Below, in pieces: positions 1 through 64,000 of a stretch of DNA of 64,000 bases (positions within the stretch are counted from its first letter, which is position 1; the number at the start of each line of letters is the position of its first letter). The DNA comes from Rhodothermia bacterium (lineage in GTDB: Bacteria; Bacteroidota; Rhodothermia; Balneolales; Balneolaceae). The position numbers and the translations under genes were made by a program. The notes under the pieces are model-generated. The model was not told the origin of the DNA, ran no database searches, and saw nothing but the letters and a program-made list of their open reading frames with translations. The DNA lies in assembly GCA_030427885.1 (NCBI GenBank), contig JAUICM010000001.1, forward strand, positions 434,001 to 498,000, read 5' to 3'.

Positions 1-44
1 GGCTCAGACTGTGAGGAATAAAAATCTTCTGCGGTTTTGGACAT
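1..44 (-). CDS. Start of a gene cut by the left edge
   Basis: Reading leftward from an ATG at 44-42 the frame stays open to base 1 and gives only 14 codons, beginning MSKTAEDFYSSQSE. It lies just beyond the dps terminator and points off the window. Nothing about its function can be read. The ATG could also be a chance codon, since no clear ribosome binding site precedes it. Confidence 0.4.
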   Translation of the reverse strand, partial: MSKTAEDFYSSQSE

Positions 45-45
45 G

Positions 46-88
46 TCTTAAAAATAAAAAATCCCGCCATCCAAAAGGAAGCGGGATT
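46..88 (-). terminator. Rho-independent terminator of dps
   Basis: The arms AATCCCGC (60-67) and GCGGGATT (81-88) form an 8-bp stem with a 13-nt loop. On the minus strand it is followed by a U-rich tract from the A-run at about 46-59. It sits 22 bases past the dps stop codon. Confidence 0.85.
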
Positions 89-109
89 CGATCTTATTGG
101 AAAAACAGA

Positions 110-616
110 TCAGATATCAGGTTCTTTTAGAAAAGCAGAATACATCCATACCATTTTTTCCTGTTCACGAATATAATCACTCATTAAAGCGTTAGTTCCT
201 TCATCGTCAATAAGGTCTGAGAGATTCAGGATCGTACGTTGTTTGCTCAGAAGGATCTTTAATGCACTCAGTATATCTTCCACACACCGGGTTCCTTCTT
301 TGATCTCAAAACTTTCCGGAACTTCTGAATCGGAAAGGTATTTTGTGAAGTTATGATCCGGATTAAATCCAAGTGTAAGAATTCGTTCTGCGATCTCGTC
401 AATTTTTATAAAGAGATCTTCATACAATTCTTCAAACTTCTCGTGTAGTGTAAAGAATTTATCTCCTTCAACATTCCAGTGGTATCCTCTCACATTTTGA
501 TAAAACACGGAATAATTGGCCAGAAGATTATTCAGATGTTGAGCAAGTTCTTCTGTTTTCTCAACGTCTAATCCAATTCCATTCAGTTGTTCAATTTCTA
601 ATTCAGCAGTACTCAT
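110..616 (-). CDS. dps: Dps-family DNA-protecting ferritin
   Basis: This is a mini-ferritin of 168 residues. Dps dodecamers bind DNA and oxidise Fe(II) with peroxide, protecting cells in stationary phase or oxidative stress. The family's ferroxidase ligands are visible: the His of YHWNVEG, then HEKFEELYED and the Asp/Glu of IDEIAER. The total length is typical. The ATG at 616 (MSTAELEI) is preferred over the upstream in-frame ATG at 655, because the extra 13 residues are Lys-rich and not part of the family. It appears monocistronic, with its own terminator. Confidence 0.93.
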   Translation of the reverse strand: MSTAELEIEQLNGIGLDVEKTEELAQHLNNLLANYSVFYQNVRGYHWNVEGDKFFTLHEKFEELYEDLFIKIDEIAERILTLGFNPDHNFTKYLSDSEVPESFEIKEGTRCVEDILSALKILLSKQRTILNLSDLIDDEGTNALMSDYIREQEKMVWMYSAFLKEPDI

Positions 617-721
617 AATCTTTCTTTTTATTTTAAGTTCATTTAGTACTATCAACTGAATGTGAAGGAGAAATGTTCAGGTTTTTAACATTGCTTTAGT
701 TTATAAACCCGATAAGCTGAA

Positions 722-1636
722 TCAATTCTCTGCTTTATTGATGGATAGAAACCAGTTATACAGGTCATCTCCGGCATACACTCTTTTCCAGGTATCGTGG
801 GCCATATCTTCATGAACTGTAAACCGTACCTGTTTATGTCCCATACTTTCAAGAAGATTAAGGCCGTGGTAAAAGTATTTCTTTTCAACCGAAGTATCTT
901 TACCTCCTGCAAACGCCCAGACCGGAATCTTGTGTTTTGCAATGGGCCCCATAAGGGAAGGATGTCCCCAGCCGACCACTGGGCTAATAGCGGTAAATCG
1001 GTCAGGATAATGACTTGCCATGAACCAGGTACCAAACCCTCCATAACTTAAACCGGTGAGAAACACCCGGCCATCAGTTTGGTAATGCTCATCCACATAG
1101 TCGAGCATCCCGATCAGATCATGTTGCACGCGATCCCAACCATATTGGCTCAAAGGCAGGCTTCCTGTAAACTCAGTAACAGCTGCTTCGCCATGCATCG
1201 GTGGTCCCGGATAATCGGGCTCACGTGGGGGTGTACCAATATCCAGTCGTTTGGGTACTTTCGTAATGTCTCTGTCTGTAAGGTAGTCTATCCCAACCGT
1301 ATCGAGACCAAACATTTGAAGTTGTGGAACGATCATGATGAAGGGGAGTTCTTTGCGTTGTGTCCACGCCTCAAAGAGAGGGCCATGTTTTAATACAAAA
1401 TCGAGTTCGTCTTTGCCATTGCCACGTTCTCCGTTTCCATGCAAGAACATAATAACGGGCCATTTTTTTCCTGGATAGGTGTCGTAGTTCACCGGGAGAT
1501 ATACATAGTAATCTCGTTCTAAACTATCGACTTCACTTACATATGAAACTCTTTCAAGCCGATCCGGTGTACAACCTAAACCGACCAGAACGATCATCAA
1601 TAAAAGGGATGACCGGGTTAATAATTCCGCTTTCAT
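722..1636 (-). CDS. Alpha/beta-hydrolase lipoprotein, esterase-like
   Basis: This 304-residue exported hydrolase starts with a lipoprotein signal whose box LVGLGC places the lipidated Cys near residue 22. The oxyanion region FLHGNGERG, the nucleophile elbow GLSYGG, an acid in GGKDTS and a late His in MAHDTW form a complete esterase-type triad. The layout resembles PHB-depolymerase or feruloyl-esterase-like carboxylesterases; the substrate is unknown. It lies 8 bases from the upstream VOC gene on the same strand, so the two are probably co-transcribed. Confidence 0.8.
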   Translation of the reverse strand: MKAELLTRSSLLLMIVLVGLGCTPDRLERVSYVSEVDSLERDYYVYLPVNYDTYPGKKWPVIMFLHGNGERGNGKDELDFVLKHGPLFEAWTQRKELPFIMIVPQLQMFGLDTVGIDYLTDRDITKVPKRLDIGTPPREPDYPGPPMHGEAAVTEFTGSLPLSQYGWDRVQHDLIGMLDYVDEHYQTDGRVFLTGLSYGGFGTWFMASHYPDRFTAISPVVGWGHPSLMGPIAKHKIPVWAFAGGKDTSVEKKYFYHGLNLLESMGHKQVRFTVHEDMAHDTWKRVYAGDDLYNWFLSINKAEN

Positions 1637-1644
1637 AAGAACTC

Positions 1645-2100
1645 CTATTCATTGTGGGCCTTTGCGTCATTTACTTCTATCCAATAACCATCGGGATCCT
1701 GAAGATATATCTGTTTGACACCATCGGGTCTGGAGTTTGTTGTGTTTTGTTCTCCGGGCCAGTTCTCGAACTGAACTTCCAATTCATTCAGGTGATCAAT
1801 AAATGCAGTCAGATTTTTCAGGGTTAGAGAGAGGTGAACCCCTTTCTGAAGTCTGAGATTATCAGTATCTGCTTCGATCACATGCAGCTCCAGATCTTTG
1901 CCAATACCAAACCATCGAATATTTGAATTCTGAGTTTGATTAGTGATCTGTTTAAGTCCCATTACGTTTTCGTAGAATTCAACGCTGGTTTGGAGATCAG
2001 CCACATTTATAGCATAATGATTGAAACTAAGATCGAAAGATTGTGCATTAGCCATAGAATTAACTCCTATGAGTATTATGAAGATGGTTAGGTGCTTCAT
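1645..2100 (-). CDS. Exported VOC (glyoxalase-fold) protein
   Basis: The protein has 151 residues. An N-terminal signal peptide ending near ANAQS is followed by one vicinal-oxygen-chelate domain: FNHYAINVADLQTSVEFY opens it, a mid-domain ELHVIE strand follows, and YLQDPDGYWIEV closes it with the usual Glu ligand. VOC domains bind a divalent metal and act in isomerisation, dioxygenation or resistance. One domain means it would work as a dimer. A signal peptide is less usual, since most VOC enzymes are cytosolic. Its leader contains AACCAACCA just before the ATG, a motif also found upstream of the SGNH gene at 6914. Confidence 0.8.
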   Translation of the reverse strand: MKHLTIFIILIGVNSMANAQSFDLSFNHYAINVADLQTSVEFYENVMGLKQITNQTQNSNIRWFGIGKDLELHVIEADTDNLRLQKGVHLSLTLKNLTAFIDHLNELEVQFENWPGEQNTTNSRPDGVKQIYLQDPDGYWIEVNDAKAHNE

Positions 2101-2243
2101 TGGATCAGGTGGTTGGTTATGCTTAATGAAAGCATAAAGTGACTAATTGTCTAGAGGAGTAGCTGTTCTTACATTAATTTTTCTATAACCACACACAATA
2201 ATCTGAAATAGTCGTACTATTGGAGGTAACGAATATTTTACAA

Positions 2244-4211
2244 ATGAATGTTTCTGTCAGGAGATCTAATCCGGGCGATATTGATACTCTTGAAATGATC
2301 GAAAAAGCAGCTTATCCGCTTTTTCAGCTAAGTCCAAGAAGAAGTTTACGATTGAGTCTTACCAGTCCGTTTCAAATGGTCTGGATCGCTGAAGTTCCAT
2401 ACGGTAAAAGCCAGAAGCCGGTGGGTAATCTTATTTTGCACCTGCATAAACAAACGCTTCGGATCTATGCGATAGGTGTACTACCGGAATATCAGGGAAA
2501 GGGTATTGGAATTACGCTCCTTAAAGTAGCCGAAAATTATGCTTTATCTCATGGCTTTGGAAAGATCTCTCTGGAAGCAGATGTTGACAATAAAGCCTTG
2601 ATCAAGTGGTATACTAATGCCGGATATTCTTCTACAGAACTTATACAGGATTATTATGAGGAAGGCAGGGATGCACTGCGAATGGTGTACCAATTGCCAG
2701 AGATCGAGGAAAATAGCAGGCTTACAAATATTCTTGTGGTGGATAAGCCAAAATTATGGAAGCTGAACCTTGAAAATGTGAAGGTGGTCTCAGCCCGGGA
2801 TTATACATCAGATGCCCAGTTTTATTCCAAAAAGAACCTGCGGGTGTTTAACCTGTGTAATTCATACCGTTATCAAAGTCTTGGGTATTATGTTTCTTTG
2901 TTGGCTTCTGCCAGAGATCACAGGGCGATACCAAGCGTGACCACGATCAGAGATATGAAAGATATCACTGTGATCAGGACCATCGCTGAAGATATTGATG
3001 AAGTGATCCAGAAAAGTCTGTCCAAACAGGAGGGAGATAGGTTTGAGCTTTCAGTGTACTTCGGACAGACCACTAATAAAGTGTATAAGCAAATGGCACA
3101 GAAGCTGTACCAGATCGTGGAGACTCCTTTTTTTCAGGTTCAGTTCAGTAAAGCTAATACCCGTTGGGACATCAAAAAGATCAATCCGCTTAGTTTATCC
3201 AAGATAAAAGACGCAGATTTTGACGCTATCCAGGATTTTGCCCGTAATTACTTCGATACAAAACGCTTTTATCGTACCCGCTTAAAGCAGTACAAATATG
3301 ATCTGGCAATACTGGTGGATCCGAATGAGAAAAATCCTCCATCAGATAAAAAAGCTCTTAAACAGTTTATGAAAGCTGCTGAGGAAATGGATTTCTATAC
3401 GGAATTGATCCATAAAGATGATTTGAACCGGCTACCGGAATTTGATGCTCTGTTCATAAGGGAGACTACAAATGTGAACGATCATACTTATCAGTTTGCC
3501 AGAAAAGCTTATGCAGAAGGGATGGTGGTCATCGATGATCCATGGTCTATTCTCAGGTGTTCTAATAAGATCTATTTAAACGAACGTCTCAAGAATAACA
3601 AACTTAATACCCCTGAAACCAGGGTGTTTTTCAAAGGTCAGGTGAATAAGAAGCAACTGAAGGAACTCAACTATCCATTGATTTTGAAACAACCTGATAG
3701 TGCTTTTTCACTGGGTGTGATCAAAGTAAGTAACGAAGCGGAGCTGATCTCAGAACTGGATCGTTTGTTCGCAAAATCCGATCTGGTTATTGGTCAGGCT
3801 TTTCTTCCATCTGATTTTGACTGGAGGATCGGAGTTCTGGATAACCAGCCACTGTTTGCCTGCAAATATTATATGGCCAAAGGACACTGGCAGATCTATG
3901 ACTGGAAGAGTAAAGAGAAGGATCCTTCTGGTGAAGCTGATACACTTGCGATTGAAGACGTCCCCCCTAAAGTGCTTCAAACGGCAACCAAAGCAGCTTC
4001 ACTAATGGGCGATGGTTTGTATGGAGTGGATCTGAAAGAGATCAACGGGAAAGTATATGTGATCGAGGTTAATGATAACCCGAATATAGATGCTGGAGTG
4101 GAGGACAGGGTCCTGGGGAAAGAACTCTACCGAAAACTCGCCAGATCATTTTATACACGGATCGAGATGTCCAGAAATATTTCCCGTTTTGTAAGCGTGG
4201 AGCCAGACTAA
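2244..4211 (+). CDS. GNAT acetyltransferase fused to RimK-like ATP-grasp ligase
   Basis: This three-part enzyme has 655 residues. Residues 1-160 form a GNAT acetyltransferase with the acetyl-CoA loop VLPEYQGKGIG. Residues 160-330 resemble the RLAN domain found before RimK-like ligases. The rest is an ATP-grasp domain ending in the metal-binding VIEVNDNPNID. ATP-grasp ligases join a carboxylate to an amine through an acyl phosphate; RimK relatives add Glu. The GNAT plus ATP-grasp layout recalls N-acetylglutaminylglutamine synthetase, but that gene's amidotransferase partner is absent here. I prefer ATG 2244, with GGAGGT at 2222-2227; a TTG at 2220 is also in frame. The substrate is unknown. 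Confidence 0.82.
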   Translation: MNVSVRRSNPGDIDTLEMIEKAAYPLFQLSPRRSLRLSLTSPFQMVWIAEVPYGKSQKPVGNLILHLHKQTLRIYAIGVLPEYQGKGIGITLLKVAENYALSHGFGKISLEADVDNKALIKWYTNAGYSSTELIQDYYEEGRDALRMVYQLPEIEENSRLTNILVVDKPKLWKLNLENVKVVSARDYTSDAQFYSKKNLRVFNLCNSYRYQSLGYYVSLLASARDHRAIPSVTTIRDMKDITVIRTIAEDIDEVIQKSLSKQEGDRFELSVYFGQTTNKVYKQMAQKLYQIVETPFFQVQFSKANTRWDIKKINPLSLSKIKDADFDAIQDFARNYFDTKRFYRTRLKQYKYDLAILVDPNEKNPPSDKKALKQFMKAAEEMDFYTELIHKDDLNRLPEFDALFIRETTNVNDHTYQFARKAYAEGMVVIDDPWSILRCSNKIYLNERLKNNKLNTPETRVFFKGQVNKKQLKELNYPLILKQPDSAFSLGVIKVSNEAELISELDRLFAKSDLVIGQAFLPSDFDWRIGVLDNQPLFACKYYMAKGHWQIYDWKSKEKDPSGEADTLAIEDVPPKVLQTATKAASLMGDGLYGVDLKEINGKVYVIEVNDNPNIDAGVEDRVLGKELYRKLARSFYTRIEMSRNISRFVSVEPD

Positions 4212-4249
4212 GCGGGTTTCCATACTTTTATCAAACGAAATATTGATTG
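4188..4249 (+). repeat. Direct repeat, copy 1 (end of ATP-grasp gene)
   Basis: About 62 bases covering the last codons of the ATP-grasp gene and the bases after its stop recur 665 bases downstream at 4853-4914. The first 20 bases, starting TTTGTAAGCGTGG, are identical. The rest aligns without gaps but with many mismatches, then matches again at TCAAACGAAATAT. Confidence 0.75.
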
Positions 4250-4317
4250 GAGTTTTTTTAAATTCAGTTCATTTATCCATTTGTATAAGATTGGATTTTC
4301 TGTTCTATATTTAGATT

Positions 4318-4755
4318 ATGAAATCTTTACTCACACTATTTTCGATTTCTTTATTTCTAGCTTGTCCCAAGCTCATGTTGGTTGAAATCAATAATGAATT
4401 AACAGATGCTTTTTTTTATGAAACAGAATGTGGGGATGTAGTTTTCCACAGTGTTTATAATTTTAAAAAAGAACAAAAAATCAGGTTTTCTTTAGAAGCC
4501 CATTTCTGGAATAAAAACAAGAGCAATATGGACATCGATTCCCTGATTTTTTTTTCCAGCAATAGTGGTGAGAGATTAAAAATCCCAATTAAACGAGCTT
4601 ATAGGGATACTGTTAAATATTCAAAATATGTATTTGATTTCGAGGTTCCTCAAGAACTCCAAGAAGATTTGACTATGAAATTGGATAAAGTAGTCTATTG
4701 CAATAGCGAGTTTGTAAGTTTACCCGATGTGAAATTTTTATTAGACTCGTTTTGA
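4318..4755 (+). CDS. Small exported protein, function unknown
   Basis: I do not recognise this 145-residue protein. A hydrophobic start (MKSLLTLFSISLFLACP) looks like a signal or lipoprotein leader, and the remainder looks beta-rich with no known catalytic motif. It is clearly more AT-rich than its neighbours and lies between two diverged direct repeats (4188-4249 and 4853-4914), which suggests it was inserted between the ATP-grasp and methyltransferase genes. The 106 bases before it hold no other gene. Confidence 0.6.
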   Translation: MKSLLTLFSISLFLACPKLMLVEINNELTDAFFYETECGDVVFHSVYNFKKEQKIRFSLEAHFWNKNKSNMDIDSLIFFSSNSGERLKIPIKRAYRDTVKYSKYVFDFEVPQELQEDLTMKLDKVVYCNSEFVSLPDVKFLLDSF

Positions 4756-4852
4756 AGCTAGAAATTCTAACAAGTACAAGAGACAGTTTGAACAAATTGC
4801 TAATTAGTTGAAATGAAATATTTGTAATTGAGTGTATAGAAATATTCTAATC

Positions 4853-4914
4853 TTTGTAAGCGTGGAGCCAGATTAATCTGGCTTTTTTCCTTTGATCAAA
4901 CGAAATATAGACCG
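4853..4914 (+). repeat. Direct repeat, copy 2 (end of methyltransferase gene)
   Basis: This second copy of the 4188-4249 sequence still encodes the FVSVEPD-stop tail of the ATP-grasp gene in the plus frame. On the minus strand it encodes the true C-terminus of the methyltransferase. It therefore looks like the original junction of those two convergent genes. Confidence 0.75.
4866..4888 (+). terminator. Palindromic terminator at the convergent junction
   Basis: AGCCAGATTAATCTGGCT (4866-4883) is a perfect 18-base palindrome followed by a T-run to 4888. It would stop plus-strand transcripts from the small ORF, and it contains the methyltransferase stop codon. In repeat copy 1 the matching position is mutated and no hairpin remains. 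Confidence 0.7.
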
Positions 4915-5487
4915 AAGCTTCTTATCCGAGGTTTTAATTAGGGATGTATTAGCGAGCAAAGCATCGATATCCCGGTCTATAGCTGAGAAAAGAGTATCAG
5001 TAATTGGATTCAGAAGTCTTCTGATGAGGCTTGGTTTGGTCCCCGAATCGATGAATTTATCCATGATACTAAATGAACCTCCGGGTTTAAGTACTCGTTC
5101 AGCTTCTATCAAACATTGAACCGGGTCAGGTATCACCGCGACAATCAAATGCATGATCACCACATCAAAGCTTTCGTCCCCGAAGTCAAGGTGATGAGCA
5201 TCCATCACTCTGGCATCCACATCAAGTTGGAGGGAGCTAGCCCGTGTTTTAAGTTTTTGTATCATCGAAGGGGTGATATCAACAGCTGTGATGTGTTCAT
5301 GTCCGTTCAGGAACTCAAGGTCCAGTCCGGTTCCGGCTCCTAATAAAAGGATCTTATCTGACGATTTAAGATCAAGTTCTTCAATTGATTGTTTACGGAA
5401 GGGAAAAAATATAACTGCTACCAGATCATAGAAAGGCTGGTAGAAAGTGTAACGGATCCTGTTCCAGGTTGAAGTGTTAAATCCCAA
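4873..5487 (-). CDS. Class I SAM-dependent methyltransferase
   Basis: The protein has 204 residues. The SAM-binding loop LLLGAGTGLDLEFL (about 48-61), the acidic residue after it (VDITPSM), the VMDAHHLDF segment and VLKPGGSFSIMDKF are the standard order of a UbiE/phospholipid-type methyltransferase. The N-terminal stretch has a hydrophobic patch (YDLVAVIFFPF), compatible with a membrane-bound lipid or quinone substrate. The substrate is not identifiable. It lies 6 bases downstream of the SGNH gene and is probably the last gene of that operon. Confidence 0.85.
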   Translation of the reverse strand: MGFNTSTWNRIRYTFYQPFYDLVAVIFFPFRKQSIEELDLKSSDKILLLGAGTGLDLEFLNGHEHITAVDITPSMIQKLKTRASSLQLDVDARVMDAHHLDFGDESFDVVIMHLIVAVIPDPVQCLIEAERVLKPGGSFSIMDKFIDSGTKPSLIRRLLNPITDTLFSAIDRDIDALLANTSLIKTSDKKLRSIFRLIKGKKPD

Positions 5488-5493
5488 TTCAGT

Positions 5494-6150
5494 CTACTTT
5501 AGATATTCGCCGATCACTTTTCCCCAGATCTGGTATCCTTTTGCATTCATATGCAAGTCATCTTCAATAAAGATATCGGACATTGGTTCTCCTGATTCGT
5601 TCAGCATAGGATTCCATACATCAACATAGCTGAGGTTTTCATTGGCATCACAAAAGTCTTTGAGTAGTGCATTAGTTTCTTCATAGATATTCTTCAAATG
5701 CCAGCGGGAAATACTAGGTTTCGGAGAAATGAAGTAGATCTCTGCATCAGGGAATTTCGTTCTAACAGCTCCATATACCATAGCAGAATGAAGAAGAATT
5801 TGGAAGGGAGCTTTTTCAGCGGCAACATCATTATCGCCTTCATAGATAAACACCTTATCTGGATCAAACCGAAAAATAAGTTCATTCACATAATAAAAAA
5901 GATCCAGAAAATGAGACCCACCAAACCCGGTATTGATTGCATTTATCTCGGGGTAAAAATTCTGAACATTTTTCCACATTCGAATACTTGAACTCCCTGT
6001 GAATACTACGACCTCCTTGCTGGAGTCTATATTGAATTCTCTGGCATTCAGTGCATCAACTTCTCCCTGAAACCGGGTGTAATCTTGTGCGAAAACACTA
6101 GATGAAATGAATAAGGGTAGTAATAGCAGAAAGAATTTCTTCATGATCAT
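5494..6150 (-). CDS. Periplasmic SGNH/GDSL hydrolase (second of a pair)
   Basis: This 218-residue protein has a signal peptide ending near VFAQ. The SGNH blocks are complete: nucleophile in FTGSSSIRMW, Gly in NTGFGGSH, Asn in YEGDNDV, and Asp/His in EDDLHMNAKG. These enzymes de-esterify lipids, acyl or acetyl sugars, or peptidoglycan. Its ATG overlaps the stop of the upstream SGNH gene (ATGA, 6147-6150), so the two are translationally coupled. An alternative start two codons later keeps the same signal peptide. Confidence 0.85.
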   Translation of the reverse strand: MIMKKFFLLLLPLFISSSVFAQDYTRFQGEVDALNAREFNIDSSKEVVVFTGSSSIRMWKNVQNFYPEINAINTGFGGSHFLDLFYYVNELIFRFDPDKVFIYEGDNDVAAEKAPFQILLHSAMVYGAVRTKFPDAEIYFISPKPSISRWHLKNIYEETNALLKDFCDANENLSYVDVWNPMLNESGEPMSDIFIEDDLHMNAKGYQIWGKVIGEYLK

Positions 6151-6914
6151 TGTTCGAGAGCTTTTTGAATGGCTGGTTCTACCAGGCTTTCCATTAGAGT
6201 ATATCCTGTTTTGTTGGCATGAACACCATCATAGGTGTAAGTAGAATCCATACCATTCCTCTCATCCACCATAGCAGAAAAATAATCCAGATAGATATGA
6301 CCATGTTCTTCACAATACTTTTTCATCCAGGTATTGATGTCTATGATTCGCTGAGAAGGATTCAGCCCCCGTCGCCATGGATAATCGTACACGGGCAGAA
6401 TAGAGGACAGCACAACTTTTATCCCATTGGCTGAAGCAATTTCCGCCATGGAAGCCAGATTATCCTGTATCATTTCATTCGTGGCAGGACCTGTATTTCC
6501 GGCTACATCATTAGTACCGGCCAGAATCACAACAACTTTAGGTTTAAGGTCAACCACATCAGCCCTGAAACGCACCAGCATTTGAGGGGTGGTTTGTCCG
6601 CTTATACCACGTTCGATATAAGGTTTACCTTCAAAGAATTCTGGAGAGGCATCCGACCAACTCTGGGTGATAGAATTACCCATAAAAACAACGCGGTCTT
6701 CTCCGGGTTTTGGTGGTGGGATCATAGCGTTTTCATCTCGGAACATCTTAAAGTTAGGCCAGTCATTTAACCGGTTCTCCATCCATTTGTAATCTTTAAC
6801 CAGTTGCTCGTTGGTTTTGCCTTCAACAAGCTGAGGAATATCCTGTGCCTTAATTTCAAAGGTAAAAACCATTATCATTGTTAAAGCGAAAAGGCATGGA
6901 GTTAATTTCTTCAT
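6147..6914 (-). CDS. Periplasmic SGNH/GDSL hydrolase (first of a pair)
   Basis: This protein has 255 residues and a signal peptide cut near EIKAQ. The blocks are VFMGNSITQSW, ERGISGQTT, LAGTNDVAG and TYDGVHANKTGY, matching the GDSL family that includes sialate O-acetylesterase-like and acyl-glucosamine lipases. It is clearly related to the following gene, although the two have diverged well. The leader before the ATG carries ACCAACCAACC. The natural substrate is unknown. Confidence 0.87.
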   Translation of the reverse strand: MKKLTPCLFALTMIMVFTFEIKAQDIPQLVEGKTNEQLVKDYKWMENRLNDWPNFKMFRDENAMIPPPKPGEDRVVFMGNSITQSWSDASPEFFEGKPYIERGISGQTTPQMLVRFRADVVDLKPKVVVILAGTNDVAGNTGPATNEMIQDNLASMAEIASANGIKVVLSSILPVYDYPWRRGLNPSQRIIDINTWMKKYCEEHGHIYLDYFSAMVDERNGMDSTYTYDGVHANKTGYTLMESLVEPAIQKALEQ

Positions 6915-6968
6915 GTTAAACCTGGTTGGTTGGTCGTCAAGTTTAATAAAAGAAAATTGAATTATACA

Positions 6969-8270
6969 TTAACTAAGTTTTGATATCAGAAACTCCTTAA
7001 AATCATCGAAACTGCTATTGCACGGGATGCTTTTCTTTTCTAAGCCTGATAAACGAATATGAGTGGGCATTTCAACCTCGCTTCCAATCTGTTCTTCGAC
7101 CGTCTCATTAAATTTAACCGGATGTGCGGTTTCAAGTACAATACCAGTCCCTGAATTAGAGCTCAGGTAATCAGAAAGACCCATATAACCTACGGCACCG
7201 TGAGGATCCAGAACATATCCCGTTAATCCATATACCTTACTTATAGTGTTTCGGGTATTATCATCTGAGAAAGAGTATCCGCTGATGTATTCGGTCATCT
7301 TTAGGTGACTCCCTTTAAAAAGATCCAGCATACGGGCGAAGTTGCTAGGATTACCCACATCCATCGCATTTGAGATGGTGGAAACACTTGGTTTTGGATC
7401 ATATTTACCATTCCACAGATACATCGGAACAGTATCATTAGCATTGGAACAGGCTAGAAAATGTTTGATCGGTAAACCCATTCTCCGAGCGATCAATCCA
7501 GCAGAAAGATTTCCATAATTGCCACTTGGAATCGAAAAGATCACATTCTGTTTTTCTTCATCTGATAACTGAGCCCATGCATAAAAGTAGTATACACTCT
7601 GAGGTAAGAGTCGGGCTACATTAATGGAATTTGCAGATGTGAGGTTTAATGAATTGCTAAGTTCATCATCAAGAAAGGCATCTTTAACTAATTTCTGACA
7701 ATCATCAAAAGTACCGTCAACTTCCAGTGCAGTGATATTTCCACCGAGAGTGGTCATCTGCTGCTCCTGAAATTTACTTACTTTGCCTGTTGGATATAGA
7801 ATGATCACTTCAATGCCCGGAACATTATGGAATCCATTGGCAACGGCGCTTCCTGTATCACCGGATGTAGCTACCAGAACAGTAAGTTTTTTATTGTTTC
7901 GAGCCGTGAAGTAACCAAGCGCTCTGGCCAGAAAGCGGGCGCCGACATCTTTAAATGCCAGGGTTGGGCCGTGAAAAAGCTCCAATGCATAAATATGTTC
8001 ATTAATCTTTTTAACAGGAATGTCAAAACTTAGTGTGTCAGTAATGATCTCCTTAAGCTTTTCATCAGGAATCTCACCATCTACGAATGGACGAATCACT
8101 TCAAAACCGATCTCAGCAAGACTAAGCTTCGATAAGTTGTCAAAAAAGGAGGAGGGAAGTACTGGTATTTCTTCCGGCATGAACAAACCGTTATCCCCGG
8201 GAAGTCCTTTGAATATAGCTTGCTGGAATGAAACAGGGGCAGAGGTTCCTTTGGTACTGTAATAGTTCAT
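6969..8270 (-). CDS. thrC: Threonine synthase
   Basis: This 433-residue PLP enzyme converts O-phospho-homoserine to threonine, the last step of the pathway. The PLP lysine lies in HGPTLAFKDVGARF, SGDTGSA and PSGNYGN bind the cofactor phosphate, and the N-terminal MNYYSTKG is typical of the longer bacterial class. Its ATG overlaps the thrB stop by 4 bases, so translation is coupled. The gene order thrA-thrB-thrC matches enterobacterial operons. Confidence 0.96.
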   Translation of the reverse strand: MNYYSTKGTSAPVSFQQAIFKGLPGDNGLFMPEEIPVLPSSFFDNLSKLSLAEIGFEVIRPFVDGEIPDEKLKEIITDTLSFDIPVKKINEHIYALELFHGPTLAFKDVGARFLARALGYFTARNNKKLTVLVATSGDTGSAVANGFHNVPGIEVIILYPTGKVSKFQEQQMTTLGGNITALEVDGTFDDCQKLVKDAFLDDELSNSLNLTSANSINVARLLPQSVYYFYAWAQLSDEEKQNVIFSIPSGNYGNLSAGLIARRMGLPIKHFLACSNANDTVPMYLWNGKYDPKPSVSTISNAMDVGNPSNFARMLDLFKGSHLKMTEYISGYSFSDDNTRNTISKVYGLTGYVLDPHGAVGYMGLSDYLSSNSGTGIVLETAHPVKFNETVEEQIGSEVEMPTHIRLSGLEKKSIPCNSSFDDFKEFLISKLS

Positions 8271-9199
8271 TCGATCACCTCAGCACCTTTAGCATTGATT
8301 GGAGAAACATACACATTAGCATCAATATCGTTTGAGGAATAGATTTCTTTGAATTTCTGGCTGACGATTTCAGCAGTACTTAGATCTTTGGAAAGAGCAA
8401 AAATAGATGGTCCTGACCCTGATATGCTGCAGCCTAGAGCACCTAATTCCATAGCAGAGTTTTTAACCTCGCTAAACAAGGGGATAAGCATGGATCGGGT
8501 GGGCTCAGCTACAACATCAACCAAAGACCGTCCGATAAGCTCATAATCACCTTTAGCGAGGCCTGCAACCAAGCCACCTACATTACCCCATTGCTTAATT
8601 GCGTCTTTCAATTCGATCTGTCGCCTCAGGATCCTTTTTGAATCAGAGGTTTTAACTTCGATCTGAGGATGTACCACCGAAACATATAGTTCTTTAGGGT
8701 AATCCAATTCTATAACATCAAGCGGATCGTATGAACGAACAAGTGTAAATCCACCCAATAATGACGGGGCTACATTATCAGCATGAGGGAGCCCGGATGC
8801 AGCACGTTCGCCTTCCATTGCAAACCTGACAAGTTCTTTATCACTGAATGGATCTCCGAGTAACTTATTGACAGCATACACTGCAGCAGAGGAGCTGGAA
8901 GCGCTAGAGCCCAAACCACTTCCTCCGGATACCTTTTTGGTGATTTCAAATTCAAAACCTTGATCTGGTTTTTCAGTCAGTGCATTTAATAAGGCCTGGA
9001 CAGCAACAGTTGCCACATTCTTTTCAGGCTCAGTTGGGAGCCCTTCACAGCCATGGATAGCAGTGACTCTGAGTCCTGGTGCATTAGTTTTTTTAACAAT
9101 GATCTCATCACCAATGCCTTCTACTGCAAAACCCATTACATCAAACCCGCAGGCAACATTGGCGACAGTAGCAGGTGCAAATACTTTAATTGAATTCAT
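8267..9199 (-). CDS. thrB: Homoserine kinase
   Basis: This GHMP-family kinase of 310 residues phosphorylates homoserine. The ATP-binding loop GGSGLGSSASSSSAAV lies near residues 92-107. The N-terminal FAPATVANVACGFDVMGFA and the C-terminal SISGSGPSIFAL are standard GHMP motifs 1 and 3. It sits 10 bases after thrA and overlaps thrC. The length is typical. Confidence 0.96.
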   Translation of the reverse strand: MNSIKVFAPATVANVACGFDVMGFAVEGIGDEIIVKKTNAPGLRVTAIHGCEGLPTEPEKNVATVAVQALLNALTEKPDQGFEFEITKKVSGGSGLGSSASSSSAAVYAVNKLLGDPFSDKELVRFAMEGERAASGLPHADNVAPSLLGGFTLVRSYDPLDVIELDYPKELYVSVVHPQIEVKTSDSKRILRRQIELKDAIKQWGNVGGLVAGLAKGDYELIGRSLVDVVAEPTRSMLIPLFSEVKNSAMELGALGCSISGSGPSIFALSKDLSTAEIVSQKFKEIYSSNDIDANVYVSPINAKGAEVIE

Positions 9200-9209
9200 A
9201 ATATTCCTG

Positions 9210-11660
9210 TCAGGCTGAAGTGATTCTCATTACATCCGCGAAGATGCCCGATGCAGTAACCGCCGCTCCGGCTCCGGCTCCTTTTATCACCAATGGTTGA
9301 TCAGGATATCTCATAGTCTCGAATAACACAATATTATCCTTTCCCTGAAGCTCATAGAAGGGGTGATCGGGCCCAAAGGTTTCGAGGCCTGCTTTGGCTT
9401 TTCGGTTTTCAAGGCTGGCCACAAACTTGATCCTTTTACCTTCAGATTGAGCTTTGTTATACAATTCCTTGAAAACATGATCGAATTCATCAAGCTTATC
9501 ATAGAATTCTTCAATGCTGTCTGTATTCATACATTCCTCGGGTACAAATGGATCGCTGTCAACATCAGAAAGTTCCATTTTATAACCACTTTCGCGGGCC
9601 AGGATCAGGATCTTCCGCATCACATCAACGCCACTGAGGTCAATTCGCGGATCAGGTTCAGTGTATCCTTCAGCTTTTGCCTGTTTTACCACATCGCTGA
9701 ACTTCTGGGTACCGTCATAGGTATTGAATAAGAAGTTCAAGGTTCCGGATAAAACAGCCTGTATCTTATAGATCCGGTCTCCACTTTTAAGTAGATCACC
9801 CACGGTTGAAATCACCGGCAATCCAGCACCAACATTGGTTTCGAATAGGAATTTTGCCTGATATTTAGTGGCTGTTTTCTTTAATCCAAGGTAGTGATCA
9901 AAATCTGAAGAGCAGGCTACTTTATTCGGTGTTACCACAGAGATACTATTCGTCAAAATTTGCTCATATAGATTGGGGATATCATTGCTGGCAGTACAAT
10001 CTATGAAGATGCTGTTTCGCAGGTTCATCTCGATCATCTTTTCAGTGAAAGATTCCTGAGTCATGGGGAGACCTTCCTTTTCGATCTGATCGGACCACGT
10101 GTTGAGATCGATAGGTTCTTCACTGAAGAGCATTTTTCGGGAATTAGCTAATCCACAAACATTCAGTGATATCTTGAAGGCCTCATTTAAAAATTTTTGC
10201 TGGGATTCAATCTGCTCCAGAAATGCCTTTCCTACATTACCTACCCCAATCATGAATAGATTGAATTTACGAAGGTCGGAGAGGAAGAAACTTTCATGGA
10301 GTGAGTTAAGAGATTTACTCAGGTGCTTCTTATCAACTACCACAGAAATATTGAGCTCTGTAGAACCCTGGGCAATGGCCTTAACATTGATACCATTATG
10401 ACTCAGGGTATCGAAAAGATTGGCACTCACCCCAACCTGTTGACGCATACGTCGCCCGACCATAGCAATTATAGACAGATCTTTTTCAACGGCCAGTGGG
10501 TTTACTTTCCGGATGCGGATCTCATTCTCAAACTCACTTTCGATGCTTTTTCGAGCCCGCTCTGCATCTTTATGAGAAATACCCACAGTGATGGTGTGTT
10601 CAGAGGATGCCTGTGTTATCATGATCACATTCACGCCAACACGGCTTAAGGCTGAAAAAAGGCGGTGAGAGAAATTAGGTACAGCAACCATGCCTGATCC
10701 CGAAAGAGTACACAGTGCGACATCCTCAATACAGGAGATTCCTTTTACCCAGTGCCCGTTCAGGTCTCCATTATCAGAGATCATGGTGCCTTCATCTCCA
10801 TCTGCAAACGTATTCTTGATAAGAACAGGAATTCCTTTGTCGAGTACTGGCTGGATAGTAGGAGGATAGATCACTTTTGCTCCAAAGTGGGAGAGTTCCA
10901 TCGCTTCTTCATAAGACAGATGGGTTATAGGACGTGCCAGAGGAACCAGTTTAGGATTAGCAGTCATCATTCCGCTGACATCAGTCCAGATCTCCAACAG
11001 ATCGGCTTGTACAGCTGCTGCAATAAGAGCTGCGGTATAATCAGAACCACCCCGTCCAAGTGTTGTCGTATGGTTATCAATATTTGAGGAAGCCAGGAAA
11101 CCTGGGCACACACTCACGTCAGCCGGCTCCTTCAATTCAGACTGCAGATTACTGAAAGTCTGATCGATATCAACTACCGCATTACCAAACTGTGCATCGG
11201 TTTTAATAAGTTGTCGTGGATCAAGTAGCTTCGTATCTAGTCCGCTGCTTTTGAAATAATCAGAAATGATGATAGAAGAGAGGCGTTCACCAAAACTCAG
11301 AATGTTATCGCTTGAGCGAGGTGAAAGTTCCTGGATAAGAAATACACCTCTGCAAATATCTTCCAGATCATTAAGCAGGAATTTCACCTGGGTAATGGTA
11401 TTACTTCGCTGAGAGACAGGGATCAGTTTATTGCATAATTCGATATGCCGGGTTTCAATTTCTTTCAGTATCTCCTGATATGCTTCGTTCCCGGTAGCAG
11501 CCAATCCTGCACAGCTAACCAGGTTATTTGTAACTCCGCCTAAAGCTGAAACAACAACGACCTGTTTATCAGAATCAGATCTTTTACCAACAATTTTTTG
11601 AACGAGTTTGAGACTGTCTGCACTACCAACAGAAGTGCCTCCGAATTTTAAAACTAACAT
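9210..11660 (-). CDS. thrA: Bifunctional aspartokinase/homoserine dehydrogenase
   Basis: This 816-residue fusion catalyses the first and third steps from aspartate to homoserine. Residues 1-290 are the kinase (KFGGTSVG at 4-11, GRGGSDYTAALIAAA). A regulatory region with tandem ACT domains (SGSGMVAVPNF, IAQGSTELNISVVV) follows to about 455. The rest is NAD(P)-dependent homoserine dehydrogenase, beginning at MIGVGNVGKAFLEQ. The architecture is that of threonine-inhibited ThrA. Bases 11661-11984 upstream hold a Thr/Ile-rich leader ORF and hairpins, pointing to attenuation control of the whole operon. Confidence 0.96.
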   Translation of the reverse strand: MLVLKFGGTSVGSADSLKLVQKIVGKRSDSDKQVVVVSALGGVTNNLVSCAGLAATGNEAYQEILKEIETRHIELCNKLIPVSQRSNTITQVKFLLNDLEDICRGVFLIQELSPRSSDNILSFGERLSSIIISDYFKSSGLDTKLLDPRQLIKTDAQFGNAVVDIDQTFSNLQSELKEPADVSVCPGFLASSNIDNHTTTLGRGGSDYTAALIAAAVQADLLEIWTDVSGMMTANPKLVPLARPITHLSYEEAMELSHFGAKVIYPPTIQPVLDKGIPVLIKNTFADGDEGTMISDNGDLNGHWVKGISCIEDVALCTLSGSGMVAVPNFSHRLFSALSRVGVNVIMITQASSEHTITVGISHKDAERARKSIESEFENEIRIRKVNPLAVEKDLSIIAMVGRRMRQQVGVSANLFDTLSHNGINVKAIAQGSTELNISVVVDKKHLSKSLNSLHESFFLSDLRKFNLFMIGVGNVGKAFLEQIESQQKFLNEAFKISLNVCGLANSRKMLFSEEPIDLNTWSDQIEKEGLPMTQESFTEKMIEMNLRNSIFIDCTASNDIPNLYEQILTNSISVVTPNKVACSSDFDHYLGLKKTATKYQAKFLFETNVGAGLPVISTVGDLLKSGDRIYKIQAVLSGTLNFLFNTYDGTQKFSDVVKQAKAEGYTEPDPRIDLSGVDVMRKILILARESGYKMELSDVDSDPFVPEECMNTDSIEEFYDKLDEFDHVFKELYNKAQSEGKRIKFVASLENRKAKAGLETFGPDHPFYELQGKDNIVLFETMRYPDQPLVIKGAGAGAAVTASGIFADVMRITSA

Positions 11661-11738
11661 TAATAAATACGATGAATATGTGAGTGTTGAGCGTTTTAAA
11701 GTAGGAAATATATCCTAAGGAAATGATATGTAAATATG

Positions 11739-11848
11739 TACCCCCTAAGGGGTAATAATGGTGGTAATAATAATAGTAGCCATCGTTGTTACGCTCGTAA
11801 CGATCGCTGAAGATTGGGTGCTATGTATTGCTTTGTGTGCCATTATTA
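11739..11848 (-). promoter_or_regulatory. Hairpin-rich leader region of thrABC
   Basis: Several alternative pairings are visible. Hairpin A is 11782-11804 (AACGAT with ATCGTT, with a nested GTTAC/GTAAC alternative). Hairpin B is 11739-11754 (TACCCC/GGGGTA) and includes the leader stop codon. A 9-bp inverted repeat (11753-11761 with 11840-11848) could sequester the leader start codon using the Thr/Ile codons near the end. Hairpin B is followed by AU-rich sequence but not by a clean U-run. It is therefore open whether control is by transcription termination or by translation. Confidence 0.5.
11745..11843 (-). CDS. thrL: Candidate threonine-operon leader peptide (ThrL-like)
   Basis: This ORF of 32 codons plus TAG begins at ATG 11843-11841, 84 bases before thrA. 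The peptide starts MAHKAIHSTQ and ends TIIITTIITP. It contains 8 Thr and 7 Ile, and nine of the last ten residues are Thr or Ile. E. coli ThrL has the same character: a short leader rich in Thr and Ile codons, whose ribosome stalls when those amino acids are scarce. No strong Shine-Dalgarno is visible. Function is inferred from composition and position. Confidence 0.75.
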   Translation of the reverse strand: MAHKAIHSTQSSAIVTSVTTMATIIITTIITP

Positions 11849-11902
11849 TTTACCAACTCTAGTCTATTTCTTTTTAAGCTTAATGTAAACCCCTTTGTAT
11901 GA

Positions 11903-11908
11903 ATTATA
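11903..11908 (-). promoter_or_regulatory. Possible -10 box of the thr operon
   Basis: The minus strand reads TATAAT here, 60 bases before the leader ORF. No convincing -35 box is seen at the usual distance. The region is AT-rich, so a chance match is possible. Confidence 0.3.
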
Positions 11909-11984
11909 ATTAATTAAGGAAGATTAATTTGCTAGGCTAATTATTGTGAATATTTTTGAGCTTTTTAATTAAAAAGGTATCAAT

Positions 11985-12719
11985 ATGAGACAGCATTTTA
12001 AATGTATTAAATACAAGTTATTGTTATTAATAATTATATTTTCAATCCCAATGAATTTTGATGTATTAGCCCAAAGTACAACTTTTGGAATTATAAGATG
12101 GAATATTCGTAATGGTGTTGAAAAATCGATTGTAAAGGATAAAGACATTAATGTAACCTACGACTATTATGCAGCAGGAGTAGAAGGGGTATATTATACT
12201 GATGACATCTATTATCGTGGGAAAATTTACGCTTTTGCAACTGCTAAAAATGATGACAACGGAACTCCATATCAAACAACAAATGGAAGCTTTATAGATA
12301 TTGTATTAGGTGCCTATGATGCTGGGGATGATATTTTTTCTTATGGGTTTGGGCTCAGAGGTGACTTTGAACAAAACGGAATCAAAACCTATGATAATGG
12401 AAAAAAAATATCTCCTAAATCCGCTGATATTGGACTTGATTTTCCTTACACGTATAGTTTAAATGATCTCATAAGGATAAATGGGTATGGGAGTGCATTA
12501 AATGTTTGGACAGAAGAAAAATTCCTTGGGGGTTACGTACTTGATCTGAATACTGAACTTCATGTTTCACCATTATCCTTTTTATCTGTCGGTGCTGGTA
12601 TTAATTACTATATGAAAAGAACAAAAACTCTGGATGATGAAGTCTATAAACTAAGGGCTTTTTACTGGAATGTATTTGTTGGAATTAGCTTTAATGGAAC
12701 TGCTCAAAGTTGGTATTAA
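11985..12719 (+). CDS. Putative outer-membrane beta-barrel protein
   Basis: This 244-residue protein of unknown function has an N-terminal hydrophobic helix ending near VLAQS (signal peptide). The rest has alternating strands rich in Tyr, Gly and Asp (YYAAGVEGVYYTDDIYY, SYGFGLRGDF, FLSVGAGINYYMKR) and ends with an aromatic residue. This fits a small outer-membrane barrel of about 8-10 strands. Base composition is more AT-rich than in the thr operon or galE, so it may be a later arrival. It stands alone on its strand, upstream of a tRNA on the other strand. Confidence 0.65.
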   Translation: MRQHFKCIKYKLLLLIIIFSIPMNFDVLAQSTTFGIIRWNIRNGVEKSIVKDKDINVTYDYYAAGVEGVYYTDDIYYRGKIYAFATAKNDDNGTPYQTTNGSFIDIVLGAYDAGDDIFSYGFGLRGDFEQNGIKTYDNGKKISPKSADIGLDFPYTYSLNDLIRINGYGSALNVWTEEKFLGGYVLDLNTELHVSPLSFLSVGAGINYYMKRTKTLDDEVYKLRAFYWNVFVGISFNGTAQSWY

Positions 12720-12721
12720 AT

Positions 12722-12753
12722 AAAAAAGCTCCTGAGAAAAAACTCAGGAGCTT
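12722..12753 (-). terminator. Terminator after tRNA-Leu
   Basis: The 11-bp perfect stem AAGCTCCTGAG (12726-12736) / CTCAGGAGCTT (12743-12753) has a 6-A loop. On the minus strand it is followed by U6, two bases beyond the tRNA 3' end. On the plus strand no T-run follows, so it serves the tRNA rather than the barrel-protein gene. Confidence 0.85.
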
Positions 12754-12755
12754 AG

Positions 12756-12837
12756 TACCAAAGGTGGGACTCGAACCCACACTTCCGAAGAAACACGATT
12801 TTGAGTCGTGCGCGTCTACCAGTTCCGCCACTTTGGC
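12756..12837 (-). tRNA. tRNA-Leu (anticodon CAA)
   Basis: This 82-nt class II tRNA has acceptor GCCAAAG with CTTTGGT, D-arm GGCGGAACTGGTAGACGC, anticodon stem CACGA/TCGTG around loop CTCAAAA (anticodon CAA, reading UUG), a long variable arm, and T-arm GTGGG-TTCGAGT-CCCAC. The discriminator is A73. CCA is not encoded. Position 1:72 appears as a G-U wobble. Confidence 0.93.
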
Positions 12838-12962
12838 TCAATTTGGATATCAAAGGTAAGACTAACCAGTGATAAATCACAAAGCACAAATTTCAAAATC
12901 TAAATAAATCTTAAATACTTTAATTTTACACCTGGAATTTAAAGATTGGAAGGTGAAAGAAG

Positions 12963-13973
12963 TCATTTATACCCATTCGGATTATTTGATTGCCATCTCC
13001 AGGTATCCTTGCACATTTCCAGGATATCGAGTTCTGCCTTCCAGCCCAGTTCCTTCTCTGCTTTGGTAGTGTCAGCCCAGATAGCAGCTGCGTCACCTGG
13101 CCTACGGTCTACAATTTGGTAAGGGATCTCAATACCAGAAGCTTTTTCAAAGGCTTTAACCATATCCAAAACACTGGAGCCTTTGCCAGTTCCTAGGTTA
13201 TAGATAACGAGCCCTGAATCAGATTTTACTTTTTCTAAAGCTTTAAGGTGACCCTTTGCCAGATCCACAACATGAATGTAATCCCGAATGCCAGTTCCGT
13301 CATGGGTAGGGTAATCATCCCCAAATACTGAAAGTTTTTCAAGTTTACCTACAGCAACCTGGGAGATGTATGGCATGAGGTTATTAGGTATTCCATTTGG
13401 ATCCTCACCGATAATTCCGCTTTCGTGTGCACCTACAGGATTGAAATACCGGAGCAAGGCAATGTTTAAAGAGTTATCTGCTTTATAAAAATCTTTTAGC
13501 ATATACTCATTAAAAAGCTTGGTTCTTCCGTAAGGATTAACGGCAGAAAGAGGGGAGTCTTCGGTAATAGGTATGATGTCAGGTTCACCATATACCGTGC
13601 ATGAGGAACTGAAAACGAGGTCTTTAACTCCATGCTTTTGCATGATCTCGAAAAGCACGAGTGTTCCATCGATATTATTCCGGTAGTACATAAATGGTTT
13701 TTCAACGGATTCCCCAACAGCTTTAAAAGCAGCGAAATGAATTACTGAGTCAATTTTGTGTTCTTTAAAGACCTCATCAAGAGCAGTCTTGTTAATCAGG
13801 TCGATCTTGTAAAAAAAAGGCTTTCTTCCGGTTATCTGGTGGACCCTGTTCAATGACTCAGCACTGCTGTTTGAAAGGTTATCAACAACAACAACCTGCT
13901 TACCTTCATTTAAAAGTTCTAAAACGGTGTGGCTCCCTATATAACCTGCACCACCAGTTACTAATACGGCCAT
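12963..13973 (-). CDS. galE: UDP-glucose 4-epimerase
   Basis: This 336-residue extended short-chain dehydrogenase interconverts UDP-glucose and UDP-galactose using bound [18 protein letters not shown] (7-21) binds [13 protein letters not shown] supplies the Ser, and [12 protein letters not shown] supplies the Tyr-X3-Lys pair. [13 protein letters not shown] and [15 protein letters not shown] are GalE signatures. Length is the same as in E. coli GalE. It is a single gene with no galactose-operon partners nearby, so a role in envelope sugar supply is likely. Confidence 0.96.
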
Positions 13974-14061
13974 AAAATTGGATGATATCTTCGATTACGG
14001 TTTTAACAAAACTATGACATATTTACCTCAAAAGCCGTTGAAATTGTGTGCTAAACTAAAG

Positions 14062-15537
14062 TCAGGAAGAGTAGGAGTTTAAACTGAAACTGAAGGTAGT
14101 CCCTTTATTCATCACACTTTCCACTGATAATCGCGAACCATGTAATTCCAGTATCTTTTGCGCAATGGAAAGTCCAAGGCCAACTCCGGATTCATTGGAG
14201 CGGCTAGAATCTGTTTGATAAAACCGGTCGAAGATCCGGGCAATATGTTCTTCAGGTATTCCTATACCTGTATCAGAAATTTTGACACTGACCCTGTTGT
14301 TTTCTTTTTGTGGGGTGATGGTAACTGTACCGCCTTCAGGGGTATTCTTGATCGCATTATCGATCAGGTTTGAGATCGCTCGTTCCATGAGGGCAATATC
14401 AGCTTTTACAAGACTTAGAGGTTCATCTGGTAAGACCGCCTTAAGACTGATATTCTTGTTCTGAGCCTGAGGCTGAAACTGAACTACAACGTCCTGAGCC
14501 AGTTCTGCAATAGAAACGGGTTCAAGATCTGGTTGCACATTCTTGGCATCCAGCTTTGAGAGTTCAAAAAGTTCAGCAATGAGATTGCCCAACCGACGGG
14601 TATTTCTCAATACAATATCGTAATACTTTGAGCGGTCACTTTCTGAAAGGGTTTTGTCTTTTTGCTGAATAGTTTCCAGATACCCTTGAATAGAAGCCAG
14701 GGGACTTCTCAGGTCGTGAGATACGTTTGCGATCAATTCACGACGAAGTTTATCTACCTGTTTGATCTCATCCATATTAGCAACCAGAGTGTCAGCCATT
14801 TGATTGAAAGAACTGCCCAGTAATCCAATTTCATCACTTGAATTCACATCAACCCGTCTCTCAAGCTGACCATGTTCGAATGCTGTAACTGCAGTGGTCA
14901 TACGGCGTAGCCGATGGGTAAGCCAGCGAAAGATCAACAACCCAAGTAGCAGAGTAACAGCAAGCATTAAGCTCAAGCCGATCATAGAATTCTTTAGAAT
15001 ATAACTTTCGGCAAGCATGGCAGCAGTTTCGTCATATTGTTTACCCCCAAGAATCACATATAAATAGCAGCCTTCTTCCCCCATAATAGATATCGTGGAA
15101 ACTGAAAAAGGTTTATGAATACTTGGGTTGAGTGGATCCTGTCCAAGGATCGGTAACTCAGCTCCATTCAGAAACTGATCCAGTGGAGTAGTGTCTACAG
15201 TGGTAAGACTTAGTTTCGAATCGGGTTCTTCCCCCAAAAAAGACCCCTTGATCATTCCACCGCTGGAAAGAAGGTAAATATCAACCTGGGGATTGATCCC
15301 TTTCAGATATTCTATCCGCTTTCTGATATTATCCACATCGATCATATCCATCAGGTAGGGCTGAAACTCAACTGCCATATCCGATGCGAGCTCTTTATTT
15401 ACCTTCTGTCGGGTTTCATCCACAAACATCAGGGATGACTTCATACTCAGATAAGCTAATGAACTTCCAAGGAACAGGATAAGAAGCAGAAATACCACAG
15501 AGATCTTTGCATAAAAACTGTTTTTGAAAAAGCTCAT
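14062..15537 (-). CDS. Sensor histidine kinase (EnvZ/BaeS type)
   Basis: This membrane kinase has 491 residues. TM1 is near 9-30, followed by an extracytoplasmic sensor of about 150 residues, TM2 (IGLSLMLAVTLLLGLLIF) and a HAMP linker. The HisKA phospho-His lies in NVSHDLRSPLASIQGYL, then come the N box NLIDNAIKNTPEGG and ATP-lid motifs DTGIGIPEE and GVGLGLSIA. I place the start at ATG 15537 (MSFFKNSF), one base after the response-regulator stop. An in-frame ATG at 15573 would overlap that gene by 35 bases. The signal sensed is unknown. Confidence 0.92.
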   Translation of the reverse strand: MSFFKNSFYAKISVVFLLLILFLGSSLAYLSMKSSLMFVDETRQKVNKELASDMAVEFQPYLMDMIDVDNIRKRIEYLKGINPQVDIYLLSSGGMIKGSFLGEEPDSKLSLTTVDTTPLDQFLNGAELPILGQDPLNPSIHKPFSVSTISIMGEEGCYLYVILGGKQYDETAAMLAESYILKNSMIGLSLMLAVTLLLGLLIFRWLTHRLRRMTTAVTAFEHGQLERRVDVNSSDEIGLLGSSFNQMADTLVANMDEIKQVDKLRRELIANVSHDLRSPLASIQGYLETIQQKDKTLSESDRSKYYDIVLRNTRRLGNLIAELFELSKLDAKNVQPDLEPVSIAELAQDVVVQFQPQAQNKNISLKAVLPDEPLSLVKADIALMERAISNLIDNAIKNTPEGGTVTITPQKENNRVSVKISDTGIGIPEEHIARIFDRFYQTDSSRSNESGVGLGLSIAQKILELHGSRLSVESVMNKGTTFSFSLNSYSS

Positions 15538-15538
15538 A

Positions 15539-16276
15539 TCAGATCTCTTCAAGTTCAGTGAATCGATAACCAATACCCCATACTGTTTGAATGTACTTAG
15601 GATTGGAAGGATCCTTCTCGATCTTACTTCTCAATCTGTTGATATGGGAATTAACTGTGTGGCTGTAACCATTATATTGATATCCCCAAACAACATCTAA
15701 AAGCTGTTGTCGTGAGTATGCTCTTCCAGGATTATTGGCAAAAAGTAAAAGCAGATCAAATTCTTTCGAAGTGAGTTCAAGTTGCTCGTCGCCAAGACTA
15801 ATCATCCGCTTATTTGGATATATGTATAAATCTCCAAATTCGATGGATTCCTGAGCAGCATTTTGAGGATCATCAGAAGTTTGAGACCGTCGCAACAGTG
15901 CTTTTACTCTTGCTGTTAACTCTCTGATGGAGAATGGTTTAGTTAGATAGTCATCTGCTCCGAATTCTAGTCCCATGATCTTGTCGATCTCTTCGGCTTT
16001 AGCAGTGAGCATGAGAATAGGGGTCTTGGAATCTTTAGATCTTATTTTACGACAGATTTCAAATCCATCCATTCCCGGAAGCATTACATCCAGGATGATC
16101 ATTGCATAGTTATTATCTGAAGCCATGTTAAATGCTTCAGTGCCATTATAACTTTGATCGACCTTTATTTCTAGATCAGAAAGCTGAATCCTGATCAATT
16201 CTGAGAGGTCCTTGTCATCTTCAACAATTAGAATAGGTTCTGTAGGAGCTTGCATAGGTGTTAATTTGAGCTCCAT
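15539..16276 (-). CDS. OmpR/PhoB-family response regulator
   Basis: This protein has 245 residues. The receiver domain has acidic residues in VEDDKD, the phospho-acceptor in IILDVMLPGMDG, the Thr of MLTAKAEE and the Lys of YLTKPFS. A winged-helix DNA-binding domain follows (LTSKEFDLLLLF, INRLRSKIEKDPSNPKYIQTVWGIGYRF). It precedes the kinase and is almost contiguous with it, so the two form one two-component system. A second Met at codon 8 is an alternative start. Confidence 0.95.
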   Translation of the reverse strand: MELKLTPMQAPTEPILIVEDDKDLSELIRIQLSDLEIKVDQSYNGTEAFNMASDNNYAMIILDVMLPGMDGFEICRKIRSKDSKTPILMLTAKAEEIDKIMGLEFGADDYLTKPFSIRELTARVKALLRRSQTSDDPQNAAQESIEFGDLYIYPNKRMISLGDEQLELTSKEFDLLLLFANNPGRAYSRQQLLDVVWGYQYNGYSHTVNSHINRLRSKIEKDPSNPKYIQTVWGIGYRFTELEEI

Positions 16277-16319
16277 AGTTACAGATGACTTAGTTAAAAA
16301 GTATCACAGAAAGATAAAA

Positions 16320-16676
16320 TTATCCTTCGGTAGCCACATCCTTTAGTTCTATCAGAACCCTTTCACAGATACCATCCATTTTTTCTGTCGAAGATTTCAG
16401 GTCTGAGTCAGGCTTTTCATCCCAGATCAACGTCTTTGCATGTTCGTATTCTTCAAGGATGAGTTCGAGCCCGAGCATTTGAGCCACAGGTTTGATCTTA
16501 TGTCCCGCTTTGCGGAAGTTTACTTCATCTCTTACAAGCAAAAATTTACTGTAGTTTTCCTGAAATTCATTAAATGATATTACAGCAGCATCAGCAAATT
16601 CCTGCATATATTTGGTCTCCCCGTAAAGCATTTCCTTCAGGGTGGAGAAATCGACTAATTTTTCGTCTTCACTCAA
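16320..16676 (-). CDS. Stand-alone Hpt (histidine phosphotransfer) protein
   Basis: This 118-residue, all-helical protein contains FRKAGHKIKPVAQMLGLELI, which fits the Hpt pattern around the phosphorylated His (HKIKP followed by a Leu-Gly-Leu helix). Hpt proteins relay phosphate between receiver domains. It lies 43 bases upstream of the response regulator, but the adjacent kinase has no receiver domain. Its partner must therefore be elsewhere, or it must act directly with the neighbouring regulator. Confidence rests on that single motif and on length. Confidence 0.72.
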   Translation of the reverse strand: MSEDEKLVDFSTLKEMLYGETKYMQEFADAAVISFNEFQENYSKFLLVRDEVNFRKAGHKIKPVAQMLGLELILEEYEHAKTLIWDEKPDSDLKSSTEKMDGICERVLIELKDVATEG

Positions 16677-16684
16677 AGGCTTGG

Positions 16685-17056
16685 TTATTCGTTAGCAGGT
16701 TCAGTTATGTAGTGTGGTGCAGGACGGCCGTGTTCGTCAACATGAACAAATACGATCCGATCGATAGTAATTATGGTTGTGAGATCAAATTTAGTCCGCA
16801 CCTCACATTTCACTGTGATCGAAGTCCTGCCAAATTTAACAGTTTCCATGCCAATCTCAATCACATCACCTAATTTTGCAGAACTAACAAAGTTGATCTC
16901 CGACATGTACTTGGTCACAATACTCCCTTTACCAAGTTGACAGAGTACATATATAGCAGCTTCTTCATCGATCCAGCTTAGAACGGCACCCCCAAAGAGA
17001 GTTCCATGAGCATTGAGGTCCTGAGGTTTAATAAGTTTTCTGCTGAAAAAGCGCAT
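16685..17056 (-). CDS. Acyl-CoA thioesterase, hotdog fold (YciA-like)
   Basis: This 123-residue single hotdog domain contains the segment DLNAHGTLFGGAVLSWIDEEAA, in which the Asn-X-His-Gly-Thr-X-Phe-Gly-Gly pattern and the Asp on the central helix are hallmarks of YciA/BFIT-type thioesterases that hydrolyse acyl-CoA. The C-terminal VFVHVDEHGRPAPH matches the family too. The family acts as hexamers or trimers of dimers. It is followed after 8 bases by the Hpt gene. Confidence 0.88.
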   Translation of the reverse strand: MRFFSRKLIKPQDLNAHGTLFGGAVLSWIDEEAAIYVLCQLGKGSIVTKYMSEINFVSSAKLGDVIEIGMETVKFGRTSITVKCEVRTKFDLTTIITIDRIVFVHVDEHGRPAPHYITEPANE

Positions 17057-17222
17057 CGGGTTAAATAGAGATTAAGAATGAGTTCAAACAAAGTTAATGA
17101 ACTATTGGCTTCATTTTAATTAGAAACAGAGCAAAATTTAAAACTTAGGTAATACTATACTAATCTGAATTCAGAACATTATAGTCGTTTAGTATAACTC
17201 CTAAAAGATTCCATGCAACGAG

Positions 17223-17252
17223 AAGGCCTTTTTGAAAGAAGGTCTTTTTTTT
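17223..17252 (+). terminator. Orphan plus-strand terminator upstream of parA
   Basis: AAGGCCTT (17223-17230) and AAGGTCTT (17239-17246) form an 8-bp stem with one G-U pair, and a T-run reaches 17252. No plus-strand gene lies between 16685 and here; both neighbours diverge from this gap. The 327-base gap 17057-17383 otherwise shows only AT-rich sequence and a 13-codon ORF at 17083. A short RNA could end here. Confidence 0.6.
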
Positions 17253-17383
17253 GATCAAAATTATTAATTCATTCTAACTGAATACGTAGTTTTTAAATAA
17301 TATTTAACGTTCATTCGGTGTAACAATTAAGTACTATAGCCTCTTTATAGAAACTTAGATAAATATATTACTGTTGGGATTCC

Positions 17384-18139
17384 ATGAGGACAATAGCATT
17401 TACAAATCAAAAAGGCGGCGTCGGGAAAACGACTTCAACCATAAATGTGGGCGCTGGGTTAGCTAAACTGGGTAAAAAAGTTCTGCTTATAGATCTGGAT
17501 CCACAGGCCAACTTAACCTATTCACTAAGACTTCATTCTCAACGCCTTGAGAAAACAATTTATCAGGCTTTGAAAGGCCAGGCTAAAGTCGAAGATGTGG
17601 TGATTCATCACAAAGGTTTTGACTATATAGCATCATCGTTGGAGCTATCCGGTGCCGAGCTCGAATTAGCGAATGAACCCGCCCGCGAAAGTTTGCTGAG
17701 AGATTTTCTGAAGCAATTGAATAAGAAAGATTACGATTACGTTCTGATTGATTGTCCGCCAAATTTAGGTTTATTGACCCTAAATGCATTTACTGCAGTT
17801 GAAGATGTGTTTATTGTGCTTCAATCAGAGTATCTGGCACTTCATGGATTGTCGAAGCTTCTTGACCTGATAAAGGTGGTACAACAACGTCTTAACTCAA
17901 ATTTGGAAGTTGGGGGCATTATCTGCACCTTATACGACAGCAGAAAAAACCTTAATAAAGAGGTTGTAGGCCACATTAAAGATTATTTTGGTAAGAAAGT
18001 GTTTAATACCATAATCAGAGATAACGTAGCACTTGCTGAAGCTCCAAGTCATCATAAAACGATCTTCGAATATGATGGAAGTAGTTCGGGTGCAAAAGAT
18101 TATCTGGCCCTGGCAAAGGAAATAAAAAACGGCCACTAA
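17384..18139 (+). CDS. ParA-family partitioning ATPase
   Basis: This 251-residue protein has the deviant Walker A motif NQKGGVGKTTSTIN (8-21) with both lysines, LLIDLDPQAN as A', and DYVLIDCPPNLG as Walker B. It belongs to the Soj/ParA group that moves DNA or protein cargo over the nucleoid. It lacks an N-terminal DNA-binding domain, as chromosomal types do. The next gene, 4 bases on, encodes a small ribbon-helix-helix protein instead of ParB, so the partner system differs from classical parABS. Confidence 0.92.
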   Translation: MRTIAFTNQKGGVGKTTSTINVGAGLAKLGKKVLLIDLDPQANLTYSLRLHSQRLEKTIYQALKGQAKVEDVVIHHKGFDYIASSLELSGAELELANEPARESLLRDFLKQLNKKDYDYVLIDCPPNLGLLTLNAFTAVEDVFIVLQSEYLALHGLSKLLDLIKVVQQRLNSNLEVGGIICTLYDSRKNLNKEVVGHIKDYFGKKVFNTIIRDNVALAEAPSHHKTIFEYDGSSSGAKDYLALAKEIKNGH

Positions 18140-18143
18140 GTAC

Positions 18144-18410
18144 ATGGATAAGAAGTCGGCAATGGGGCATAATCCGCTTGAGTACAGACCCCTGGCTGAA
18201 GCCAAATTTGATTTTATTCCCCACACAGAATCAGGTTCTGATGCTGAAAAGGAGAAGACTGAGAAAGAAACTAATGAGTCTAATAAGAAAGTAGTCAGCT
18301 ATTACCTTGAAGAGGATCTTATCAATGAAATCCGTAAGAAGGCAAAGGAAAAAGAGGATTCATACTCTCATTTTGTTGGGGAAATACTCAAGAAGGCAAT
18401 CGATAAATAA
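18144..18410 (+). CDS. Small ribbon-helix-helix partner of ParA
   Basis: This protein has 88 residues. The N-terminus (MGHNPLEYRPLAEAKFDF) is followed by a charged, probably disordered linker (about 28-48). The C-terminal 40 residues (KKVVSYYLEEDLINEIRKKA, then SHFVGEILKKAI) look like a MetJ/Arc ribbon-helix-helix: one strand and two helices. Such proteins bind centromere-like DNA and stimulate ParA in plasmid type Ib systems. The assignment is by pattern only. Co-transcription with parA is almost certain from the 4-base gap. Confidence 0.7.
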   Translation: MDKKSAMGHNPLEYRPLAEAKFDFIPHTESGSDAEKEKTEKETNESNKKVVSYYLEEDLINEIRKKAKEKEDSYSHFVGEILKKAIDK

Positions 18411-18475
18411 TTAAGTCTTTTCCTTAAATAACACACGGCATTTTTATTATACTCCTTCCTGAATAAAAGCCGAGT

Positions 18476-21400
18476 ATGTTCTTCGAATACAGATCTAAAT
18501 CTATTTATCCTCTTAGAAAAAAGTTATCTGAACAAGTACGTTCTGAAGGCAAGGATTCTCCTTTGAAACCGAGCTGGATCGTTGTTCAGAATCGTGAAGC
18601 CAGGGAATGGATCACATATCAGCTGGCCGGTATAAACGGGATTGCTGCAAATATTGAGTTCATACTTCCTTCAGAGTTGATCTGGAAATTATTTCGCTTT
18701 GTCAAAAAAGATCTTCCTAAGATCCTGCCATCAGATCGCTTACCTATGCAATGGTCGGTATTTGAACTACTCAGTAGTAAAAGAACTGAGCTGGAAAAGG
18801 CTGGGTTTCCGTTCAAGATCGGAGATGAAAGTCTGAGATTGCAGCTGGCCTCTCAGATCGCTGATGTCTTTGATCTGTATCAGGTGTACAGACCATACAT
18901 GATAAAGAGCTGGACCAACCGGAAATTAACTACAAAGAATAAACATGAGATCTGGCAATCTGTTTTGTGGAATTTTCTACACGCTGAATGGAATGACAAT
19001 GAGTTAAAATTACCGGACAGGTCTGAGGCTTTTTTTATACTAAAGGAAAAGCTCGCTGGGAATAATTCACTTTTGAATTCAATACCCGATCACATTCACA
19101 TATTTGGACTTTCACAGAGTTCGGGGCCGTTTTTGGATATTCTTAATACATTGGCTCAGCAAAAAGATATTCATTTTTATACCGGCGTTTTTGATCAGCC
19201 AGAGAGTATAAAAAACCATTCCTTTAAAGAACTGATTCAAGAGTGGTCTGAATCAAAAAATGATACTCTTCAGGTACTTAGCCAATATCAGACTCATCAA
19301 AGCGATCTGAATTCATCTGATCAAAACCTGATCATAACACTCCTTAATAAAGAATCTGAGGTCCCTGTACAAGTACATTCCTGTCATAATGTGAGAAGGG
19401 AGGTTGAAGTTCTTAAAACAGAATTACTGTGCTTTCTGGATGTTAATCCGGAAGTCAGCCTGGATGAAATTCTGATCCTGGTCCCTGATATGGAACAGTA
19501 TGTTTCTGTGATCAATTCTGTGATGAGTTTTGATGAAGGTGAACCTTCAATACCGATAGGGTTGCCTTTTGTAAGCAATGAAAATATTGCTTCTCTGCTT
19601 ATCAACCTGATAGAATTGGTCCAGTCTGATTTCAAAGTTTCTTCGGTGCTGGATCTTCTTGAGTCGGAACCTGTCAGAACGCGCTTTAAACTCGAGATTG
19701 ATGATATTTCTATGTTAAGATCATGGCTTAAGGAAATGAATATTCATTGGGGACTTGAAGCCAAAGATTCCGGTTATTCAATGGAGCGGGCAATCCATAG
19801 TGCTTTCAATGGCTTTGCTATGGAAACTGAGGATTTTACAGTTTATCAGAGTACAGTACCATTTGGGGAAGTGAATAGTACAGATAAACTAATTATTTTG
19901 GCCAAAGCATCTGAGTATATCGAGAGCCTGAAACAAATAAAAAAAGGATTAGATAATAGACAAACAGCAGGTGATTGGGTTCTGTTGGTAAAAGAATGGT
20001 TTCTTGAATTGTTTAGCCGGGAAAAGACAACCAGTCTTCTTCTTAGCTTTGAAAAATGGATAAAGTCAGTTGAATACGCAAGGAACCAGTCTGAAATCTC
20101 ATTCTCAACATTCAGTGAATGGATAAAAGGCCAACTTAATGATGTAAGTGCAGGATCTGGCAGGTTTGGAAATGGAGTTCAGCTCAGTACTTATATTCCA
20201 TTCAGAGGACTTCCATTTAAATATGTTGCTATTCTCGGACTTAATGAAGGTGTGTTCCCAAGGAATCCTGTACGCCCCGCATTCGACCTTATACAGGCGG
20301 ATCCGAAGCCGGGTGAACGTATCATGGCAAAGGATGACAGGCTCTTATTTTTGGAAATACTATACAGCACAAGAGAAAAGCTGAATATCAGCTACCTCGA
20401 AAAAGATCAACATTCTGAGAATGAACGTTTACCATCGATACTGGTTCAGAAACTGATAGATGCATTAAAGAGTATTGATAAGGGATTTGAGGTTACTGAA
20501 CATAAACTACATGGTTTTGATAGCAGTATTTTTATGGAGCCTAAAGTCTATTCAAATCATCAAAAAAGTATTTCAGAAAAAATAGGTTCCGGAAAACATC
20601 CCGATCTGATTTTTTTGAAACCTGAAGACCTTAATTTGATCACATTTAATGAGTCAGAGCTATATCTGAATAACCTGATTTCTTTTTTTGAACAACCTTG
20701 TAAATATCATGCTCATAATGTGTTACAGATCTCTTCAAGAACGAATGATGTAGTACTAAGTGACCGTGAGAACTTCAAATTAGACGGATTATCAAGGTAT
20801 TCTATTCGGCAGGAAATTGTTTCTGGCCTGGAAAGGGATATCTCTGAATCGCATTTGTTTGAGTATCTGAATGTATCAGGCTCTTTGCCAAAAGGAATAC
20901 CCGGAAATAAATTGTTCAAGGAGCAATTCACTGAGATCACTGAACTCGTTGATTTAGTTACGGAGTACCGGAATGTTGATAGCTCGGATATTGAAATAGA
21001 TCTCCTGATCAATGAGATTAAGCTCTATGGTCATGTAGATGATATTTATGGATCACGAAGAATAGTTTACCGGGCTGGAAGCTCCAGAGCTAAAGATCTG
21101 GTTTCACTTTGGATCAGTCACCTTATATGTTCTGTGATCAGATCAGAATTCTATGAGAGTATTCTGGTTTATAAGGAAAAAAAGAATAGCAAAACGGTAA
21201 CATCAGTTCATAAACTGACAGAGGTCAAAGATCCATTAAGTATACTGGAAGGCCTGGTTTCATGGTTTACTCAAGCTTATTCAGATAAAAGCAGATTGTG
21301 TTTCTTTCCGGAAAGCTCGCTTGAATTTATTTCCTCTGAAGGGGAACCCGACAAGTTAACAATGTGGTACGGTCAGGATCATGGATACAACGGGGACGGC

Positions 21401-21529
21401 AATGATTTTTACAATGAACTGTATTGGCGAGGAACAGATCCGTTAAATGAGCAATATTTCAAAAACAATGCAGAACAATTCTGGACACCCTTGTTGAGTG
21501 TTTTAACTGAAACCAATCCGGGTGAGTAG
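18476..21529 (+). CDS. recC: Exodeoxyribonuclease V subunit RecC
   Basis: This 1017-residue subunit of RecBCD recognises Chi and channels the 3' strand. The N-terminus (WIVVQNREAREWITYQLA) and the mid-protein segments IPFRGLPFKYVAILGLNEGVFPR and KDDRLLFLEILYS are RecC signatures (PFRxIPFxxVxLLGMNxxxFPR type). The C-terminal third holds the inactive nuclease-like domain. It is slightly shorter than E. coli RecC. It overlaps recB by 8 bases. Confidence 0.93.
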   Translation: MFFEYRSKSIYPLRKKLSEQVRSEGKDSPLKPSWIVVQNREAREWITYQLAGINGIAANIEFILPSELIWKLFRFVKKDLPKILPSDRLPMQWSVFELLSSKRTELEKAGFPFKIGDESLRLQLASQIADVFDLYQVYRPYMIKSWTNRKLTTKNKHEIWQSVLWNFLHAEWNDNELKLPDRSEAFFILKEKLAGNNSLLNSIPDHIHIFGLSQSSGPFLDILNTLAQQKDIHFYTGVFDQPESIKNHSFKELIQEWSESKNDTLQVLSQYQTHQSDLNSSDQNLIITLLNKESEVPVQVHSCHNVRREVEVLKTELLCFLDVNPEVSLDEILILVPDMEQYVSVINSVMSFDEGEPSIPIGLPFVSNENIASLLINLIELVQSDFKVSSVLDLLESEPVRTRFKLEIDDISMLRSWLKEMNIHWGLEAKDSGYSMERAIHSAFNGFAMETEDFTVYQSTVPFGEVNSTDKLIILAKASEYIESLKQIKKGLDNRQTAGDWVLLVKEWFLELFSREKTTSLLLSFEKWIKSVEYARNQSEISFSTFSEWIKGQLNDVSAGSGRFGNGVQLSTYIPFRGLPFKYVAILGLNEGVFPRNPVRPAFDLIQADPKPGERIMAKDDRLLFLEILYSTREKLNISYLEKDQHSENERLPSILVQKLIDALKSIDKGFEVTEHKLHGFDSSIFMEPKVYSNHQKSISEKIGSGKHPDLIFLKPEDLNLITFNESELYLNNLISFFEQPCKYHAHNVLQISSRTNDVVLSDRENFKLDGLSRYSIRQEIVSGLERDISESHLFEYLNVSGSLPKGIPGNKLFKEQFTEITELVDLVTEYRNVDSSDIEIDLLINEIKLYGHVDDIYGSRRIVYRAGSSRAKDLVSLWISHLICSVIRSEFYESILVYKEKKNSKTVTSVHKLTEVKDPLSILEGLVSWFTQAYSDKSRLCFFPESSLEFISSEGEPDKLTMWYGQDHGYNGDGNDFYNELYWRGTDPLNEQYFKNNAEQFWTPLLSVLTETNPGE

Positions 21530-24500
21530 AGAATTCAACATATTTGAAGCAGGGTTGCAGGGCATTAGTCTTGTTGAGGCTGGTGCAGGTACCGGAAAGA
21601 CTTTTAATATTGCATCACTGTATGTTCGGTTGATACTGGAAAAGGAGCTTTTGCCTCCGAATATTCTTGTTCTAACCTTTACTGAAGCTGCAACTTCAGA
21701 ACTAAAATCAAGACTCCGAAAGAGGATTATTCAGAGTATTGAAGTTCTTGAAGGAGGAGAACCAGCCGACGAATTTCTAACCTCTCTCAGAGAAAGATAT
21801 TCACCTGAAAAGACAGGAATCCTTAAAAAAGCTCTCTACACATTTGATGAGGCCCGGGTTTCCACAATACACGGCTTTTGTCAGAGATTACTCAAGGAAA
21901 GAAGTCTCGAATTTGGGGTGAATCCCGGATTCGAGATCCTCACCGACGAAAGAGAATTACTACAGGATATTGTAGATAAATACTGGCGATCTTTTTTTAG
22001 ACCTGTGGATGATCCATTCCAAAGCAGCTTGCAATATCATTTGTTCGAGCATGGTTATGATCCCGATAAACTTTTCAGGGATATAAAAGAGATAAGAAAA
22101 GGAACACCTGATCTTATTGAGCCTGCAGTTGTTCCAATTTCAGATTTCGAACAGATCTATAAAGAGTTTTTAGAGATCAGAAAACGTGCTTTCATCATTA
22201 TTAATGAAGAAAAAGAGCTTTTGGAGCAGACTTTCAATGGGGATGCTCTTAATAAGAATGAATATAATGACTACAAATTTCTTTATCTGAAAGAAACCAT
22301 TCAATGGCTGAATTCTGAACCGGTAAGCCTGAAGGAATACCATAAGTTGAAGCTTTTCAGCTCAGAGAAACTAAAAGCAAAGAAGAACTATACAATTCCC
22401 GATTTCAAAACGACTGAAGTCATTGATGAGCTGAGGGACGTATTGTCTGAATTTTCATTACTACTTCCTTCCTTGTTAAATGAAGCTTTCCAACGAATTA
22501 CTGAGAATTATGAAAAGACAAAACATGACCGGCAACTTTTGAGTTATGATGATCTGCTTCTGAAAGTTGAGAAAGGTATTCAGACTCCGGAATTGTCTGC
22601 CTCAATAAAAAAAGAACTTCCGGTTGCACTTATTGATGAGTTCCAGGATACAGATCCGGTTCAGTATTCAATATTCAGTACAATCTACAAGGATAGTGAG
22701 GAGTCCTGTTTTTTTATGATCGGAGATCCCAAACAGGCCATTTATGCTTTTCGAGGTGGTGATATCCATACTTATCTAAAGGCAAAGAAAGACGCTGATC
22801 CTGGCCAGGTTTATTCATTGAAGAATAATTATCGCTCAAATCCGGACATGATCCGATCAGTGAATGAGATCTTTAATATTCAACCTCACTCATTCAGGCT
22901 TGAAGGTCTAGATTTTGAAGACGCTAGTTTTCCAGCTTCGGAAGACCCGACTGCTAAAAGACTCACAAAAGAAGGGAAGGGAATTGTACCGTTTCAATTT
23001 ATTGAATTAGAAACAGATGCCACACGAAAAACTGATTATATCCCTGAGTTATGTGATTCAGTAGCTTCTGAGATTGTTTTATTATTGCAGGAAAATTATT
23101 CAATTGATCAAATCAGGGTATCACCAAAAGATATTGCAGTTCTGGTAAGGACGCGGGATCAGGCTTCAAAAATACAGGATGCATTAAGACAACGAGGTAT
23201 CAGAAGTGTTCTTAATAGTCGGGAAAGTGTTTTCAGGACCATTGAAGCGCAGGAATTATTCCTGGTGTTATCGGCCATACATGCCCCCTCTTTTGAAGCA
23301 CTGGTGCGGGCTGCAATGAGTACGAGGTTACTCGGATACAAAGCTTCAGATATGATAAGCTTGCAGAAGGATGCGAATGAATGGGAAAAGATACTACTGA
23401 GATTTCACGGTCTGAATAAACTTTGGAATAATTCAGGGATTTCATCAGCACTAGACCAGCTGATTCTGGATTTTGATGTGGAACTAAATCTGGCTTCCTG
23501 GTTTGATGCAGAGCGTAGGATCACTAATCTTCAGCATATTTCTGAGCTATTAAAAAAAGAAGAGCGGGATAAGAATCTTCTTCCGATAGGAATATTGAAT
23601 TACATGCGTGCCCGGATCGATGATGAGGATGATCCTAAGGATGAAGAAATTGTAAGACTTGAGAGCGATGCTGAGTTGGTTCAGATCGTGACTATGCACT
23701 CAAGTAAAGGCCTGCAATACCCGATAGTATTTTGTCCATTTTTGTTTGAAGGAGTGAACGTAAACGATAGTGGATATACTTCAAACATATTCAGGTTTCG
23801 TAGAGAGGGAACAGAAGTTCTCGATTTAGGGACATCTGAAGGAACAAGGAGAATAAATAAGGATTTCTATTTCGAAGAACAGTTACAGGAAAGGATAAGG
23901 CTCACATATGTAGCCATGACCCGTGCTGAATCTGCTTGTTTTGTACATCTTATAGATTCAAGATCACTAAATAAATCAAGTTTATCGGCTCTCGTCACAG
24001 GAATGGAGCATGATCTTATGCCGGCAGTACGCGAGCTTTCAACTCATTCTGATGTGATAGATTTCCGAAAAGCCATTCACAATGAGCAGATCTATACTGA
24101 TCCAACAACCAAAGACGAGAATATTTATCATCTCAAAACTTTTAAAAGGAAGGATCTTAGTATCTATCCTAGGATCACTAGTTTTTCAGCACTAAGTGAT
24201 TCACTCAAGAATCATGATGAGCAATATGTTTATCAGGGTTTTGATTACGATGCTCTACCCGTTAAAGATGAGCGTGAAACTACAGAATTGAGCATTTTTA
24301 GTTTAACAAAGGGTGCAGCTACAGGAACACTGGTTCATAATATTTTTGAATCTATAAGTTTCGATAAACCGGATGGCTTTAAAGATTCTATCACCGAGCA
24401 GCTATTGATTCATGGATTCGATGAGAAATGGGCAACTGTTCTGCTTCAGTTAATTCAGGATTCAGTTGATCATCCTCTCAAAGATGAATTAAAGCTTTCA

Positions 24501-24989
24501 TCCATACCGGATGACAAAAGACTGGTTGAGATGGAATTTAATCTTCCGGTAAAGGGAATTAATTCTTCTGAGATAGTAAAAATCATCCGAAATGAAGACC
24601 ATTCCTCTGAAAAGCCGAATATCCACGGTTTCATGAAGGGCTTTATTGATCTCGTTTTTGTTCACAATGGTCAATACTTCATCCTGGATTATAAGACCAA
24701 TCACCTGGGGGATTCTTTTGAAGATTATTCGCAGGAAAGGATTGCCACTGAGATCAAGGAAGCCGGATATGATCTTCAGTATCATATTTATGCCACCTCT
24801 TTGCACAGATATCTAAAACAGCAGATGCCTGGCTATGATTATGAAAATCATTTTGGTGGTGTAATTTATCTTTTTGTCAGAGGCATTCAGTCAGGAAAAG
24901 AGGGGAGCGGGGTATTCTTCGACCGGCCTGATCATTCAGTGATATCCAGACTGGACGGATACTTTAAAAACGGAGTGAGCGATGATTGA
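21522..24989 (+). CDS. recB: Exodeoxyribonuclease V subunit RecB (helicase-nuclease)
   Basis: This 1155-residue UvrD-like 3'-5' helicase has a C-terminal nuclease. It starts with GTG at 21522, which overlaps the recC stop. Walker A is EAGAGTGKTFNIASL (about 17-31), motif II is ALIDEFQDTDPVQYSIF, motif III GDPKQAIYAFRGGD, and motif V/VI MHSSKGLQYPIVF and TYVAMTRAES. The nuclease domain retains GFIDLVF and ILDYKTN (metal-binding Asp/Asp/Lys). All active motifs look intact. Confidence 0.96.
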   Translation: MSREFNIFEAGLQGISLVEAGAGTGKTFNIASLYVRLILEKELLPPNILVLTFTEAATSELKSRLRKRIIQSIEVLEGGEPADEFLTSLRERYSPEKTGILKKALYTFDEARVSTIHGFCQRLLKERSLEFGVNPGFEILTDERELLQDIVDKYWRSFFRPVDDPFQSSLQYHLFEHGYDPDKLFRDIKEIRKGTPDLIEPAVVPISDFEQIYKEFLEIRKRAFIIINEEKELLEQTFNGDALNKNEYNDYKFLYLKETIQWLNSEPVSLKEYHKLKLFSSEKLKAKKNYTIPDFKTTEVIDELRDVLSEFSLLLPSLLNEAFQRITENYEKTKHDRQLLSYDDLLLKVEKGIQTPELSASIKKELPVALIDEFQDTDPVQYSIFSTIYKDSEESCFFMIGDPKQAIYAFRGGDIHTYLKAKKDADPGQVYSLKNNYRSNPDMIRSVNEIFNIQPHSFRLEGLDFEDASFPASEDPTAKRLTKEGKGIVPFQFIELETDATRKTDYIPELCDSVASEIVLLLQENYSIDQIRVSPKDIAVLVRTRDQASKIQDALRQRGIRSVLNSRESVFRTIEAQELFLVLSAIHAPSFEALVRAAMSTRLLGYKASDMISLQKDANEWEKILLRFHGLNKLWNNSGISSALDQLILDFDVELNLASWFDAERRITNLQHISELLKKEERDKNLLPIGILNYMRARIDDEDDPKDEEIVRLESDAELVQIVTMHSSKGLQYPIVFCPFLFEGVNVNDSGYTSNIFRFRREGTEVLDLGTSEGTRRINKDFYFEEQLQERIRLTYVAMTRAESACFVHLIDSRSLNKSSLSALVTGMEHDLMPAVRELSTHSDVIDFRKAIHNEQIYTDPTTKDENIYHLKTFKRKDLSIYPRITSFSALSDSLKNHDEQYVYQGFDYDALPVKDERETTELSIFSLTKGAATGTLVHNIFESISFDKPDGFKDSITEQLLIHGFDEKWATVLLQLIQDSVDHPLKDELKLSSIPDDKRLVEMEFNLPVKGINSSEIVKIIRNEDHSSEKPNIHGFMKGFIDLVFVHNGQYFILDYKTNHLGDSFEDYSQERIATEIKEAGYDLQYHIYATSLHRYLKQQMPGYDYENHFGGVIYLFVRGIQSGKEGSGVFFDRPDHSVISRLDGYFKNGVSDD

Positions 24990-26700
24990 AAGTATTTTGA
25001 CATCGGGCTCTGATGAGCAAAATATAACTGAAAATGAGTTCGGGAAATATCTGTATCAAATGGAAAGGAGAAATCCCGAACTGGTTTCTTGGGTTGGCAG
25101 ATTGTGCCTGCGAGACTGGCTGAATGGACATATTTGCATAAGTTTTGATGAGCTCCTAAAAGATCCGGTTGTTGCAGAAAAAGCGACAGGAGACAGCGCT
25201 ATTCTTCAGGAGTTATTGCTGAATTCCGATATTGTTGGAATACCAGGAGACTTATCACCACTGATAGTTGAGGACCAGAATCTCTATTTGCATCGGTATT
25301 GGTCGTATGAACAAGAGCTGGCTGAATGGCTTTCCAGGAAATCAGAAAAAACTCGTTCAGAATTGTCTGAATACATCAAACATGTCAATACAAAGTTTGA
25401 AGAACAGGGAACAGTAAACTGGCAAAAAGTGGCTGTTAAGCTGTCCCTGATAAAAGACCTTGTTATTATTTCAGGTGGGCCAGGCACAGGAAAAACATAT
25501 ACGGTAAGTAAGATCATTGAAGTATTAGCTGAAACCAGTTCTGAGGATTTATCAATAGCTTTAGCGGCGCCTACAGGTAAAGCGGCCCAGAGATTAAACG
25601 ACTCCCTTGCAGATCAAAACAATACAATTGAGATACCTGAGGCTGTTACACTCCATAAATTACTGGGTGCCAGAGGAGATTCCGGAACTTTCAGATTTAA
25701 TTCGGGCAACAAATTGCCGCATGACATTTTGATCGTAGACGAAGCATCCATGTTAGACATTACGATGTGGATCTTTATGATCAGAGCTCTGAAAGACGAT
25801 GCAAAGCTGGTTCTGTTGGGAGATAAAAATCAGTTAGCCTCAGTTGAGGCAGGTTCGATATTGGGTGATATATGCTTTGAAAGTGAAAATTCATTCTCAA
25901 ACGCTATCCAAAAGAGTTTAAATGAAGACATTTCTGTATCAAGTGGAAAACCAGCTATCAATGATTGTATTGTACATCTTACAAAAAGCTATCGCTTTGA
26001 TGAGAACTCAGGGATCCAAAAACTTGCTGATGCAATAAACTCAGGAGATGAGGAAAAGGTACTGGAGCTCTTGAAATCTGATGACCATCCTGAAATACGC
26101 TATCTGGAAGGAAATGCTGAGGATATGAACACATTAATCGAAGAGTTTGTAGTGAATCCGTTTTTATCCCACGATTCTGATGTTCACTCTCACAGTCATC
26201 AAATATTATGTGCGTTAAGGAAAGGGCCTTTTGGTGTTGAACACATTAATGACCTCGCTGAAAAACAGTTAAAAAGAAAACTTGGTATTCCATCATCACA
26301 GGTTTGGTTTTCAAGAAGGCCAATCATTGTTTCCAGGAATAATTCAGTCCTCAAGATCAGAAATGGTGAGACCGGTATTGCCCTAGAAGAGAAGGAGACA
26401 GGTTTTCAGATTTTCCTAGATAACGCACAAACTCCGCCAATTTCTGTATCCAGATTGCAGAATTTTGAGCCCGCATACGCCATAACAGTTCATAAAAGTC
26501 AGGGTTCAGAATACGAAAATGTGGCTGTACTGCTTTCAAACGTACAAAACAGGGTACTTACCAAAGAACTTTTATATACATCTGTAACAAGAGCACGTCA
26601 AAACATTCTTGTTATTAGTAGCGATAACATTATTAAAACAACAGTACGGGAAAATATAAAAAGAAATAGCGGGCTCAGATCTAAGATCTGGCAGGGTTAA
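24982..26700 (+). CDS. recD: Exodeoxyribonuclease V subunit RecD
   Basis: This 572-residue superfamily 1B 5'-3' helicase has Walker A SGGPGTGKTYTVSK, motif II LIVDEASMLD, motif III GDKNQLASVEAGSILGD, and the C-terminal ITVHKSQGSEYENV and YTSVTRAR. It starts 8 bases before the recB stop, completing the recC-recB-recD order used by enterobacteria. Together the three unwind and degrade double-strand ends and load RecA after Chi. Confidence 0.96.
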   Translation: MIESILTSGSDEQNITENEFGKYLYQMERRNPELVSWVGRLCLRDWLNGHICISFDELLKDPVVAEKATGDSAILQELLLNSDIVGIPGDLSPLIVEDQNLYLHRYWSYEQELAEWLSRKSEKTRSELSEYIKHVNTKFEEQGTVNWQKVAVKLSLIKDLVIISGGPGTGKTYTVSKIIEVLAETSSEDLSIALAAPTGKAAQRLNDSLADQNNTIEIPEAVTLHKLLGARGDSGTFRFNSGNKLPHDILIVDEASMLDITMWIFMIRALKDDAKLVLLGDKNQLASVEAGSILGDICFESENSFSNAIQKSLNEDISVSSGKPAINDCIVHLTKSYRFDENSGIQKLADAINSGDEEKVLELLKSDDHPEIRYLEGNAEDMNTLIEEFVVNPFLSHDSDVHSHSHQILCALRKGPFGVEHINDLAEKQLKRKLGIPSSQVWFSRRPIIVSRNNSVLKIRNGETGIALEEKETGFQIFLDNAQTPPISVSRLQNFEPAYAITVHKSQGSEYENVAVLLSNVQNRVLTKELLYTSVTRARQNILVISSDNIIKTTVRENIKRNSGLRSKIWQG

Positions 26701-26743
26701 TGGTTTTTCGGTCGTAAGATTTCACTACTCCCAGAAATTTATT

Positions 26744-26782
26744 TAAAATAAAAAAGCTGCAGCGCCTTAAACACTGCAGCTT
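26744..26782 (-). terminator. Minus-strand terminator with no annotated gene before it
   Basis: AAGCTGCAG (26754-26762) pairs with CTGCAGCTT (26774-26782), leaving an 11-nt loop. On the minus strand a U-rich tail (UUUUUUAUUUUA) follows, while on the plus strand no T-run follows. The only minus-strand sequence that could feed it is 26783-26994, which carries no annotated gene. Confidence 0.65.
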
Positions 26783-26880
26783 GAATCTGTACCCCGAAAA
26801 GCCAACGTATTCACTGAGGATTGGTTGGTAGCCAATCCTCTTTCTTTATCCTCATCTAATATTGCACTTCTATAAATCAG
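26760..26880 (-). ncRNA. Candidate small RNA or micro-ORF transcript
   Basis: On the minus strand two strong hairpins follow each other, and the second has a U-tail. Inside is a 14-codon ORF on the minus strand at about 26812-26856 (MRIKKEDWLPTNPQ) that overlaps the first hairpin. A plus-strand RNA ending at the other hairpin is equally possible. The expression direction cannot be decided from sequence. Confidence 0.35.
26816..26850 (+). terminator. Hairpin with T-rich tail downstream of recD
   Basis: GAGGATTGG (26816-26824) pairs perfectly with CCAATCCTC (26832-26840) around a 7-base loop, followed by TTTCTTTATC. It may end recBCD transcripts. On the minus strand the same hairpin would be internal to a possible small RNA that ends at 26744. 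Confidence 0.55.
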
Positions 26881-26994
26881 TTGTACTTAGAACTTATTAA
26901 TGTCGATTAGAGAATTTTAAGAGCATTAAAAGTCGGAACAATACTTACTAGAGCTTCTAAAAACGGGTAAATGATAACAAAACACAGAATAGTT

Positions 26995-28284
26995 ATGCGA
27001 TTTACCAAGACACTTAAATTGTTAACGTTTGCTTTAGGAATTGCCTTTCTAGGCGTGAACTGTTCATCCAGTAATGACAGTGGAGAATCTGCAATGATCT
27101 CCGGTCGTGTGGATTCAGGTTCACAATCAAAAGTGGTTTCAAATGAAGCAACCGTAGTTTCAGCAGGATATATTAATTCTTCAGGTCAGATCAAGACTAT
27201 TGAAGGTACAGAAACAGAATTGAACAGCAGTGGCAGATATAACCTGGCATTTGATGCAGAGGCATATCAGAACATTGTTGTAGTAGCAAAATCAGGTTCT
27301 CAGACATGGACAGGATATGTTGAAGGATCGGTTGAGAATGGTAGTGAGTATACCATTAAGCCTATCGACGTTGAGTCCAGTGCAGAGACCATGGTTTATT
27401 CAGAATTGATCGCTGATGGAAATGCCGAAATGGTACATAAATCAGAGGTTGAAGCAGTTATAACTGCAAACAATGCCTCTCAAGTACACTCAAGCACTAC
27501 AACTTCAGCAAAAATTGCCACAGCACTTTATAACTCAGCAAGAGTTAGAGCTGAATATTTCGAATCTAAATTCGAAAGCGAAGCCGATGCTAAAATGTCA
27601 ATGGCTGCATCAGCTATGATCGATGCTCAGGCAGAGCTTGAAGCAAGATTAGATGCAGCATCAGATGCAAGTGAAAAAGAAGGCGCATATACAGCGTTCT
27701 TTAATGCAATGTCATCCGTTTATTTAGATGCTGACCTGGAAGCAAAAGAATCAGCTCAACTCATTGAAATGTGGGGACGAGTATTTGCGAATAGTACAGC
27801 CACAGTATCTTCTAATGTGAAAGAAGAGATGAACACTCAGGTATCATTATTTACTGCAATTGTAGTGGATAAAGCTGTTAGAGCTGAATTGACAGCCGCT
27901 AACGCTGAGCAGTCTACCATGGACTGGGCAATTCAGGCTGGTAGCGATCTAAAAGCTTCTATAAATGCATCAGCTGGTGTGAGAAGTGAGATCGAAGCCG
28001 CTTTTGAGACTTATCATGATGATATCAAGTCCGCAATGGAAAATGATTCTAATTTCACCTCAACAGTAATTGTGTCTGTTGATACAGATATCAATTCCAG
28101 TACCGGTGCTAAATCAAGTTTTGAATCATCAATTGCAGCTACTATAAGCGCTGATCTTGTTCTTAATATCTATAATAGCTTTTACACAAGCGTGGAAAGC
28201 ACGGTAGAATCTAATAATGAGATCTCAGCTGCGGAAGTGGAAACTGTTACTGATCTGATGATCCTTATCAATACTTCTGCCTGA
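26995..28284 (+). CDS. Large Ala/Ser-rich lipoprotein, function unknown
   Basis: I do not recognise this 429-residue protein. The start at 26995 (MRFTKTLKLLTFALG) gives a clean leader with Cys at GVNCSSS, although the box is not the classic LxGC. Upstream ATG 26971 adds 8 polar residues. After about 100 residues of beta-type sequence (SGRVDSGSQ, WTGYVEGSV), the rest is predicted helical and rich in Ala, Glu, Ser and Asp with few aromatics, as in a long helical bundle or coiled coil. It is an envelope lipoprotein by inference. A strong terminator follows. Confidence 0.65.
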   Translation: MRFTKTLKLLTFALGIAFLGVNCSSSNDSGESAMISGRVDSGSQSKVVSNEATVVSAGYINSSGQIKTIEGTETELNSSGRYNLAFDAEAYQNIVVVAKSGSQTWTGYVEGSVENGSEYTIKPIDVESSAETMVYSELIADGNAEMVHKSEVEAVITANNASQVHSSTTTSAKIATALYNSARVRAEYFESKFESEADAKMSMAASAMIDAQAELEARLDAASDASEKEGAYTAFFNAMSSVYLDADLEAKESAQLIEMWGRVFANSTATVSSNVKEEMNTQVSLFTAIVVDKAVRAELTAANAEQSTMDWAIQAGSDLKASINASAGVRSEIEAAFETYHDDIKSAMENDSNFTSTVIVSVDTDINSSTGAKSSFESSIAATISADLVLNIYNSFYTSVESTVESNNEISAAEVETVTDLMILINTSA

Positions 28285-28299
28285 TTGATAAAACAGATA

Positions 28300-28337
28300 A
28301 TAAAAAAAGCCCCTCAGTTTTTGAGGGGCTTTTTTTG
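28300..28337. terminator. Bidirectional terminator between convergent genes
   Basis: AAGCCCCTCA (28307-28316) pairs with TGAGGGGCTT (28322-28331) and is flanked by an A-run on one side and a T-run on the other. It can end both the lipoprotein gene (plus) and the FKBP gene (minus). Confidence 0.92.
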
Positions 28338-28352
28338 TTCAATAACAAATGA

Positions 28353-29051
28353 TCAACGAACTTCAATAAGTTTGATCTTAAAGATAAGAGCCATATTCGG
28401 TTGTATCATTCCGCCTTGCCGCGGATTTGTTCCATAAGCCAGTTCAGTTGGCACATAGAACATATACTCACTTCCTTCTTTCATGAGTTGCAGTCCTTCG
28501 ATCCATCCGCTGATCATCCGGCCAAGCAAAAATTTGGCAGGTTCATCATTCTCATAAGTCGATTCGAATACCTTTCCACTAATAAGTGAGCCCTCATACC
28601 TTACCACAACGGAATCAGAGGGTGTAGGGGATTCTCCATTACCTTCAGTTAGAACCTTGTATTGCAGCCCTGACTCAGTAACCTGAATTCCATCGTTAGA
28701 TTTATTCTCTTCAAGAAAAGCGCGTCCTTCTTCAAGATTTTTTGACATCATTTTCTCACTTATCTCCTGGCTGAAACGACCAAAGAGTTCTCGAAGGTCT
28801 GCATCTTTTAGCTTAGAATCTTCGAGATCAAGTCCCTGGTAGAACCCGGCCAGATAGTTTTGCATCGCGACCTCAGAAAAGCCCGAATTTGATAACTGAT
28901 ATCCGTTTTGATAGCCAATGGCATAACTGACACTGTCAACCATGGTGTTAAAATCCTCTTTGGGAGGGGTAGACGTTGAATTGGTTTGGTTGCATCCAAC
29001 AACAATTAATAGTATACCGGCTAGTGGTAGTATTATTTTTTTATAAGACAT
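28353..29051 (-). CDS. FKBP-type peptidyl-prolyl isomerase lipoprotein
   Basis: This 232-residue FkpA/Mip-like foldase has lipobox IVVGC at the start. The N-terminal dimerisation region is helical (SYAIGYQNGYQLS to MMSKNLEEGRAFLEE). The FKBP domain (about 140-230) contains VVRYEGSLISGKVFEST, GWIEGLQLMKEGSEYMFYVP and LAYG. Start 29051 (MSYKKIIL) is preferred to 29102 because it opens directly into the signal sequence. It likely helps fold envelope proteins. Confidence 0.9.
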   Translation of the reverse strand: MSYKKIILPLAGILLIVVGCNQTNSTSTPPKEDFNTMVDSVSYAIGYQNGYQLSNSGFSEVAMQNYLAGFYQGLDLEDSKLKDADLRELFGRFSQEISEKMMSKNLEEGRAFLEENKSNDGIQVTESGLQYKVLTEGNGESPTPSDSVVVRYEGSLISGKVFESTYENDEPAKFLLGRMISGWIEGLQLMKEGSEYMFYVPTELAYGTNPRQGGMIQPNMALIFKIKLIEVR

Positions 29052-29174
29052 TTCCTGATGATAGTTTTTTTCAGATTTTACAATGCCTGTAAGATAGAAC
29101 AAATACTAAAGTAAAACACTTTTCAGAGTTCTGTGTATATTGATGGCTTAATTAAAAAACACACATATTAAACT

Positions 29175-30731
29175 TTGACTTTTCAAGATTTAGATTTCCA
29201 CGAATCCCTAATGAACGGGCTTCAGGACATTGGCTTTTCAGAACCAACACCCATTCAGGAAAAAAGTATTCCATTATTTTTAGAGGGAAAGGACATATTA
29301 GGTGCAGCGCAGACAGGAACAGGAAAAACGGGCGCATTTGTAATACCTATAATTGAACGGATCATTAAAAATCCTTCAGAGGGAACGAAGGCATTGATCC
29401 TGTCACCAACCCGTGAGCTTGCTCAGCAAATTGATGAGCAGATTTTTGCGTTGGGCTATCACACTGGTATTTCTTCTGCCACTATTATTGGAGGGGAGGA
29501 TTTTGCACGTCAGGCCAATGCAATTCGTGCGGGAGTGGATATAATTGTAGCAACGCCTGGTCGTCTTATAGACCAGATGAAGGTGCTGGATGTTGATTTT
29601 TCGAATATCAAATATTTTGTACTGGATGAAGCAGACCGTATGCTGGATATGGGATTTCTCCCTGACGTAAATCACATTATTGATAAACTCCCGAAAGAAC
29701 GTCAGACCTTATTGTTTTCGGCAACAATGCCTAAACAAATCCAGAAGCTTGCTCAGGAGATCCAGAAGAATCCGGTGTTAATTGAGATAGAAGTCTCTAC
29801 TCCGGCATCCAGCGTTGAACAACGTGCTTATCACATTGATGGACGTGAAAAACTTAAACTTGTCCAGGCGTTGTTAGACGATCTCACCTGGACATCGTGT
29901 ATCATATTCACAGCTACCAAAAGAGGAACCGATCAGCTGGAGCGTTTACTTCAGAAGAAAGGGATCAAAGTAGCAAGTATTCATGGTGATCGTTCTCAGG
30001 ATGAGCGCACCAAGGCACTTAATGAATTTAAAAACGGCAAAGTACCTATCATTGTAGCTACTGATGTTCTTGCAAGGGGAATCGATATTGCTGATGTTTC
30101 TCTGATCATCAACTACGACGTTCCTCAGGCTGTGGAAGACTATATTCACAGAATAGGCCGAACCGGACGCTATGATAAGTCAGGAATGGCTATCACGCTT
30201 GTGAGCAAGCAAGACCTTAAGAAATTCACTCCCATCGAATCTAAAGTAGGTAAAGCCCTCGAAATTTTTACCGGCTTCCCTGATAAGAATAACAAATCAA
30301 GATCTGAGCGTTCTGATCGATCAGATAATAATAGATCTGATTCCTCAGAAAAAAAGAAAAGTGTCACGGTTGTTAAGAAATCAGAAAAAGCAAAAGATCC
30401 GGACTTTTCTAATGCCAAGAGCATTAATGTGGAAAAAGGAGAAGGCGGAAAGCTTGTTATTGAGCTGAAGAATAAACCCAAAGAAGAAGCTAAAGAACAA
30501 AAGAAGGAAAAGAAGAAAGAGAAACCACAGAAGAAAGCTTCTAAAAAAGCACCCAAGTCAGAAAAGAAAAAATCTGATAAAAAAACATCACCGAAACCGA
30601 AAACCCAGGAGCCAAAGAAACCTCCAGTTAAGATAAAAGTGATTGAAAAAGCAGTTGAAAGAAATCAGAATAGCAGAAAACCTTCGAAGGGAATCTGGGG
30701 ATTGATCAAAAGTTTTTTTCCAAAGAGATAA
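29175..30731 (+). CDS. DEAD-box RNA helicase with Lys-rich tail
   Basis: This protein has 518 residues and starts with TTG at 29175, since TFQDLDF with its upstream aromatic residue is needed for the Q motif (EPTPIQEKS). Motif I is AQTGTGKTGA, Ia PTRELAQQ, II VLDEADRML, III SATMP, V DVLARGID and VI HRIGRTGR. After about residue 375 comes a low-complexity basic tail of Lys/Ser/Glu/Pro, as in RhlE-type helicases. It unwinds RNA in ribosome assembly or mRNA decay. Which paralogue it is cannot be said. Confidence 0.94.
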   Translation: MTFQDLDFHESLMNGLQDIGFSEPTPIQEKSIPLFLEGKDILGAAQTGTGKTGAFVIPIIERIIKNPSEGTKALILSPTRELAQQIDEQIFALGYHTGISSATIIGGEDFARQANAIRAGVDIIVATPGRLIDQMKVLDVDFSNIKYFVLDEADRMLDMGFLPDVNHIIDKLPKERQTLLFSATMPKQIQKLAQEIQKNPVLIEIEVSTPASSVEQRAYHIDGREKLKLVQALLDDLTWTSCIIFTATKRGTDQLERLLQKKGIKVASIHGDRSQDERTKALNEFKNGKVPIIVATDVLARGIDIADVSLIINYDVPQAVEDYIHRIGRTGRYDKSGMAITLVSKQDLKKFTPIESKVGKALEIFTGFPDKNNKSRSERSDRSDNNRSDSSEKKKSVTVVKKSEKAKDPDFSNAKSINVEKGEGGKLVIELKNKPKEEAKEQKKEKKKEKPQKKASKKAPKSEKKKSDKKTSPKPKTQEPKKPPVKIKVIEKAVERNQNSRKPSKGIWGLIKSFFPKR

Positions 30732-30795
30732 AACGAAGTTAACAGAAACTTTAATTTAGGCTCTACTCAGAAGAGTATCTTCAAAAGAAAAGCAA

Positions 30796-31968
30796 ATGAA
30801 TAAAGTACTTCCGTTGTTGATCATTGCAGCTTTGATAATTGTAAACTGCAAAGCCCAGGAATCAGAAACTATTTCGGTAAATACAAAATCAACAGTAAAA
30901 CCAGAAAAACTTCCATTGGTAAATAATGGAAAGATCAAAAATGTGATACTTATGATCGGAGATGGTACCGGTCTGGCACAATTGAGTTCTGGCCAGCTGA
31001 ATGTGGTTGGGAAGGAGGGACTTCTTCACTTACAGACTCTCCCGGTAACAGGTTTGGTAAAAACTTATTCAGCTGACAATCTCATAACTGATTCTGCTTC
31101 TGGTGCAACCGCTTATTCCTGTGGTGTAAAAACTGATAATGGAATGATCGGCCAGTTACCTGACGGAAAAGCATGCAAAACACTGTTGGAACTGGCTGAA
31201 GCCAAAGGACTTAGCACGGGTTTAGTCTCAACTTCAGGAGTGACTCATGCTACCCCGGCTAGTTTCGGCGCTCATGTTCCTTCAAGAAGTATGCAGGCTG
31301 AGATAGCAGCTCAGTTTCTCAATACCGGTTCTGAAGTGATTTTGGGTGGAGGACAGGAATATTTCATCCCACATGGACAACAAGGAAGTAGACGAACCGA
31401 CGACCGGAATATAATTTCTGAATTCGAGGCTCTTGGATATGAGTATATCTCAACTGCTGAGCAATTGGGTTCTGTATCTTCTGATAAACTACTTGGATTA
31501 TTTTCAATTTCAGGAATGCCGAGTGAAGGCAGAAGTCCCACCTTAGCTCAAATGTCGAAGAAGGCGATCGATATCCTAAGTAAAGATCAAGATGGTTTTT
31601 TCCTCATGATAGAAGCTTCTCAGATCGATTGGGGTGGGCATGACAATGATGCTCAGTATGTGCTCAGAGAAGTGAAGGACTATGATGATGCTGTGAAAGA
31701 GGTAATTGATTTTGCAGTGGAAGATGGGGAAACATTAGTGGTCCTGACCGCAGATCACGAGACCGGAGGGATGACAATGCAGTATTCTGAATCGGATGAA
31801 GAACTTACAATTGTCTGGACTACCGGAAGCCATACCGGAATTCCTATCCCGATGATGGCGTATGGTCCGCATGCGATCGAATTTTCCGGATGGTGGGAAA
31901 ATACAGAAGTAGGGATCAAGATAGCCCGACTATTAGGCTTGAAAGATTTCCCGGTTATTATCGAATAA
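30796..31968 (+). CDS. Alkaline phosphatase (PhoA family), secreted
   Basis: This protein has 390 residues with an N-terminal leader ending near IVNCKAQ. The metal-binding MIGDGTG opens the fold, the phosphorylated Ser lies in ITDSASGATAYSCG, and ligands recur in EASQIDWGGHDND, TADHETGG and a late His in TTGSHTGIPIP. It hydrolyses phosphomonoesters in the periplasm or at the surface. It converges with, and overlaps by 11 bases, the propeller gene on the other strand. Confidence 0.92.
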   Translation: MNKVLPLLIIAALIIVNCKAQESETISVNTKSTVKPEKLPLVNNGKIKNVILMIGDGTGLAQLSSGQLNVVGKEGLLHLQTLPVTGLVKTYSADNLITDSASGATAYSCGVKTDNGMIGQLPDGKACKTLLELAEAKGLSTGLVSTSGVTHATPASFGAHVPSRSMQAEIAAQFLNTGSEVILGGGQEYFIPHGQQGSRRTDDRNIISEFEALGYEYISTAEQLGSVSSDKLLGLFSISGMPSEGRSPTLAQMSKKAIDILSKDQDGFFLMIEASQIDWGGHDNDAQYVLREVKDYDDAVKEVIDFAVEDGETLVVLTADHETGGMTMQYSESDEELTIVWTTGSHTGIPIPMMAYGPHAIEFSGWWENTEVGIKIARLLGLKDFPVIIE

Positions 31969-33169
31969 TAGCTGTTTTAATTTGTTTCGAGTTATCGGTG
32001 AGGTGTGTCCATGAGATCATCAACTCACCGTTTTCTGTGTTTGAGATCTGAGGAAAACCTGTACCTCTGGATGGATTGATACCGGGAATAGAATGTGACT
32101 CCAGAATTGCGCCATCTGCATTAACGAGTTTAAGTTGAAGCTCCGCAGTATCATCTCCTGAACGTCTGATCCAGCTCACCCAGGCTTCGCCTTCAGAGAT
32201 CATCTCAAGGTCAATTCTGCCAATAGGGTTTTCGGAATCAAGAGTGAACGGTGTTGTGAAGTGTTCACCATCATCGTTAGAAAATGAGATCTTTATGGCT
32301 GAATGTTCACCTTCTTTGGTAAACCATGCTACAGCAATATTTTTATTTAACGCATCAACGGCAGGTCCGTTAACAGGGCACGCCGCTATCATCCAGTTAT
32401 CTGATGCAATGGGGTTAGGTTTGCTCCATACTCCGTCAACCTGTTTAACAAAATAGGTATCACGGATCTCATCACTGGTTCTGTTACGATACACAGCGAT
32501 CAAACCGGAACTGGTTTTTGCCAATGAAGTATTACAACAATCACACACAGAAGGGTCTATTTCGTCTTCTGAGAGTATTGAACCAGAAGTGCTAACCAAG
32601 GCTCCTCTTAAGGACATTGCGTTACTCAGGGGATCTTTCGAAGTGTTATCCTGTCCATGACCGGTAGTGTTGCGTCCATCAAGCCAGATTGCATAAAAGG
32701 TAGTGTCCGACATTGGGATCATACTAACAAAACCATGTTCCGAAGCTGTTCCATCTGAATGAGGGATTACCGGAGTATTGAACTTATCCTCACTGAACCC
32801 TGCCAGTTCAACATTATAAGAATATTTGTTACCCGGCATTTTGCTTAGCCAGTGGGCAGCAATGAGAGAGCCATTGTGAGATATCAGTGATGGGAAATCG
32901 GCCCAGTTAACAAACCATTCTGATGAGCTTGCAACAAGTTCGGGTTCACTCCATGTATTATTTTCGAAAATGGAATAGAGTAATTGAGCATCATCTTCAG
33001 ACTGATCAACCCAACTCATAAATAACTTTCCGGTATTATCAGTATAAAGTCTGGAAAGGGATGTATTATCCGTGGTTGGGTTTTCAATTTCGGTTACATA
33101 AAGAGGTTTATCGCAATTGATACATGCAAAAAGAATGAACAAAAGGCTAAGTAGAAATTGGTTCCGCAT
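31958..33169 (-). CDS. Sialidase-like beta-propeller lipoprotein
   Basis: This 403-residue protein has a leader FILFACINC, with the lipobox probably ending at the first Cys (LFAC). The body shows repeated blades with Trp-Ser-x-Pro turns (NNTWSEPELV, DGVWSKPNPI) and strands such as AWVSWIRRSGDD and LMISWTHLTD, the BNR/sialidase-like propeller style. A Cys cluster (CDCCNT) is unusual. Catalytic sialidase residues are not evident, so a binding or structural role is as likely as hydrolysis. Confidence 0.68.
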   Translation of the reverse strand: MRNQFLLSLLFILFACINCDKPLYVTEIENPTTDNTSLSRLYTDNTGKLFMSWVDQSEDDAQLLYSIFENNTWSEPELVASSSEWFVNWADFPSLISHNGSLIAAHWLSKMPGNKYSYNVELAGFSEDKFNTPVIPHSDGTASEHGFVSMIPMSDTTFYAIWLDGRNTTGHGQDNTSKDPLSNAMSLRGALVSTSGSILSEDEIDPSVCDCCNTSLAKTSSGLIAVYRNRTSDEIRDTYFVKQVDGVWSKPNPIASDNWMIAACPVNGPAVDALNKNIAVAWFTKEGEHSAIKISFSNDDGEHFTTPFTLDSENPIGRIDLEMISEGEAWVSWIRRSGDDTAELQLKLVNADGAILESHSIPGINPSRGTGFPQISNTENGELMISWTHLTDNSKQIKTAIIR

Positions 33170-33548
33170 TCGAATGTTTATTGGTTAAGTATGCAAGATA
33201 AATACCTGTGAGAGAACATAAGGGTATCGTTAGCAGGTACCAAAGTGGTTCAGTGCTGATTGTTTGTAAAATTTCGTTTGCTCTCCATAATAGGAATACA
33301 ATACCCAGAGCAATCAGATGTTTCCCGGGAGAGAATCCGCAGATCGTGACCGTCAGCATTCCACTAAGCCAGGCAATGATTATTACACTGATATAGATAA
33401 CAATGATCCAACTGGGTGAGGGAAGATTTGTTATTCCCCAAAACACAAAATCGGATTTATTATAAAACAAAATTATTATCCTGATGAAGCCCTCTAGAAA
33501 AAGACTAAATAAAAAAGTACCGGATATGGTTAGGATGCTTTTTGTCAA
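33147..33548 (-). CDS. Small four-helix membrane protein, unknown
   Basis: This 133-residue protein has four clear hydrophobic helices: ILTISGTFLFSLFLEGFI, WIIVIYISVIIIAWLSG, LIALGIVFLLW and LWYLLTIPLCSLTGIYLAYL. No family is recognised. Its 3' end overlaps the start of the propeller lipoprotein by 23 bases, so the two are probably translated from one message. Confidence 0.65.
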   Translation of the reverse strand: MTKSILTISGTFLFSLFLEGFIRIIILFYNKSDFVFWGITNLPSPSWIIVIYISVIIIAWLSGMLTVTICGFSPGKHLIALGIVFLLWRANEILQTISTEPLWYLLTIPLCSLTGIYLAYLTNKHSNAEPIST

Positions 33549-33661
33549 AATGGTTAGTGCCTGGAATTAAGTTAATAAAGTGTTCAAAATTACAAGATTT
33601 GAGATGAATTGTGTGGGATAAGTTTCTACCTTTATCGATCAACCAAAACGAGTTTGTATCA

Positions 33662-34153
33662 ATGAAAAAATTATTCTTAATAGCAGTATCTGTACTATTT
33701 ACCACGTCATTATTGGCTCAGGATGCAGAAGTGATCCGCTTATCTGATCCGGTTCAGGAAACAGAACAATTTGAAGTATTTGGAGCAGAACTGAATTATG
33801 AGTCCCTAAGCCCTGCAACATTATCAGATATCATAGAATCTGAGAGCGAAAATACCGTTGTTACCTTAAAAGCATCTGTTGCTGAAGTTTGCTCAAAGAA
33901 AGGATGTTTCTTTATTGCCGAAGATGGTGATTACCAGGCAAGGATCACTTTCAAAGACTATGGATTCTTCATTCCTACCGATTCAAAAGGAAAGGAAGTG
34001 ATTTTTGTTGGAGATTTTACTGTTAAAACACTGAGTGAAGAAAAGGCTAAACATTATGCTGAAGATGCTGGTAAAGATCCTGAAACCGTGAAAGGTTCTC
34101 AAAAAGAATATTCTGTGGTTGCTACCAGTGTAATCGTACCAAAAACAAAATAA
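33662..34153 (+). CDS. DUF4920-like periplasmic protein
   Basis: This 163-residue protein has start ATG 33662 (MKKLFLIAVSV) opening a signal peptide cut near LLAQD. An in-frame ATG at 33611 would bury it behind 17 residues. The core FGAELNYES, VVTLKASVAEVCSKKGCFFI, ITFKDYGFFIP and GKEVIFVGDFTVKTLS matches the pattern I know as DUF4920: a small beta barrel with a Cys-x4-Cys pair that could bind metal. Function is unknown. It precedes the HExxH gene by 17 bases. Confidence 0.78.
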   Translation: MKKLFLIAVSVLFTTSLLAQDAEVIRLSDPVQETEQFEVFGAELNYESLSPATLSDIIESESENTVVTLKASVAEVCSKKGCFFIAEDGDYQARITFKDYGFFIPTDSKGKEVIFVGDFTVKTLSEEKAKHYAEDAGKDPETVKGSQKEYSVVATSVIVPKTK

Positions 34154-34170
34154 TAGTTAACTGATCATTA

Positions 34171-34662
34171 ATGCACGAAAACGATTTATTAAGTCCCGAA
34201 CCAACTACTTCATCAGAGAAACAATTAATGGAATCGCCCGAAATAGAGGCGATCGCCAAAAAAGTGATAGAGACTTACAAGCTGGAATTTGGTCCGGCTG
34301 AAGTCGGATATTTTCTGGTTTACCCACACATTTCTAAACAGAAGGCTGCCAAGTGTATGAAGGCCACCCGCGAAGTAAAATATTACTCCGGAAACGATTA
34401 CCTGATCGAGGTATCAGGCGAATTGTGGGATATGCTTGATTCAAAGACCAAAGAGATGATGATCTACCATGAGCTGTTACATCTGGATCCCACCTTCAAA
34501 TCCAAGACTCAGGAATGGAAGATGAATCTCAGGAAGCCTGATTTTGCTGATTTCTATTCTATCAACGACAAATTTGGGAATGAGTGGTACAAAACCATTC
34601 AGGCAACGGCTTCTTCGCTGTACGATCTGGATCCAAGGCAGGAGAGTAAAGTCTCTCTTTAA
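34171..34662 (+). CDS. Putative zinc metallopeptidase (phage-metallopeptidase-like)
   Basis: This protein has 163 residues and no signal peptide. The motif MIYHELLHLD is an HExxH zinc site with a following Asp. Preceding it is AEVGYFLVYP, and further on GNDYLIEVSGELWDMLD. The layout resembles a family of putative metallopeptidases common in phages. No other phage gene is near, so it is a domesticated or stand-alone copy. Substrate unknown. Confidence 0.65.
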   Translation: MHENDLLSPEPTTSSEKQLMESPEIEAIAKKVIETYKLEFGPAEVGYFLVYPHISKQKAAKCMKATREVKYYSGNDYLIEVSGELWDMLDSKTKEMMIYHELLHLDPTFKSKTQEWKMNLRKPDFADFYSINDKFGNEWYKTIQATASSLYDLDPRQESKVSL

Positions 34663-34717
34663 TGACTCATCAGTTGATTGTTGAGATGAAAATCAACCGA
34701 CATTCTTAATCTTGCCT

Positions 34718-34942
34718 CTATTTAATTTCGAAGCCTTCTTTTTCCAGGAAGGCTTTTATTTTTGGGATGTGATTTCCCTGAATCTCAATGGTTTTCCCTT
34801 TGATCGTGCCACCAGTCCCTAAGTTTTGTTTAAGTCTCTTAGTGAGGTCTTCTATGACTTGTGGATTGTGAGTGATGCCCTTTATAACTGAAACCTGTTT
34901 TCCTCTGCGCCCGCCTGTTTCTAGTGTAACTGATACTTTCAT
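34718..34942 (-). CDS. SUI1/eIF1-family translation factor (YciH-like)
   Basis: This 74-residue protein is almost only the SUI1 domain: VSVTLETGGRRGKQVSVIKG, then LTKRLKQNLGTGGTIKGKTIEIQG and an amphipathic C-terminal helix. Bacterial YciH proteins are usually about 100-110 residues, so this copy lacks the N-terminal tail. SUI1 proteins influence start-site selection; the bacterial role is uncertain. It lies 8 bases downstream of the MATE gene in the same direction. Confidence 0.85.
   Translation of the reverse strand: MKVSVTLETGGRRGKQVSVIKGITHNPQVIEDLTKRLKQNLGTGGTIKGKTIEIQGNHIPKIKAFLEKEGFEIK
34731..34764 (+). terminator. Terminator for the metallopeptidase gene inside the SUI1 gene
   Basis: AAGCCTTC (34731-34738) and GAAGGCTT (34748-34755) form an 8-bp stem followed by TTATTTTTG. 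It lies in the last codons of the convergent SUI1 gene, so the same bases encode its AFLEKEGFEIK tail. Confidence 0.65.
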
Positions 34943-34950
34943 TTACAGCC

Positions 34951-36354
34951 TTATACTTTAATCTGTTTCCATTTTCCTTTTCTGAAAAGTACAAATCCTA
35001 TTATCCCTAATACAGTTTCAGCAATAACTATAGAATAGAACACACCGTCTTCCTTCCAACCAAGTTCAAGAGCAAGATAATATGCTAAGGGTATTTCCAG
35101 TAACCAGAAACAAAAGAAGTTGATTATAGTTGGGGTAGTGGTATCTCCGGCACCGTTGAAAGCCTGTATGATAACCATACCAAAAGCATAGGCCAGATAT
35201 CCATAACTAATGATACGTAGACATTTTGCTCCTATGGCAATGATCTCAGGATCAGCAGTAAATATGCGGACAAGGTATTCTGAGAAGGTGTAAAAGATGA
35301 TACCAACAATACCCAGGAATACCATGTTAACAATTGCTGCCATCCATGTGGATTTCTCAGCACGCTCCGGTTTTTTTGCACCAAGATTCTGCCCAACAAG
35401 TGTAGCCGCTGCATTACTCATTCCCCAAGAAGGTAGGATCGAGAAGACAAGGATCCTGATCGCTATCGTGTATCCTGCAACAGTGACGCTTCCGAATTCT
35501 GCCATAATTCGCACTAAGCCTATCCAGCTGGATGTAGCAATTATAAACTGTCCAATGCCACCAAGTGAAATTCTGATCAACTTTTTCATAACCTGCCATT
35601 GCAGGGATAGATGTTCTTTGAGTAATCTGATCCTTGTATTTCCTTTTAACAATAAATAAACCTGGAAAAGCACTCCGACACCTCGTCCGATTGAGGTTGC
35701 TACTGCTGCTCCTGTTACCCCGAGTTCCGGGAATATCCAAATTCCGAAGATAAGCAAAGGATCCAGAATCATATTTATACCATTAGCTAACCAAAGTACT
35801 CTCATTGAAATTGCCGCATCGCCAGCACCTCTGAATACAGCATTGATGACAAATAACATCATAATCACCATATTACTGCCAATCATGATGGTGGTGTAGC
35901 CATATAGATTCTGAACAATATTTGCTTCAGCTCCCATCATAGAAAGGAGTTCCGGTGCAAAGAATATTCCAATTAGCGAGATTGGGAGGGATGCTACGAA
36001 TCCAACGATAATAGCCTGAAAAGCAGATCTGCCAGCTCCATCCATATCTTTTTCACCAACTCTTCGGGATACAACAGCGGTAGTTCCCATAGCTAATCCA
36101 ATGGCGATCGCATAAACCAGTGTTATGAGGGACTCCGTAATTCCAACTGTGGCAACTGCATCAGCACCTAGTTTGGATACAAAGAAAATATCAACCACTG
36201 CGAAGATAGATTCCATGAACATCTCAAGAACCATTGGAATTGAAAGCAGCAGGATAGCTCGTCCAATTTTCCCTTCTGTAAAATCTTGCTCTGTTCCCGC
36301 TATCGATTCTTTGATGTCAATCCACAACGAGTTCGCCCTTTTATCAGGCTCCAT
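34951..36354 (-). CDS. MATE-family multidrug/cation exporter
   Basis: This 467-residue protein has about 12 membrane helices in two related halves. The N-terminal part (GKIGRAILLLSIPMVLEMFMESI, VDIFFVSKLGADAVATVGITE) and the second-half equivalent (IRISLGGIGQFIIATSSWIGL, AGYTIAIRI) are typical MATE repeats, as is NAAATLVGQNLGAKKPERAEK. It exports drugs or metabolites in exchange for Na+ or H+. The substrate cannot be read. Confidence 0.92.
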   Translation of the reverse strand: MEPDKRANSLWIDIKESIAGTEQDFTEGKIGRAILLLSIPMVLEMFMESIFAVVDIFFVSKLGADAVATVGITESLITLVYAIAIGLAMGTTAVVSRRVGEKDMDGAGRSAFQAIIVGFVASLPISLIGIFFAPELLSMMGAEANIVQNLYGYTTIMIGSNMVIMMLFVINAVFRGAGDAAISMRVLWLANGINMILDPLLIFGIWIFPELGVTGAAVATSIGRGVGVLFQVYLLLKGNTRIRLLKEHLSLQWQVMKKLIRISLGGIGQFIIATSSWIGLVRIMAEFGSVTVAGYTIAIRILVFSILPSWGMSNAAATLVGQNLGAKKPERAEKSTWMAAIVNMVFLGIVGIIFYTFSEYLVRIFTADPEIIAIGAKCLRIISYGYLAYAFGMVIIQAFNGAGDTTTPTIINFFCFWLLEIPLAYYLALELGWKEDGVFYSIVIAETVLGIIGFVLFRKGKWKQIKV

Positions 36355-36418
36355 ACCTTATACCTAAAATTTAAGAGCGTTGAAGATAGCTCTTTAAAAG
36401 GAGGGATGTACATATATA

Positions 36419-36445
36419 AAAATAAAAAAGCCACCCGAAGGTGGC
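36419..36445 (-). terminator. Terminator of the Ig-like lipoprotein gene
   Basis: GCCACC (36430-36435) and GGTGGC (36440-36445) close a CGAA tetraloop. On the minus strand a U-rich run (complement of 36419-36429) follows, just past the stop codon at 36453. Confidence 0.8.
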
Positions 36446-36452
36446 CTTTAAA

Positions 36453-37901
36453 TTATTTCCTGATCTTCGCCCTGGTCCCTGATAATGTGGCAGTGGTTTG
36501 ATTACCCGAAGGAGTAGTAACTGTAACTGTAACAGAAGAGGCAACAGTTGCACTACTGGTTTCATCGATATCTGATAAAGTAATCGTGAATTCTGTTACT
36601 CCGAGTCCACCAGTGAAATAATCTCCTAGTTTCACACTTGCATCACCGGCGACTTCAATACCTGCAGTAGATGAAACCGAAATAGTAGTTCCAGCAGCCA
36701 TTGGATATCCATTAAGATCGGTTACAGTAAATGCAACGTTATCTGAACCGTTAGCCGGCACATCAAAGTCTGTATCGGTAAACGTGATAATTGCAGTTCG
36801 GGTTGTGAATAGTAAAGTGATTGTCCGGTTAATCGAATTATTATCTTCATCTACCGTGTGCGCCTGAACATCGAAGAAGCCAATTCCGTTGGGATGACCA
36901 CTTGGTGTTGCACCATTAGGGAAATAACGTACTCCGGCAAATCCATCATCATTGGTAACCGCTGATCCCTGAACGATTCCGGAATTTAAAGATCTGAAGT
37001 CTACACTTGTTCCTTGCTTTACAGGGTTTCCAAAGCGATCTCCAACACTTGCGATAATAGAATAAATATTCTCCGGTGCTTCAGGATAGATGTAACCATA
37101 TCCTTCAATATTCCTATTGGGTGTTGAAACAAAGAAATGATCAGAAGATGGGAAGCCTCCATGAATAGCAACCAGAACCGGTTTTGAAGAGATCGTTTCA
37201 CCGTCTTCTCTGTTAATATAGGCTTCAACACGAACCACACCGGCTGAATCCCCACTGAACAGGCTTGTTACTACCTTACCTTCATCATTTGTTTCCACAG
37301 TTGTAGGTACAACAGCTTCACCTCCGTCAGGTCCGTTAATGATCCTGAAGTTAACTGTTACCGGGGAAGAGGCGTCCATGGCTCTGCCCGCAGAATCCTG
37401 AATTACAAAACTAAAGGTAGTACTTGAAATACCACCAGTTTGGCGGATATTGATAGATTCTTCACTGACATTCAATAAAGTAATTGCAGCTGGTACTCCG
37501 GGTTCTCCTTCAACAATATCATCACCTCCTCCGTCACCCGTTCCTGGATCAGGGGTATCATCCGTTTCTTCAACAAGATTAAAATTCAAATTAATCAGTT
37601 GTCCGGGTAAGGCTGTCACATTCTTTGTAAGGGTTTCATAGCCACTTAAACTGGCTCTGATACCAAGATCAGTAGCTTCAGATACGTTAAGATCACGGAA
37701 AATATAGGCACCAGTTGAATCTGAACTGGTAAATGTGCCATTGAGATCACCCGAACTGCTAATGATAACAGCCGCATTTTCCAAACCTACCCCTGTATCA
37801 TTATCCTGGACGGTACCCTGGATGGTTACGGAGTCGTCATCAGCTGATTGACAGCTAACAAGCAATAAAACTAGTAAGCAGATAGATGATAATTTTTTCA
37901 T
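36453..37901 (-). CDS. Lipoprotein with carboxypeptidase-regulatory and Ig-like repeats
   Basis: This 482-residue protein has lipobox LLVSC. Residues 25-110 form a CarboxypepD_reg-like domain (IQGTVQDNDTGVGLENAAV, GYETLTKNV). A Gly/Asp/Pro hinge (about 118-135) follows. Two or three bacterial Ig-like domains of invasin type come next (VTVNFRIINGPDGG, NDEGKVVTSLFSG; GTSVDFRS, TNDDGFAGVRY; VAFTVTDLNGYPM). It is probably surface-exposed and structural or adhesive. It is encoded divergently from, and close to, the pilus locus. Confidence 0.75.
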   Translation of the reverse strand: MKKLSSICLLVLLLVSCQSADDDSVTIQGTVQDNDTGVGLENAAVIISSSGDLNGTFTSSDSTGAYIFRDLNVSEATDLGIRASLSGYETLTKNVTALPGQLINLNFNLVEETDDTPDPGTGDGGGDDIVEGEPGVPAAITLLNVSEESINIRQTGGISSTTFSFVIQDSAGRAMDASSPVTVNFRIINGPDGGEAVVPTTVETNDEGKVVTSLFSGDSAGVVRVEAYINREDGETISSKPVLVAIHGGFPSSDHFFVSTPNRNIEGYGYIYPEAPENIYSIIASVGDRFGNPVKQGTSVDFRSLNSGIVQGSAVTNDDGFAGVRYFPNGATPSGHPNGIGFFDVQAHTVDEDNNSINRTITLLFTTRTAIITFTDTDFDVPANGSDNVAFTVTDLNGYPMAAGTTISVSSTAGIEVAGDASVKLGDYFTGGLGVTEFTITLSDIDETSSATVASSVTVTVTTPSGNQTTATLSGTRAKIRK

Positions 37902-37982
37902 TTTTTTTGGATTAGAGAGAAAAAAAGGGCCAAAAAGTTACATTTAATTATAGGAAGTATGGACAAGTAACCAAAGCTAAAA

Positions 37983-39212
37983 TTAATCTGGTATCTCAAT
38001 CAGTTTCTGGACAGTCGGTTTTTTCAGTTCTGGTTCCGGAACTAATTTCCATACAATAAAAGCGGTAACGATAATAGTAAAAGCTCCTAAAAGTGTGTTA
38101 CTCAGAAAACCATAACTACTATATAGTGGGCCAGCAACTGCACCTGCTAAGCCTGAACCAATATTTCCGAATGCAACCAGCATACTCATCAGAGAACCAC
38201 GGTTACTGGCAGGTACCAACTCAGACGAAAGCGCCTGAAAAGGACTTATGCGCATTGCAATTAAAATCATTGCTATCGGAAAAAGCACAAAAGAAATCCA
38301 GAACGAGGTTACAAAAAAGGTGGTTAGAGCCATTAACAATGCCAAACCAAAACATGAGGATAGGATCATATTCTTTCTTCCCATTTTGTCAGAAAGTTTA
38401 CCTGCATTTGGACCGGCTATAGCATTAGCAATTCCACCTGCAAAAAACACCCATCCAATATCAGATACTGTAACATTAAACTCTTTAGTGAGCCAAGAAG
38501 GAAGGTAAATAAGAAATATTGAAAGGCTCATGAACATTAATAAATACGAAAGCGCAACAGCTTGAATATCAGATTTTAGGAGAAGTGATTTATATTTTTT
38601 GAATGTAGTCTTAAAAGTGATCTTCGATTCCTGAAGTACTATGTCAGGTTGAGGGACTTTAAAAAAGATAAGAATAGTGGTTAACCCCATTATCACTCCA
38701 AATAATAAGAAAGGAAACTTGAAGCCATATAACTCAGCTAAAAATGTTCCCATTGGAATACCCAGAATCTGTCCCATAGCTATGCCACTCATGATCCATC
38801 CATTAGCCCATCCGCGTTTTTCATAGGGAAAATAATCACCCACATATGAAACAGCTGCCCCACTTAAAACGCCTCCGGCCATTCCTGCCAGTGCTCTGAA
38901 TAGTAAAAGAGAAATAAAATTCATTGAAAGACTATGGAGTAATAATGCGATAGTCATACCCGTGCTTCCAAGTAATAATATCTTGCGGCGCCCAATTTTG
39001 TCGGACAAAGGCCCCATAATAATGGCAAATACACCTATCATAGTTGCGTAAACCGTTATTAGATTTCCAAGCAGTGACTCCGATGTGTTCAGCTCAATAC
39101 CAATTTGTGGAAGGAGAGGGGCTATTATCATTACCTGGCTGCTGGCAGCGAAAACGAGTAGCCACAGTGGAAATATGATAAAGTATGGATTGGTTTTGTT
39201 GTTTTGAGGCAT
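37983..39212 (-). CDS. MFS transporter (DHA/multidrug-like)
   Basis: This 409-residue protein has 12 predicted helices. The loop 2-3 signature GPLSDKIGRRKILLLGS and the related loop 8-9 NAGKLSDKMGRKNMIL are diagnostic. GGVLSGAAVSYVGDYFPYEKRGWANG is the usual loop 4-5 region. It belongs with drug/H+ antiporters; substrate unknown. The 260 bases upstream belong to the divergent pilus promoter region. Confidence 0.9.
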   Translation of the reverse strand: MPQNNKTNPYFIIFPLWLLVFAASSQVMIIAPLLPQIGIELNTSESLLGNLITVYATMIGVFAIIMGPLSDKIGRRKILLLGSTGMTIALLLHSLSMNFISLLLFRALAGMAGGVLSGAAVSYVGDYFPYEKRGWANGWIMSGIAMGQILGIPMGTFLAELYGFKFPFLLFGVIMGLTTILIFFKVPQPDIVLQESKITFKTTFKKYKSLLLKSDIQAVALSYLLMFMSLSIFLIYLPSWLTKEFNVTVSDIGWVFFAGGIANAIAGPNAGKLSDKMGRKNMILSSCFGLALLMALTTFFVTSFWISFVLFPIAMILIAMRISPFQALSSELVPASNRGSLMSMLVAFGNIGSGLAGAVAGPLYSSYGFLSNTLLGAFTIIVTAFIVWKLVPEPELKKPTVQKLIEIPD

Positions 39213-39413
39213 TCTGTAGATAAATGATCTTTTCTTAGATCATTTTATGATTTAGGAATCCGACATTATATTTATCTCGTATTTAAATAAATAGAAGAAA
39301 TTAATGTTTTTTTCTTTTATTAGATTGTAACATCATTTACAGTATGTACTCATTGTACATAAGAAAAACTAAAAACGGCTAAGAAGATTCTAATTTTCTT
39401 TTTAGATACTATT

Positions 39414-39431
39414 TCTGACATTTGTGTCAGA
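39414..39431. promoter_or_regulatory. Inverted repeat in the pilin leader
   Basis: TCTGACA-TTTG-TGTCAGA is a perfect 7-bp dyad 41 bases before the first pilin ATG. It could be an operator for a dimeric regulator, for example of the CRP/FNR type, or a 5' stabilising hairpin of the abundant pilin mRNA. No T-run follows, so it is not a terminator. Confidence 0.5.
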
Positions 39432-39472
39432 TAAGAATTTAACAACAAACAAAAAAAACCTAGGAGATCATC

Positions 39473-39919
39473 ATGGGTCAACAACAATTACTTCTTGTAA
39501 TTCTCGTAACAATAATCGTGGGTATCGCTACGGTAGTAGCTATTAACACGTTCAGTAACTCTGCAGATTCAGCTAACGTTGATGCAGTAAGAAATGACGT
39601 TGCATCTATTGCAGCTGCAGCTCAGGGATATTACATCAAACCAGCTATGCTTGGTGGTGGTGGAAACAGCTTTTCTGCTATTACCTTCAATAACATCGCT
39701 TTTGCAGCTGATTCAGTTTCTGCTAACGGCTTGACTGCAATCAACTCTAACGGTGTTTATGTTCTAACTAATGGTGATGATGCAGAGTTCACAATTACTG
39801 CACATCCAACCAGTAGAATTGCAGGAACTCCAACATTGAGTTCTACAGCTACTGAAGGTGCCGGTTCATTGGAAGCTACAGTAGGTGAAAGTACTACTAC
39901 TTTTGACGACAACCAGTAA
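39473..39919 (+). CDS. Major type IV pilin-like protein with two-residue leader
   Basis: This 148-residue protein starts MG, then QQQLLLVILVTIIVGIATV, an uninterrupted hydrophobic helix as in type IV pilins. A prepilin peptidase would cut after Gly2, leaving a leader of only two residues. The conserved Glu5 of class a pilins is missing. The globular part has YYIKPAMLGGGGNSFSAIT, shared with the next gene, and ends in Ser/Thr-rich sequence. A strong Shine-Dalgarno AGGAG (39462-39466) and a terminator right after the gene suggest high, separate expression of a major subunit. Confidence 0.78.
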   Translation: MGQQQLLLVILVTIIVGIATVVAINTFSNSADSANVDAVRNDVASIAAAAQGYYIKPAMLGGGGNSFSAITFNNIAFAADSVSANGLTAINSNGVYVLTNGDDAEFTITAHPTSRIAGTPTLSSTATEGAGSLEATVGESTTTFDDNQ

Positions 39920-39936
39920 GTAGCAGAGTATTTGGT

Positions 39937-39970
39937 AAAAAGCTTTCCAGTACTGGAAAGCTTTTTTTTT
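39937..39970 (+). terminator. Internal terminator between the two pilins
   Basis: AAAAGCTTTCCAG and CTGGAAAGCTTTT form a 13-bp perfect palindromic stem, followed by a long T-run to 39970. It would let most transcripts end after the first pilin and a minority read into the machinery genes. Confidence 0.88.
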
Positions 39971-39998
39971 ACAAATAACTAGATGATCGGTACATCCA

Positions 39999-40367
39999 AT
40001 GGGTCAACAGCAGTTATTATTGGTCATACTGGTTGCGATCATAATAGGTTTAGCAACAATTTTAGGGTTAGTCCTATTTGAAAACTTTCGTGACGATTCG
40101 ATAAAGGATCTTATTAAACAGGATATGATGGAAGCCGCTGGTATTGCACAAAAATTCTACACTAGGCCCATCGGACTTGGAGGTGGTGGTGAGTCTTTTG
40201 TTAATATTACTCTTGATATAATCAATTTAGATTCATCGAATATTGTTACTAGATTTACTATTTCAGAAACCGCAGAGACTTACTTTAAGATCGAAGCAGA
40301 TCCGATAGCAGATATTGATAATTTTACAGCCGTTGTTTATCGTAATCGAATTGAATGGGAAGAATAG
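39999..40367 (+). CDS. Minor pilin-like protein
   Basis: This 122-residue protein has the same unusual start MG-QQQLLLVILVAIIIGLATI as its neighbour. It also shares the motif FYTRPIGLGGGGESFVNIT at the end of the pilin helix. The C-terminal part is different and more acidic. It is a paralogue, probably a minor or assembly-initiating subunit. It lies beyond the internal terminator and 19 bases before pilC, so it is expressed with the machinery. Confidence 0.75.
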   Translation: MGQQQLLLVILVAIIIGLATILGLVLFENFRDDSIKDLIKQDMMEAAGIAQKFYTRPIGLGGGGESFVNITLDIINLDSSNIVTRFTISETAETYFKIEADPIADIDNFTAVVYRNRIEWEE

Positions 40368-40386
40368 TTTAACCTATACAGATTAA

Positions 40387-41721
40387 ATGCCACAATTTAG
40401 ATTAAAAGCAGTTTCACAGACTGGAAAATCAGTACAAACAGAGTTTGAAGCGGATACAAAAAAAGATGCTCAAATTAAAGTAGATCGACTCACAAAGTCT
40501 AATGGGTTAAAAATTCAATCTATTGATCAAAAGGCTACTTTCCTTTACAAAGTTAAGAGAGCTGGTAAAAAACCAGTTAATGGTGAACAGGAAGCTTATA
40601 GTAAAGAAGAACTTGAGAGAGCACTTGTAAAACTTGGATATCAGGTTGTAAGCATCAATAAAAAGTGGTTTGACTTCAAGGGCGGTGTGCCGATGACAGA
40701 GGTGGTCTCTTTCATTCGGATGTGCGCCGACCTTCTTAAACAACAGCTTACTTTCGATGAGATATTAAACCTGCTTATTGAAGATTCTACAAATAAGCGG
40801 ATGAAAGAGGTTATTAAAGAAATTCAGAAAGACCTTAAAGAAGGTAAGGAAGGTTCGCAGGTATATGGGAAGCATGAAGCCATTTTCGGAAAATTCGCAG
40901 CATATATGCTTAGTGTAGCTTCAACTTCAGGTAATATGGCCATGGTTTTTGATAGTACAGCTAAATTCATGGAGAGAGACGCTGAGTTTAAAAAGAATAT
41001 GAAACGATCGCTGATGATGCCTGCCGTAACTGTTCTTGCTGTAATTGGGGTAGTGCTGTTCTATGTGGGATATATATTCCCGGCTACAGCAGAGCTTTTT
41101 GTTGAAATGGATATTCAATTGCCACCTATGACGCAGGCAACTCTGGACTTCAGCTATTGGCTCGGTGATAACTGGATATATGTCTTATTAGTATTCCTGG
41201 CTCCAATTATTGGATTCATTTTCTTTGCTAAATCTCCCAAAGGAAAACTCACCATTGATAAATATTTAATTCACATTCCAGTGATTGGAGACCTGTTACA
41301 TAAAACAAGTATTGAGATCTTTTCCCGTGTATTTTACACTTTATATAGTGGTTCAGGGCAAAATATTGAGGTAATTAAGGTGGCGGCTGAGGCCTGCAGA
41401 AATAAATACATGGAGAAACAGATCAAAGAAGTTGCCATCAAAAAGATGTTAAAAGATGGTGCTGGTTTGATAGAATCAATGGAAGAGACAGGGGTTTTTA
41501 CACACACAGCTATTAGCCGTTTCAGACTTGGTGCGGAATCCGGAGCATTACGGGATAATGCCCGGCAACTTGCTGAGTATTATGAGATTCAGACAACATA
41601 TAAGATGCAATCTGTAATTGATACAATAAATTTGTTCATAAATTTATTTATAATGGTTGCATTGATAGGTATAACAGTCGTTTCTTCAGAGTCAGCAACG
41701 ATAAATCCAAGTGCTCAATAG
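40387..41721 (+). CDS. pilC: PilC/GspF inner-membrane platform protein
   Basis: This 444-residue protein has two T2SSF domains (about 105-230 and 300-430). Membrane helices lie near MPAVTVLAVIGVVLFYVGYIF, YVLLVFLAPIIGFIFF and the C-terminal LFINLFIMVALIGITVV. The region before them contains two copies of the small beta domain that normally occurs once: FRLKAVSQTGKSV and, after about 48 residues, FLYKVKRAGKKPV, each followed by the Ala/Leu-rich helix. PilC anchors PilB and PilT under the growing pilus. Confidence 0.93.
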   Translation: MPQFRLKAVSQTGKSVQTEFEADTKKDAQIKVDRLTKSNGLKIQSIDQKATFLYKVKRAGKKPVNGEQEAYSKEELERALVKLGYQVVSINKKWFDFKGGVPMTEVVSFIRMCADLLKQQLTFDEILNLLIEDSTNKRMKEVIKEIQKDLKEGKEGSQVYGKHEAIFGKFAAYMLSVASTSGNMAMVFDSTAKFMERDAEFKKNMKRSLMMPAVTVLAVIGVVLFYVGYIFPATAELFVEMDIQLPPMTQATLDFSYWLGDNWIYVLLVFLAPIIGFIFFAKSPKGKLTIDKYLIHIPVIGDLLHKTSIEIFSRVFYTLYSGSGQNIEVIKVAAEACRNKYMEKQIKEVAIKKMLKDGAGLIESMEETGVFTHTAISRFRLGAESGALRDNARQLAEYYEIQTTYKMQSVIDTINLFINLFIMVALIGITVVSSESATINPSAQ

Positions 41722-41732
41722 CAGTGTAGTTT

Positions 41733-43508
41733 ATGGGTAAAATTAACATCAGGAGGCATATAGGAGATATCCTTGTAAGCAGGGGTGTTGTCACTGATGA
41801 ACAATTACAAAAGGCACTTGCCATTCTCGAGGAAGAACCGGTAAGCAGCTCTCGTCGTCTTGGGCAAATCTTATTTCAGGATTTGGGATTGAACCGGCAT
41901 ACTATAATGAGGGAGATATCAAAAGTATACGCCTTCCGTGAGGTATTGCCAGATGTAGAACAAGTTCCTGACGATATCATCGATCACATCAAAAAAAATG
42001 TTGAAAAGCTGCCTGAAGATGTAATTGATGAGTTGGTCCACCATAAGGCAGTTCCTTTTCAGCGATTAAATGGTTCATTAACCATTGCTGCAGCAGACCC
42101 ATCAGATCCTAGTATTCAAACTATTTTAAACAAACTCAGTTTCAAGCAAACAGAGCTTGTTTATTGTAATTATGAACTCGTTGACCAGATACTTGGTAAA
42201 GTATATGAGCAGAAAAATGAGTTCCTGGATCTTCTCGAAGAGATTGATTATGAAGAACCACAGATCGATCAGAGTGATGAAGAGATCAATGAAGAGGAAA
42301 TTGATGCAGAGATTAACCAGAGTATGCTTAACTCTCTGGTGGAGGGGATGTTGGTTGAATCAGTTCGTCAGGGCGTTAGTGACCTTCATATACTTCCCAG
42401 TGGCCCTACTACTACAGATATTCGTTTCAGGATCGATGGTAAACTTCAGCTTTGGTATCAGCAAAACAATGTTAAACCTGAAGCTATATCAGCTGTAATA
42501 AAAGATAAAACCCGAAACGTTGACCGCTTCGAGCGTGATGCTTCTCAGGATGGATTCATTCAACGACAGATAGATGGTTACAATATCCGTTACCGTGTTT
42601 CGATCATGCCTATTGTTGGAAATCAATACGATAGAAAATTTGAATCTATTGTTATCCGGATACTTGACGACAGAAAGGTGATTCGGGATCTCGATTTATT
42701 AGGTTTACAGCCCATTGCAAAGAAAAATTTCGTTAAATCAATCCAAAAGCCCTCCGGTATCGTAATTATAACGGGTCCAACAGGTAGTGGTAAATCAACC
42801 ACTCTTGTAGCCGCATTATATTATGTGATCGATCCGACATTAAACGTATTAACAATAGAGGAGCCGGTGGAGTACATCATCGAGGGTGCAAGACAGTTGA
42901 AGATCAGTACTTCAATGACTTTTGATCAGAGTATCAGAGGTATTCTTCGTCATGACCCTGATATCGTACTTGTGGGTGAGATGAGGGATCTTAAAACAGC
43001 TGAGATTGCTATTAAACTGGCTAACACTGGTCACTTAACTTTCTCCACGCTTCACACTAATGATGCTCCCAGTGCGGTATCCCGTTTATTTAAAATGGGT
43101 GTTGAACCGTTTTTGATCGCAAATGCTGTTAACCTGGTTATGGCACAGCGACTGATACGAAGACTTTGTAAGGATTGTAAAGAAGAATTTAAACCACATC
43201 CCGAAATAGCTAAGGGTATTGGTTTTACTGACGAAGAAATTGAAAACACCACATTCTTTAAACCTGTGGGCTGCGACAAATGTAGTGGATCAGGATATAA
43301 GGGTAGAGCTGCAATACACGAGGCTTTATTTTTTTCAAAAGAAATTAAGCAGATGATACTTGATGCTGGTGGAGATATTGATGAGAATGCTATTAAGGAT
43401 CTGGCAGTAAGCCAAGGTATGTTAACTCTTCGAGGATCAGGAAGAGAAAGGATCAAAGAAGGAGTAACTTCTATTGAAGAAGTTATAGCAATAACTATTG
43501 AGGATTAA
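41733..43508 (+). CDS. pilB: PilB/GspE pilus-assembly ATPase
   Basis: This 591-residue protein has an N-terminal MshEN-like domain (IGDILVSRGVVTDEQLQKAL and RRLGQILFQDLGLN), the type known to bind cyclic-di-GMP. The ATPase core has Walker A ITGPTGSGKSTT, Asp box IEEPVEY, Walker B VLVGEMRD and His box TGHLTFSTLHTND. A four-Cys zinc site follows (LCKDC and CDKCSGSGYKGR). Residues 175-200 are very acidic. It powers pilus extension. Confidence 0.95.
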   Translation: MGKINIRRHIGDILVSRGVVTDEQLQKALAILEEEPVSSSRRLGQILFQDLGLNRHTIMREISKVYAFREVLPDVEQVPDDIIDHIKKNVEKLPEDVIDELVHHKAVPFQRLNGSLTIAAADPSDPSIQTILNKLSFKQTELVYCNYELVDQILGKVYEQKNEFLDLLEEIDYEEPQIDQSDEEINEEEIDAEINQSMLNSLVEGMLVESVRQGVSDLHILPSGPTTTDIRFRIDGKLQLWYQQNNVKPEAISAVIKDKTRNVDRFERDASQDGFIQRQIDGYNIRYRVSIMPIVGNQYDRKFESIVIRILDDRKVIRDLDLLGLQPIAKKNFVKSIQKPSGIVIITGPTGSGKSTTLVAALYYVIDPTLNVLTIEEPVEYIIEGARQLKISTSMTFDQSIRGILRHDPDIVLVGEMRDLKTAEIAIKLANTGHLTFSTLHTNDAPSAVSRLFKMGVEPFLIANAVNLVMAQRLIRRLCKDCKEEFKPHPEIAKGIGFTDEEIENTTFFKPVGCDKCSGSGYKGRAAIHEALFFSKEIKQMILDAGGDIDENAIKDLAVSQGMLTLRGSGRERIKEGVTSIEEVIAITIED

Positions 43509-43580
43509 GACAGATTTAAGTTTTTTTAATCATGAAATTAACCCATATTTAAACGCTTTAGGAAAATAAGTGAGGTTTTT

Positions 43581-44084
43581 ATGAGTACAGGACTGGACGC
43601 TTCAGGCGAGTCAATGGCCGAATACATAAAAAAGTTTTTAAAAGAGCCCCCGTTGCTACTTAAGAACTTTCATTATGAAGATGTGTTGGAGTTTCTGCAA
43701 CTGGGTGCAGAAGAACGTTTTCAGTCTGATGATGTGATACTAAATGAATCTGAGTATGTAAACTCAGCTTATTTAGTAGCTGAAGGAAAAGTGGCGATAT
43801 GGAAGGACAATATACAGTTGGCTACCTTATCTGAAGGTAATTTCTTGGGCGAAGCCTTTCTTTTTAGTAAAAACAGCAGGATGGCTAAAGTAACTGCGGA
43901 AGGGGATTGTGTATTACTTAGATATGAAAGATACGAGGCTTTAAATTTCTTCAGAAAAAAACCTGAAAAATTGTTCAATATTTTCACTAAAAATATCATC
44001 GAAATACAGCAGAGAAAAATCAGCAATATGAATGTCCAATTGTTGAATCTGAAAAAAAGATTACTAAATGATTCAAACTGGTAG
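43581..44084 (+). CDS. Cyclic-nucleotide-binding-domain protein without DNA-binding domain
   Basis: This 167-residue protein has a CRP-type beta-barrel over residues 35-125: SAYLVAEGKVAIWKD, LATLSEGNFLGEAFLF (the phosphate-binding-cassette region, with FLGEAFLFSKNSRMAKV) and VTAEGDCVLLRYE. The C-terminus is a helix only, with no helix-turn-helix. The cassette retains Gly-Glu, and an Arg (SRMA) is present. Encoded between pilB and pilT, it may be a small regulator that acts on the motor. The ligand is not provable. Confidence 0.78.
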   Translation: MSTGLDASGESMAEYIKKFLKEPPLLLKNFHYEDVLEFLQLGAEERFQSDDVILNESEYVNSAYLVAEGKVAIWKDNIQLATLSEGNFLGEAFLFSKNSRMAKVTAEGDCVLLRYERYEALNFFRKKPEKLFNIFTKNIIEIQQRKISNMNVQLLNLKKRLLNDSNW

Positions 44085-44183
44085 CAAATACTGCACCTTT
44101 CAATTGAATTTTTTTATTAGATTTTCGTAACAAAAGTCATTCAATTTAATCTATTATTTCCATCATAAAGATGGGAACTACTA

Positions 44184-45425
44184 ATGGCGGCAATTGATAT
44201 CACCAAAATTTCGGGGCTGACAAAGCCTATAATAGAGCGTATCCCAAAAACTGCGCGTGGGATTGATTTGCACCGCAGAATTGGTGATCTGATCGAAGAT
44301 TCTGATATCAGTTTACGAGTGGACTTAAAAGAAATACTTGATTCTTTTCTGGTTAACATGATCAAAATTAATGCATCAGATATCGATATTGGAGGTCCGG
44401 GTTGTGCCGGAAAAGTCTGGTACAGGGTTTTTGGGGATAAAAGTCCGTTAAAACTACCGAAACCACTTTCAGTATTAGAAACTGATATATTGCTGCATAA
44501 TGCGATCTTAGAGTCTCAGCGCGAACATTTAATAGAGGGAAAAAATCTCGATTTTTCTTATTCGATTAATATTGGAAAAGACAGAGTACAGCGTTTCAGG
44601 GCAGATATGTATTTTGATCTGGATCATCTGGGATTGAATATGAGAAAGATCGATAATACAATTCGTCCTTTTAAAACTTTAGGGGTTCATGCAGAAGTAG
44701 CTAAAGCAGTAAGTCTGAAATACTTCAAATATGGGCTCTCGCTGATAACCGGGATCACCGGTTCCGGTAAATCTTCCACATTAGATACAATTATTGACGC
44801 CAATAACAGAACAGTTGATGCCCATATTGTTATTATAGCTTCTCCAGTGGAATTGATACACGACCCAATCAGGTGTGTTGTAAGGCACAGAGAGGTAGGT
44901 AGTGATGTCACTTCATTCAAGGATGGTGCAATTCAGGCCCTTCGTCAGGATCCTGATATTATTGTTATTGGTGAGCTTCGTGACCCGGAAACTATTATGA
45001 CTGCTTTGGAAATCACAGATTCAGGTCACAAAACCTTTGGAACCCTGCATACTTCTTCTGCAATGGAAAGTATAGAAAGGATATTAGGTGAGATGCCCAC
45101 AGAAGAACAAAACAGGGTACGTTCAAGATTGGCAGATGTATTGACCTGTGTTGTAAGTCAGAAACTAGTACCTAGTTTAGATGGAAAACGTGTTCTGGCA
45201 AAAGAAGTTTTGCTTGCAAATGCTTCAGTGAGAGCTGCCATCAGAAATAACAATATTGGTGAGATTTACCAAATGTTAATGGAAGGTCGTGATCGTGGTA
45301 TGAATACTATGGAACAGGACTTGAAAAGACTTTATGATGAGGGCAAGATATCTAAGGATTCTGCCTTAAACTATGCTAATAATAAATCCAAGATGCTTCA
45401 ATTGTTAAGCGAAGTTACTTACTAG
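44184..45425 (+). CDS. pilT: PilT-like retraction ATPase
   Basis: This 413-residue protein has Walker A ITGITGSGKSSTLD, Walker B IIVIGELRDPETI and His box SGHKTFGTLHTSSAMESI, followed by PilT-type AIRNNNIGEIYQMLMEGRDRGM. The Asp box reads IIASPVELIHD where PilT proteins normally have an IEDPIE-type sequence, so the Glu-Asp pair is lost. The N-terminal 60 residues are longer than in most PilT. It probably drives retraction, but altered catalysis is possible. Confidence 0.92.
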   Translation: MAAIDITKISGLTKPIIERIPKTARGIDLHRRIGDLIEDSDISLRVDLKEILDSFLVNMIKINASDIDIGGPGCAGKVWYRVFGDKSPLKLPKPLSVLETDILLHNAILESQREHLIEGKNLDFSYSINIGKDRVQRFRADMYFDLDHLGLNMRKIDNTIRPFKTLGVHAEVAKAVSLKYFKYGLSLITGITGSGKSSTLDTIIDANNRTVDAHIVIIASPVELIHDPIRCVVRHREVGSDVTSFKDGAIQALRQDPDIIVIGELRDPETIMTALEITDSGHKTFGTLHTSSAMESIERILGEMPTEEQNRVRSRLADVLTCVVSQKLVPSLDGKRVLAKEVLLANASVRAAIRNNNIGEIYQMLMEGRDRGMNTMEQDLKRLYDEGKISKDSALNYANNKSKMLQLLSEVTY

Positions 45426-45435
45426 AACATCTATA

Positions 45436-47229
45436 ATGGCAAAAGGCAATTTATATACCGGAAAAGTACTTGAAGGCGATGTGCTTAAAGTAGCGGTAGT
45501 CCGTATTACAAATAAAAAGCTTCAGCTTGTACGACTGAACAAAATGCCTTTGGTAAGTAAACTGGAAAAGAATGTTGAGGAATTTAAAGAGAGTGATGAA
45601 GACGTATTTTCTGAATTAGGTGAAGATCTCTCCGACGATTCCGTATTTGATATCGATCTTGATGCCGCACTGAAAGAGGGAGAAGACGATGATGATGATC
45701 TGAATCTTGATATGGATTTTGATCTGGAAGAAGACATTTTAGGAGACCTTGAGGGATCTGATAGCGATGATGAAGAAGATGATTTAGAGCTGGATCTGGA
45801 AGGTCTGGAAGAATCTGATGAGCTTATCGACCTTGATATGGTTGATGAAACCGGAGCTCCGGCTTCTAACGAGATGTTATTCTATAGCATAGTTTCAGCT
45901 GTAAACACTAAAAAAGCACGAATAGCACTTAATATTCCTGCAGGTGTGGCAATATTCCAAATCCTTAAAGACGTTGATTTTAACGAAGTAAAAAAGAAGG
46001 ACCTGAAGATTATTGTCGATGATCGCTTAGAATCGCTCTATGGTACCCCAAAAGGCGAAGATTACTACTCCTATGGCGTAAGAGATGATGGAGCATTGTT
46101 ACTTTCATCAATTGATGAAGATCCACTGCTTCTCCAGCTGGCTAACAGGTCACTTTCCATGTTCAAAGGAAAGTTATTCATTGAAGAAGTACTTCCTGAT
46201 GAGACTATTCTATTGGGTTTGATCAGGGCAAATTATACTTTCGAGGATGATGGGATTACCTGTGTAATTCAATTTTCAGAAGAAAATTGCCGTGTAAACT
46301 TCTTGAAAGGGGATAAGTTATGGTTAGTTTCTCCGATCATAACGGAAGGTGTTAATTCAAAGAAATTCCTGAATACTGTATTTAGTAAGATCCTTTTCCA
46401 GCTTGATACAGGTGAAGTGCCGAATCTGGACAGACTTATAATCTGTAACAACTCCCTGGAAGAAGAAGCAATTGATTTCTTCCGAGATAGATTTCCAGAT
46501 GTTGATGTATCAGAGTTTGAATTTTCAGAAGATTTCTTTGATCCGGGTGATCATACCGAGATCTCATTATCACAGTACACTACAGCTATTGGTACAGCCT
46601 GGTCAGCAACTGGATTTGAGAAAAAGCATTTCTCGGGTATTTCATTCCTGCCTAAATACGTAATTGACCGGCAAAAGATATTTAAACTTCAATGGCATGG
46701 ATTCCTCATTCTTTTAATGATAATGATCTCGTTTCCTGTGATGGATGAAGTCCGCCGACAAGTAAATACCGAGATCGATGCGATTGAAAATGAAATATCA
46801 CTTCTAAACACACAGATTCAAACGTTCGCTCCAACTGTTAATAATTATAACAGGATAAGTGCTGAGCTGGGCCAGATTCAGGATAAGCTTGTTTTGCTTA
46901 ATTCACTTGCAGAAAATTCAATTACTTGGTCATACACACTGGATTTGCTTAATAGTGGTATTCAGGATATTAACTCGGTTTGGCTTACTTCTGTTAGTGT
47001 TGGAGAAGAACCAAATACGCTTGAAATTCAGGGAATAGCCCGATATCGAAACCGTATTCCAATGATAGCTGAATTATTTGATGAAGCAACTCTGTTAAAT
47101 GTGAGCAGATCAGATATTCGGGAAGAAGAAGTTTTTACTTTCAGTTACCAGATAAGCAGTATTGTTGAAGACAATTCAGTTTATACTCCTTCTAATTTAA
47201 AAGGTCTGGAGGAGCTTACCGGTCAATAA
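45436..47229 (+). CDS. PilM-PilN fusion with acidic insert
   Basis: This 597-residue protein opens with a short beta start and a very acidic low-complexity stretch (51-137, mostly Asp/Glu/Leu). Residues 145-400 resemble a divergent PilM, actin-like but without clear ATP motifs. A membrane helix (419-437), a coiled coil (437-490) and a ferredoxin-like domain (490-590, SVWLTSVSVGEEPNTLEIQGIA) match PilN. In classical systems these are two proteins joined by the PilN N-terminal tail. Position before a PilO-like gene supports this. Assignment is structural inference. Confidence 0.72.
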   Translation: MAKGNLYTGKVLEGDVLKVAVVRITNKKLQLVRLNKMPLVSKLEKNVEEFKESDEDVFSELGEDLSDDSVFDIDLDAALKEGEDDDDDLNLDMDFDLEEDILGDLEGSDSDDEEDDLELDLEGLEESDELIDLDMVDETGAPASNEMLFYSIVSAVNTKKARIALNIPAGVAIFQILKDVDFNEVKKKDLKIIVDDRLESLYGTPKGEDYYSYGVRDDGALLLSSIDEDPLLLQLANRSLSMFKGKLFIEEVLPDETILLGLIRANYTFEDDGITCVIQFSEENCRVNFLKGDKLWLVSPIITEGVNSKKFLNTVFSKILFQLDTGEVPNLDRLIICNNSLEEEAIDFFRDRFPDVDVSEFEFSEDFFDPGDHTEISLSQYTTAIGTAWSATGFEKKHFSGISFLPKYVIDRQKIFKLQWHGFLILLMIMISFPVMDEVRRQVNTEIDAIENEISLLNTQIQTFAPTVNNYNRISAELGQIQDKLVLLNSLAENSITWSYTLDLLNSGIQDINSVWLTSVSVGEEPNTLEIQGIARYRNRIPMIAELFDEATLLNVSRSDIREEEVFTFSYQISSIVEDNSVYTPSNLKGLEELTGQ

Positions 47230-48092
47230 TGTCATACGCTGTACGAAATACCATCATTTTATTGGTAAGCCTGTTTTTAATTGTAGGTTCTGGATATTCC
47301 TATCTCAAATTTTTTCTTGAAGCGGAGAGAGATTCACTTCAGCAGGAACTTGATACAAAGAAAAGAGACTTCGATGCAAAACAGAATATCAATAATGAGT
47401 TCAATGAACTGAATGACCGGTACCAGGCTGCTTTACGATTCATTGAAAATTATGATAAATCTCTTTATCCGACTAACAAGCCAGATGATGTCTATGATTT
47501 TATTAACGCCATCAATGAAAATGGTGGTGGAAAGATTTTCTATGATTTCGTTTTCAATGATTCTATTCCTGATAATCAGTATGGAATCATCGAATCACAA
47601 CTCTCTGGATTTGGTAATTACGCTGAAGTAACAAATTTCATTAATAGAATTGAACACAGCCAACTTTTGAATAAAATATCTGAATTATCTATTTCGCCAG
47701 GCAGAAGTGATGATGATATTAATGATGTTAACTTTTCTTTCCATTTGGAAAGTTATTATCAAAAGTCTGCTATTTTTGACACTTTGAATTATGATTATAA
47801 CATTGTTAAAGATCCTGATATTTCAACTTACAACCCATTGTACCCACTAATTCAGACTACTTTTCCAGCAAATGATGAGGGATTGGTTAATGTGGAAACA
47901 AGCAGAATGGTAGGTATAACCGGAAACAGAGTATTTTTGATCGGACAGGGTGGAAAAGTAATTTCACTTAAAAAAGGCGACAGGGTTTATCTGGGATCCC
48001 TGACAGATATCGATTTGCAGAAAAAAACAGCTACATTTAATCTAAACAAAGGCGGCATTCAAGTTGTAGTTACCTTGGAGGTAGACCGATGA
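47229..48092 (+). CDS. PilO-like protein with PilP-like tail
   Basis: This 287-residue protein has one helix (8-27), a coiled coil (28-75) and an alpha/beta domain to about 175 fit PilO. The C-terminal 70 residues (MVGITGNRVFLIGQGGKVISL, then KKGDRVYLGSLTDID and FNLNKGGIQVVVTLEV) look like the small beta domain of PilP/GspC, which contacts the secretin. Its ATG overlaps the stop of the previous gene (TAATG), and its stop overlaps the next ATG (ATGA). Confidence 0.68.
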   Translation: MSYAVRNTIILLVSLFLIVGSGYSYLKFFLEAERDSLQQELDTKKRDFDAKQNINNEFNELNDRYQAALRFIENYDKSLYPTNKPDDVYDFINAINENGGGKIFYDFVFNDSIPDNQYGIIESQLSGFGNYAEVTNFINRIEHSQLLNKISELSISPGRSDDDINDVNFSFHLESYYQKSAIFDTLNYDYNIVKDPDISTYNPLYPLIQTTFPANDEGLVNVETSRMVGITGNRVFLIGQGGKVISLKKGDRVYLGSLTDIDLQKKTATFNLNKGGIQVVVTLEVDR

Positions 48093-49978
48093 GTAAAAAA
48101 GGAATGAGAATGAATAAGAAATTGCTCCTGTTAGCACTTTTGGGATGTATTATTCCTTTGTTAGGTGTTCAGGAACTTCATGCACAGGATAAGTATCCGA
48201 GAGAATATACTAATCCTGATGAGATCGTAGCGTTTGATAAAAGCACCAATTATACCGAGGCCATCGAGGTAATAAATCAATTCATGCAGGAGTATCGCAA
48301 CAAGTTTGTGATCGACCAGACTAATACAAGTGGTGTAATCGGAACTTCATTACCTGCAATGCATTGGGAAGACGCCTTCCAGTACATTCTCAGATTTAAG
48401 AAACTTACAACAAAGGAAACGGATGAATATGTTGAGATTATAACCCTGGCTGAAGCTGGCCAGGCTGCAGGTCAACAGCAAGCATCATCATCCAGTGGGC
48501 AATCTTCAGATTCTGGTTCAGCTGAAGGTGAGGATGAGATAAACTTACAGACGAGGGAGGTGCGAATTCATGCTACTTTCTTTGAAGGAAATAAAAGAGC
48601 CTTACAGGAAATTGGTGTTGACTGGTCTACTCTCACATCTAACGTACCAAGCAATTTAAATGAGATCGTTGCTGGCGAAGGTCCAACACCAGATGTGAGT
48701 GTACCACAGCCGGTTGGATTCGGAAATCAGCAATTTGTCTCAGTGAATTCCTTTAATGCCGCCAATGTATCCACAAATGCATTTAATGCTCTTGTTAATT
48801 TAGGTGAACTTGGAGCCGGTATAAGTGTACAGGCGTTATTCAGTGCTTTTGAAGCTGATAACCTGGGTGAGGTTATTGCAACTCCATTTACAAAAGTTGT
48901 GGATGGCAAAGAAGGCCGTATTCAGGTTGGTCAGGATTTCTCCATAAAACAAAGAGATATAGCAGGGAATGTTACCGATCAGTTTTTTAGTACTGGTACT
49001 ATTCTCACAGTTACTCCGATTGTAATTACAACAAACGACACTACTTTTATTCATCTTACAATTGAAGTAGAACGTTCATCTGCTCAACCGGATGCGGTTA
49101 GTACCATTATCAATAAACAGGAAGCTACTACTGAAGCTTTACTCCTGAACGGTGAAGCAACAGCAGTTGCGGGCTTGTACAGAACTGAAGAAAGCAAAGT
49201 ACGACGGGGAGTACCGATACTTAAGGATCTTCCACCATGGTTCTTTGGTCTGAGATATCTGTTCGGTTATAATTCTAATGACTATGTTGAAAATGAACTG
49301 GTCATTATAGTACAGGCTGAATTAGAGAAATCACTGGAGGAGAGACTTCGACAAAAAACCTTTGCCAGCCAGAGATCAGTTCTTGATGATTCCAGAAGTG
49401 GGATGCGGGATCAGCTTGACAGGGTCTTTGAAAATGAAGTTGCTAACAAACCTATAGTTATTGAAGATACTCCTGATGTTGAAGAACAAGAAGAATTATT
49501 TCCCGAACAGGAAAAAACAGACCTTACTATGTCTCAGGACACTGTAACTACTGATACTAGTACTTTGGTATCTGAAAACGATGAACCGGAAGTCTTAACA
49601 GAAGAAGATCAAAAACTGGCCGAAGAGTTGAGTATACCAGTGGACGACCCTGAACTGATGGTAGTTGTACCGCGTGCTTTTAGTCTTGATGAATACCTTG
49701 AGAAAAAAGCTAATGGTGAGGAACTTGAAGATGAACAATCAACAGATCTTAAATATTTCGTGATTGGAGGTTCTTTTCTGGTAAAAGGTAATGCAGACAG
49801 ATTTACTGCAGACCTTAAAGAAAGAGGCTTTGATACCCGCGTATTGTTTCATCCTGAATCGAGATTCAACTTCGTGGCTTATCAGGGCTTTGCCAGATTT
49901 AAGGAAGCCGTAGAGTATCTGAAAATGGTGAGAACGGAGTATAATTCAGAGGCCTGGTTGTTCACTAAACAACAGTAG
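48089..49978 (+). CDS. Secretin (PilQ-like) with C-terminal SPOR domain
   Basis: This 629-residue protein has a signal peptide ending near ELHAQD. One short N-domain occupies 35-120 and a Gln/Ser linker follows. The secretin channel spans about 155-425: VRIHATFFEGNKRALQEIGVDW, EVIATPFTKVVDGKEGRIQVG and VPILKDLPPWFFGLRYLFGY. An acidic linker leads to residues 551-629, whose LKYFVIGGSFLVKGNADRF and AYQGFARFKEAVEYLKMVR read as a SPOR domain that binds denuded peptidoglycan glycans. It forms the outer-membrane pore. AMIN domains are missing, and SPOR may replace them. Confidence 0.82.
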   Translation: MSKKGMRMNKKLLLLALLGCIIPLLGVQELHAQDKYPREYTNPDEIVAFDKSTNYTEAIEVINQFMQEYRNKFVIDQTNTSGVIGTSLPAMHWEDAFQYILRFKKLTTKETDEYVEIITLAEAGQAAGQQQASSSSGQSSDSGSAEGEDEINLQTREVRIHATFFEGNKRALQEIGVDWSTLTSNVPSNLNEIVAGEGPTPDVSVPQPVGFGNQQFVSVNSFNAANVSTNAFNALVNLGELGAGISVQALFSAFEADNLGEVIATPFTKVVDGKEGRIQVGQDFSIKQRDIAGNVTDQFFSTGTILTVTPIVITTNDTTFIHLTIEVERSSAQPDAVSTIINKQEATTEALLLNGEATAVAGLYRTEESKVRRGVPILKDLPPWFFGLRYLFGYNSNDYVENELVIIVQAELEKSLEERLRQKTFASQRSVLDDSRSGMRDQLDRVFENEVANKPIVIEDTPDVEEQEELFPEQEKTDLTMSQDTVTTDTSTLVSENDEPEVLTEEDQKLAEELSIPVDDPELMVVVPRAFSLDEYLEKKANGEELEDEQSTDLKYFVIGGSFLVKGNADRFTADLKERGFDTRVLFHPESRFNFVAYQGFARFKEAVEYLKMVRTEYNSEAWLFTKQQ

Positions 49979-50774
49979 GCGCCACTTTTTTCCCGGAATG
50001 CTTTTTAAGAAAGCCAATCGAGACTTTATTGAAATCGGTTGGCTTTTCTACATTTACCACGTGTCCACAGTTTTCTACAATTGAAAGGAAGGCCTGTTTA
50101 TGTTCCTTAACGATCTGCTGAACAGGGGGAAGGAACATGTAGTCTTCGCTACCCATCACATATAGCATTGGAGTTTCAGTCTCTTTTTCCTTGAAGTACT
50201 TGAGAAGAGGATTGACAGTATGTGTAAGTTTGAACCAGCGTAGAAACTCTTTCTGATAGAGTTTTTTTGCCTCTCTAATAAATAAGTTCCTTGCCTTTGA
50301 ATGCCGTTTTCGGGGCATAATAATCCATGCGAAGAATTTGTACAGCCACATGTAAGGAATAACTTTTTTAAAGGTATTTCCCAGAAAAACCAGAAACCTG
50401 GATCTTACATTAAGCTTGGTAATAGCTCCGCAAAGAATGGCAGATTGTACACGATCCGGCTGCATCTCATTTAGATTCCGAATAATAATCGTTCCCAATG
50501 ATACCCCGACAAAGTGTGCTTGTTTTATTTTAAGGTGATCCAGAACTTCAAATATATCTCGACTTATATCATCGAAAGTGTATTCTCTGTCGTAATATTT
50601 TTGAAGAAGATCCTTTGATTTTCCGTGTCCACGCAAGTCGATAAGAAGTACATTAAATACCTTTCTGAAAGCTTTAAGCTGCTGAAACCAAATAGAGGAA
50701 CTACCTCCGGCTCCATGGATGAAAACCACCCAATCTCTTGAATCTGACTTGTTATACTCTTTGTAGTAAAGCAT
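49965..50774 (-). CDS. Alpha/beta-fold hydrolase
   Basis: This 269-residue cytosolic hydrolase has oxyanion segment VVFIHGAGGSSSIW, nucleophile GVSLGT, acid in MGSEDYMFLP and His in NCGHVVNVEKP: a full triad in MhpC/epoxide-hydrolase style. The lid region (TFKKVIPYMWLYKFFAWIIMP) is hydrophobic. Substrate unknown. It converges with the secretin gene and overlaps its last 14 bases. Confidence 0.85.
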   Translation of the reverse strand: MLYYKEYNKSDSRDWVVFIHGAGGSSSIWFQQLKAFRKVFNVLLIDLRGHGKSKDLLQKYYDREYTFDDISRDIFEVLDHLKIKQAHFVGVSLGTIIIRNLNEMQPDRVQSAILCGAITKLNVRSRFLVFLGNTFKKVIPYMWLYKFFAWIIMPRKRHSKARNLFIREAKKLYQKEFLRWFKLTHTVNPLLKYFKEKETETPMLYVMGSEDYMFLPPVQQIVKEHKQAFLSIVENCGHVVNVEKPTDFNKVSIGFLKKHSGKKVAPTVV

Positions 50775-50867
50775 GGAATAGCTTAAAAAACTTTGAAAAG
50801 TTAATCTGTAGGACTATATATAATAACATTTAATTAATACTATTGGAGTAACGTTATTGTTAAACAA

Positions 50868-51659
50868 ATGAGTCATACGGATATGGAAAAAAGTGTTTCT
50901 ACAATAACTAATAAGATTACAGGAGTTATCATTCCTGGTCATAAATATTCAGTAAAGATAGCTGAAAACAGAGCAGAAATAGAAGAGGCTTTAAAACTTC
51001 GTTTCGATGTTTTTAATATCGAATTAGGTGAAGGGCTCGATTCTTCATTCGAACATCGAATGGATGAGGATGAGTTTGATGCTCATTGTGATCATCTTCT
51101 GGTCGTCAAAAATGACACCAGCGAAATAATTGGTACGTACCGAATGCAAAGCAGTTCTCAGGCTTCCAATGGAAATGGTTTTTATACCAGTTCAGAATTT
51201 GATGTAAATCAGTTCCCTGATCAGATCCTTGATAATGTAGTGGAGCTTGGAAGAGCCTGTATTCACAGAGATCACAGAAATGGCCGGGTTTTGTATATGC
51301 TTTGGAAAGGACTGGCTAAATACCTACTGCTTTCTAAGAAAAGATATCTGTTCGGTTGTTGTTCGGTTACAAGTCAGGATGTGAAAGAGGGAGAGGCTAT
51401 TTATTCATATCTCAGGGAGAATGATTATCTCCATGAAAAATATGATATCAGTGTACAACCGGAATTCTCATATGAAGTACCGGATGAAGTATTTAAGAGA
51501 GAAACAAAAATTCCCCAGTTATTTCGCTTGTATCTTGAATTAGGGGTCAAAGTTTGCAGTAAACCTGCTCTTGATACGAACTTCAAAACGATCGACTTTC
51601 TAATTTTACTTGATCTTGAAGATCTTTCAGAGCAATCCAGAGTTCTCTTTCTTAAATAG
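50868..51659 (+). CDS. N-acyltransferase, OlsB/GlsB-like (amino-acid lipid)
   Basis: This 263-residue protein has the GNAT-like hemolysin-type fold: LRFDVFNIELGEGLDSS, DEDEFDAHCDHLLVVK, IIGTYRMQ, NVVELGRACIHRDHRNGRVL and FGCCSVTS. OlsB makes lyso-ornithine lipid from acyl-ACP and ornithine; in Bacteroides the relative GlsB uses glycine. The next gene is a PlsC-type acyltransferase, the usual partner. Which amino acid it uses cannot be told from sequence. A second start 5 codons downstream is possible. Confidence 0.8.
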   Translation: MSHTDMEKSVSTITNKITGVIIPGHKYSVKIAENRAEIEEALKLRFDVFNIELGEGLDSSFEHRMDEDEFDAHCDHLLVVKNDTSEIIGTYRMQSSSQASNGNGFYTSSEFDVNQFPDQILDNVVELGRACIHRDHRNGRVLYMLWKGLAKYLLLSKKRYLFGCCSVTSQDVKEGEAIYSYLRENDYLHEKYDISVQPEFSYEVPDEVFKRETKIPQLFRLYLELGVKVCSKPALDTNFKTIDFLILLDLEDLSEQSRVLFLK

Positions 51660-51676
51660 AGAGTTTATATTTCCGG

Positions 51677-52468
51677 ATGAAAATTATCAGAATATTCATT
51701 CGGCTGGTACTCATTTTATCAGGCTCGGTATTTTTTAATCTCATTATCTTGGCAGGACGGATACTCAAGCCTTTGGGGGTAAACAAATACCAGTTGGGAG
51801 CATGGGGCAGAAAAAAATGGGGACGTTATATTTGTAAAGTTACAGGCACTAAGCTGAACATAGAAGGGGAGCCACCAAAACCACCTTTTTTCCTTGTATC
51901 CAATCATTTAAGCTATTCTGATGTCTGGATATTATTTGCCTGTTTGGACTGTACATTTATTGCTAAAAGTGATGTAAAAAAATGGCCTTTAATAGGTCGG
52001 ATGATCAGTTCTTCGGGTATTCTATTTGTTGACAGAGATAGAAGAACGGATGTAACCCGGGTGAATAAAGAAATCTCGGAAGTAATTAATGAATATCAGG
52101 GGGTTGTGTTATTTCCCGAAAGCACAACAAGTCCAGGCCATTTACTGCTTCCTTTTAAATCGTCTTTATTTCAATATCCCGCGCAGAAGAATATTCCAGT
52201 TCATTGTGCAGCAATACATTACCAAACACCAGAAGGTGAAAATCCAGCATATAGGTCGGTTTGTTGGTGGGATGACACTCCCTTTGTTACACATTTGTTA
52301 TCAATGTTAATGATGAAAGAGTTTTCAGCAACTGTTACATTCAGTGAACATCAAACAAGAAATTCGAATCGAAAATTATTAGCTAGTTCAGCAGAGGAAA
52401 TTGTAAGGGAAGTGTTTGAACCGGTTATTGATCCAGAGACCTATGCAAAAACAGTTATTAGTGATTGA
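51677..52468 (+). CDS. 1-acyl-glycerol-phosphate-type acyltransferase, OlsA/GlsA-like
   Basis: This 263-residue protein has an N-terminal membrane helix (LVLILSGSVFFNLIILAG), HX4D motif SNHLSYSDVWIL, acceptor motif GILFVDRDRR and FPESTTSPG. It belongs to the PlsC/LPLAT family. Beside an OlsB-like gene it most likely O-acylates the N-acyl amino acid to give the mature diacyl lipid, although a phospholipid role is not excluded. It overlaps the following gene by 26 bases. Confidence 0.85.
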   Translation: MKIIRIFIRLVLILSGSVFFNLIILAGRILKPLGVNKYQLGAWGRKKWGRYICKVTGTKLNIEGEPPKPPFFLVSNHLSYSDVWILFACLDCTFIAKSDVKKWPLIGRMISSSGILFVDRDRRTDVTRVNKEISEVINEYQGVVLFPESTTSPGHLLLPFKSSLFQYPAQKNIPVHCAAIHYQTPEGENPAYRSVCWWDDTPFVTHLLSMLMMKEFSATVTFSEHQTRNSNRKLLASSAEEIVREVFEPVIDPETYAKTVISD

Positions 52469-52973
52469 GTCTAATATCTTTTTCCTGAAGCAGGGAATAG
52501 AATTACTTAATGACCTGACCGATGAACTTTATACCGGTAACGGAATTTATAATAAAAGTGGGATAGGCAGACATTTCAGACATATCATAGAACACTATTT
52601 TAGTTTTAATAGTTTATCTGATCAAACTATCGACTATGACGACAGGGAAAGAGATGAAAGATTAGAGACCCAGCGTAGGTATATGATATCTGAACTGGAA
52701 AGGGTTGCTGATGAACTTGAGAAATTTAAAAAGGAACCTGAATTACTTGATGTCCCTATCAAAGTGAGAAGTAATGAGGGGATAGGTCAGGAGAATTCTC
52801 CATTTAGTACTTCAACACTCAGACGAGAACTCCAGTTTTTGATTAGCCATACTGTACACCATTATGCTTTGATCGGGTTGATACTCAAGACTATGGGCTA
52901 CCAACCAGATCCTGATTTTGGCGTAGCTCCGTCTACACTCAGATACGAGCAGGAAAAGCTAAGCAAAGCTTAG
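52443..52973 (+). CDS. DinB-fold (DinB/YfiT-like) protein
   Basis: This 176-residue protein is a four-helix type with His in IGRHFRHIIEHYFSF and ISHTVHHYALIGLIL, the pattern of DinB-fold metal sites. The C-terminus MGYQPDPDFGVAPSTL is shared by a subgroup whose function is unknown. I use ATG 52443 (MQKQLLVIE) inside the previous gene's end; 52416 is also in frame. DinB-fold enzymes include thiol transferases and hydrolases. Its place here suggests a role with the lipid genes. Confidence 0.75.
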   Translation: MQKQLLVIESNIFFLKQGIELLNDLTDELYTGNGIYNKSGIGRHFRHIIEHYFSFNSLSDQTIDYDDRERDERLETQRRYMISELERVADELEKFKKEPELLDVPIKVRSNEGIGQENSPFSTSTLRRELQFLISHTVHHYALIGLILKTMGYQPDPDFGVAPSTLRYEQEKLSKA

Positions 52974-52987
52974 TATTTGAGCTTGAA

Positions 52988-55435
52988 ATGACTCCGTACC
53001 AGTTTCTGCTCACACACAAATGGAAGATATTATTCTGCATATATCTGCTATCCATTTTCTTTTCAGCTTTCACAAAAACTCAGTTAACACCGGATTTTTT
53101 TCCGGAAGAACTGAATTCAGATCAACCAACAATAGTTTATCTGGCTGACCCTGGAACCGAAGACAAAAAACTCATAAATGAACTATCATTAGCTTTTAAT
53201 GTTGTTGTACCCGGTGATGATCCTTCAATTAAAGACGGACATGAACTTTCCTTTATAAATCGATCAAAAGCACTTAAGCAAAAACTTCAGGACAAGAATA
53301 TAGGGAAATACCATCTTATCGGATCAGGAGTGATGGGAAGTGTGGCAATGAATCTGGCCGTGATCGATTCGAATCAGGTACAATCACTGGCTTTGGTTTC
53401 TTCTTATGGTGTCGAAGAATTTGAATTACTGGGTGGATACCATCTGAATCATGCCATTTACTCCTTCAGGTACGGGAGTCTGATCCTGTTAAAATACCTG
53501 ATCCCTGATTTTGGGACTATTGAGCGAATAGATGAATGGATCCATACCACTCGAATTCAACTAAATTCTGATCAGCGAAAGATCCGGAAAACGATCTCAA
53601 GAATAGATCAGCCCGTGTTATTGATTCATATTGAAGATTCAGGTCAGTTAGAAGGATTGTCGTTAGAGCATAAGCGTATTATACCGCAAAGTATTTACCT
53701 ATCAGTTAATGCAGCTAGTGACAAATACCGCAGAGAGATCATAAAATTCTTGGCTTCTTTTGATGATGGAAATGCCGTTTCAAGATTCGATGCTTCACCA
53801 GACAGGCTTGCAGCTTCTGTTTTACCTTTTGATAAAGGAAACAGTGTAAGAGCTTCAGGAAAAAGCTTATGGATGCTGATGTTATTCATCTTCATGGCAA
53901 CAATGGTATCCGAGGATCTAACATGCATTGGAACTGGACTCTTGGTCGCGCAGGGAGTTATAGGATTTATTCCCGGTACTGCAGCCTGTTTGATCGGGAT
54001 TTTTGCAGGTGATATGGGCATTTATCTTGGAGGACGTCTTTTAGGAAGAGGAGCGCTGACCAAAGCTCCTTTTAAATGGTTTATTACAGAAACAGATATA
54101 CAGAAATCTCATCAATGGTTTCAGTCAAAGGGACCTGCCATTATTCTTGCAAGCAGATTTATCCCCGGAAGCCGTTTTCCAACATATTTAAGTGCCGGTA
54201 TTATCGGTGCTGGCTTTTGGATGTTTATGATCTTCTTTGGGCTGGCAGCGCTGATTTGGACTCCGATTCTTGTTGGTGTTTCTATGAAGATAGGTCAGCA
54301 AATGATCAGTTACTTCGCACTGTACCAGGATTATGCCTTATGGGTTTTTATAGGTCTCTTGATCTCGATGTACTTCATTTTTAAAGTGCTCATACCATCT
54401 TTTACTTTTAAAGGACGCAGATTGCTTGTAGGCAAATTCAACAGGATCACACAGTGGGAATTCTGGCCATCGTATGTGATCTATTTCCCGGCTTGTTTCT
54501 ACATCATCTGGCTTTGGTTCAGGTACAGAAGCATAACCGTTTTTTCAGCAGCAAACCCGGGTATTGAAGATGGTGGCTTTATTAAAGAATCTAAGTCAGG
54601 GATACTGAATTCAATATCGAAGACAGATAGCCTTGCATGTTTTGAACTTATCGAAAACACTGATAGTCATGAAAGTCTGGATTGTGTAATCGATTTTATG
54701 AGCAGAAATGAATTAAATTTTCCCATTGTATTGAAACCTGATACCGGAGAGAGGGGGAACGGTGTTTTGATCCCAAAAGGTGAAACCGAGCTCAAAGCAT
54801 CCCTGAAAAAAATGGGGGATAGATTTATTATTCAGGAATATATTGACGGTTCTGAATTCGGTGTTTTTTATATCAGGTTCCCGGAAGAAGAGACCGGATC
54901 GATCTTTTCAGTAACCCGAAAAGAATACATGAAAATTAAAGGCGATGGGAGGCATACTTTAGAAGAGTTAATCCTCTTACATGATCGGGCTGTAAGCCTT
55001 GCAGAAGTTCATATAGACAGACATGCTGAACATTTGTATGATGTACCTTCTGATGGAGAATTGATCCCATTAGTGGAATTAGGAACCCACGCCAGGGGAG
55101 CCCTGTTTTATGATGCTTCAGATGTGGTAACTCCGGAACTTGAAAAAGAAATAGATCTGATTAGCAAGAGTTTTGAAGGATTCTTCTTTGGCAGATACGA
55201 TATTAAAGTCCCAGATGAAGAACATTTGAAAACAGGCAAGGGTATTAAAGTTATAGAACTTAATGGCGTTACTTCAGAATCAACGGACATATACGATCCA
55301 AAGAATTCATACTTCAATGCGGTTAGGGTGCTGTGTAAACAGTGGAAGATTGCCTACGAGATCGGATATCAGAACAGAAAATTGAATCCTGATGCCGGAT
55401 CAGGCTTATTAAGGCTTCTGTCGTTATTGCGCTAA
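52988..55435 (+). CDS. Hydrolase-like/DedA/ATP-grasp triple fusion membrane protein
   Basis: This protein has 815 residues. A membrane helix (12-28) leads to an alpha/beta-hydrolase-like domain (45-255) whose elbow reads IGSGVMGS, with Gly where the nucleophile Ser is expected. Residues 300-470 are a DedA domain (IGIFAGDMGIYLGGRLLGRG, ASRFIPGSRFPTYLSAG). One or two more helices follow, near 455-510. Residues 575-800 are an ATP-grasp domain (VLKPDTGERGNGV, VIELNGVTSEST). DedA proteins flip or scramble lipids; ATP-grasp ligates amines. Together with the acyltransferases it may modify and move an amino-acid lipid. Function is unproven. Confidence 0.78.
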   Translation: MTPYQFLLTHKWKILFCIYLLSIFFSAFTKTQLTPDFFPEELNSDQPTIVYLADPGTEDKKLINELSLAFNVVVPGDDPSIKDGHELSFINRSKALKQKLQDKNIGKYHLIGSGVMGSVAMNLAVIDSNQVQSLALVSSYGVEEFELLGGYHLNHAIYSFRYGSLILLKYLIPDFGTIERIDEWIHTTRIQLNSDQRKIRKTISRIDQPVLLIHIEDSGQLEGLSLEHKRIIPQSIYLSVNAASDKYRREIIKFLASFDDGNAVSRFDASPDRLAASVLPFDKGNSVRASGKSLWMLMLFIFMATMVSEDLTCIGTGLLVAQGVIGFIPGTAACLIGIFAGDMGIYLGGRLLGRGALTKAPFKWFITETDIQKSHQWFQSKGPAIILASRFIPGSRFPTYLSAGIIGAGFWMFMIFFGLAALIWTPILVGVSMKIGQQMISYFALYQDYALWVFIGLLISMYFIFKVLIPSFTFKGRRLLVGKFNRITQWEFWPSYVIYFPACFYIIWLWFRYRSITVFSAANPGIEDGGFIKESKSGILNSISKTDSLACFELIENTDSHESLDCVIDFMSRNELNFPIVLKPDTGERGNGVLIPKGETELKASLKKMGDRFIIQEYIDGSEFGVFYIRFPEEETGSIFSVTRKEYMKIKGDGRHTLEELILLHDRAVSLAEVHIDRHAEHLYDVPSDGELIPLVELGTHARGALFYDASDVVTPELEKEIDLISKSFEGFFFGRYDIKVPDEEHLKTGKGIKVIELNGVTSESTDIYDPKNSYFNAVRVLCKQWKIAYEIGYQNRKLNPDAGSGLLRLLSLLR

Positions 55436-55914
55436 AATTTCATCCTTCTGGAGGAAAAGAAAGAAGTAAGCAGATATTGGCAATCAGCCTCCAGAATACC
55501 CTGAATGATCTCTGCACGGTGATTCAGTTGGTGATTCTGAGCTATATTGAAGACACTTCCACAAGCTCCAGCTTTCGAATCGGATGCTCCGTACACAACA
55601 GTTCCGATCTTCGACCAAACCAAAGCTCCCGCACACATAGGGCAGGGCTCAAGCGTAACATAAAGTGTACATTCAGAAAGATACTTCTCACCCAGAGTAT
55701 CACAAGCTGCTGAGATAGCAAGCATCTCTGCATGAGCGGTTGGATCGTTCAATCTTTCAACCTGATTATAGCCTTTACCCACGATCTGATTATTGTGAAC
55801 TACAATTGCCCCTACAGGAACTTCGCCTTCTTCAAAGGCTTTTTCAGCCAGTTGTATAGCCTTTACCATAAATCGTTGATGGGATTGCCAAATTGGCTCA
55901 TCAGAATTACTCAT
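55432..55914 (-). CDS. tadA: tRNA-specific adenosine deaminase
   Basis: This 160-residue protein deaminates A34 to inosine in tRNA-Arg. The zinc site is AHAEMLAI with catalytic Glu plus EPCPMCAGALVWSKIGTVVYGA. The C-terminal SSFFSSRRMKF is the usual end. It converges with and overlaps the triple-fusion gene by 4 bases. Confidence 0.93.
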   Translation of the reverse strand: MSNSDEPIWQSHQRFMVKAIQLAEKAFEEGEVPVGAIVVHNNQIVGKGYNQVERLNDPTAHAEMLAISAACDTLGEKYLSECTLYVTLEPCPMCAGALVWSKIGTVVYGASDSKAGACGSVFNIAQNHQLNHRAEIIQGILEADCQYLLTSFFSSRRMKF

Positions 55915-55972
55915 TGAACTTGCTTGATGTTTTTGAATTTCTCACATTCGGGCTCAAATTAAATCAATTCAG

Positions 55973-56515
55973 ATGCAAAAAGTAGCAGAAAGTATCCGGG
56001 ATTATCTCCTTGAGAACATCAGAACCATTCCTGACTTCCCGAAACCCGGAATTCAATTCAAGGATATCACCACTTTGCTATCCGATAAAAAAGCACTCAG
56101 GTTAACTTCTTTTTTACTTTCAGAACCGTATCTGGATATGGATGTGGATTATGTAGTTGGACTGGAATCAAGAGGTTTTCTTTTTGGTACAAATATGGCC
56201 CAGGATCTTAACGCCGGTTTTGTACCCGTCCGTAAACCAGGAAAACTTCCAGCAGAGACTATTTCAGAAACTTATTCGCTCGAATATGGTGAGGATTCTC
56301 TGGAGATGCATAAAGATGCATTTGCTCATGGAACAAAAGTAGTGATCCACGATGATCTTATTGCAACAGGAGGTTCTGCTGCAGCAGCTACAAAGCTTGT
56401 GGAACGTTTAGGAGGGGAAGTGGTAGGTTATTCCTTCATAATGGAGCTTGGCTTTTTAAATGGGAGAGAAGCACTTAGTAAAACCGCTCCTGTTGAAAGC
56501 ATTATTATTCTCTGA
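55973..56515 (+). CDS. apt: Adenine phosphoribosyltransferase
   Basis: This 180-residue purine-salvage enzyme makes AMP from adenine and PRPP. IRTIPDFPKPGIQFKDITTLL opens the family, GLESRGFLFG is the conserved substrate loop and VVIHDDLIATGGSAAAA is the PRPP site. The length is typical. It is divergent from tadA, with 58 bases between them. Confidence 0.96.
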   Translation: MQKVAESIRDYLLENIRTIPDFPKPGIQFKDITTLLSDKKALRLTSFLLSEPYLDMDVDYVVGLESRGFLFGTNMAQDLNAGFVPVRKPGKLPAETISETYSLEYGEDSLEMHKDAFAHGTKVVIHDDLIATGGSAAAATKLVERLGGEVVGYSFIMELGFLNGREALSKTAPVESIIIL

Positions 56516-56581
56516 GCCAGAAACAAAATTCTATATCTGGTCTATAATTAATTGTAAACCAAAGCAATTAAGGAGGACCAG

Positions 56582-57076
56582 ATGGCTGCCTTTCATAAAA
56601 TTTCATTATTTGTACTCGTTGCAGGCGCATTAGTATTTCAGGGATGCAATAAATCCCTGGTAGTCAAGAATGTAAATTATGCTCAGCAACTCGAGACCGT
56701 TTTAGTTCCAGATTCGAACGGAGATGTCAAGGACGTTCGTCACGGAATAAGCTATTCCATTTTGCCATTTCAATTCGAAGAATTTCAGGATACAAGCTCT
56801 GTTCAGGTTACTGAAGTCAGAATGATCCGAAATTCAGATGGATATTATTTTATCACAGCTGACAGATTTAAACATGTATATGTGATGGCTCCTAAACAAG
56901 GAGAGCTGAAATTGAAAAAGAAGATACTTGTGGATGAACAAGGTCTTTTATCACCTGCCTTCAACTGGAGAGTACCAAATGTCCAATTGGTGAATAGACA
57001 AACAAACGAAGTATTCCTGATGGATGAGGAAGGACTGTCAAAAACTAATGATAAAGATAAGGAGAGTAAGTCATGA
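56582..57076 (+). CDS. Small lipoprotein, unknown
   Basis: This 164-residue protein has lipobox VFQGC. It is otherwise beta-rich (YSILPFQFEEF, VTEVRMIRNSDGYYFITAD) with a charged, Lys-rich C-terminus. No family recognised. A strong AGGAGG at 56571-56576 precedes it, and its stop overlaps the next start (ATGA), so the two are a translational pair. Confidence 0.72.
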   Translation: MAAFHKISLFVLVAGALVFQGCNKSLVVKNVNYAQQLETVLVPDSNGDVKDVRHGISYSILPFQFEEFQDTSSVQVTEVRMIRNSDGYYFITADRFKHVYVMAPKQGELKLKKKILVDEQGLLSPAFNWRVPNVQLVNRQTNEVFLMDEEGLSKTNDKDKESKS

Positions 57077-58314
57077 GAAAAATAAACCGAACATTAGGGA
57101 TTATTGTATTTGCTGTAGTATTGATCTCAAATTCAGCAATTGCTCAGAATAGCGATCATGATATCAAAACTGGTTTTTCAGAGAAATATGACAGCCTTGA
57201 ATACGCTGTAACGAGTGCTAAAAGCGTAGCAGATATTGACAGTCTGATCCTGGAGGTTAATGCCTTGGATAAAGGTTACTCAGATCATGTGGAGATTTTG
57301 GATAATGCTTTATACCCATCTTCGTATAGCGCTGAAATGACCGCTTTGTATCGCAGTATAAATACTGCAGAACAAAAGTTGTTGATCATTGAAAATCAAA
57401 GTGAGAGACTATCAAAACTAGGAAATGAACTGGCTCAGTATAAATCTGAACTCGATATCATGAATAAAAAAACGGATTCTCTACGCACAGCCATTGCCCG
57501 ATCTCATGATAGTGAAGAAAGGCTTTCGAAACTGGTTACCAGCTATCGCGAAAGTCTTGAGCGACGAGATGAGCTTGTAATGAATGTGATTGATTCAATG
57601 CTGGTATCCTACAATGGCATGAATAGTGCTAAACTTCAGGAACTTGCAGATGGTGTTGAAAGTGGTAGGATTAATCCGGATAACAATCCATTGAACCTGA
57701 TTAGTGCTGTGATAGAAGAGAATACTGAATATTCTAAATCAAACGGAAGGGCTCTTTCTGTTGATGACCACTTAAGAATGTATGCTGTACAACGGCATTT
57801 TGAAGAAGCCTGGGACCAGATCGGCGATCGAATGATCTATGTGTACGGTGGAAATACAAAGAAACAGTGGGAAAATTCCATTGACAGCAAAATGAAAGAA
57901 TGGAGAATGAGTACTTCTAAAAACATGTGGAAATCAATGGATAACTACCTTGAATTCTCAAATGTGGAACTCAGTGCTTTTGATAATAACTACAGCTTTT
58001 TTGTAGCCCTAGATAAATTCGTCAAAGATGCAAAAGAGGAAAGTAAATCTCAGGTCCTTTCTTCAGAAAGCTATGATGATTACAAGAAATTCCAGGAATT
58101 TTGGTCCGGAAAGATCAAAAATGAATGGAGTAATCTGGTACAGGATGCTGAGGTGCTGACAGTAGCACAAATTTCTACTATTGATCAGCAGCTCAGTGGC
58201 TGGGAAGCAGAGGCAAGACCTATTCATCCTTTGATCCTTATTTTGCTGGTATTAACCGGCGTGGCTTTGCTTGGCTTTATGTTTGTTATGTTCAAAACAA
58301 GAAGCGCACGTTGA
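57073..58314 (+). CDS. Coiled-coil envelope protein with C-terminal membrane helix
   Basis: This 413-residue protein has a signal peptide cut near SAIAQN. A helical, heptad-like region over about 95-170 (QSERLSKLGNELAQYKSEL) suggests a coiled coil. A Trp-rich helical middle follows (KMKEWRMSTSKNMWKSMDN), and the end has a membrane helix (PLILILLVLTGVALLGFMFVMF) with a short basic tail. It probably sits in the inner membrane with a large periplasmic part. No family recognised. It is coupled to the lipoprotein before it. Confidence 0.7.
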   Translation: MRKINRTLGIIVFAVVLISNSAIAQNSDHDIKTGFSEKYDSLEYAVTSAKSVADIDSLILEVNALDKGYSDHVEILDNALYPSSYSAEMTALYRSINTAEQKLLIIENQSERLSKLGNELAQYKSELDIMNKKTDSLRTAIARSHDSEERLSKLVTSYRESLERRDELVMNVIDSMLVSYNGMNSAKLQELADGVESGRINPDNNPLNLISAVIEENTEYSKSNGRALSVDDHLRMYAVQRHFEEAWDQIGDRMIYVYGGNTKKQWENSIDSKMKEWRMSTSKNMWKSMDNYLEFSNVELSAFDNNYSFFVALDKFVKDAKEESKSQVLSSESYDDYKKFQEFWSGKIKNEWSNLVQDAEVLTVAQISTIDQQLSGWEAEARPIHPLILILLVLTGVALLGFMFVMFKTRSAR

Positions 58315-58331
58315 ACCATTTCACAAAATTT

Positions 58332-58367
58332 AAGCCTCATGCATAATAATGTATGAGGCTTTTTTTG
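58332..58367 (+). terminator. Terminator of the lipoprotein/coiled-coil pair
   Basis: AAGCCTCAT (58332-58340) and ATGAGGCTT (58353-58361) form the stem, extended by CAT/ATG pairs, and a T-run follows to 58366. Confidence 0.88.
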
Positions 58368-58417
58368 TATCATCATTACAGTGGGTAAATAACAGTAACA
58401 AAATCATAATTATACAA

Positions 58418-58933
58418 ATGAAAAGATCTTCATTTCTTTTATTCGTTATTTCCCTCATCCTCGTAACGCCGCTTTCTGCCTTTCAGAATCAGGATTCGTT
58501 AAGTACTACTATTATTTTAGTCAGACATGCTGAAAAAGAAGGTACCGGCCGGGATCCCGTTTTAAGTAAAATGGGAATGAAAAGAGCTGAGAATTTAAGT
58601 CGCAAACTAGCTGAATATTCACTGGCAGAGATATACAGTACTCCTTTTAAACGAACCATGAACACTGCTAAACCTACCGCAGATGCTTTTGATTTGGAGA
58701 TAAATGAGTATATGCCTCGAGAAGAGATGTCCGACTTCATTCAGGGGATTATCGAAGAAAACAGAGGAAAAGCGGTATTGATTGTTGGCCATTCCAATAC
58801 TACACCGGGATTGGTAAATTTATTAATGGGAGAGAAACGTCTGGATGATCTCGAAGAAGATCAATACGGTGATCTGTTTATTATTTCTCTTTCTGAGTTA
58901 GGTGAAGGAAAGCTGATACTCGGCAGTTTCTGA
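58418..58933 (+). CDS. Secreted histidine-phosphatase-superfamily protein
   Basis: This 171-residue protein has start ATG 58418 (MKRSSFLLFVI), which begins a signal peptide cut near LSAFQ. The upstream ATG at 58349 lies inside the preceding terminator and is rejected. The RHG motif is ILVRHAEKEG, Arg in STPFKRTMNTAK, and the second His in LIVGHSNTTPG. SixA- or phytase-like enzymes of this size remove phosphate from proteins, sugars or phytate. Substrate unknown. Confidence 0.87.
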   Translation: MKRSSFLLFVISLILVTPLSAFQNQDSLSTTIILVRHAEKEGTGRDPVLSKMGMKRAENLSRKLAEYSLAEIYSTPFKRTMNTAKPTADAFDLEINEYMPREEMSDFIQGIIEENRGKAVLIVGHSNTTPGLVNLLMGEKRLDDLEEDQYGDLFIISLSELGEGKLILGSF

Positions 58934-61039
58934 TCATGGTAGAGAGAAGTATTTTCTAAGAAGCCATTCTGATCCCAGAAGCAGTAACACAAAAATAAAC
59001 CAGAATACATTTCTGACGGGAAAAGTGTACGATTCAACTTGTTCATTCTTTACCTGCAGGATCCCATCTGAATCGAGGTCTGACCAAAAAGAATCCAGAT
59101 CAGCAAAAGTGTAGAATCTGGCACCGGTTTCTGTTGCAAGTGTAGATAACAATTCATCGTTACGTACAGTATTTACGAGCTCAGTATTAGAGTCTTCCAC
59201 AAGGAATTCACCCGTCTGCTCATCGATATCGCGATCACCTTTTCGTGCGGCAGCGGTATAAGAGTATAAACCGGGAGACAATGAATTGATTTCCAGTTTA
59301 TAGGTACCTGAGCCTTCATTTTTCATATTGAAGGATCGTGGTTCATCACCCTCACTTTTAATGCTTACTTCAATTGACGCATCCGGTTCTGCTTCACCGC
59401 TTTCATTATTCAGGTTGGCATTGATAATTACCTGCTCCGAAATACCAAAAGACGATTTAGAAGGAGACACCTTTAGCATTCTGTTGTCAGGGTCGTTCGA
59501 CACCCATAGCGTAAGATTAGAGATCAGTTTGGTTACAAATTTACGCTCTTGTTCATTGGTACTTTGATATTGTCGGTACCAACCCCAGGCAGCGATCTCA
59601 GCCCGGCGAAGACTTCCTCTCTCAAGTACACCGATAAGTATATTCGGGGTATCTAATCCCTGAAATCTGCTATTAAAAAGGGTGGTTACGTCTGCAGCAT
59701 TGTTGACAGTCCTCAATGAACTGAATACAGGAGCAAGGTTGTCGTAATTCACTTCCGGCAGTTCCATAACAGGATGATCCGTATTATTTAACTGAGGCAC
59801 TAAAGCAAGTTCAAAAAGCTGATTCCCGATGTTATTAATAAAGGCAAACTCAGACAGATCAGTACTCCTCTTGTTTCGGGTCTTTGGAAGATTGATATAT
59901 AAAGAGGGAAGCTCCCTGAGAGGATCTAAAGTGGATACATTAAAACCCTGACCCGGTAATCCATGAAGGATCACCATATCAAAAGAGTTCATATCGGGGG
60001 TTGCCTGCTCCACAAAACGATTCCCCGAGATCCAGGTCAGTGTTTCAAGATCAATGTTTTTATCGTAGGATAGAATATCTCTTACCACACTTACGTCAGG
60101 ATGAATCTCAAAACTAATATGCAGGATTCTGATCTTACTGTCTGATACATCGATTGAAAAACTCTCTGTGTTATTCTCTGAATTCCATTCATCTGGCAGA
60201 GGCTGTACCTGAACAGAAAACTGTTTAAGTCCTGAAGTAGTAAGACTGATCTCAAAATCTACAGTTTGAACTTCATTATCTGTGTTGAAATCAACTTGTT
60301 TAGTTTCAAGTACATTTCCGCCAGAATCAAAAAGAGTAACGGAAACTGATTCCCCCGAAAACCCATTTTGTGATATATCTACAGAAACAGGATGGCGGGT
60401 ATCGGTATAGCCAACAGGATTAGATACAAGGTTGGATATGGTAATATCCCGGACCTGGGATGTATCACCTAATCCAATGGTATACAATGGAATAGATAGA
60501 TTAGAAGCCTGAATAGATGGATTCCTTCCAAAGGTAATGATACCATCACTGATGATAACAGCACCATCAAAATCATCTTCGAGTTCCTGAATTTGTGAGA
60601 CCGCCTTTGTAAGGTTGGTTTCGGTATCAAGCAACCGGAGTGAGTCTGGTCCCGAGATCTGCTTTGAATTAGACCCTATCGTAAAATATTCTATATCAAC
60701 TCCTGAATTATCAGTCAGGTTTAGCTGAGATAGCACCTCACGATAGGTATCAAAACCTTCATAATCTCCTTTACTGATAGCCATACTCTCAGAATCATCA
60801 AGGAGGAACAATAAACGTGGATTCTTAGGTACTGATTCTGATGAAAAGAAATAGGGATTCAGGAAAAGCAGCAAGATCACGAGTAAAGCAGTCGCTCTGA
60901 GCGTGATCAATAAAGCCCGCATTAAAGGAGGGATGCTTTTCAGCTTTTTATAGGAAAACCAGGAAATGAAAATAAGCGCAATGCTTATCAGTATTATTAC
61001 TAGAGAGGGTAAGGTATTTTGAAATCCCTGAAAATCCAC
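58934..61039 (-). CDS. Membrane protein with vWA-like domain
   Basis: This 701-residue protein has two N-terminal helices (about 13-60), then LLFLLDDSESMAI, a MIDAS-type D-x-S-x-S motif, and VIISDGIITFGRNP, typical of vWA domains. Beta-sandwich domains follow, and near the C-terminus there is a helix (FWFIFVLLLLGSEWLL). It sits after moxR, the usual MoxR-vWA arrangement in which the ATPase acts on a vWA partner. Bat-like. The exact substrate is unknown. Confidence 0.83.
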   Translation of the reverse strand: MDFQGFQNTLPSLVIILISIALIFISWFSYKKLKSIPPLMRALLITLRATALLVILLLFLNPYFFSSESVPKNPRLLFLLDDSESMAISKGDYEGFDTYREVLSQLNLTDNSGVDIEYFTIGSNSKQISGPDSLRLLDTETNLTKAVSQIQELEDDFDGAVIISDGIITFGRNPSIQASNLSIPLYTIGLGDTSQVRDITISNLVSNPVGYTDTRHPVSVDISQNGFSGESVSVTLFDSGGNVLETKQVDFNTDNEVQTVDFEISLTTSGLKQFSVQVQPLPDEWNSENNTESFSIDVSDSKIRILHISFEIHPDVSVVRDILSYDKNIDLETLTWISGNRFVEQATPDMNSFDMVILHGLPGQGFNVSTLDPLRELPSLYINLPKTRNKRSTDLSEFAFINNIGNQLFELALVPQLNNTDHPVMELPEVNYDNLAPVFSSLRTVNNAADVTTLFNSRFQGLDTPNILIGVLERGSLRRAEIAAWGWYRQYQSTNEQERKFVTKLISNLTLWVSNDPDNRMLKVSPSKSSFGISEQVIINANLNNESGEAEPDASIEVSIKSEGDEPRSFNMKNEGSGTYKLEINSLSPGLYSYTAAARKGDRDIDEQTGEFLVEDSNTELVNTVRNDELLSTLATETGARFYTFADLDSFWSDLDSDGILQVKNEQVESYTFPVRNVFWFIFVLLLLGSEWLLRKYFSLP

Positions 61040-61058
61040 ATTAACTCACTGGTTGATT

Positions 61059-62054
61059 CTAATGAACGTCATCCAGCAAGCGGCTGATCAGCTTTACTGT
61101 AGTGTAACCTTCGGCTTCCGCTGCATAATTATTAACGATCCTGTGGCGCAGCACAGGTTTCGCTAACTCACGAATATCTTCTTCTGTGACATTATAGCGA
61201 CCCTGAGAAAGTGCGCGTGCTTTTCCACCAAGGATCAGATACTGAGAAGCTCTTGGTCCTGCCCCCCAGCTCATATATTTTTTAATATAATCGGGAGCAA
61301 TACTGGATTCCGGGCGGGTCATCCCAACAAGTTTAACAGCATAGTCCAACACAGTTTCAGGCACAGGTACTTCTCTGACAAGTGACTGAAGTTCTTCGAT
61401 CTTGTCTTTATCAAGAACCGCATTCAACTCATATTTTTGTTTAGAAGTTGTCTGACTAACAATAGCCTTTTCTTCCTCAAAACTTGGATAGTCGACCCAA
61501 ATGTTAAACATAAAACGGTCTAACTGAGCCTCAGGAAGCGGATATGTTCCTTCCTGCTCGATCGGGTTCTGAGTGGCAAGCACAAAGAATGGAGTATCAA
61601 GATCATAAGTAGTACCGGAAGCAGTAACATGATATTCCTGCATTCCTTCGAGCAAGGCGGCCTGAGTTTTTGGTGGAGTACGGTTGATCTCATCCGCTAA
61701 TACAATATTTGCGAAAATAGGCCCTTTGATAAACTTAAATTCCTTAGTGCCCTCATTTTTATTCTCTTCGATCACTTCAGTTCCGGTGATATCACCAGGC
61801 ATAAGATCAGGAGTAAACTGTATTCTGTTGAAGCTGAGATTAAGAGTATCAGCAAGTGTTCGGATCAAAAGGGTTTTGGCGAGTCCAGGGACTCCCACAA
61901 GCACACAATGTCCTCTGGAAAATAAACTGATCAAAAGCAGATCAATGATATCATCCTGCCCGATAACAGCTTTGTGAATCTCTTGTTTTATATTAGCGAA
62001 AGCCTGCTGAAATTCGTCTGCAAGCTTTACTGGGTCGTTAACCTCAACAGCCAT
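61059..62054 (-). CDS. MoxR-family AAA+ ATPase
   Basis: This 331-residue protein has Walker A VGVPGLAKTLLIRTL, Walker B IVLADEINRTPPKTQAALLE, sensor 1 FVLATQNPIEQEGTYPLPEAQLDRF and arginine-finger region, and ends with the helical lid. MoxR proteins act as chaperones for vWA partners. Its start shares one base with the end of the SurA-like gene, so the genes form an operon with the vWA protein. Confidence 0.94.
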   Translation of the reverse strand: MAVEVNDPVKLADEFQQAFANIKQEIHKAVIGQDDIIDLLLISLFSRGHCVLVGVPGLAKTLLIRTLADTLNLSFNRIQFTPDLMPGDITGTEVIEENKNEGTKEFKFIKGPIFANIVLADEINRTPPKTQAALLEGMQEYHVTASGTTYDLDTPFFVLATQNPIEQEGTYPLPEAQLDRFMFNIWVDYPSFEEEKAIVSQTTSKQKYELNAVLDKDKIEELQSLVREVPVPETVLDYAVKLVGMTRPESSIAPDYIKKYMSWGAGPRASQYLILGGKARALSQGRYNVTEEDIRELAKPVLRHRIVNNYAAEAEGYTTVKLISRLLDDVH

Positions 62055-63418
62055 TAATTGATCTCCATTTCTTTTGGTACAGGAATTCTGTACTCAATAT
62101 AGAATTCATTTTTAAGTTCCTGCATCCATTTGGCATATTCGTTGTATTGTTTCTGCTGCTGAACAATGCCTTTAAGCCGGTCATAATCCTGTTCAATATT
62201 TGCAATGTGTTCAGGAACCTGTTTATCAAGCCTGATGATCCTGTAGCCTTTCCCTGAATTTGCGTTATTTGGATTGAATTGTTTTGGTTCTGAGATAGTT
62301 CCAACTTCATCCATAAGCAATACAACTCTGTACAATGCAGGATCCAGACGGTTCAGAGCTATCAAACGTTCGCCCGTTTGAGGGTCAGTTATCTTACCAC
62401 CAGATACTTTTGTGGCAGGGTCTTCACTTACTTTCCGTGCATAATTAGCAAAACTAAGTTCAGGATTCGAGATCAAACTATCACGAATGGCATTCAACCT
62501 GTCGATAGCAAACTGATCATCCAGCTCGTTTGAGTTTACTGTAATAAGTACGTGTCTTGTCTCGATCTGATCTCCAACTCTTTTGATGAGTTTAATGATA
62601 TGAAACCCGAATTCAGTTTCAACCACTTCTGAAACTTGTCCGGGTTGTAAGGCTGCAGCAGCGGCTGAATATTCTGCAACGAGCTGGTTCAAGGGCATAA
62701 GAGGTAATAATCCACCATTTGCAGCTGTACCATCACTTCCATGCCTTCTGGCAATATCTTCAAATGGGACATTCTGATTTATGATAGAATCTCTGAGTTG
62801 TTCAGCAAAAGCATAAGCTTCTTTTTTTGCGTCGCTTTTAGGAGGAGGGAGGATCACTATCTGAGAAAGAGCTACCTGTTCAGGTATAGTGGGCAAAGAA
62901 TCCTTAGGGATCTCTTCAAAAAATTCCTTCACCTCAGGTCGGGTAACTGTAATCTCTGCGTATTTATTCTGCCGTACCATATCAGAGATCATTTGTTTTC
63001 TAAACTCTTCTCTGAATTCGGCTTTCAGCTGAATGATTGATTTTCCAAAAGCTTGTTCGAGTGCTTGTTCACTTCCAGCTTGTTGCACAAGCATTGCTAC
63101 TCGCTGATCCATAGCTCTGTTAACACGTTCATCGGGTACAACAATAGAGTCAAGCTTGGCTTTTTCAAGCAGTATTTTATTCTCAACAGCAGCATTCAGG
63201 AACTGATACCAGAGAGCTTCTGAGAATTCAACTGGCTGGCCGTAACTGCGGGACTGCCGTATATACGTCGCAACTTCAGAATCTATATCTGATTTCAAAA
63301 CGATCTTATCATTCACTACTGCAACAATCTGATCGGCTGGTTGCATGGTTTGGGAATAGATTCCGGAACTAAAAGCTGCGGCTATTAAAAAAAGAAACAG
63401 GGGTTTTTTAAATCTCAT
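62054..63418 (-). CDS. SurA-like periplasmic peptidyl-prolyl isomerase
   Basis: This 454-residue protein has signal peptide (GIYSQ) and a SurA N-terminal domain (ADQIVAVVNDKIVLKSDID). Two parvulin domains follow: the first from about 185 (ALSQIVILPPP, GLLPLMPLNQL, FGFHIIKLIKRVG), the second from about 285 (TRHVLITVNSNELDD), which is less typical. It escorts outer-membrane proteins. It is one of two adjacent foldase-like genes. Confidence 0.9.
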   Translation of the reverse strand: MRFKKPLFLFLIAAAFSSGIYSQTMQPADQIVAVVNDKIVLKSDIDSEVATYIRQSRSYGQPVEFSEALWYQFLNAAVENKILLEKAKLDSIVVPDERVNRAMDQRVAMLVQQAGSEQALEQAFGKSIIQLKAEFREEFRKQMISDMVRQNKYAEITVTRPEVKEFFEEIPKDSLPTIPEQVALSQIVILPPPKSDAKKEAYAFAEQLRDSIINQNVPFEDIARRHGSDGTAANGGLLPLMPLNQLVAEYSAAAAALQPGQVSEVVETEFGFHIIKLIKRVGDQIETRHVLITVNSNELDDQFAIDRLNAIRDSLISNPELSFANYARKVSEDPATKVSGGKITDPQTGERLIALNRLDPALYRVVLLMDEVGTISEPKQFNPNNANSGKGYRIIRLDKQVPEHIANIEQDYDRLKGIVQQQKQYNEYAKWMQELKNEFYIEYRIPVPKEMEIN

Positions 63419-63447
63419 TATATATATGTGTCTGTAAATACGTTAGG

Positions 63448-64000
63448 CTAATTCTGCTTACCAACGTTGAAAGTCTCTATTTCATTATTAGCCTGAGCCT
63501 GAAGATAAAGATTCTTTACATAGGTATTGAAAGCTTTGCGTCTTTTTTCAAGAACCAGCCATTCTTTGATCTGATCAATTAACCATTCAAGGTCAGGGTG
63601 ATCACCTTTTGCCCGTTCTTCGAGCAGTTGAACGAAGTGATATTGACTACCAACTCGTTCGATAACGGTTATTTCTGATAAACCGATAAGCTGAAGATAA
63701 CGATTTAATATAGCTACATCACCACCAGCAATGGATTCCGGCCAAAATCTCTGAGATTCACGTATAGCAACTTCAGGATTGACTGAATAGTTATTTGCCA
63801 CGGTTTCCCAGTCAATACCTTGCAGAAGGTCTCTGCGGGCATTCTGAGCATCATTTAAAGAAGATGAGATCATATGGCGGTATCGGATGTATCTTTCCTC
63901 CAATACAAAACTTTCCTTGTTTTCCTGATAGTAGGAGCGGGCTTCTTCATCCGTAACCTGGAGATTCGGATTCATTTCACCAATAATATACTCCTGAGCT
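63448..64000 (-). CDS. SurA-like or parvulin-type protein, cut by right edge
   Basis: The frame remains open through 64000: before the Met at 63975 it reads AQEYIIGE, so that Met is internal. About 184 residues are seen. DEEARSYYQENKESFVLEERYIRYRHM is like the linker and start of a parvulin-type isomerase, and VIERVGSQYHFVQLLEERAKG continues it. The C-terminal helix is charged. The N-terminal part lies outside the window. Placed directly upstream of the SurA-like gene, it is probably a second foldase of the same operon. Confidence 0.72.
   Translation of the reverse strand, partial: AQEYIIGEMNPNLQVTDEEARSYYQENKESFVLEERYIRYRHMISSSLNDAQNARRDLLQGIDWETVANNYSVNPEVAIRESQRFWPESIAGGDVAILNRYLQLIGLSEITVIERVGSQYHFVQLLEERAKGDHPDLEWLIDQIKEWLVLEKRRKAFNTYVKNLYLQAQANNEIETFNVGKQN

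Follow-up and report, generated by a model that had tools for sequence, protein, structure and literature searches.

Organization of the thr locus

The stretch of DNA analysed here (the window) comprises 64,000 nucleotides (G000:C2:434001-498000) of a 4.1-Mb genome that belongs to the Balneolaceae, in agreement with the FCB-looking lineage put forward in an earlier note on this DNA. Named relatives that carry the same element, namely Gracilimonas mengyeensis, G. amylolytica, a Balneola sp. and Balneolaceae MAGs, are placed by NCBI in the phylum Balneolota of the FCB group. On the minus strand, NCBIfam equivalogs identify a thrA-thrB-thrC operon (11660-6969), and a short ORF with the translation MAHKAIHSTQSSAIVTSVTTMATIIITTIITP, followed by the stop, ends 84 nt before thrA (Table 1). 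This ORF had been described as a 32-codon Thr/Ile-rich frame before thrA; it is present as such, and we counted 8 Thr and 7 Ile among its 32 codons. Its 3′ codons, ACC CCT TAG, supply one arm of hairpin 1 together with its loop, and the stop codon, which had been said to lie within this hairpin, indeed occupies loop bases 2-4. A divergent ORF of 244 aa (window 11985-12719, plus strand) adjoins the thr promoter and gave no NCBIfam match.

A predicted promoter precedes the leader, and the pattern TTTAC(T/A)-N17-TAnn(C/A)T is found in front of all Balneolaceae leaders (13/13). The distance between the -10 hexamer and the first in-frame start codon is 3-10 nt in 12 of these 13 leaders and 17 nt in this genome. 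A leaderless or near-leaderless start is predicted for the leader.

Table 1. Coordinates of the thr leader region (window positions) and of the His-rich leader in the same genome
Feature	Position	Strand	Basis
Predicted promoter, TTTACA-N17-TAGACT, 17 nt 5′ of leader start codon	11861..11889	(-)	promoter scan
Leader ORF, Thr/Ile run at end	11745..11843	(-)	homologous leaders in 13 family genomes
Stem inside leader ORF, arms 11799-11808 / 11778-11787	11778..11808	(-)	pairing at locus
Hairpin 1, TACCCC-TTAG-GGGGTA, loop containing stop codon 11747-11745	11739..11754	(-)	covaries across lineages
CATATC motif, ~9 nt past hairpin 1	11725..11730	(-)	17 sequences found by hairpin
Hairpin 2, TAGGA...TCCTA	11702..11717	(-)	RNAalifold
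C-rich, G-poor stretch 5′ of thrA, possible Rho-loading region	11661..11701	(-)	base composition
thrA, bifunctional aspartate kinase/homoserine dehydrogenase I	9210..11660	(-)	NF006959, 1026 bits
thrB, homoserine kinase	8267..9199	(-)	NF002288 + TIGR00191
thrC, threonine synthase	6969..8270	(-)	TIGR00260
His-rich leader before hisG, HHPHHGIHHGHHRVH followed by stop	L173 (C10:281828 region), 1327-1401	reverse complement	

Recurrence of the leader in Balneolaceae and the wider phylum

The exact 14-nt hairpin sequence ACCCCTTAGGGGGT occurs in 13/92 Balneolaceae genomes, with one copy per genome, and the reversed control pattern gave one match in the same 92 genomes. All 13 copies sit 76-85 nt upstream of thrA, where they close a Thr/Ile-rich ORF; among the closest thrA loci, L001, L004, L005, L006, L009, L010 and L012 have such an ORF, which ends at -81 to -90 with Thr-Pro-stop. 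A search of relatives for the Thr/Ile ORF had been proposed as a check on the leader, and ORF, hairpin and spacing recur together in the 13 family genomes. Across these genomes, the columns preceding the final Thr-Pro-stop are mostly Thr or Ile, with the two interchanging, and the four codon columns nearest to it hold Thr or Ile exclusively, apart from one Ser. Alignment gaps within the leader are multiples of three. Random codon changes, which had been named as grounds for rejecting the leader, gave a divided picture: single-base codon differences within the eight-genome g4 group are mostly synonymous (46 synonymous versus 27 non-synonymous, or 46/73, where 31% is expected), whereas those of the small group of four to which this genome belongs are mostly non-synonymous (4 synonymous versus 10 non-synonymous) and lend leader translation no support.

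The leader is absent from 15 of the 22 Balneolaceae loci examined. Genus g11 (L007 and L008) encodes a ThrA ~73-75% identical to that of this genome, yet is without leader and hairpin; since similar sequence is retained immediately upstream of thrA, the absence in g11 is a recent loss. Two one-mismatch matches to the hairpin motif elsewhere in this genome (L046 and L047) have no leader context and were dropped.

In the sampled part of the wider phylum, home family included, a Thr/Ile leader was counted at 56/129 thrA loci versus 1.2% of dinucleotide shuffles, using one fixed rule that was framed after examples had been seen and on loci that share descent. By family (the labels f1, f21, f29 and so on are anonymous handles), leaders were found at 21/29 loci of f29, 10/11 of f24, 9/10 of f21, 5/6 of f37 and 7/22 of the home family, with single cases in f38, f48, f49 and f55; f29 looks like Flavobacteriaceae from its promoter type, TAnnTTTG. 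Scanning the phylum with a strict pattern overlooked divergent hairpins, which were revealed when the regions 5′ of thrA were read directly. A scan of GTDB genomes for the exact hairpin together with CATATC returned 12 loci, each upstream of an aspartokinase gene. Four of these (L054, L056, L057 and L059) belong to other Bacteroidetes MAGs, with proteins ~46-52% identical to full-length Balneolaceae ThrA and leaders that end in TTTTTP-stop in two cases and in TFTGTP-stop in the other two. In L054 the interval from the conserved hairpin to thrA is ~290 bases longer than in its 93% identical relative L059. Leader-like ORFs upstream of thrA in f48 (L083, L151 and L155) and f55 (L085) contain Met and Thr codons (e.g., HTVMFMCTMTLRG followed by stop), which would fit the pathway common to methionine and threonine.

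A second amino acid operon of the family appears to be similarly arranged. In the same genome, hisG is preceded by the frame GTG-MNLDNLHTAHHPHHGIHHGHHRVH-stop, and six further family members (L175, L176, L178, L191, L199 and L202) carry hisG leaders with 9-10 His within the last 25 residues. The stop codon of the His leaders again falls within a hairpin in the cases inspected by eye.

Hairpin 1 and the RNA between leader and thrA

A stop-codon hairpin, with the stop inside or at its end, is significant (p < 0.05) at 33/43 loci of f1, f24, f29 and f37 and at 0/9 loci of f21. The stem sequence varies from lineage to lineage (ACCCC/GGGGT, ACAACCC/GGGTTGT, ACGGG/CCCGT, GATCCGC/GCGGATT and CCCGG/CCGGG), with ACGGG/CCCGT being a compensating change of f37. 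With sequences anchored on the loop, 85/85 pair cells were paired in 17 four-base-loop variants versus 61.9 ± 2.9 with shuffled partners, including C-G to G-C exchanges at three stem positions; these variants were picked for possessing a stem and 8/17 carry the exact core used as query, so that the covariation rests on the remaining ones. Taken together, the covarying hairpin and the recurrence of ORF, hairpin and spacing in 13 genomes point to more than chance. At stop-in-loop loci the loop contains TAG, TAA or TGA, and in some f29 leaders, whose last residues are PLG or PWG, the hairpin ends with the stop. Hairpin 1 alone qualifies as a terminator at L103, L108, L129 and L134; as a suitable U-tract was seen in 4 loci only, the idea that it is an intrinsic terminator of the ordinary kind in every lineage was rejected.

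Downstream of hairpin 1, CATATC is invariant in the 17 sequences found by the hairpin, an invariance partly built into the search, and CATAT is absent from several divergent loci. CATAT starts ~14 nt after the stop codon at stop-in-loop loci; in the PLG type, whose stop codon sits 6 nt later, the distance is 7-8 nt. Because this distance shifts with the position of the stop, the spacing of CATAT is measured from the hairpin. Hairpin 2 follows, with stems that vary among genomes while complementarity is maintained, as judged by inspection. The segment immediately 5′ of thrA is unstructured in folds and contains on average 12.5 C versus 3.7 G per 48 nt in the 13 Balneolaceae genomes, a bias that is weaker in f29 and f24; this C-rich stretch is a possible Rho-loading region. 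Within the leader itself, the RNAalifold consensus of each group places a stem at a similar position but with different sequence.

A clean U-run after hairpin 1 had been reported missing, and this was borne out: none follows hairpin 1 at the locus, and a terminator scan of window 11500-12100 came back empty. Canonical terminators were found neither at the 13 Balneolaceae (f1) loci nor at the f37 loci, and most lineages have a poor U-rich spacer. Our search for a conserved alternative or antiterminator helix gave one candidate (UAGGG/UCCUA), present in four genomes only; a universal helix pairing a hairpin 1 arm with hairpin 2 was accordingly rejected as confined to one group of four. A repeated leader element, ACATATCAC, picked out by eye and considered as an alternative pairing partner mimicking CATATC, was also rejected, with 3/47 loci at p ≤ 0.05 against shuffles. 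The 9-bp inverted repeat that had been described between the start-codon region and the Thr/Ile codons (11753-11761 / 11840-11848) is perfect at the locus but does not figure in the consensus structure that the relatives share; it was therefore dropped as a functional stem and is probably a by-product of the repetitive ATT/ACC codons.

Proposed control of thrABC and comparison with known systems

The central proposal of the earlier note, a Thr/Ile leader-peptide attenuator before thrABC outside the Proteobacteria, is supported by relatives that keep the ORF while swapping Thr and Ile and that retain the stop-codon hairpin. Sensing of threonine and isoleucine through translation of the leader is the economical interpretation of these sequences, and we hold it to be highly likely; the ORF would tune thrABC to charged tRNA-Thr and, in Balneolaceae, to charged tRNA-Ile. 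Since the same arrangement recurs across the phylum, the leader very probably serves the thr genes as a starvation sensor, built unlike the textbook E. coli version.

With regard to mechanism, hairpin 1 is most likely a ribosome-gated pause or stop for RNA polymerase, possibly with Rho, and the location of CATAT at a fixed distance past the hairpin suits such a pause or stop. We lean, with some reserve, towards a ribosome-mediated attenuator of thrABC in which hairpin 1 holds or stops RNA polymerase, possibly assisted by Rho. Translation would begin at the 5′ end of the transcript or close to it, and the ribosome would meet about ten Thr/Ile codons running into hairpin 1. With Thr and Ile plentiful, the ribosome would reach the stop codon, opening hairpin 1, and depart, leaving hairpin 1 free to form; RNA polymerase would be held or stopped ~10 nt downstream at CATATC, and most transcripts would then be ended by Rho or by hairpin 1 acting as a weak intrinsic terminator. 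When both are scarce, a ribosome stalled in the run would cover the RNA and prevent hairpin 1 from closing, and transcription would proceed into thrA. Rho involvement is suggested by the base composition and by the precedent of the Mycobacterium cys leaders. The timing presents a difficulty, as a ribosome that stalls as early as the first Thr codons in the run leaves hairpin 1 uncovered; with no conserved antiterminator found, the direction of control (starvation turning thrA on) rests on analogy. More tentatively still, a distinct, phylum-wide leader architecture may exist, in which a small hairpin that the ribosome has to open encloses the stop codon or ends with it, the polymerase stops or pauses ~10 nt further on, and threonine and histidine operons are served without a classical antiterminator/terminator pair.

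The fixed distance from hairpin to CATATC is also expected if hairpin 1 were a synchronising pause hairpin only, with RNA polymerase waiting at CATATC until the ribosome melts hairpin 1, like the trp hairpin I:II, and the decision taken downstream by hairpin 2 and alternative pairings. Hairpin 2 does come next in each group, and E. coli trp attenuation employs an established ribosome-released pause hairpin (PMC1183508); however, hairpin 2 of Balneolaceae is not followed by a U-run and no conserved alternative helix was found, which leaves this explanation rather unlikely. A switch that affects how the thrA message is translated or how stable it is, with the stalled ribosome altering folding or cleavage between leader and thrA, would agree with the missing canonical terminator and with the conserved hairpins in this interval, but the unstructured thrA-proximal stretch is ill-suited to occlusion of the start and a leader-thrA gap ranging from ~70 to >170 nt suits neither occlusion nor coupling, so that we regard such a switch as improbable. 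That the ORF is an untranslated chance frame, with RNA structure alone of importance, is scarcely credible, for although ATT/ACC repeats yield such residues in a single sequence and the codon differences of the four-genome group are mostly non-synonymous, the recurrence before thrA far above the shuffles, the synonymous excess in g4, the gaps in multiples of three and the constant placement of the start codon behind the promoter all argue against it.

The invention of amino-acid attenuators is often credited to gammaproteobacteria. On the basis of Rfam models, a survey from 2013 suggested that they may have arisen there, with very few transfers (PMC3766115). In the open literature we did not find thr leaders described in Bacteroidota; a 2010 attenuation survey (doi 10.1134/S0026893310010164, cited in PMC4833913) may list some, and leader-like sORFs are mentioned in general terms in a transcriptome map of B. 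thetaiotaomicron (PMC7366714). No Rfam model covers this stop-codon hairpin leader, and neither the Thr_leader model RF00506 (even at E up to 10) nor RF01692 gave a match at this locus. The latter describes Bacteroid-trp RNA, a presumed cis-regulatory leader RNA in Bacteroidetes (PMC2864571), which differs in being named for trp. In the accessible text of PMC1262725, the regulatory codons of actinobacterial ilvB leaders overlap a hairpin, with poly-U following the hairpins, while Mycobacterium cys leaders have regulatory codons near the stop codon and no terminator, and Rho has been proposed for them. These leaders serve other amino acids in other phyla, and a loop that holds the stop codon is not among the features described in that part of the source.

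The attenuator preferred here shares with the E. coli thr attenuator (thrL, RF00506) a short ORF rich in Thr/Ile codons directly before thrABC. It differs in having the stop codon inside the hairpin and a predicted near-leaderless start, with no canonical terminator with U-run and no antiterminator found; a stop-codon hairpin without canonical terminator fits the earlier suggestion that the mechanism may depart from that of thrL. The thr leaders of f21 (L086-L088, L156, L158, L160-L162 and L166) likewise have a Thr/Ile ORF before thrA, but they carry a canonical terminator in 9/9 cases and are devoid of the stop-codon hairpin. At most f21 loci GGAGGAAG at the leader end complements CTTCCTCC of the terminator, which is the classical design, and L167 joins these nine in showing a textbook leader, terminator and antiterminator-like segment. 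The f21 leaders with their canonical terminators thus indicate that attenuation is used in the phylum. With Thr leaders in many Bacteroidota families and His leaders in Balneolaceae, two architectures occur within one phylum, and the question of whether a ribosome terminating inside a hairpin gates RNA polymerase without a terminator/antiterminator switch is made testable.

Follow-up and report, generated by a model that had tools for sequence, protein, structure and literature searches.

A block of nine genes lies in the window (the whole stretch of 64,000 nucleotides of DNA that was analysed). The original prediction had proposed nine genes reading in one direction here, and all nine open reading frames were found on the + strand. 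The first, pilA1 (39473..39919), encodes PilA1, a leaderless major pilin of 148 aa that starts MGQQQLLLVILVTIIVGIATVVAINTF, and it is followed by pilA2 (39999..40367), encoding PilA2, a second leaderless pilin of 122 aa (MGQQQLLLVILVAIIIG). Between them, on the same strand, a perfect A/T-rich hairpin runs into T9 (39940..39970; aagctttccagtactggaaagcttttttttt). Read by eye from the sequence alone, it is a possible terminator or attenuator between the two genes, and it is not among the matches of a pattern scan. Next come pilC (40387..41721), for the inner-membrane platform protein PilC/GspF of 444 aa; pilB (41733..43508), for the extension ATPase PilB of 591 aa, with an N-terminal MshEN region; the cNMP gene (43581..44084), for a stand-alone cyclic-nucleotide-binding-domain protein of 167 aa that carries no DNA-binding domain; and pilT (44184..45425), for the retraction ATPase PilT of 413 aa. 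The block ends with pilMN (45436..47229), for a putative PilM-PilN fusion of 597 aa in which an acidic linker lies at ~48-140, pilOP (47229..48092), for a PilO-PilP fusion of 287 aa, and pilQ (48089..49978), for a PilQ-type secretin of 629 aa with a SPOR-like domain at its C-terminus.

The host genome is 4.1 Mb long and 98.7% complete, and its relatives are Balneolaceae. The gene-order comparison suggested with the original prediction bore it out: the order pilA-(pilA2)-pilC-pilB-cNMP-pilT-pilMN-pilOP-pilQ is the same in ~20 Balneolaceae loci and recognisable in distant Bacteroidota. In other classes of the phylum the order of the block persists, with insertions particular to a lineage or with the cNMP gene gone. 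The core pilA-pilC-pilB-pilT-pilMN-pilO-pilQ is found again in further orders and classes, in most cases lacking that gene. Several lineages outside Balneolaceae place minor pilins between pilB and pilT. Since the gene order is kept across Balneolaceae and other Bacteroidota classes, the block is not a product of chance. On the profile matches and predicted folds given below, we take it to be a type IV pilus locus of a divergent kind.

Profile matches identify both a PilB-type extension ATPase and a PilT-type retraction ATPase in the block. PilB matches T2SSE (E 2.7e-98) and MshEN (E 3e-7); its best NCBIfam model is type_IV_pilB (E 1.1e-133; 446.8 bits, below the strict NCBI cut-off of 675.65), and its match to a c-di-GMP motif model (1.3e-7) is likewise below cut-off. 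PilT matches pilT_fam of NCBIfam (E 4.2e-91; 305.7 bits, below the cut-off of 319.1) and T2SSE (3.6e-34). PilC carries the T2SSF domain (PF00482, E 1.6e-27) and matches the NCBIfam models GspF (1.8e-48) and PilC (3.5e-42). The secretin matches PF00263 (E 3.6e-26), and IV_pilus_PilQ (5.7e-30) is the top model of its group. The SPOR domain at the C-terminus of the secretin is weak in the window protein (E 0.047, below cut-off) and clear in two orthologues (1.6e-8 and 2e-6); secretins outside Balneolaceae are shorter, with 417 aa in one example. The subunits had been described as too divergent to be recognised by name. This is true of the pilins and of the 597- and 287-aa proteins, none of which has a standard-profile match above cut-off (for PilA1, in Pfam and NCBIfam), but not of PilB, PilT, PilC, the secretin and the cNMP protein, which match standard profiles.

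All three proteins of the PilN, PilO and PilP alignment complex were detected, PilO and PilP within a single protein. Positions 402-523 of a profile of the 597-aa protein match PilN in the pilus machine of Myxococcus (3jc8, E 5.7e-10), and the protein carries a PilN-like motif, ISFLPxYVxDRQK (ISFLP, INLLP-like), followed by a TM helix. A PDB sequence search with residues 140-405 gave no match, and the PilM identity of that half is a positional assignment. In the AF2 model of the 287-aa protein (pLDDT 78.6), residues 81-179 match PilO structures 2rjz (Z 11.7; 97 residues, 2.4 A) and 5uvr (Z 10.4), and residues 211-287 match PilP structures 2lc4 (Z 9.3) and 2y4y (Z 8.6) as well as GspC 3oss (Z 8.7; 57 residues, 1.1 A). 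The PilP/GspC-type domain is common to type II secretion systems (T2SS). A PilO fold followed by a PilP fold marks this protein as a PilO-PilP fusion, as had been predicted. Thus, of the fusions and extra domains claimed in three proteins, the PilO-PilP fusion and the PilN segment of PilMN stand on strong evidence, while the PilM part is unproven by sequence.

The cNMP protein matches cNMP_binding (E 1e-12) and is 54-92% identical to its counterparts in 16 relatives. In its phosphate-binding cassette G90, E91 and R100 do not vary among the 17 Balneolaceae sequences. A C-terminal helical segment, PEKLFNIFTKNIIEIQQ.KI.NMN, is near-invariant; a relative from another family has a cNMP protein without the cassette Arg. 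Together, the cassette of this protein and the MshEN region of PilB suggest second-messenger control of the motors. In Balneolales the cNMP protein, encoded between the two motors, would probably couple extension or retraction to cAMP/cGMP.

Both window pilins begin MGQQQLLLVILV, i.e. MGQQQLLL, and neither sequence inspection nor profile searches found in them a class III leader with its terminal Gly. The ATG of pilA1 has an AGGAG ribosome site adjacent to it and an in-frame stop 4 codons upstream. PilA2 has the same N-terminus, is 36% identical to PilA1 and is homologous to the second pilin of relatives. We collected 132 distinct pilin genes from Balneolia, Rhodothermia and other Bacteroidota. 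Every one of them starts with M, V or L, and GQQQ or something close to it comes next: GQQQ is found in 121 (117 with MGQQQ and 4 with a GTG or TTG start), and the other 11 carry variants such as MANKE, MGKRE, MGNRE, MGSQQ, MGTQQ and MAQQQ. An in-frame stop lies no more than 10 codons upstream in 112 of the genes, and in 128 there is no in-frame start codon between the pilin start and the first stop upstream of it. Wrongly assigned start codons that hide a leader are therefore ruled out by the stops just upstream. Furthermore, the prepilin cleavage model TIGR02532 (NCBIfam) does not match the leaderless pilins, and it matches a pilin on contig C4 of the same genome above cut-off.

Among the major pilins of this set Gly2 is near-invariant, and Glu5 is missing in nearly all of them. 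The variants MANKELLL, MGKRELLL and MGNRELLL have a Glu at residue 5 counting from Met, which may correspond to Glu5 or not, the register being uncertain by 3 residues. In the host, an orphan pilin on contig C8 (MGQQQMMTVILV) is leaderless, and so are the minor pilins of three sets outside the window, on contigs C13 and C4, which have stops 0-10 codons upstream (for example MQSYSDIFFLGAAMVL, MNAGIITSFVIGGILL and MGKSLLFLVAGLTIL). Minor pilins of relatives are likewise leaderless, and several minor pilins lack Gly2 (MNAG, MQSY, MNQT).

We examined the predicted fold of PilA1. Its AF2 model, built from 17 sequences (pLDDT 85), consists of a helix at residues 2-55 and a strand-rich head. In a VIA-align comparison rows 1-17 are all type IV pilins (Z 9.4 to 5.1), and no non-pilin scores above Z 4.2. 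The top match is PilA4 of Thermus (6xxd, Z 9.4), with model residues 2-148 on chain residues 1-113; 1oqw follows the same pattern (Z 7.1), its residue 1 aligned with model residue 4. Plain Foldseek E-values are poor (best 0.35), and the best sequence match of the pilins, to geopilin, reaches an E of only 0.0023; chance resemblance is ruled out by the fold, type IV pilins filling the 17 top VIA-align rows. The pilins claimed originally are thus type IV pilins by predicted fold. Residue 1 of full-length pilins aligns at model residue 2 to 4, indicating that the leaderless reading frames start where mature pilins start, with up to three residues of leeway in the structural register.

We also examined where PilD occurs. 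The claim that PilD is not present holds for the block but not for the genome, which has one PilD by PF01478 (C4:237888), beside a second, T2SS-like system. The first reading from sequence overlooked the leaderless pilins and the lack of PilD in most genomes that carry them. In a class sample of 164 genomes, each at least 90% complete, a leaderless pilin is found in 114 and PF01478 in 16, with both in 13 (overlap counted by hand); 101 of the 114 pilin carriers have no PF01478 prepilin peptidase. Likewise, in a phylum sample of 392 genomes, a leaderless pilin is found in 138, PF01478 in 46 and both in 15, and no prepilin peptidase was detectable in 123 of the 138 carriers. Many of the genomes are drafts; twelve carriers without PilD are assembled as a single contig. 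In genomes lacking PilD the operon is found beside the leaderless pilins, whose N-termini are alike in genomes with and without the peptidase.

A PilD missed by PF01478 was considered and rejected, as two further profiles gave nothing convincing in carriers. A profile made from 15 of the class-sample PilDs, run with an E limit of 1, added only weak partial matches. A third profile that included divergent Bacteroidia PilDs found extra PilDs only in pilin-negative families. Weak hits (E 3e-5 to 1, to profile regions 13-110 or short ends), which often have stops inside or lie within frames of 300-600 aa, we judge to be chance. The PilD of the host sits at C4 with GspE, secretin, PilMN-, PilO- and PilP-like genes and an ordinary GspG-like prepilin (EDG/FSLTELLIVLAIIG). 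Leader-bearing class III pilins (e.g. EDG/FSLTELLIVL) lie within ~10 kb of PilD in 20 of the 21 PilD genomes checked, the sole exception having its PilD on a contig of only 4.4 kb. The occurrence of PilD therefore follows the leader-bearing system and not the leaderless one.

We propose that the block is probably the core operon of a retractable type IV pilus that spans the envelope, has leaderless subunits and makes no use of a prepilin peptidase. The absent leader, the gene order and the lack of a detectable A24 peptidase in most carriers can be read from the genomes directly; the type IV pilin fold of the leaderless subunits is predicted. Translation of major and minor pilins would start at the position of residue 1 in ordinary mature pilins, or 1-3 residues before it. 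Their N-terminal helix would serve as an uncleaved membrane anchor inserted through the general secretion route. Methionine aminopeptidase trims the initiator Met where Gly or Ala comes next, as is the case in the major pilins, and at most this residue would be removed. PilC and PilB may then pull subunits out of the membrane into a filament that would pass through PilMN-PilOP and the secretin and be withdrawn by PilT, with neither prepilin peptidase nor N-methylation by PilD required. In model systems processing requires the leader, and assembly of a homopolymer requires Glu5 (PMC4471445). In most major pilins of this group leader and Glu5 are both missing, so docking must use something else, and the conserved Gln3-5 is a candidate for this role in place of Glu5. 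It is likely that this type IV filament is phylum-wide, with all subunits made mature, no PilD or N-methylation, and a Gln-rich N-terminus replacing the N-methyl-Phe1/Glu5 contact.

Three other readings were weighed. The machine might form no surface filament and instead a short pseudopilus for protein secretion or DNA uptake, its subunits possibly still leaderless. Many core genes are common to T2SS, GspF is the model with which PilC scores highest, and secretion systems derived from type IVa pili (T4aP) exist in Bacteroidetes (PMC6668835). We nevertheless consider this reading very improbable: PilT has a dedicated place in the operon, the affinities are to PilB, PilQ, PilO, PilP and PilN, several major-type pilins are present, and the same genome has a separate T2SS-like system. 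As for an outright T2SS, with its GspE/GspG/GspC set, class III pseudopilins and no PilT, the presence of PilT and the lack of class III pilins in the block reject it.

Alternatively, the pilus might be an ordinary PilD-dependent one, in which the C4 PilD serves both systems and cuts MG/QQQ after Gly2, releasing a two-residue leader. The host does have a PilD, sharing of PilD between systems is known (PMC6668835), and the near-invariant Gly2 might pass for the Gly(-1) at which PilD cuts, in the few genomes that have the enzyme. Yet ~90% of genomes with leaderless pilins have no detectable PilD, N-termini are the same whether or not PilD is encoded, several minor pilins have no Gly2, and PilD adjoins class III pilins. 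Moreover, leader lengths given by Berry and Pelicic are 6-26 residues (PMC4471445). We find this very unlikely. Also very unlikely, and by a small margin the least probable of the three, is processing by an undetected prepilin peptidase, unrelated or extremely divergent, common to the phylum. PilD absence does rest on profile searches, and divergence does occur, CHU_3197-like PilDs of Bacteroidia scoring only 22-32 bits with PF01478; but the two further, clade-specific profiles added no PilD in carriers, and such an enzyme would have no leader to remove because in-frame stops sit just upstream of the pilin start. A Tad/Flp pilus, which would have a TadA-type ATPase, a TadB/TadC pair and TadV, is dismissed by a TadA-family match of only E 1.3e-10 against 1.1e-133 for PilB and by the single GspF/PilC platform protein.

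All type IV filaments are taken to share the processing of prepilins by PilD as a defining, essential step, and in the textbook view PilD is indispensable for type IV pili. Detection tools for these filaments search for class III leaders and PilD. If the pilins of this phylum are made mature, the PilD processing step is dispensable, and what leader removal and Glu5 contribute to the extraction and docking of subunits could be put to a direct test. A large set of pili in Bacteroidota would also have been overlooked, because standard annotation finds neither their subunits nor PilD. No description of leaderless pilins or of their N-terminal motifs was found in the open-access literature searched.

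Among known systems, the type IV filaments of Nanoarchaeota resemble the pilus proposed here in having no detected prepilin peptidase, and according to Berry and Pelicic they are the only ones so reported; unlike it, they belong to another domain of life and are treated as having type IV prepilins rather than leaderless pilins (PMC4471445). Denise et al. count prepilin peptidase among the core components (PMC6668835). MSH pilus loci also lack a prepilin peptidase and probably rely on the PilD of a different system encoded by their genome (PMC6668835), whereas most carriers of leaderless pilins encode no PilD at all and no leader precedes their pilins. Within the phylum, the Cytophaga-type T2SS (CHU_3191-3201) resembles the C4 locus of the host (PMC5553014). 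It differs from the block in its leader-bearing GFSLTELL pilins, its own PilD and the lack of PilT in the locus, and it represents a second, separate locus. The so-called Bacteroidetes T2SS of Denise et al., which clusters with T4aP (PMC6668835), corresponds to this C4 locus.

Also close is the type IVa pilus of Pseudomonas, Myxococcus and Thermus. The block shares with it the PilB/PilT/PilC/PilNOP/PilQ set, with a putative PilM, and the pilin fold, and minor pilins are encoded elsewhere in the genome; type IVa models are the best NCBIfam matches of its PilB, PilT and secretin. In contrast, the Bacteroidota pilins have no class III leader, the major ones lack Glu5, and most carriers lack PilD; the block also has PilO-PilP and probably PilM-PilN fusions, a cNMP protein between the motors and a SPOR tail on the secretin. 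The proposed pilus would work like a type IVa pilus and shares its machine, but it departs from it in the class III leader and PilD, both normally counted among the defining traits of type IV filaments.

Throughout Balneolaceae, a gene for a stand-alone cyclic-nucleotide-binding (cNMP) protein lies between pilB and pilT (window 43581-44084). The cNMP proteins of this family share 54-92% identity and have a near-invariant C-terminal helix. The protein is a candidate for direct control of the pilus motors. Directly 3' of the major pilin gene pilA1, an A/T-rich, perfect palindrome and its T run (window 39940-39970) possibly lower transcription of the remaining operon relative to the major pilin.

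In an Aliifodinibius-type genome (locus L019, 1053-2582), a 509-aa protein with multiple membrane spans is encoded between pilin and pilC; by eye it reads like a Wzy/O-antigen-ligase type protein, and it may act as a ligase in pilin glycosylation. One Bacteroidota family carries a second gene for a PilB-like ATPase directly 5' of the leaderless pilin genes (L151, 6202-8040; L152, 8786-10678).

The window genome harbors a T2SS-like locus for a second type IV filament (L027, contig C4:228000-247999); this locus encodes ordinary class III pilins and the genome's sole PilD. A 2257-aa RHS-like repeat protein is encoded there between the GspG/PilD genes and the minor pilins.

Elsewhere in this genome (L198, contig C13:204000-218000), two leaderless minor-pilin triplets stand in succession (4322-9300 and 9422-13852), adjoined by a possible adhesin whose 1476 aa include an Invasin_D3 domain and a type IX secretion signal (Por_Secre_tail). 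PilX/GspK-like leaderless minor pilins with DUF4900 or DUF7305, Pfam families of unknown function, are encoded at L198 4325-5824 and L199 4420-5706, both in the window genome, and at L066 12824-14140 in another Bacteroidota genome. Their presence in such PilX/GspK-like proteins may indicate a pilus role for both families.
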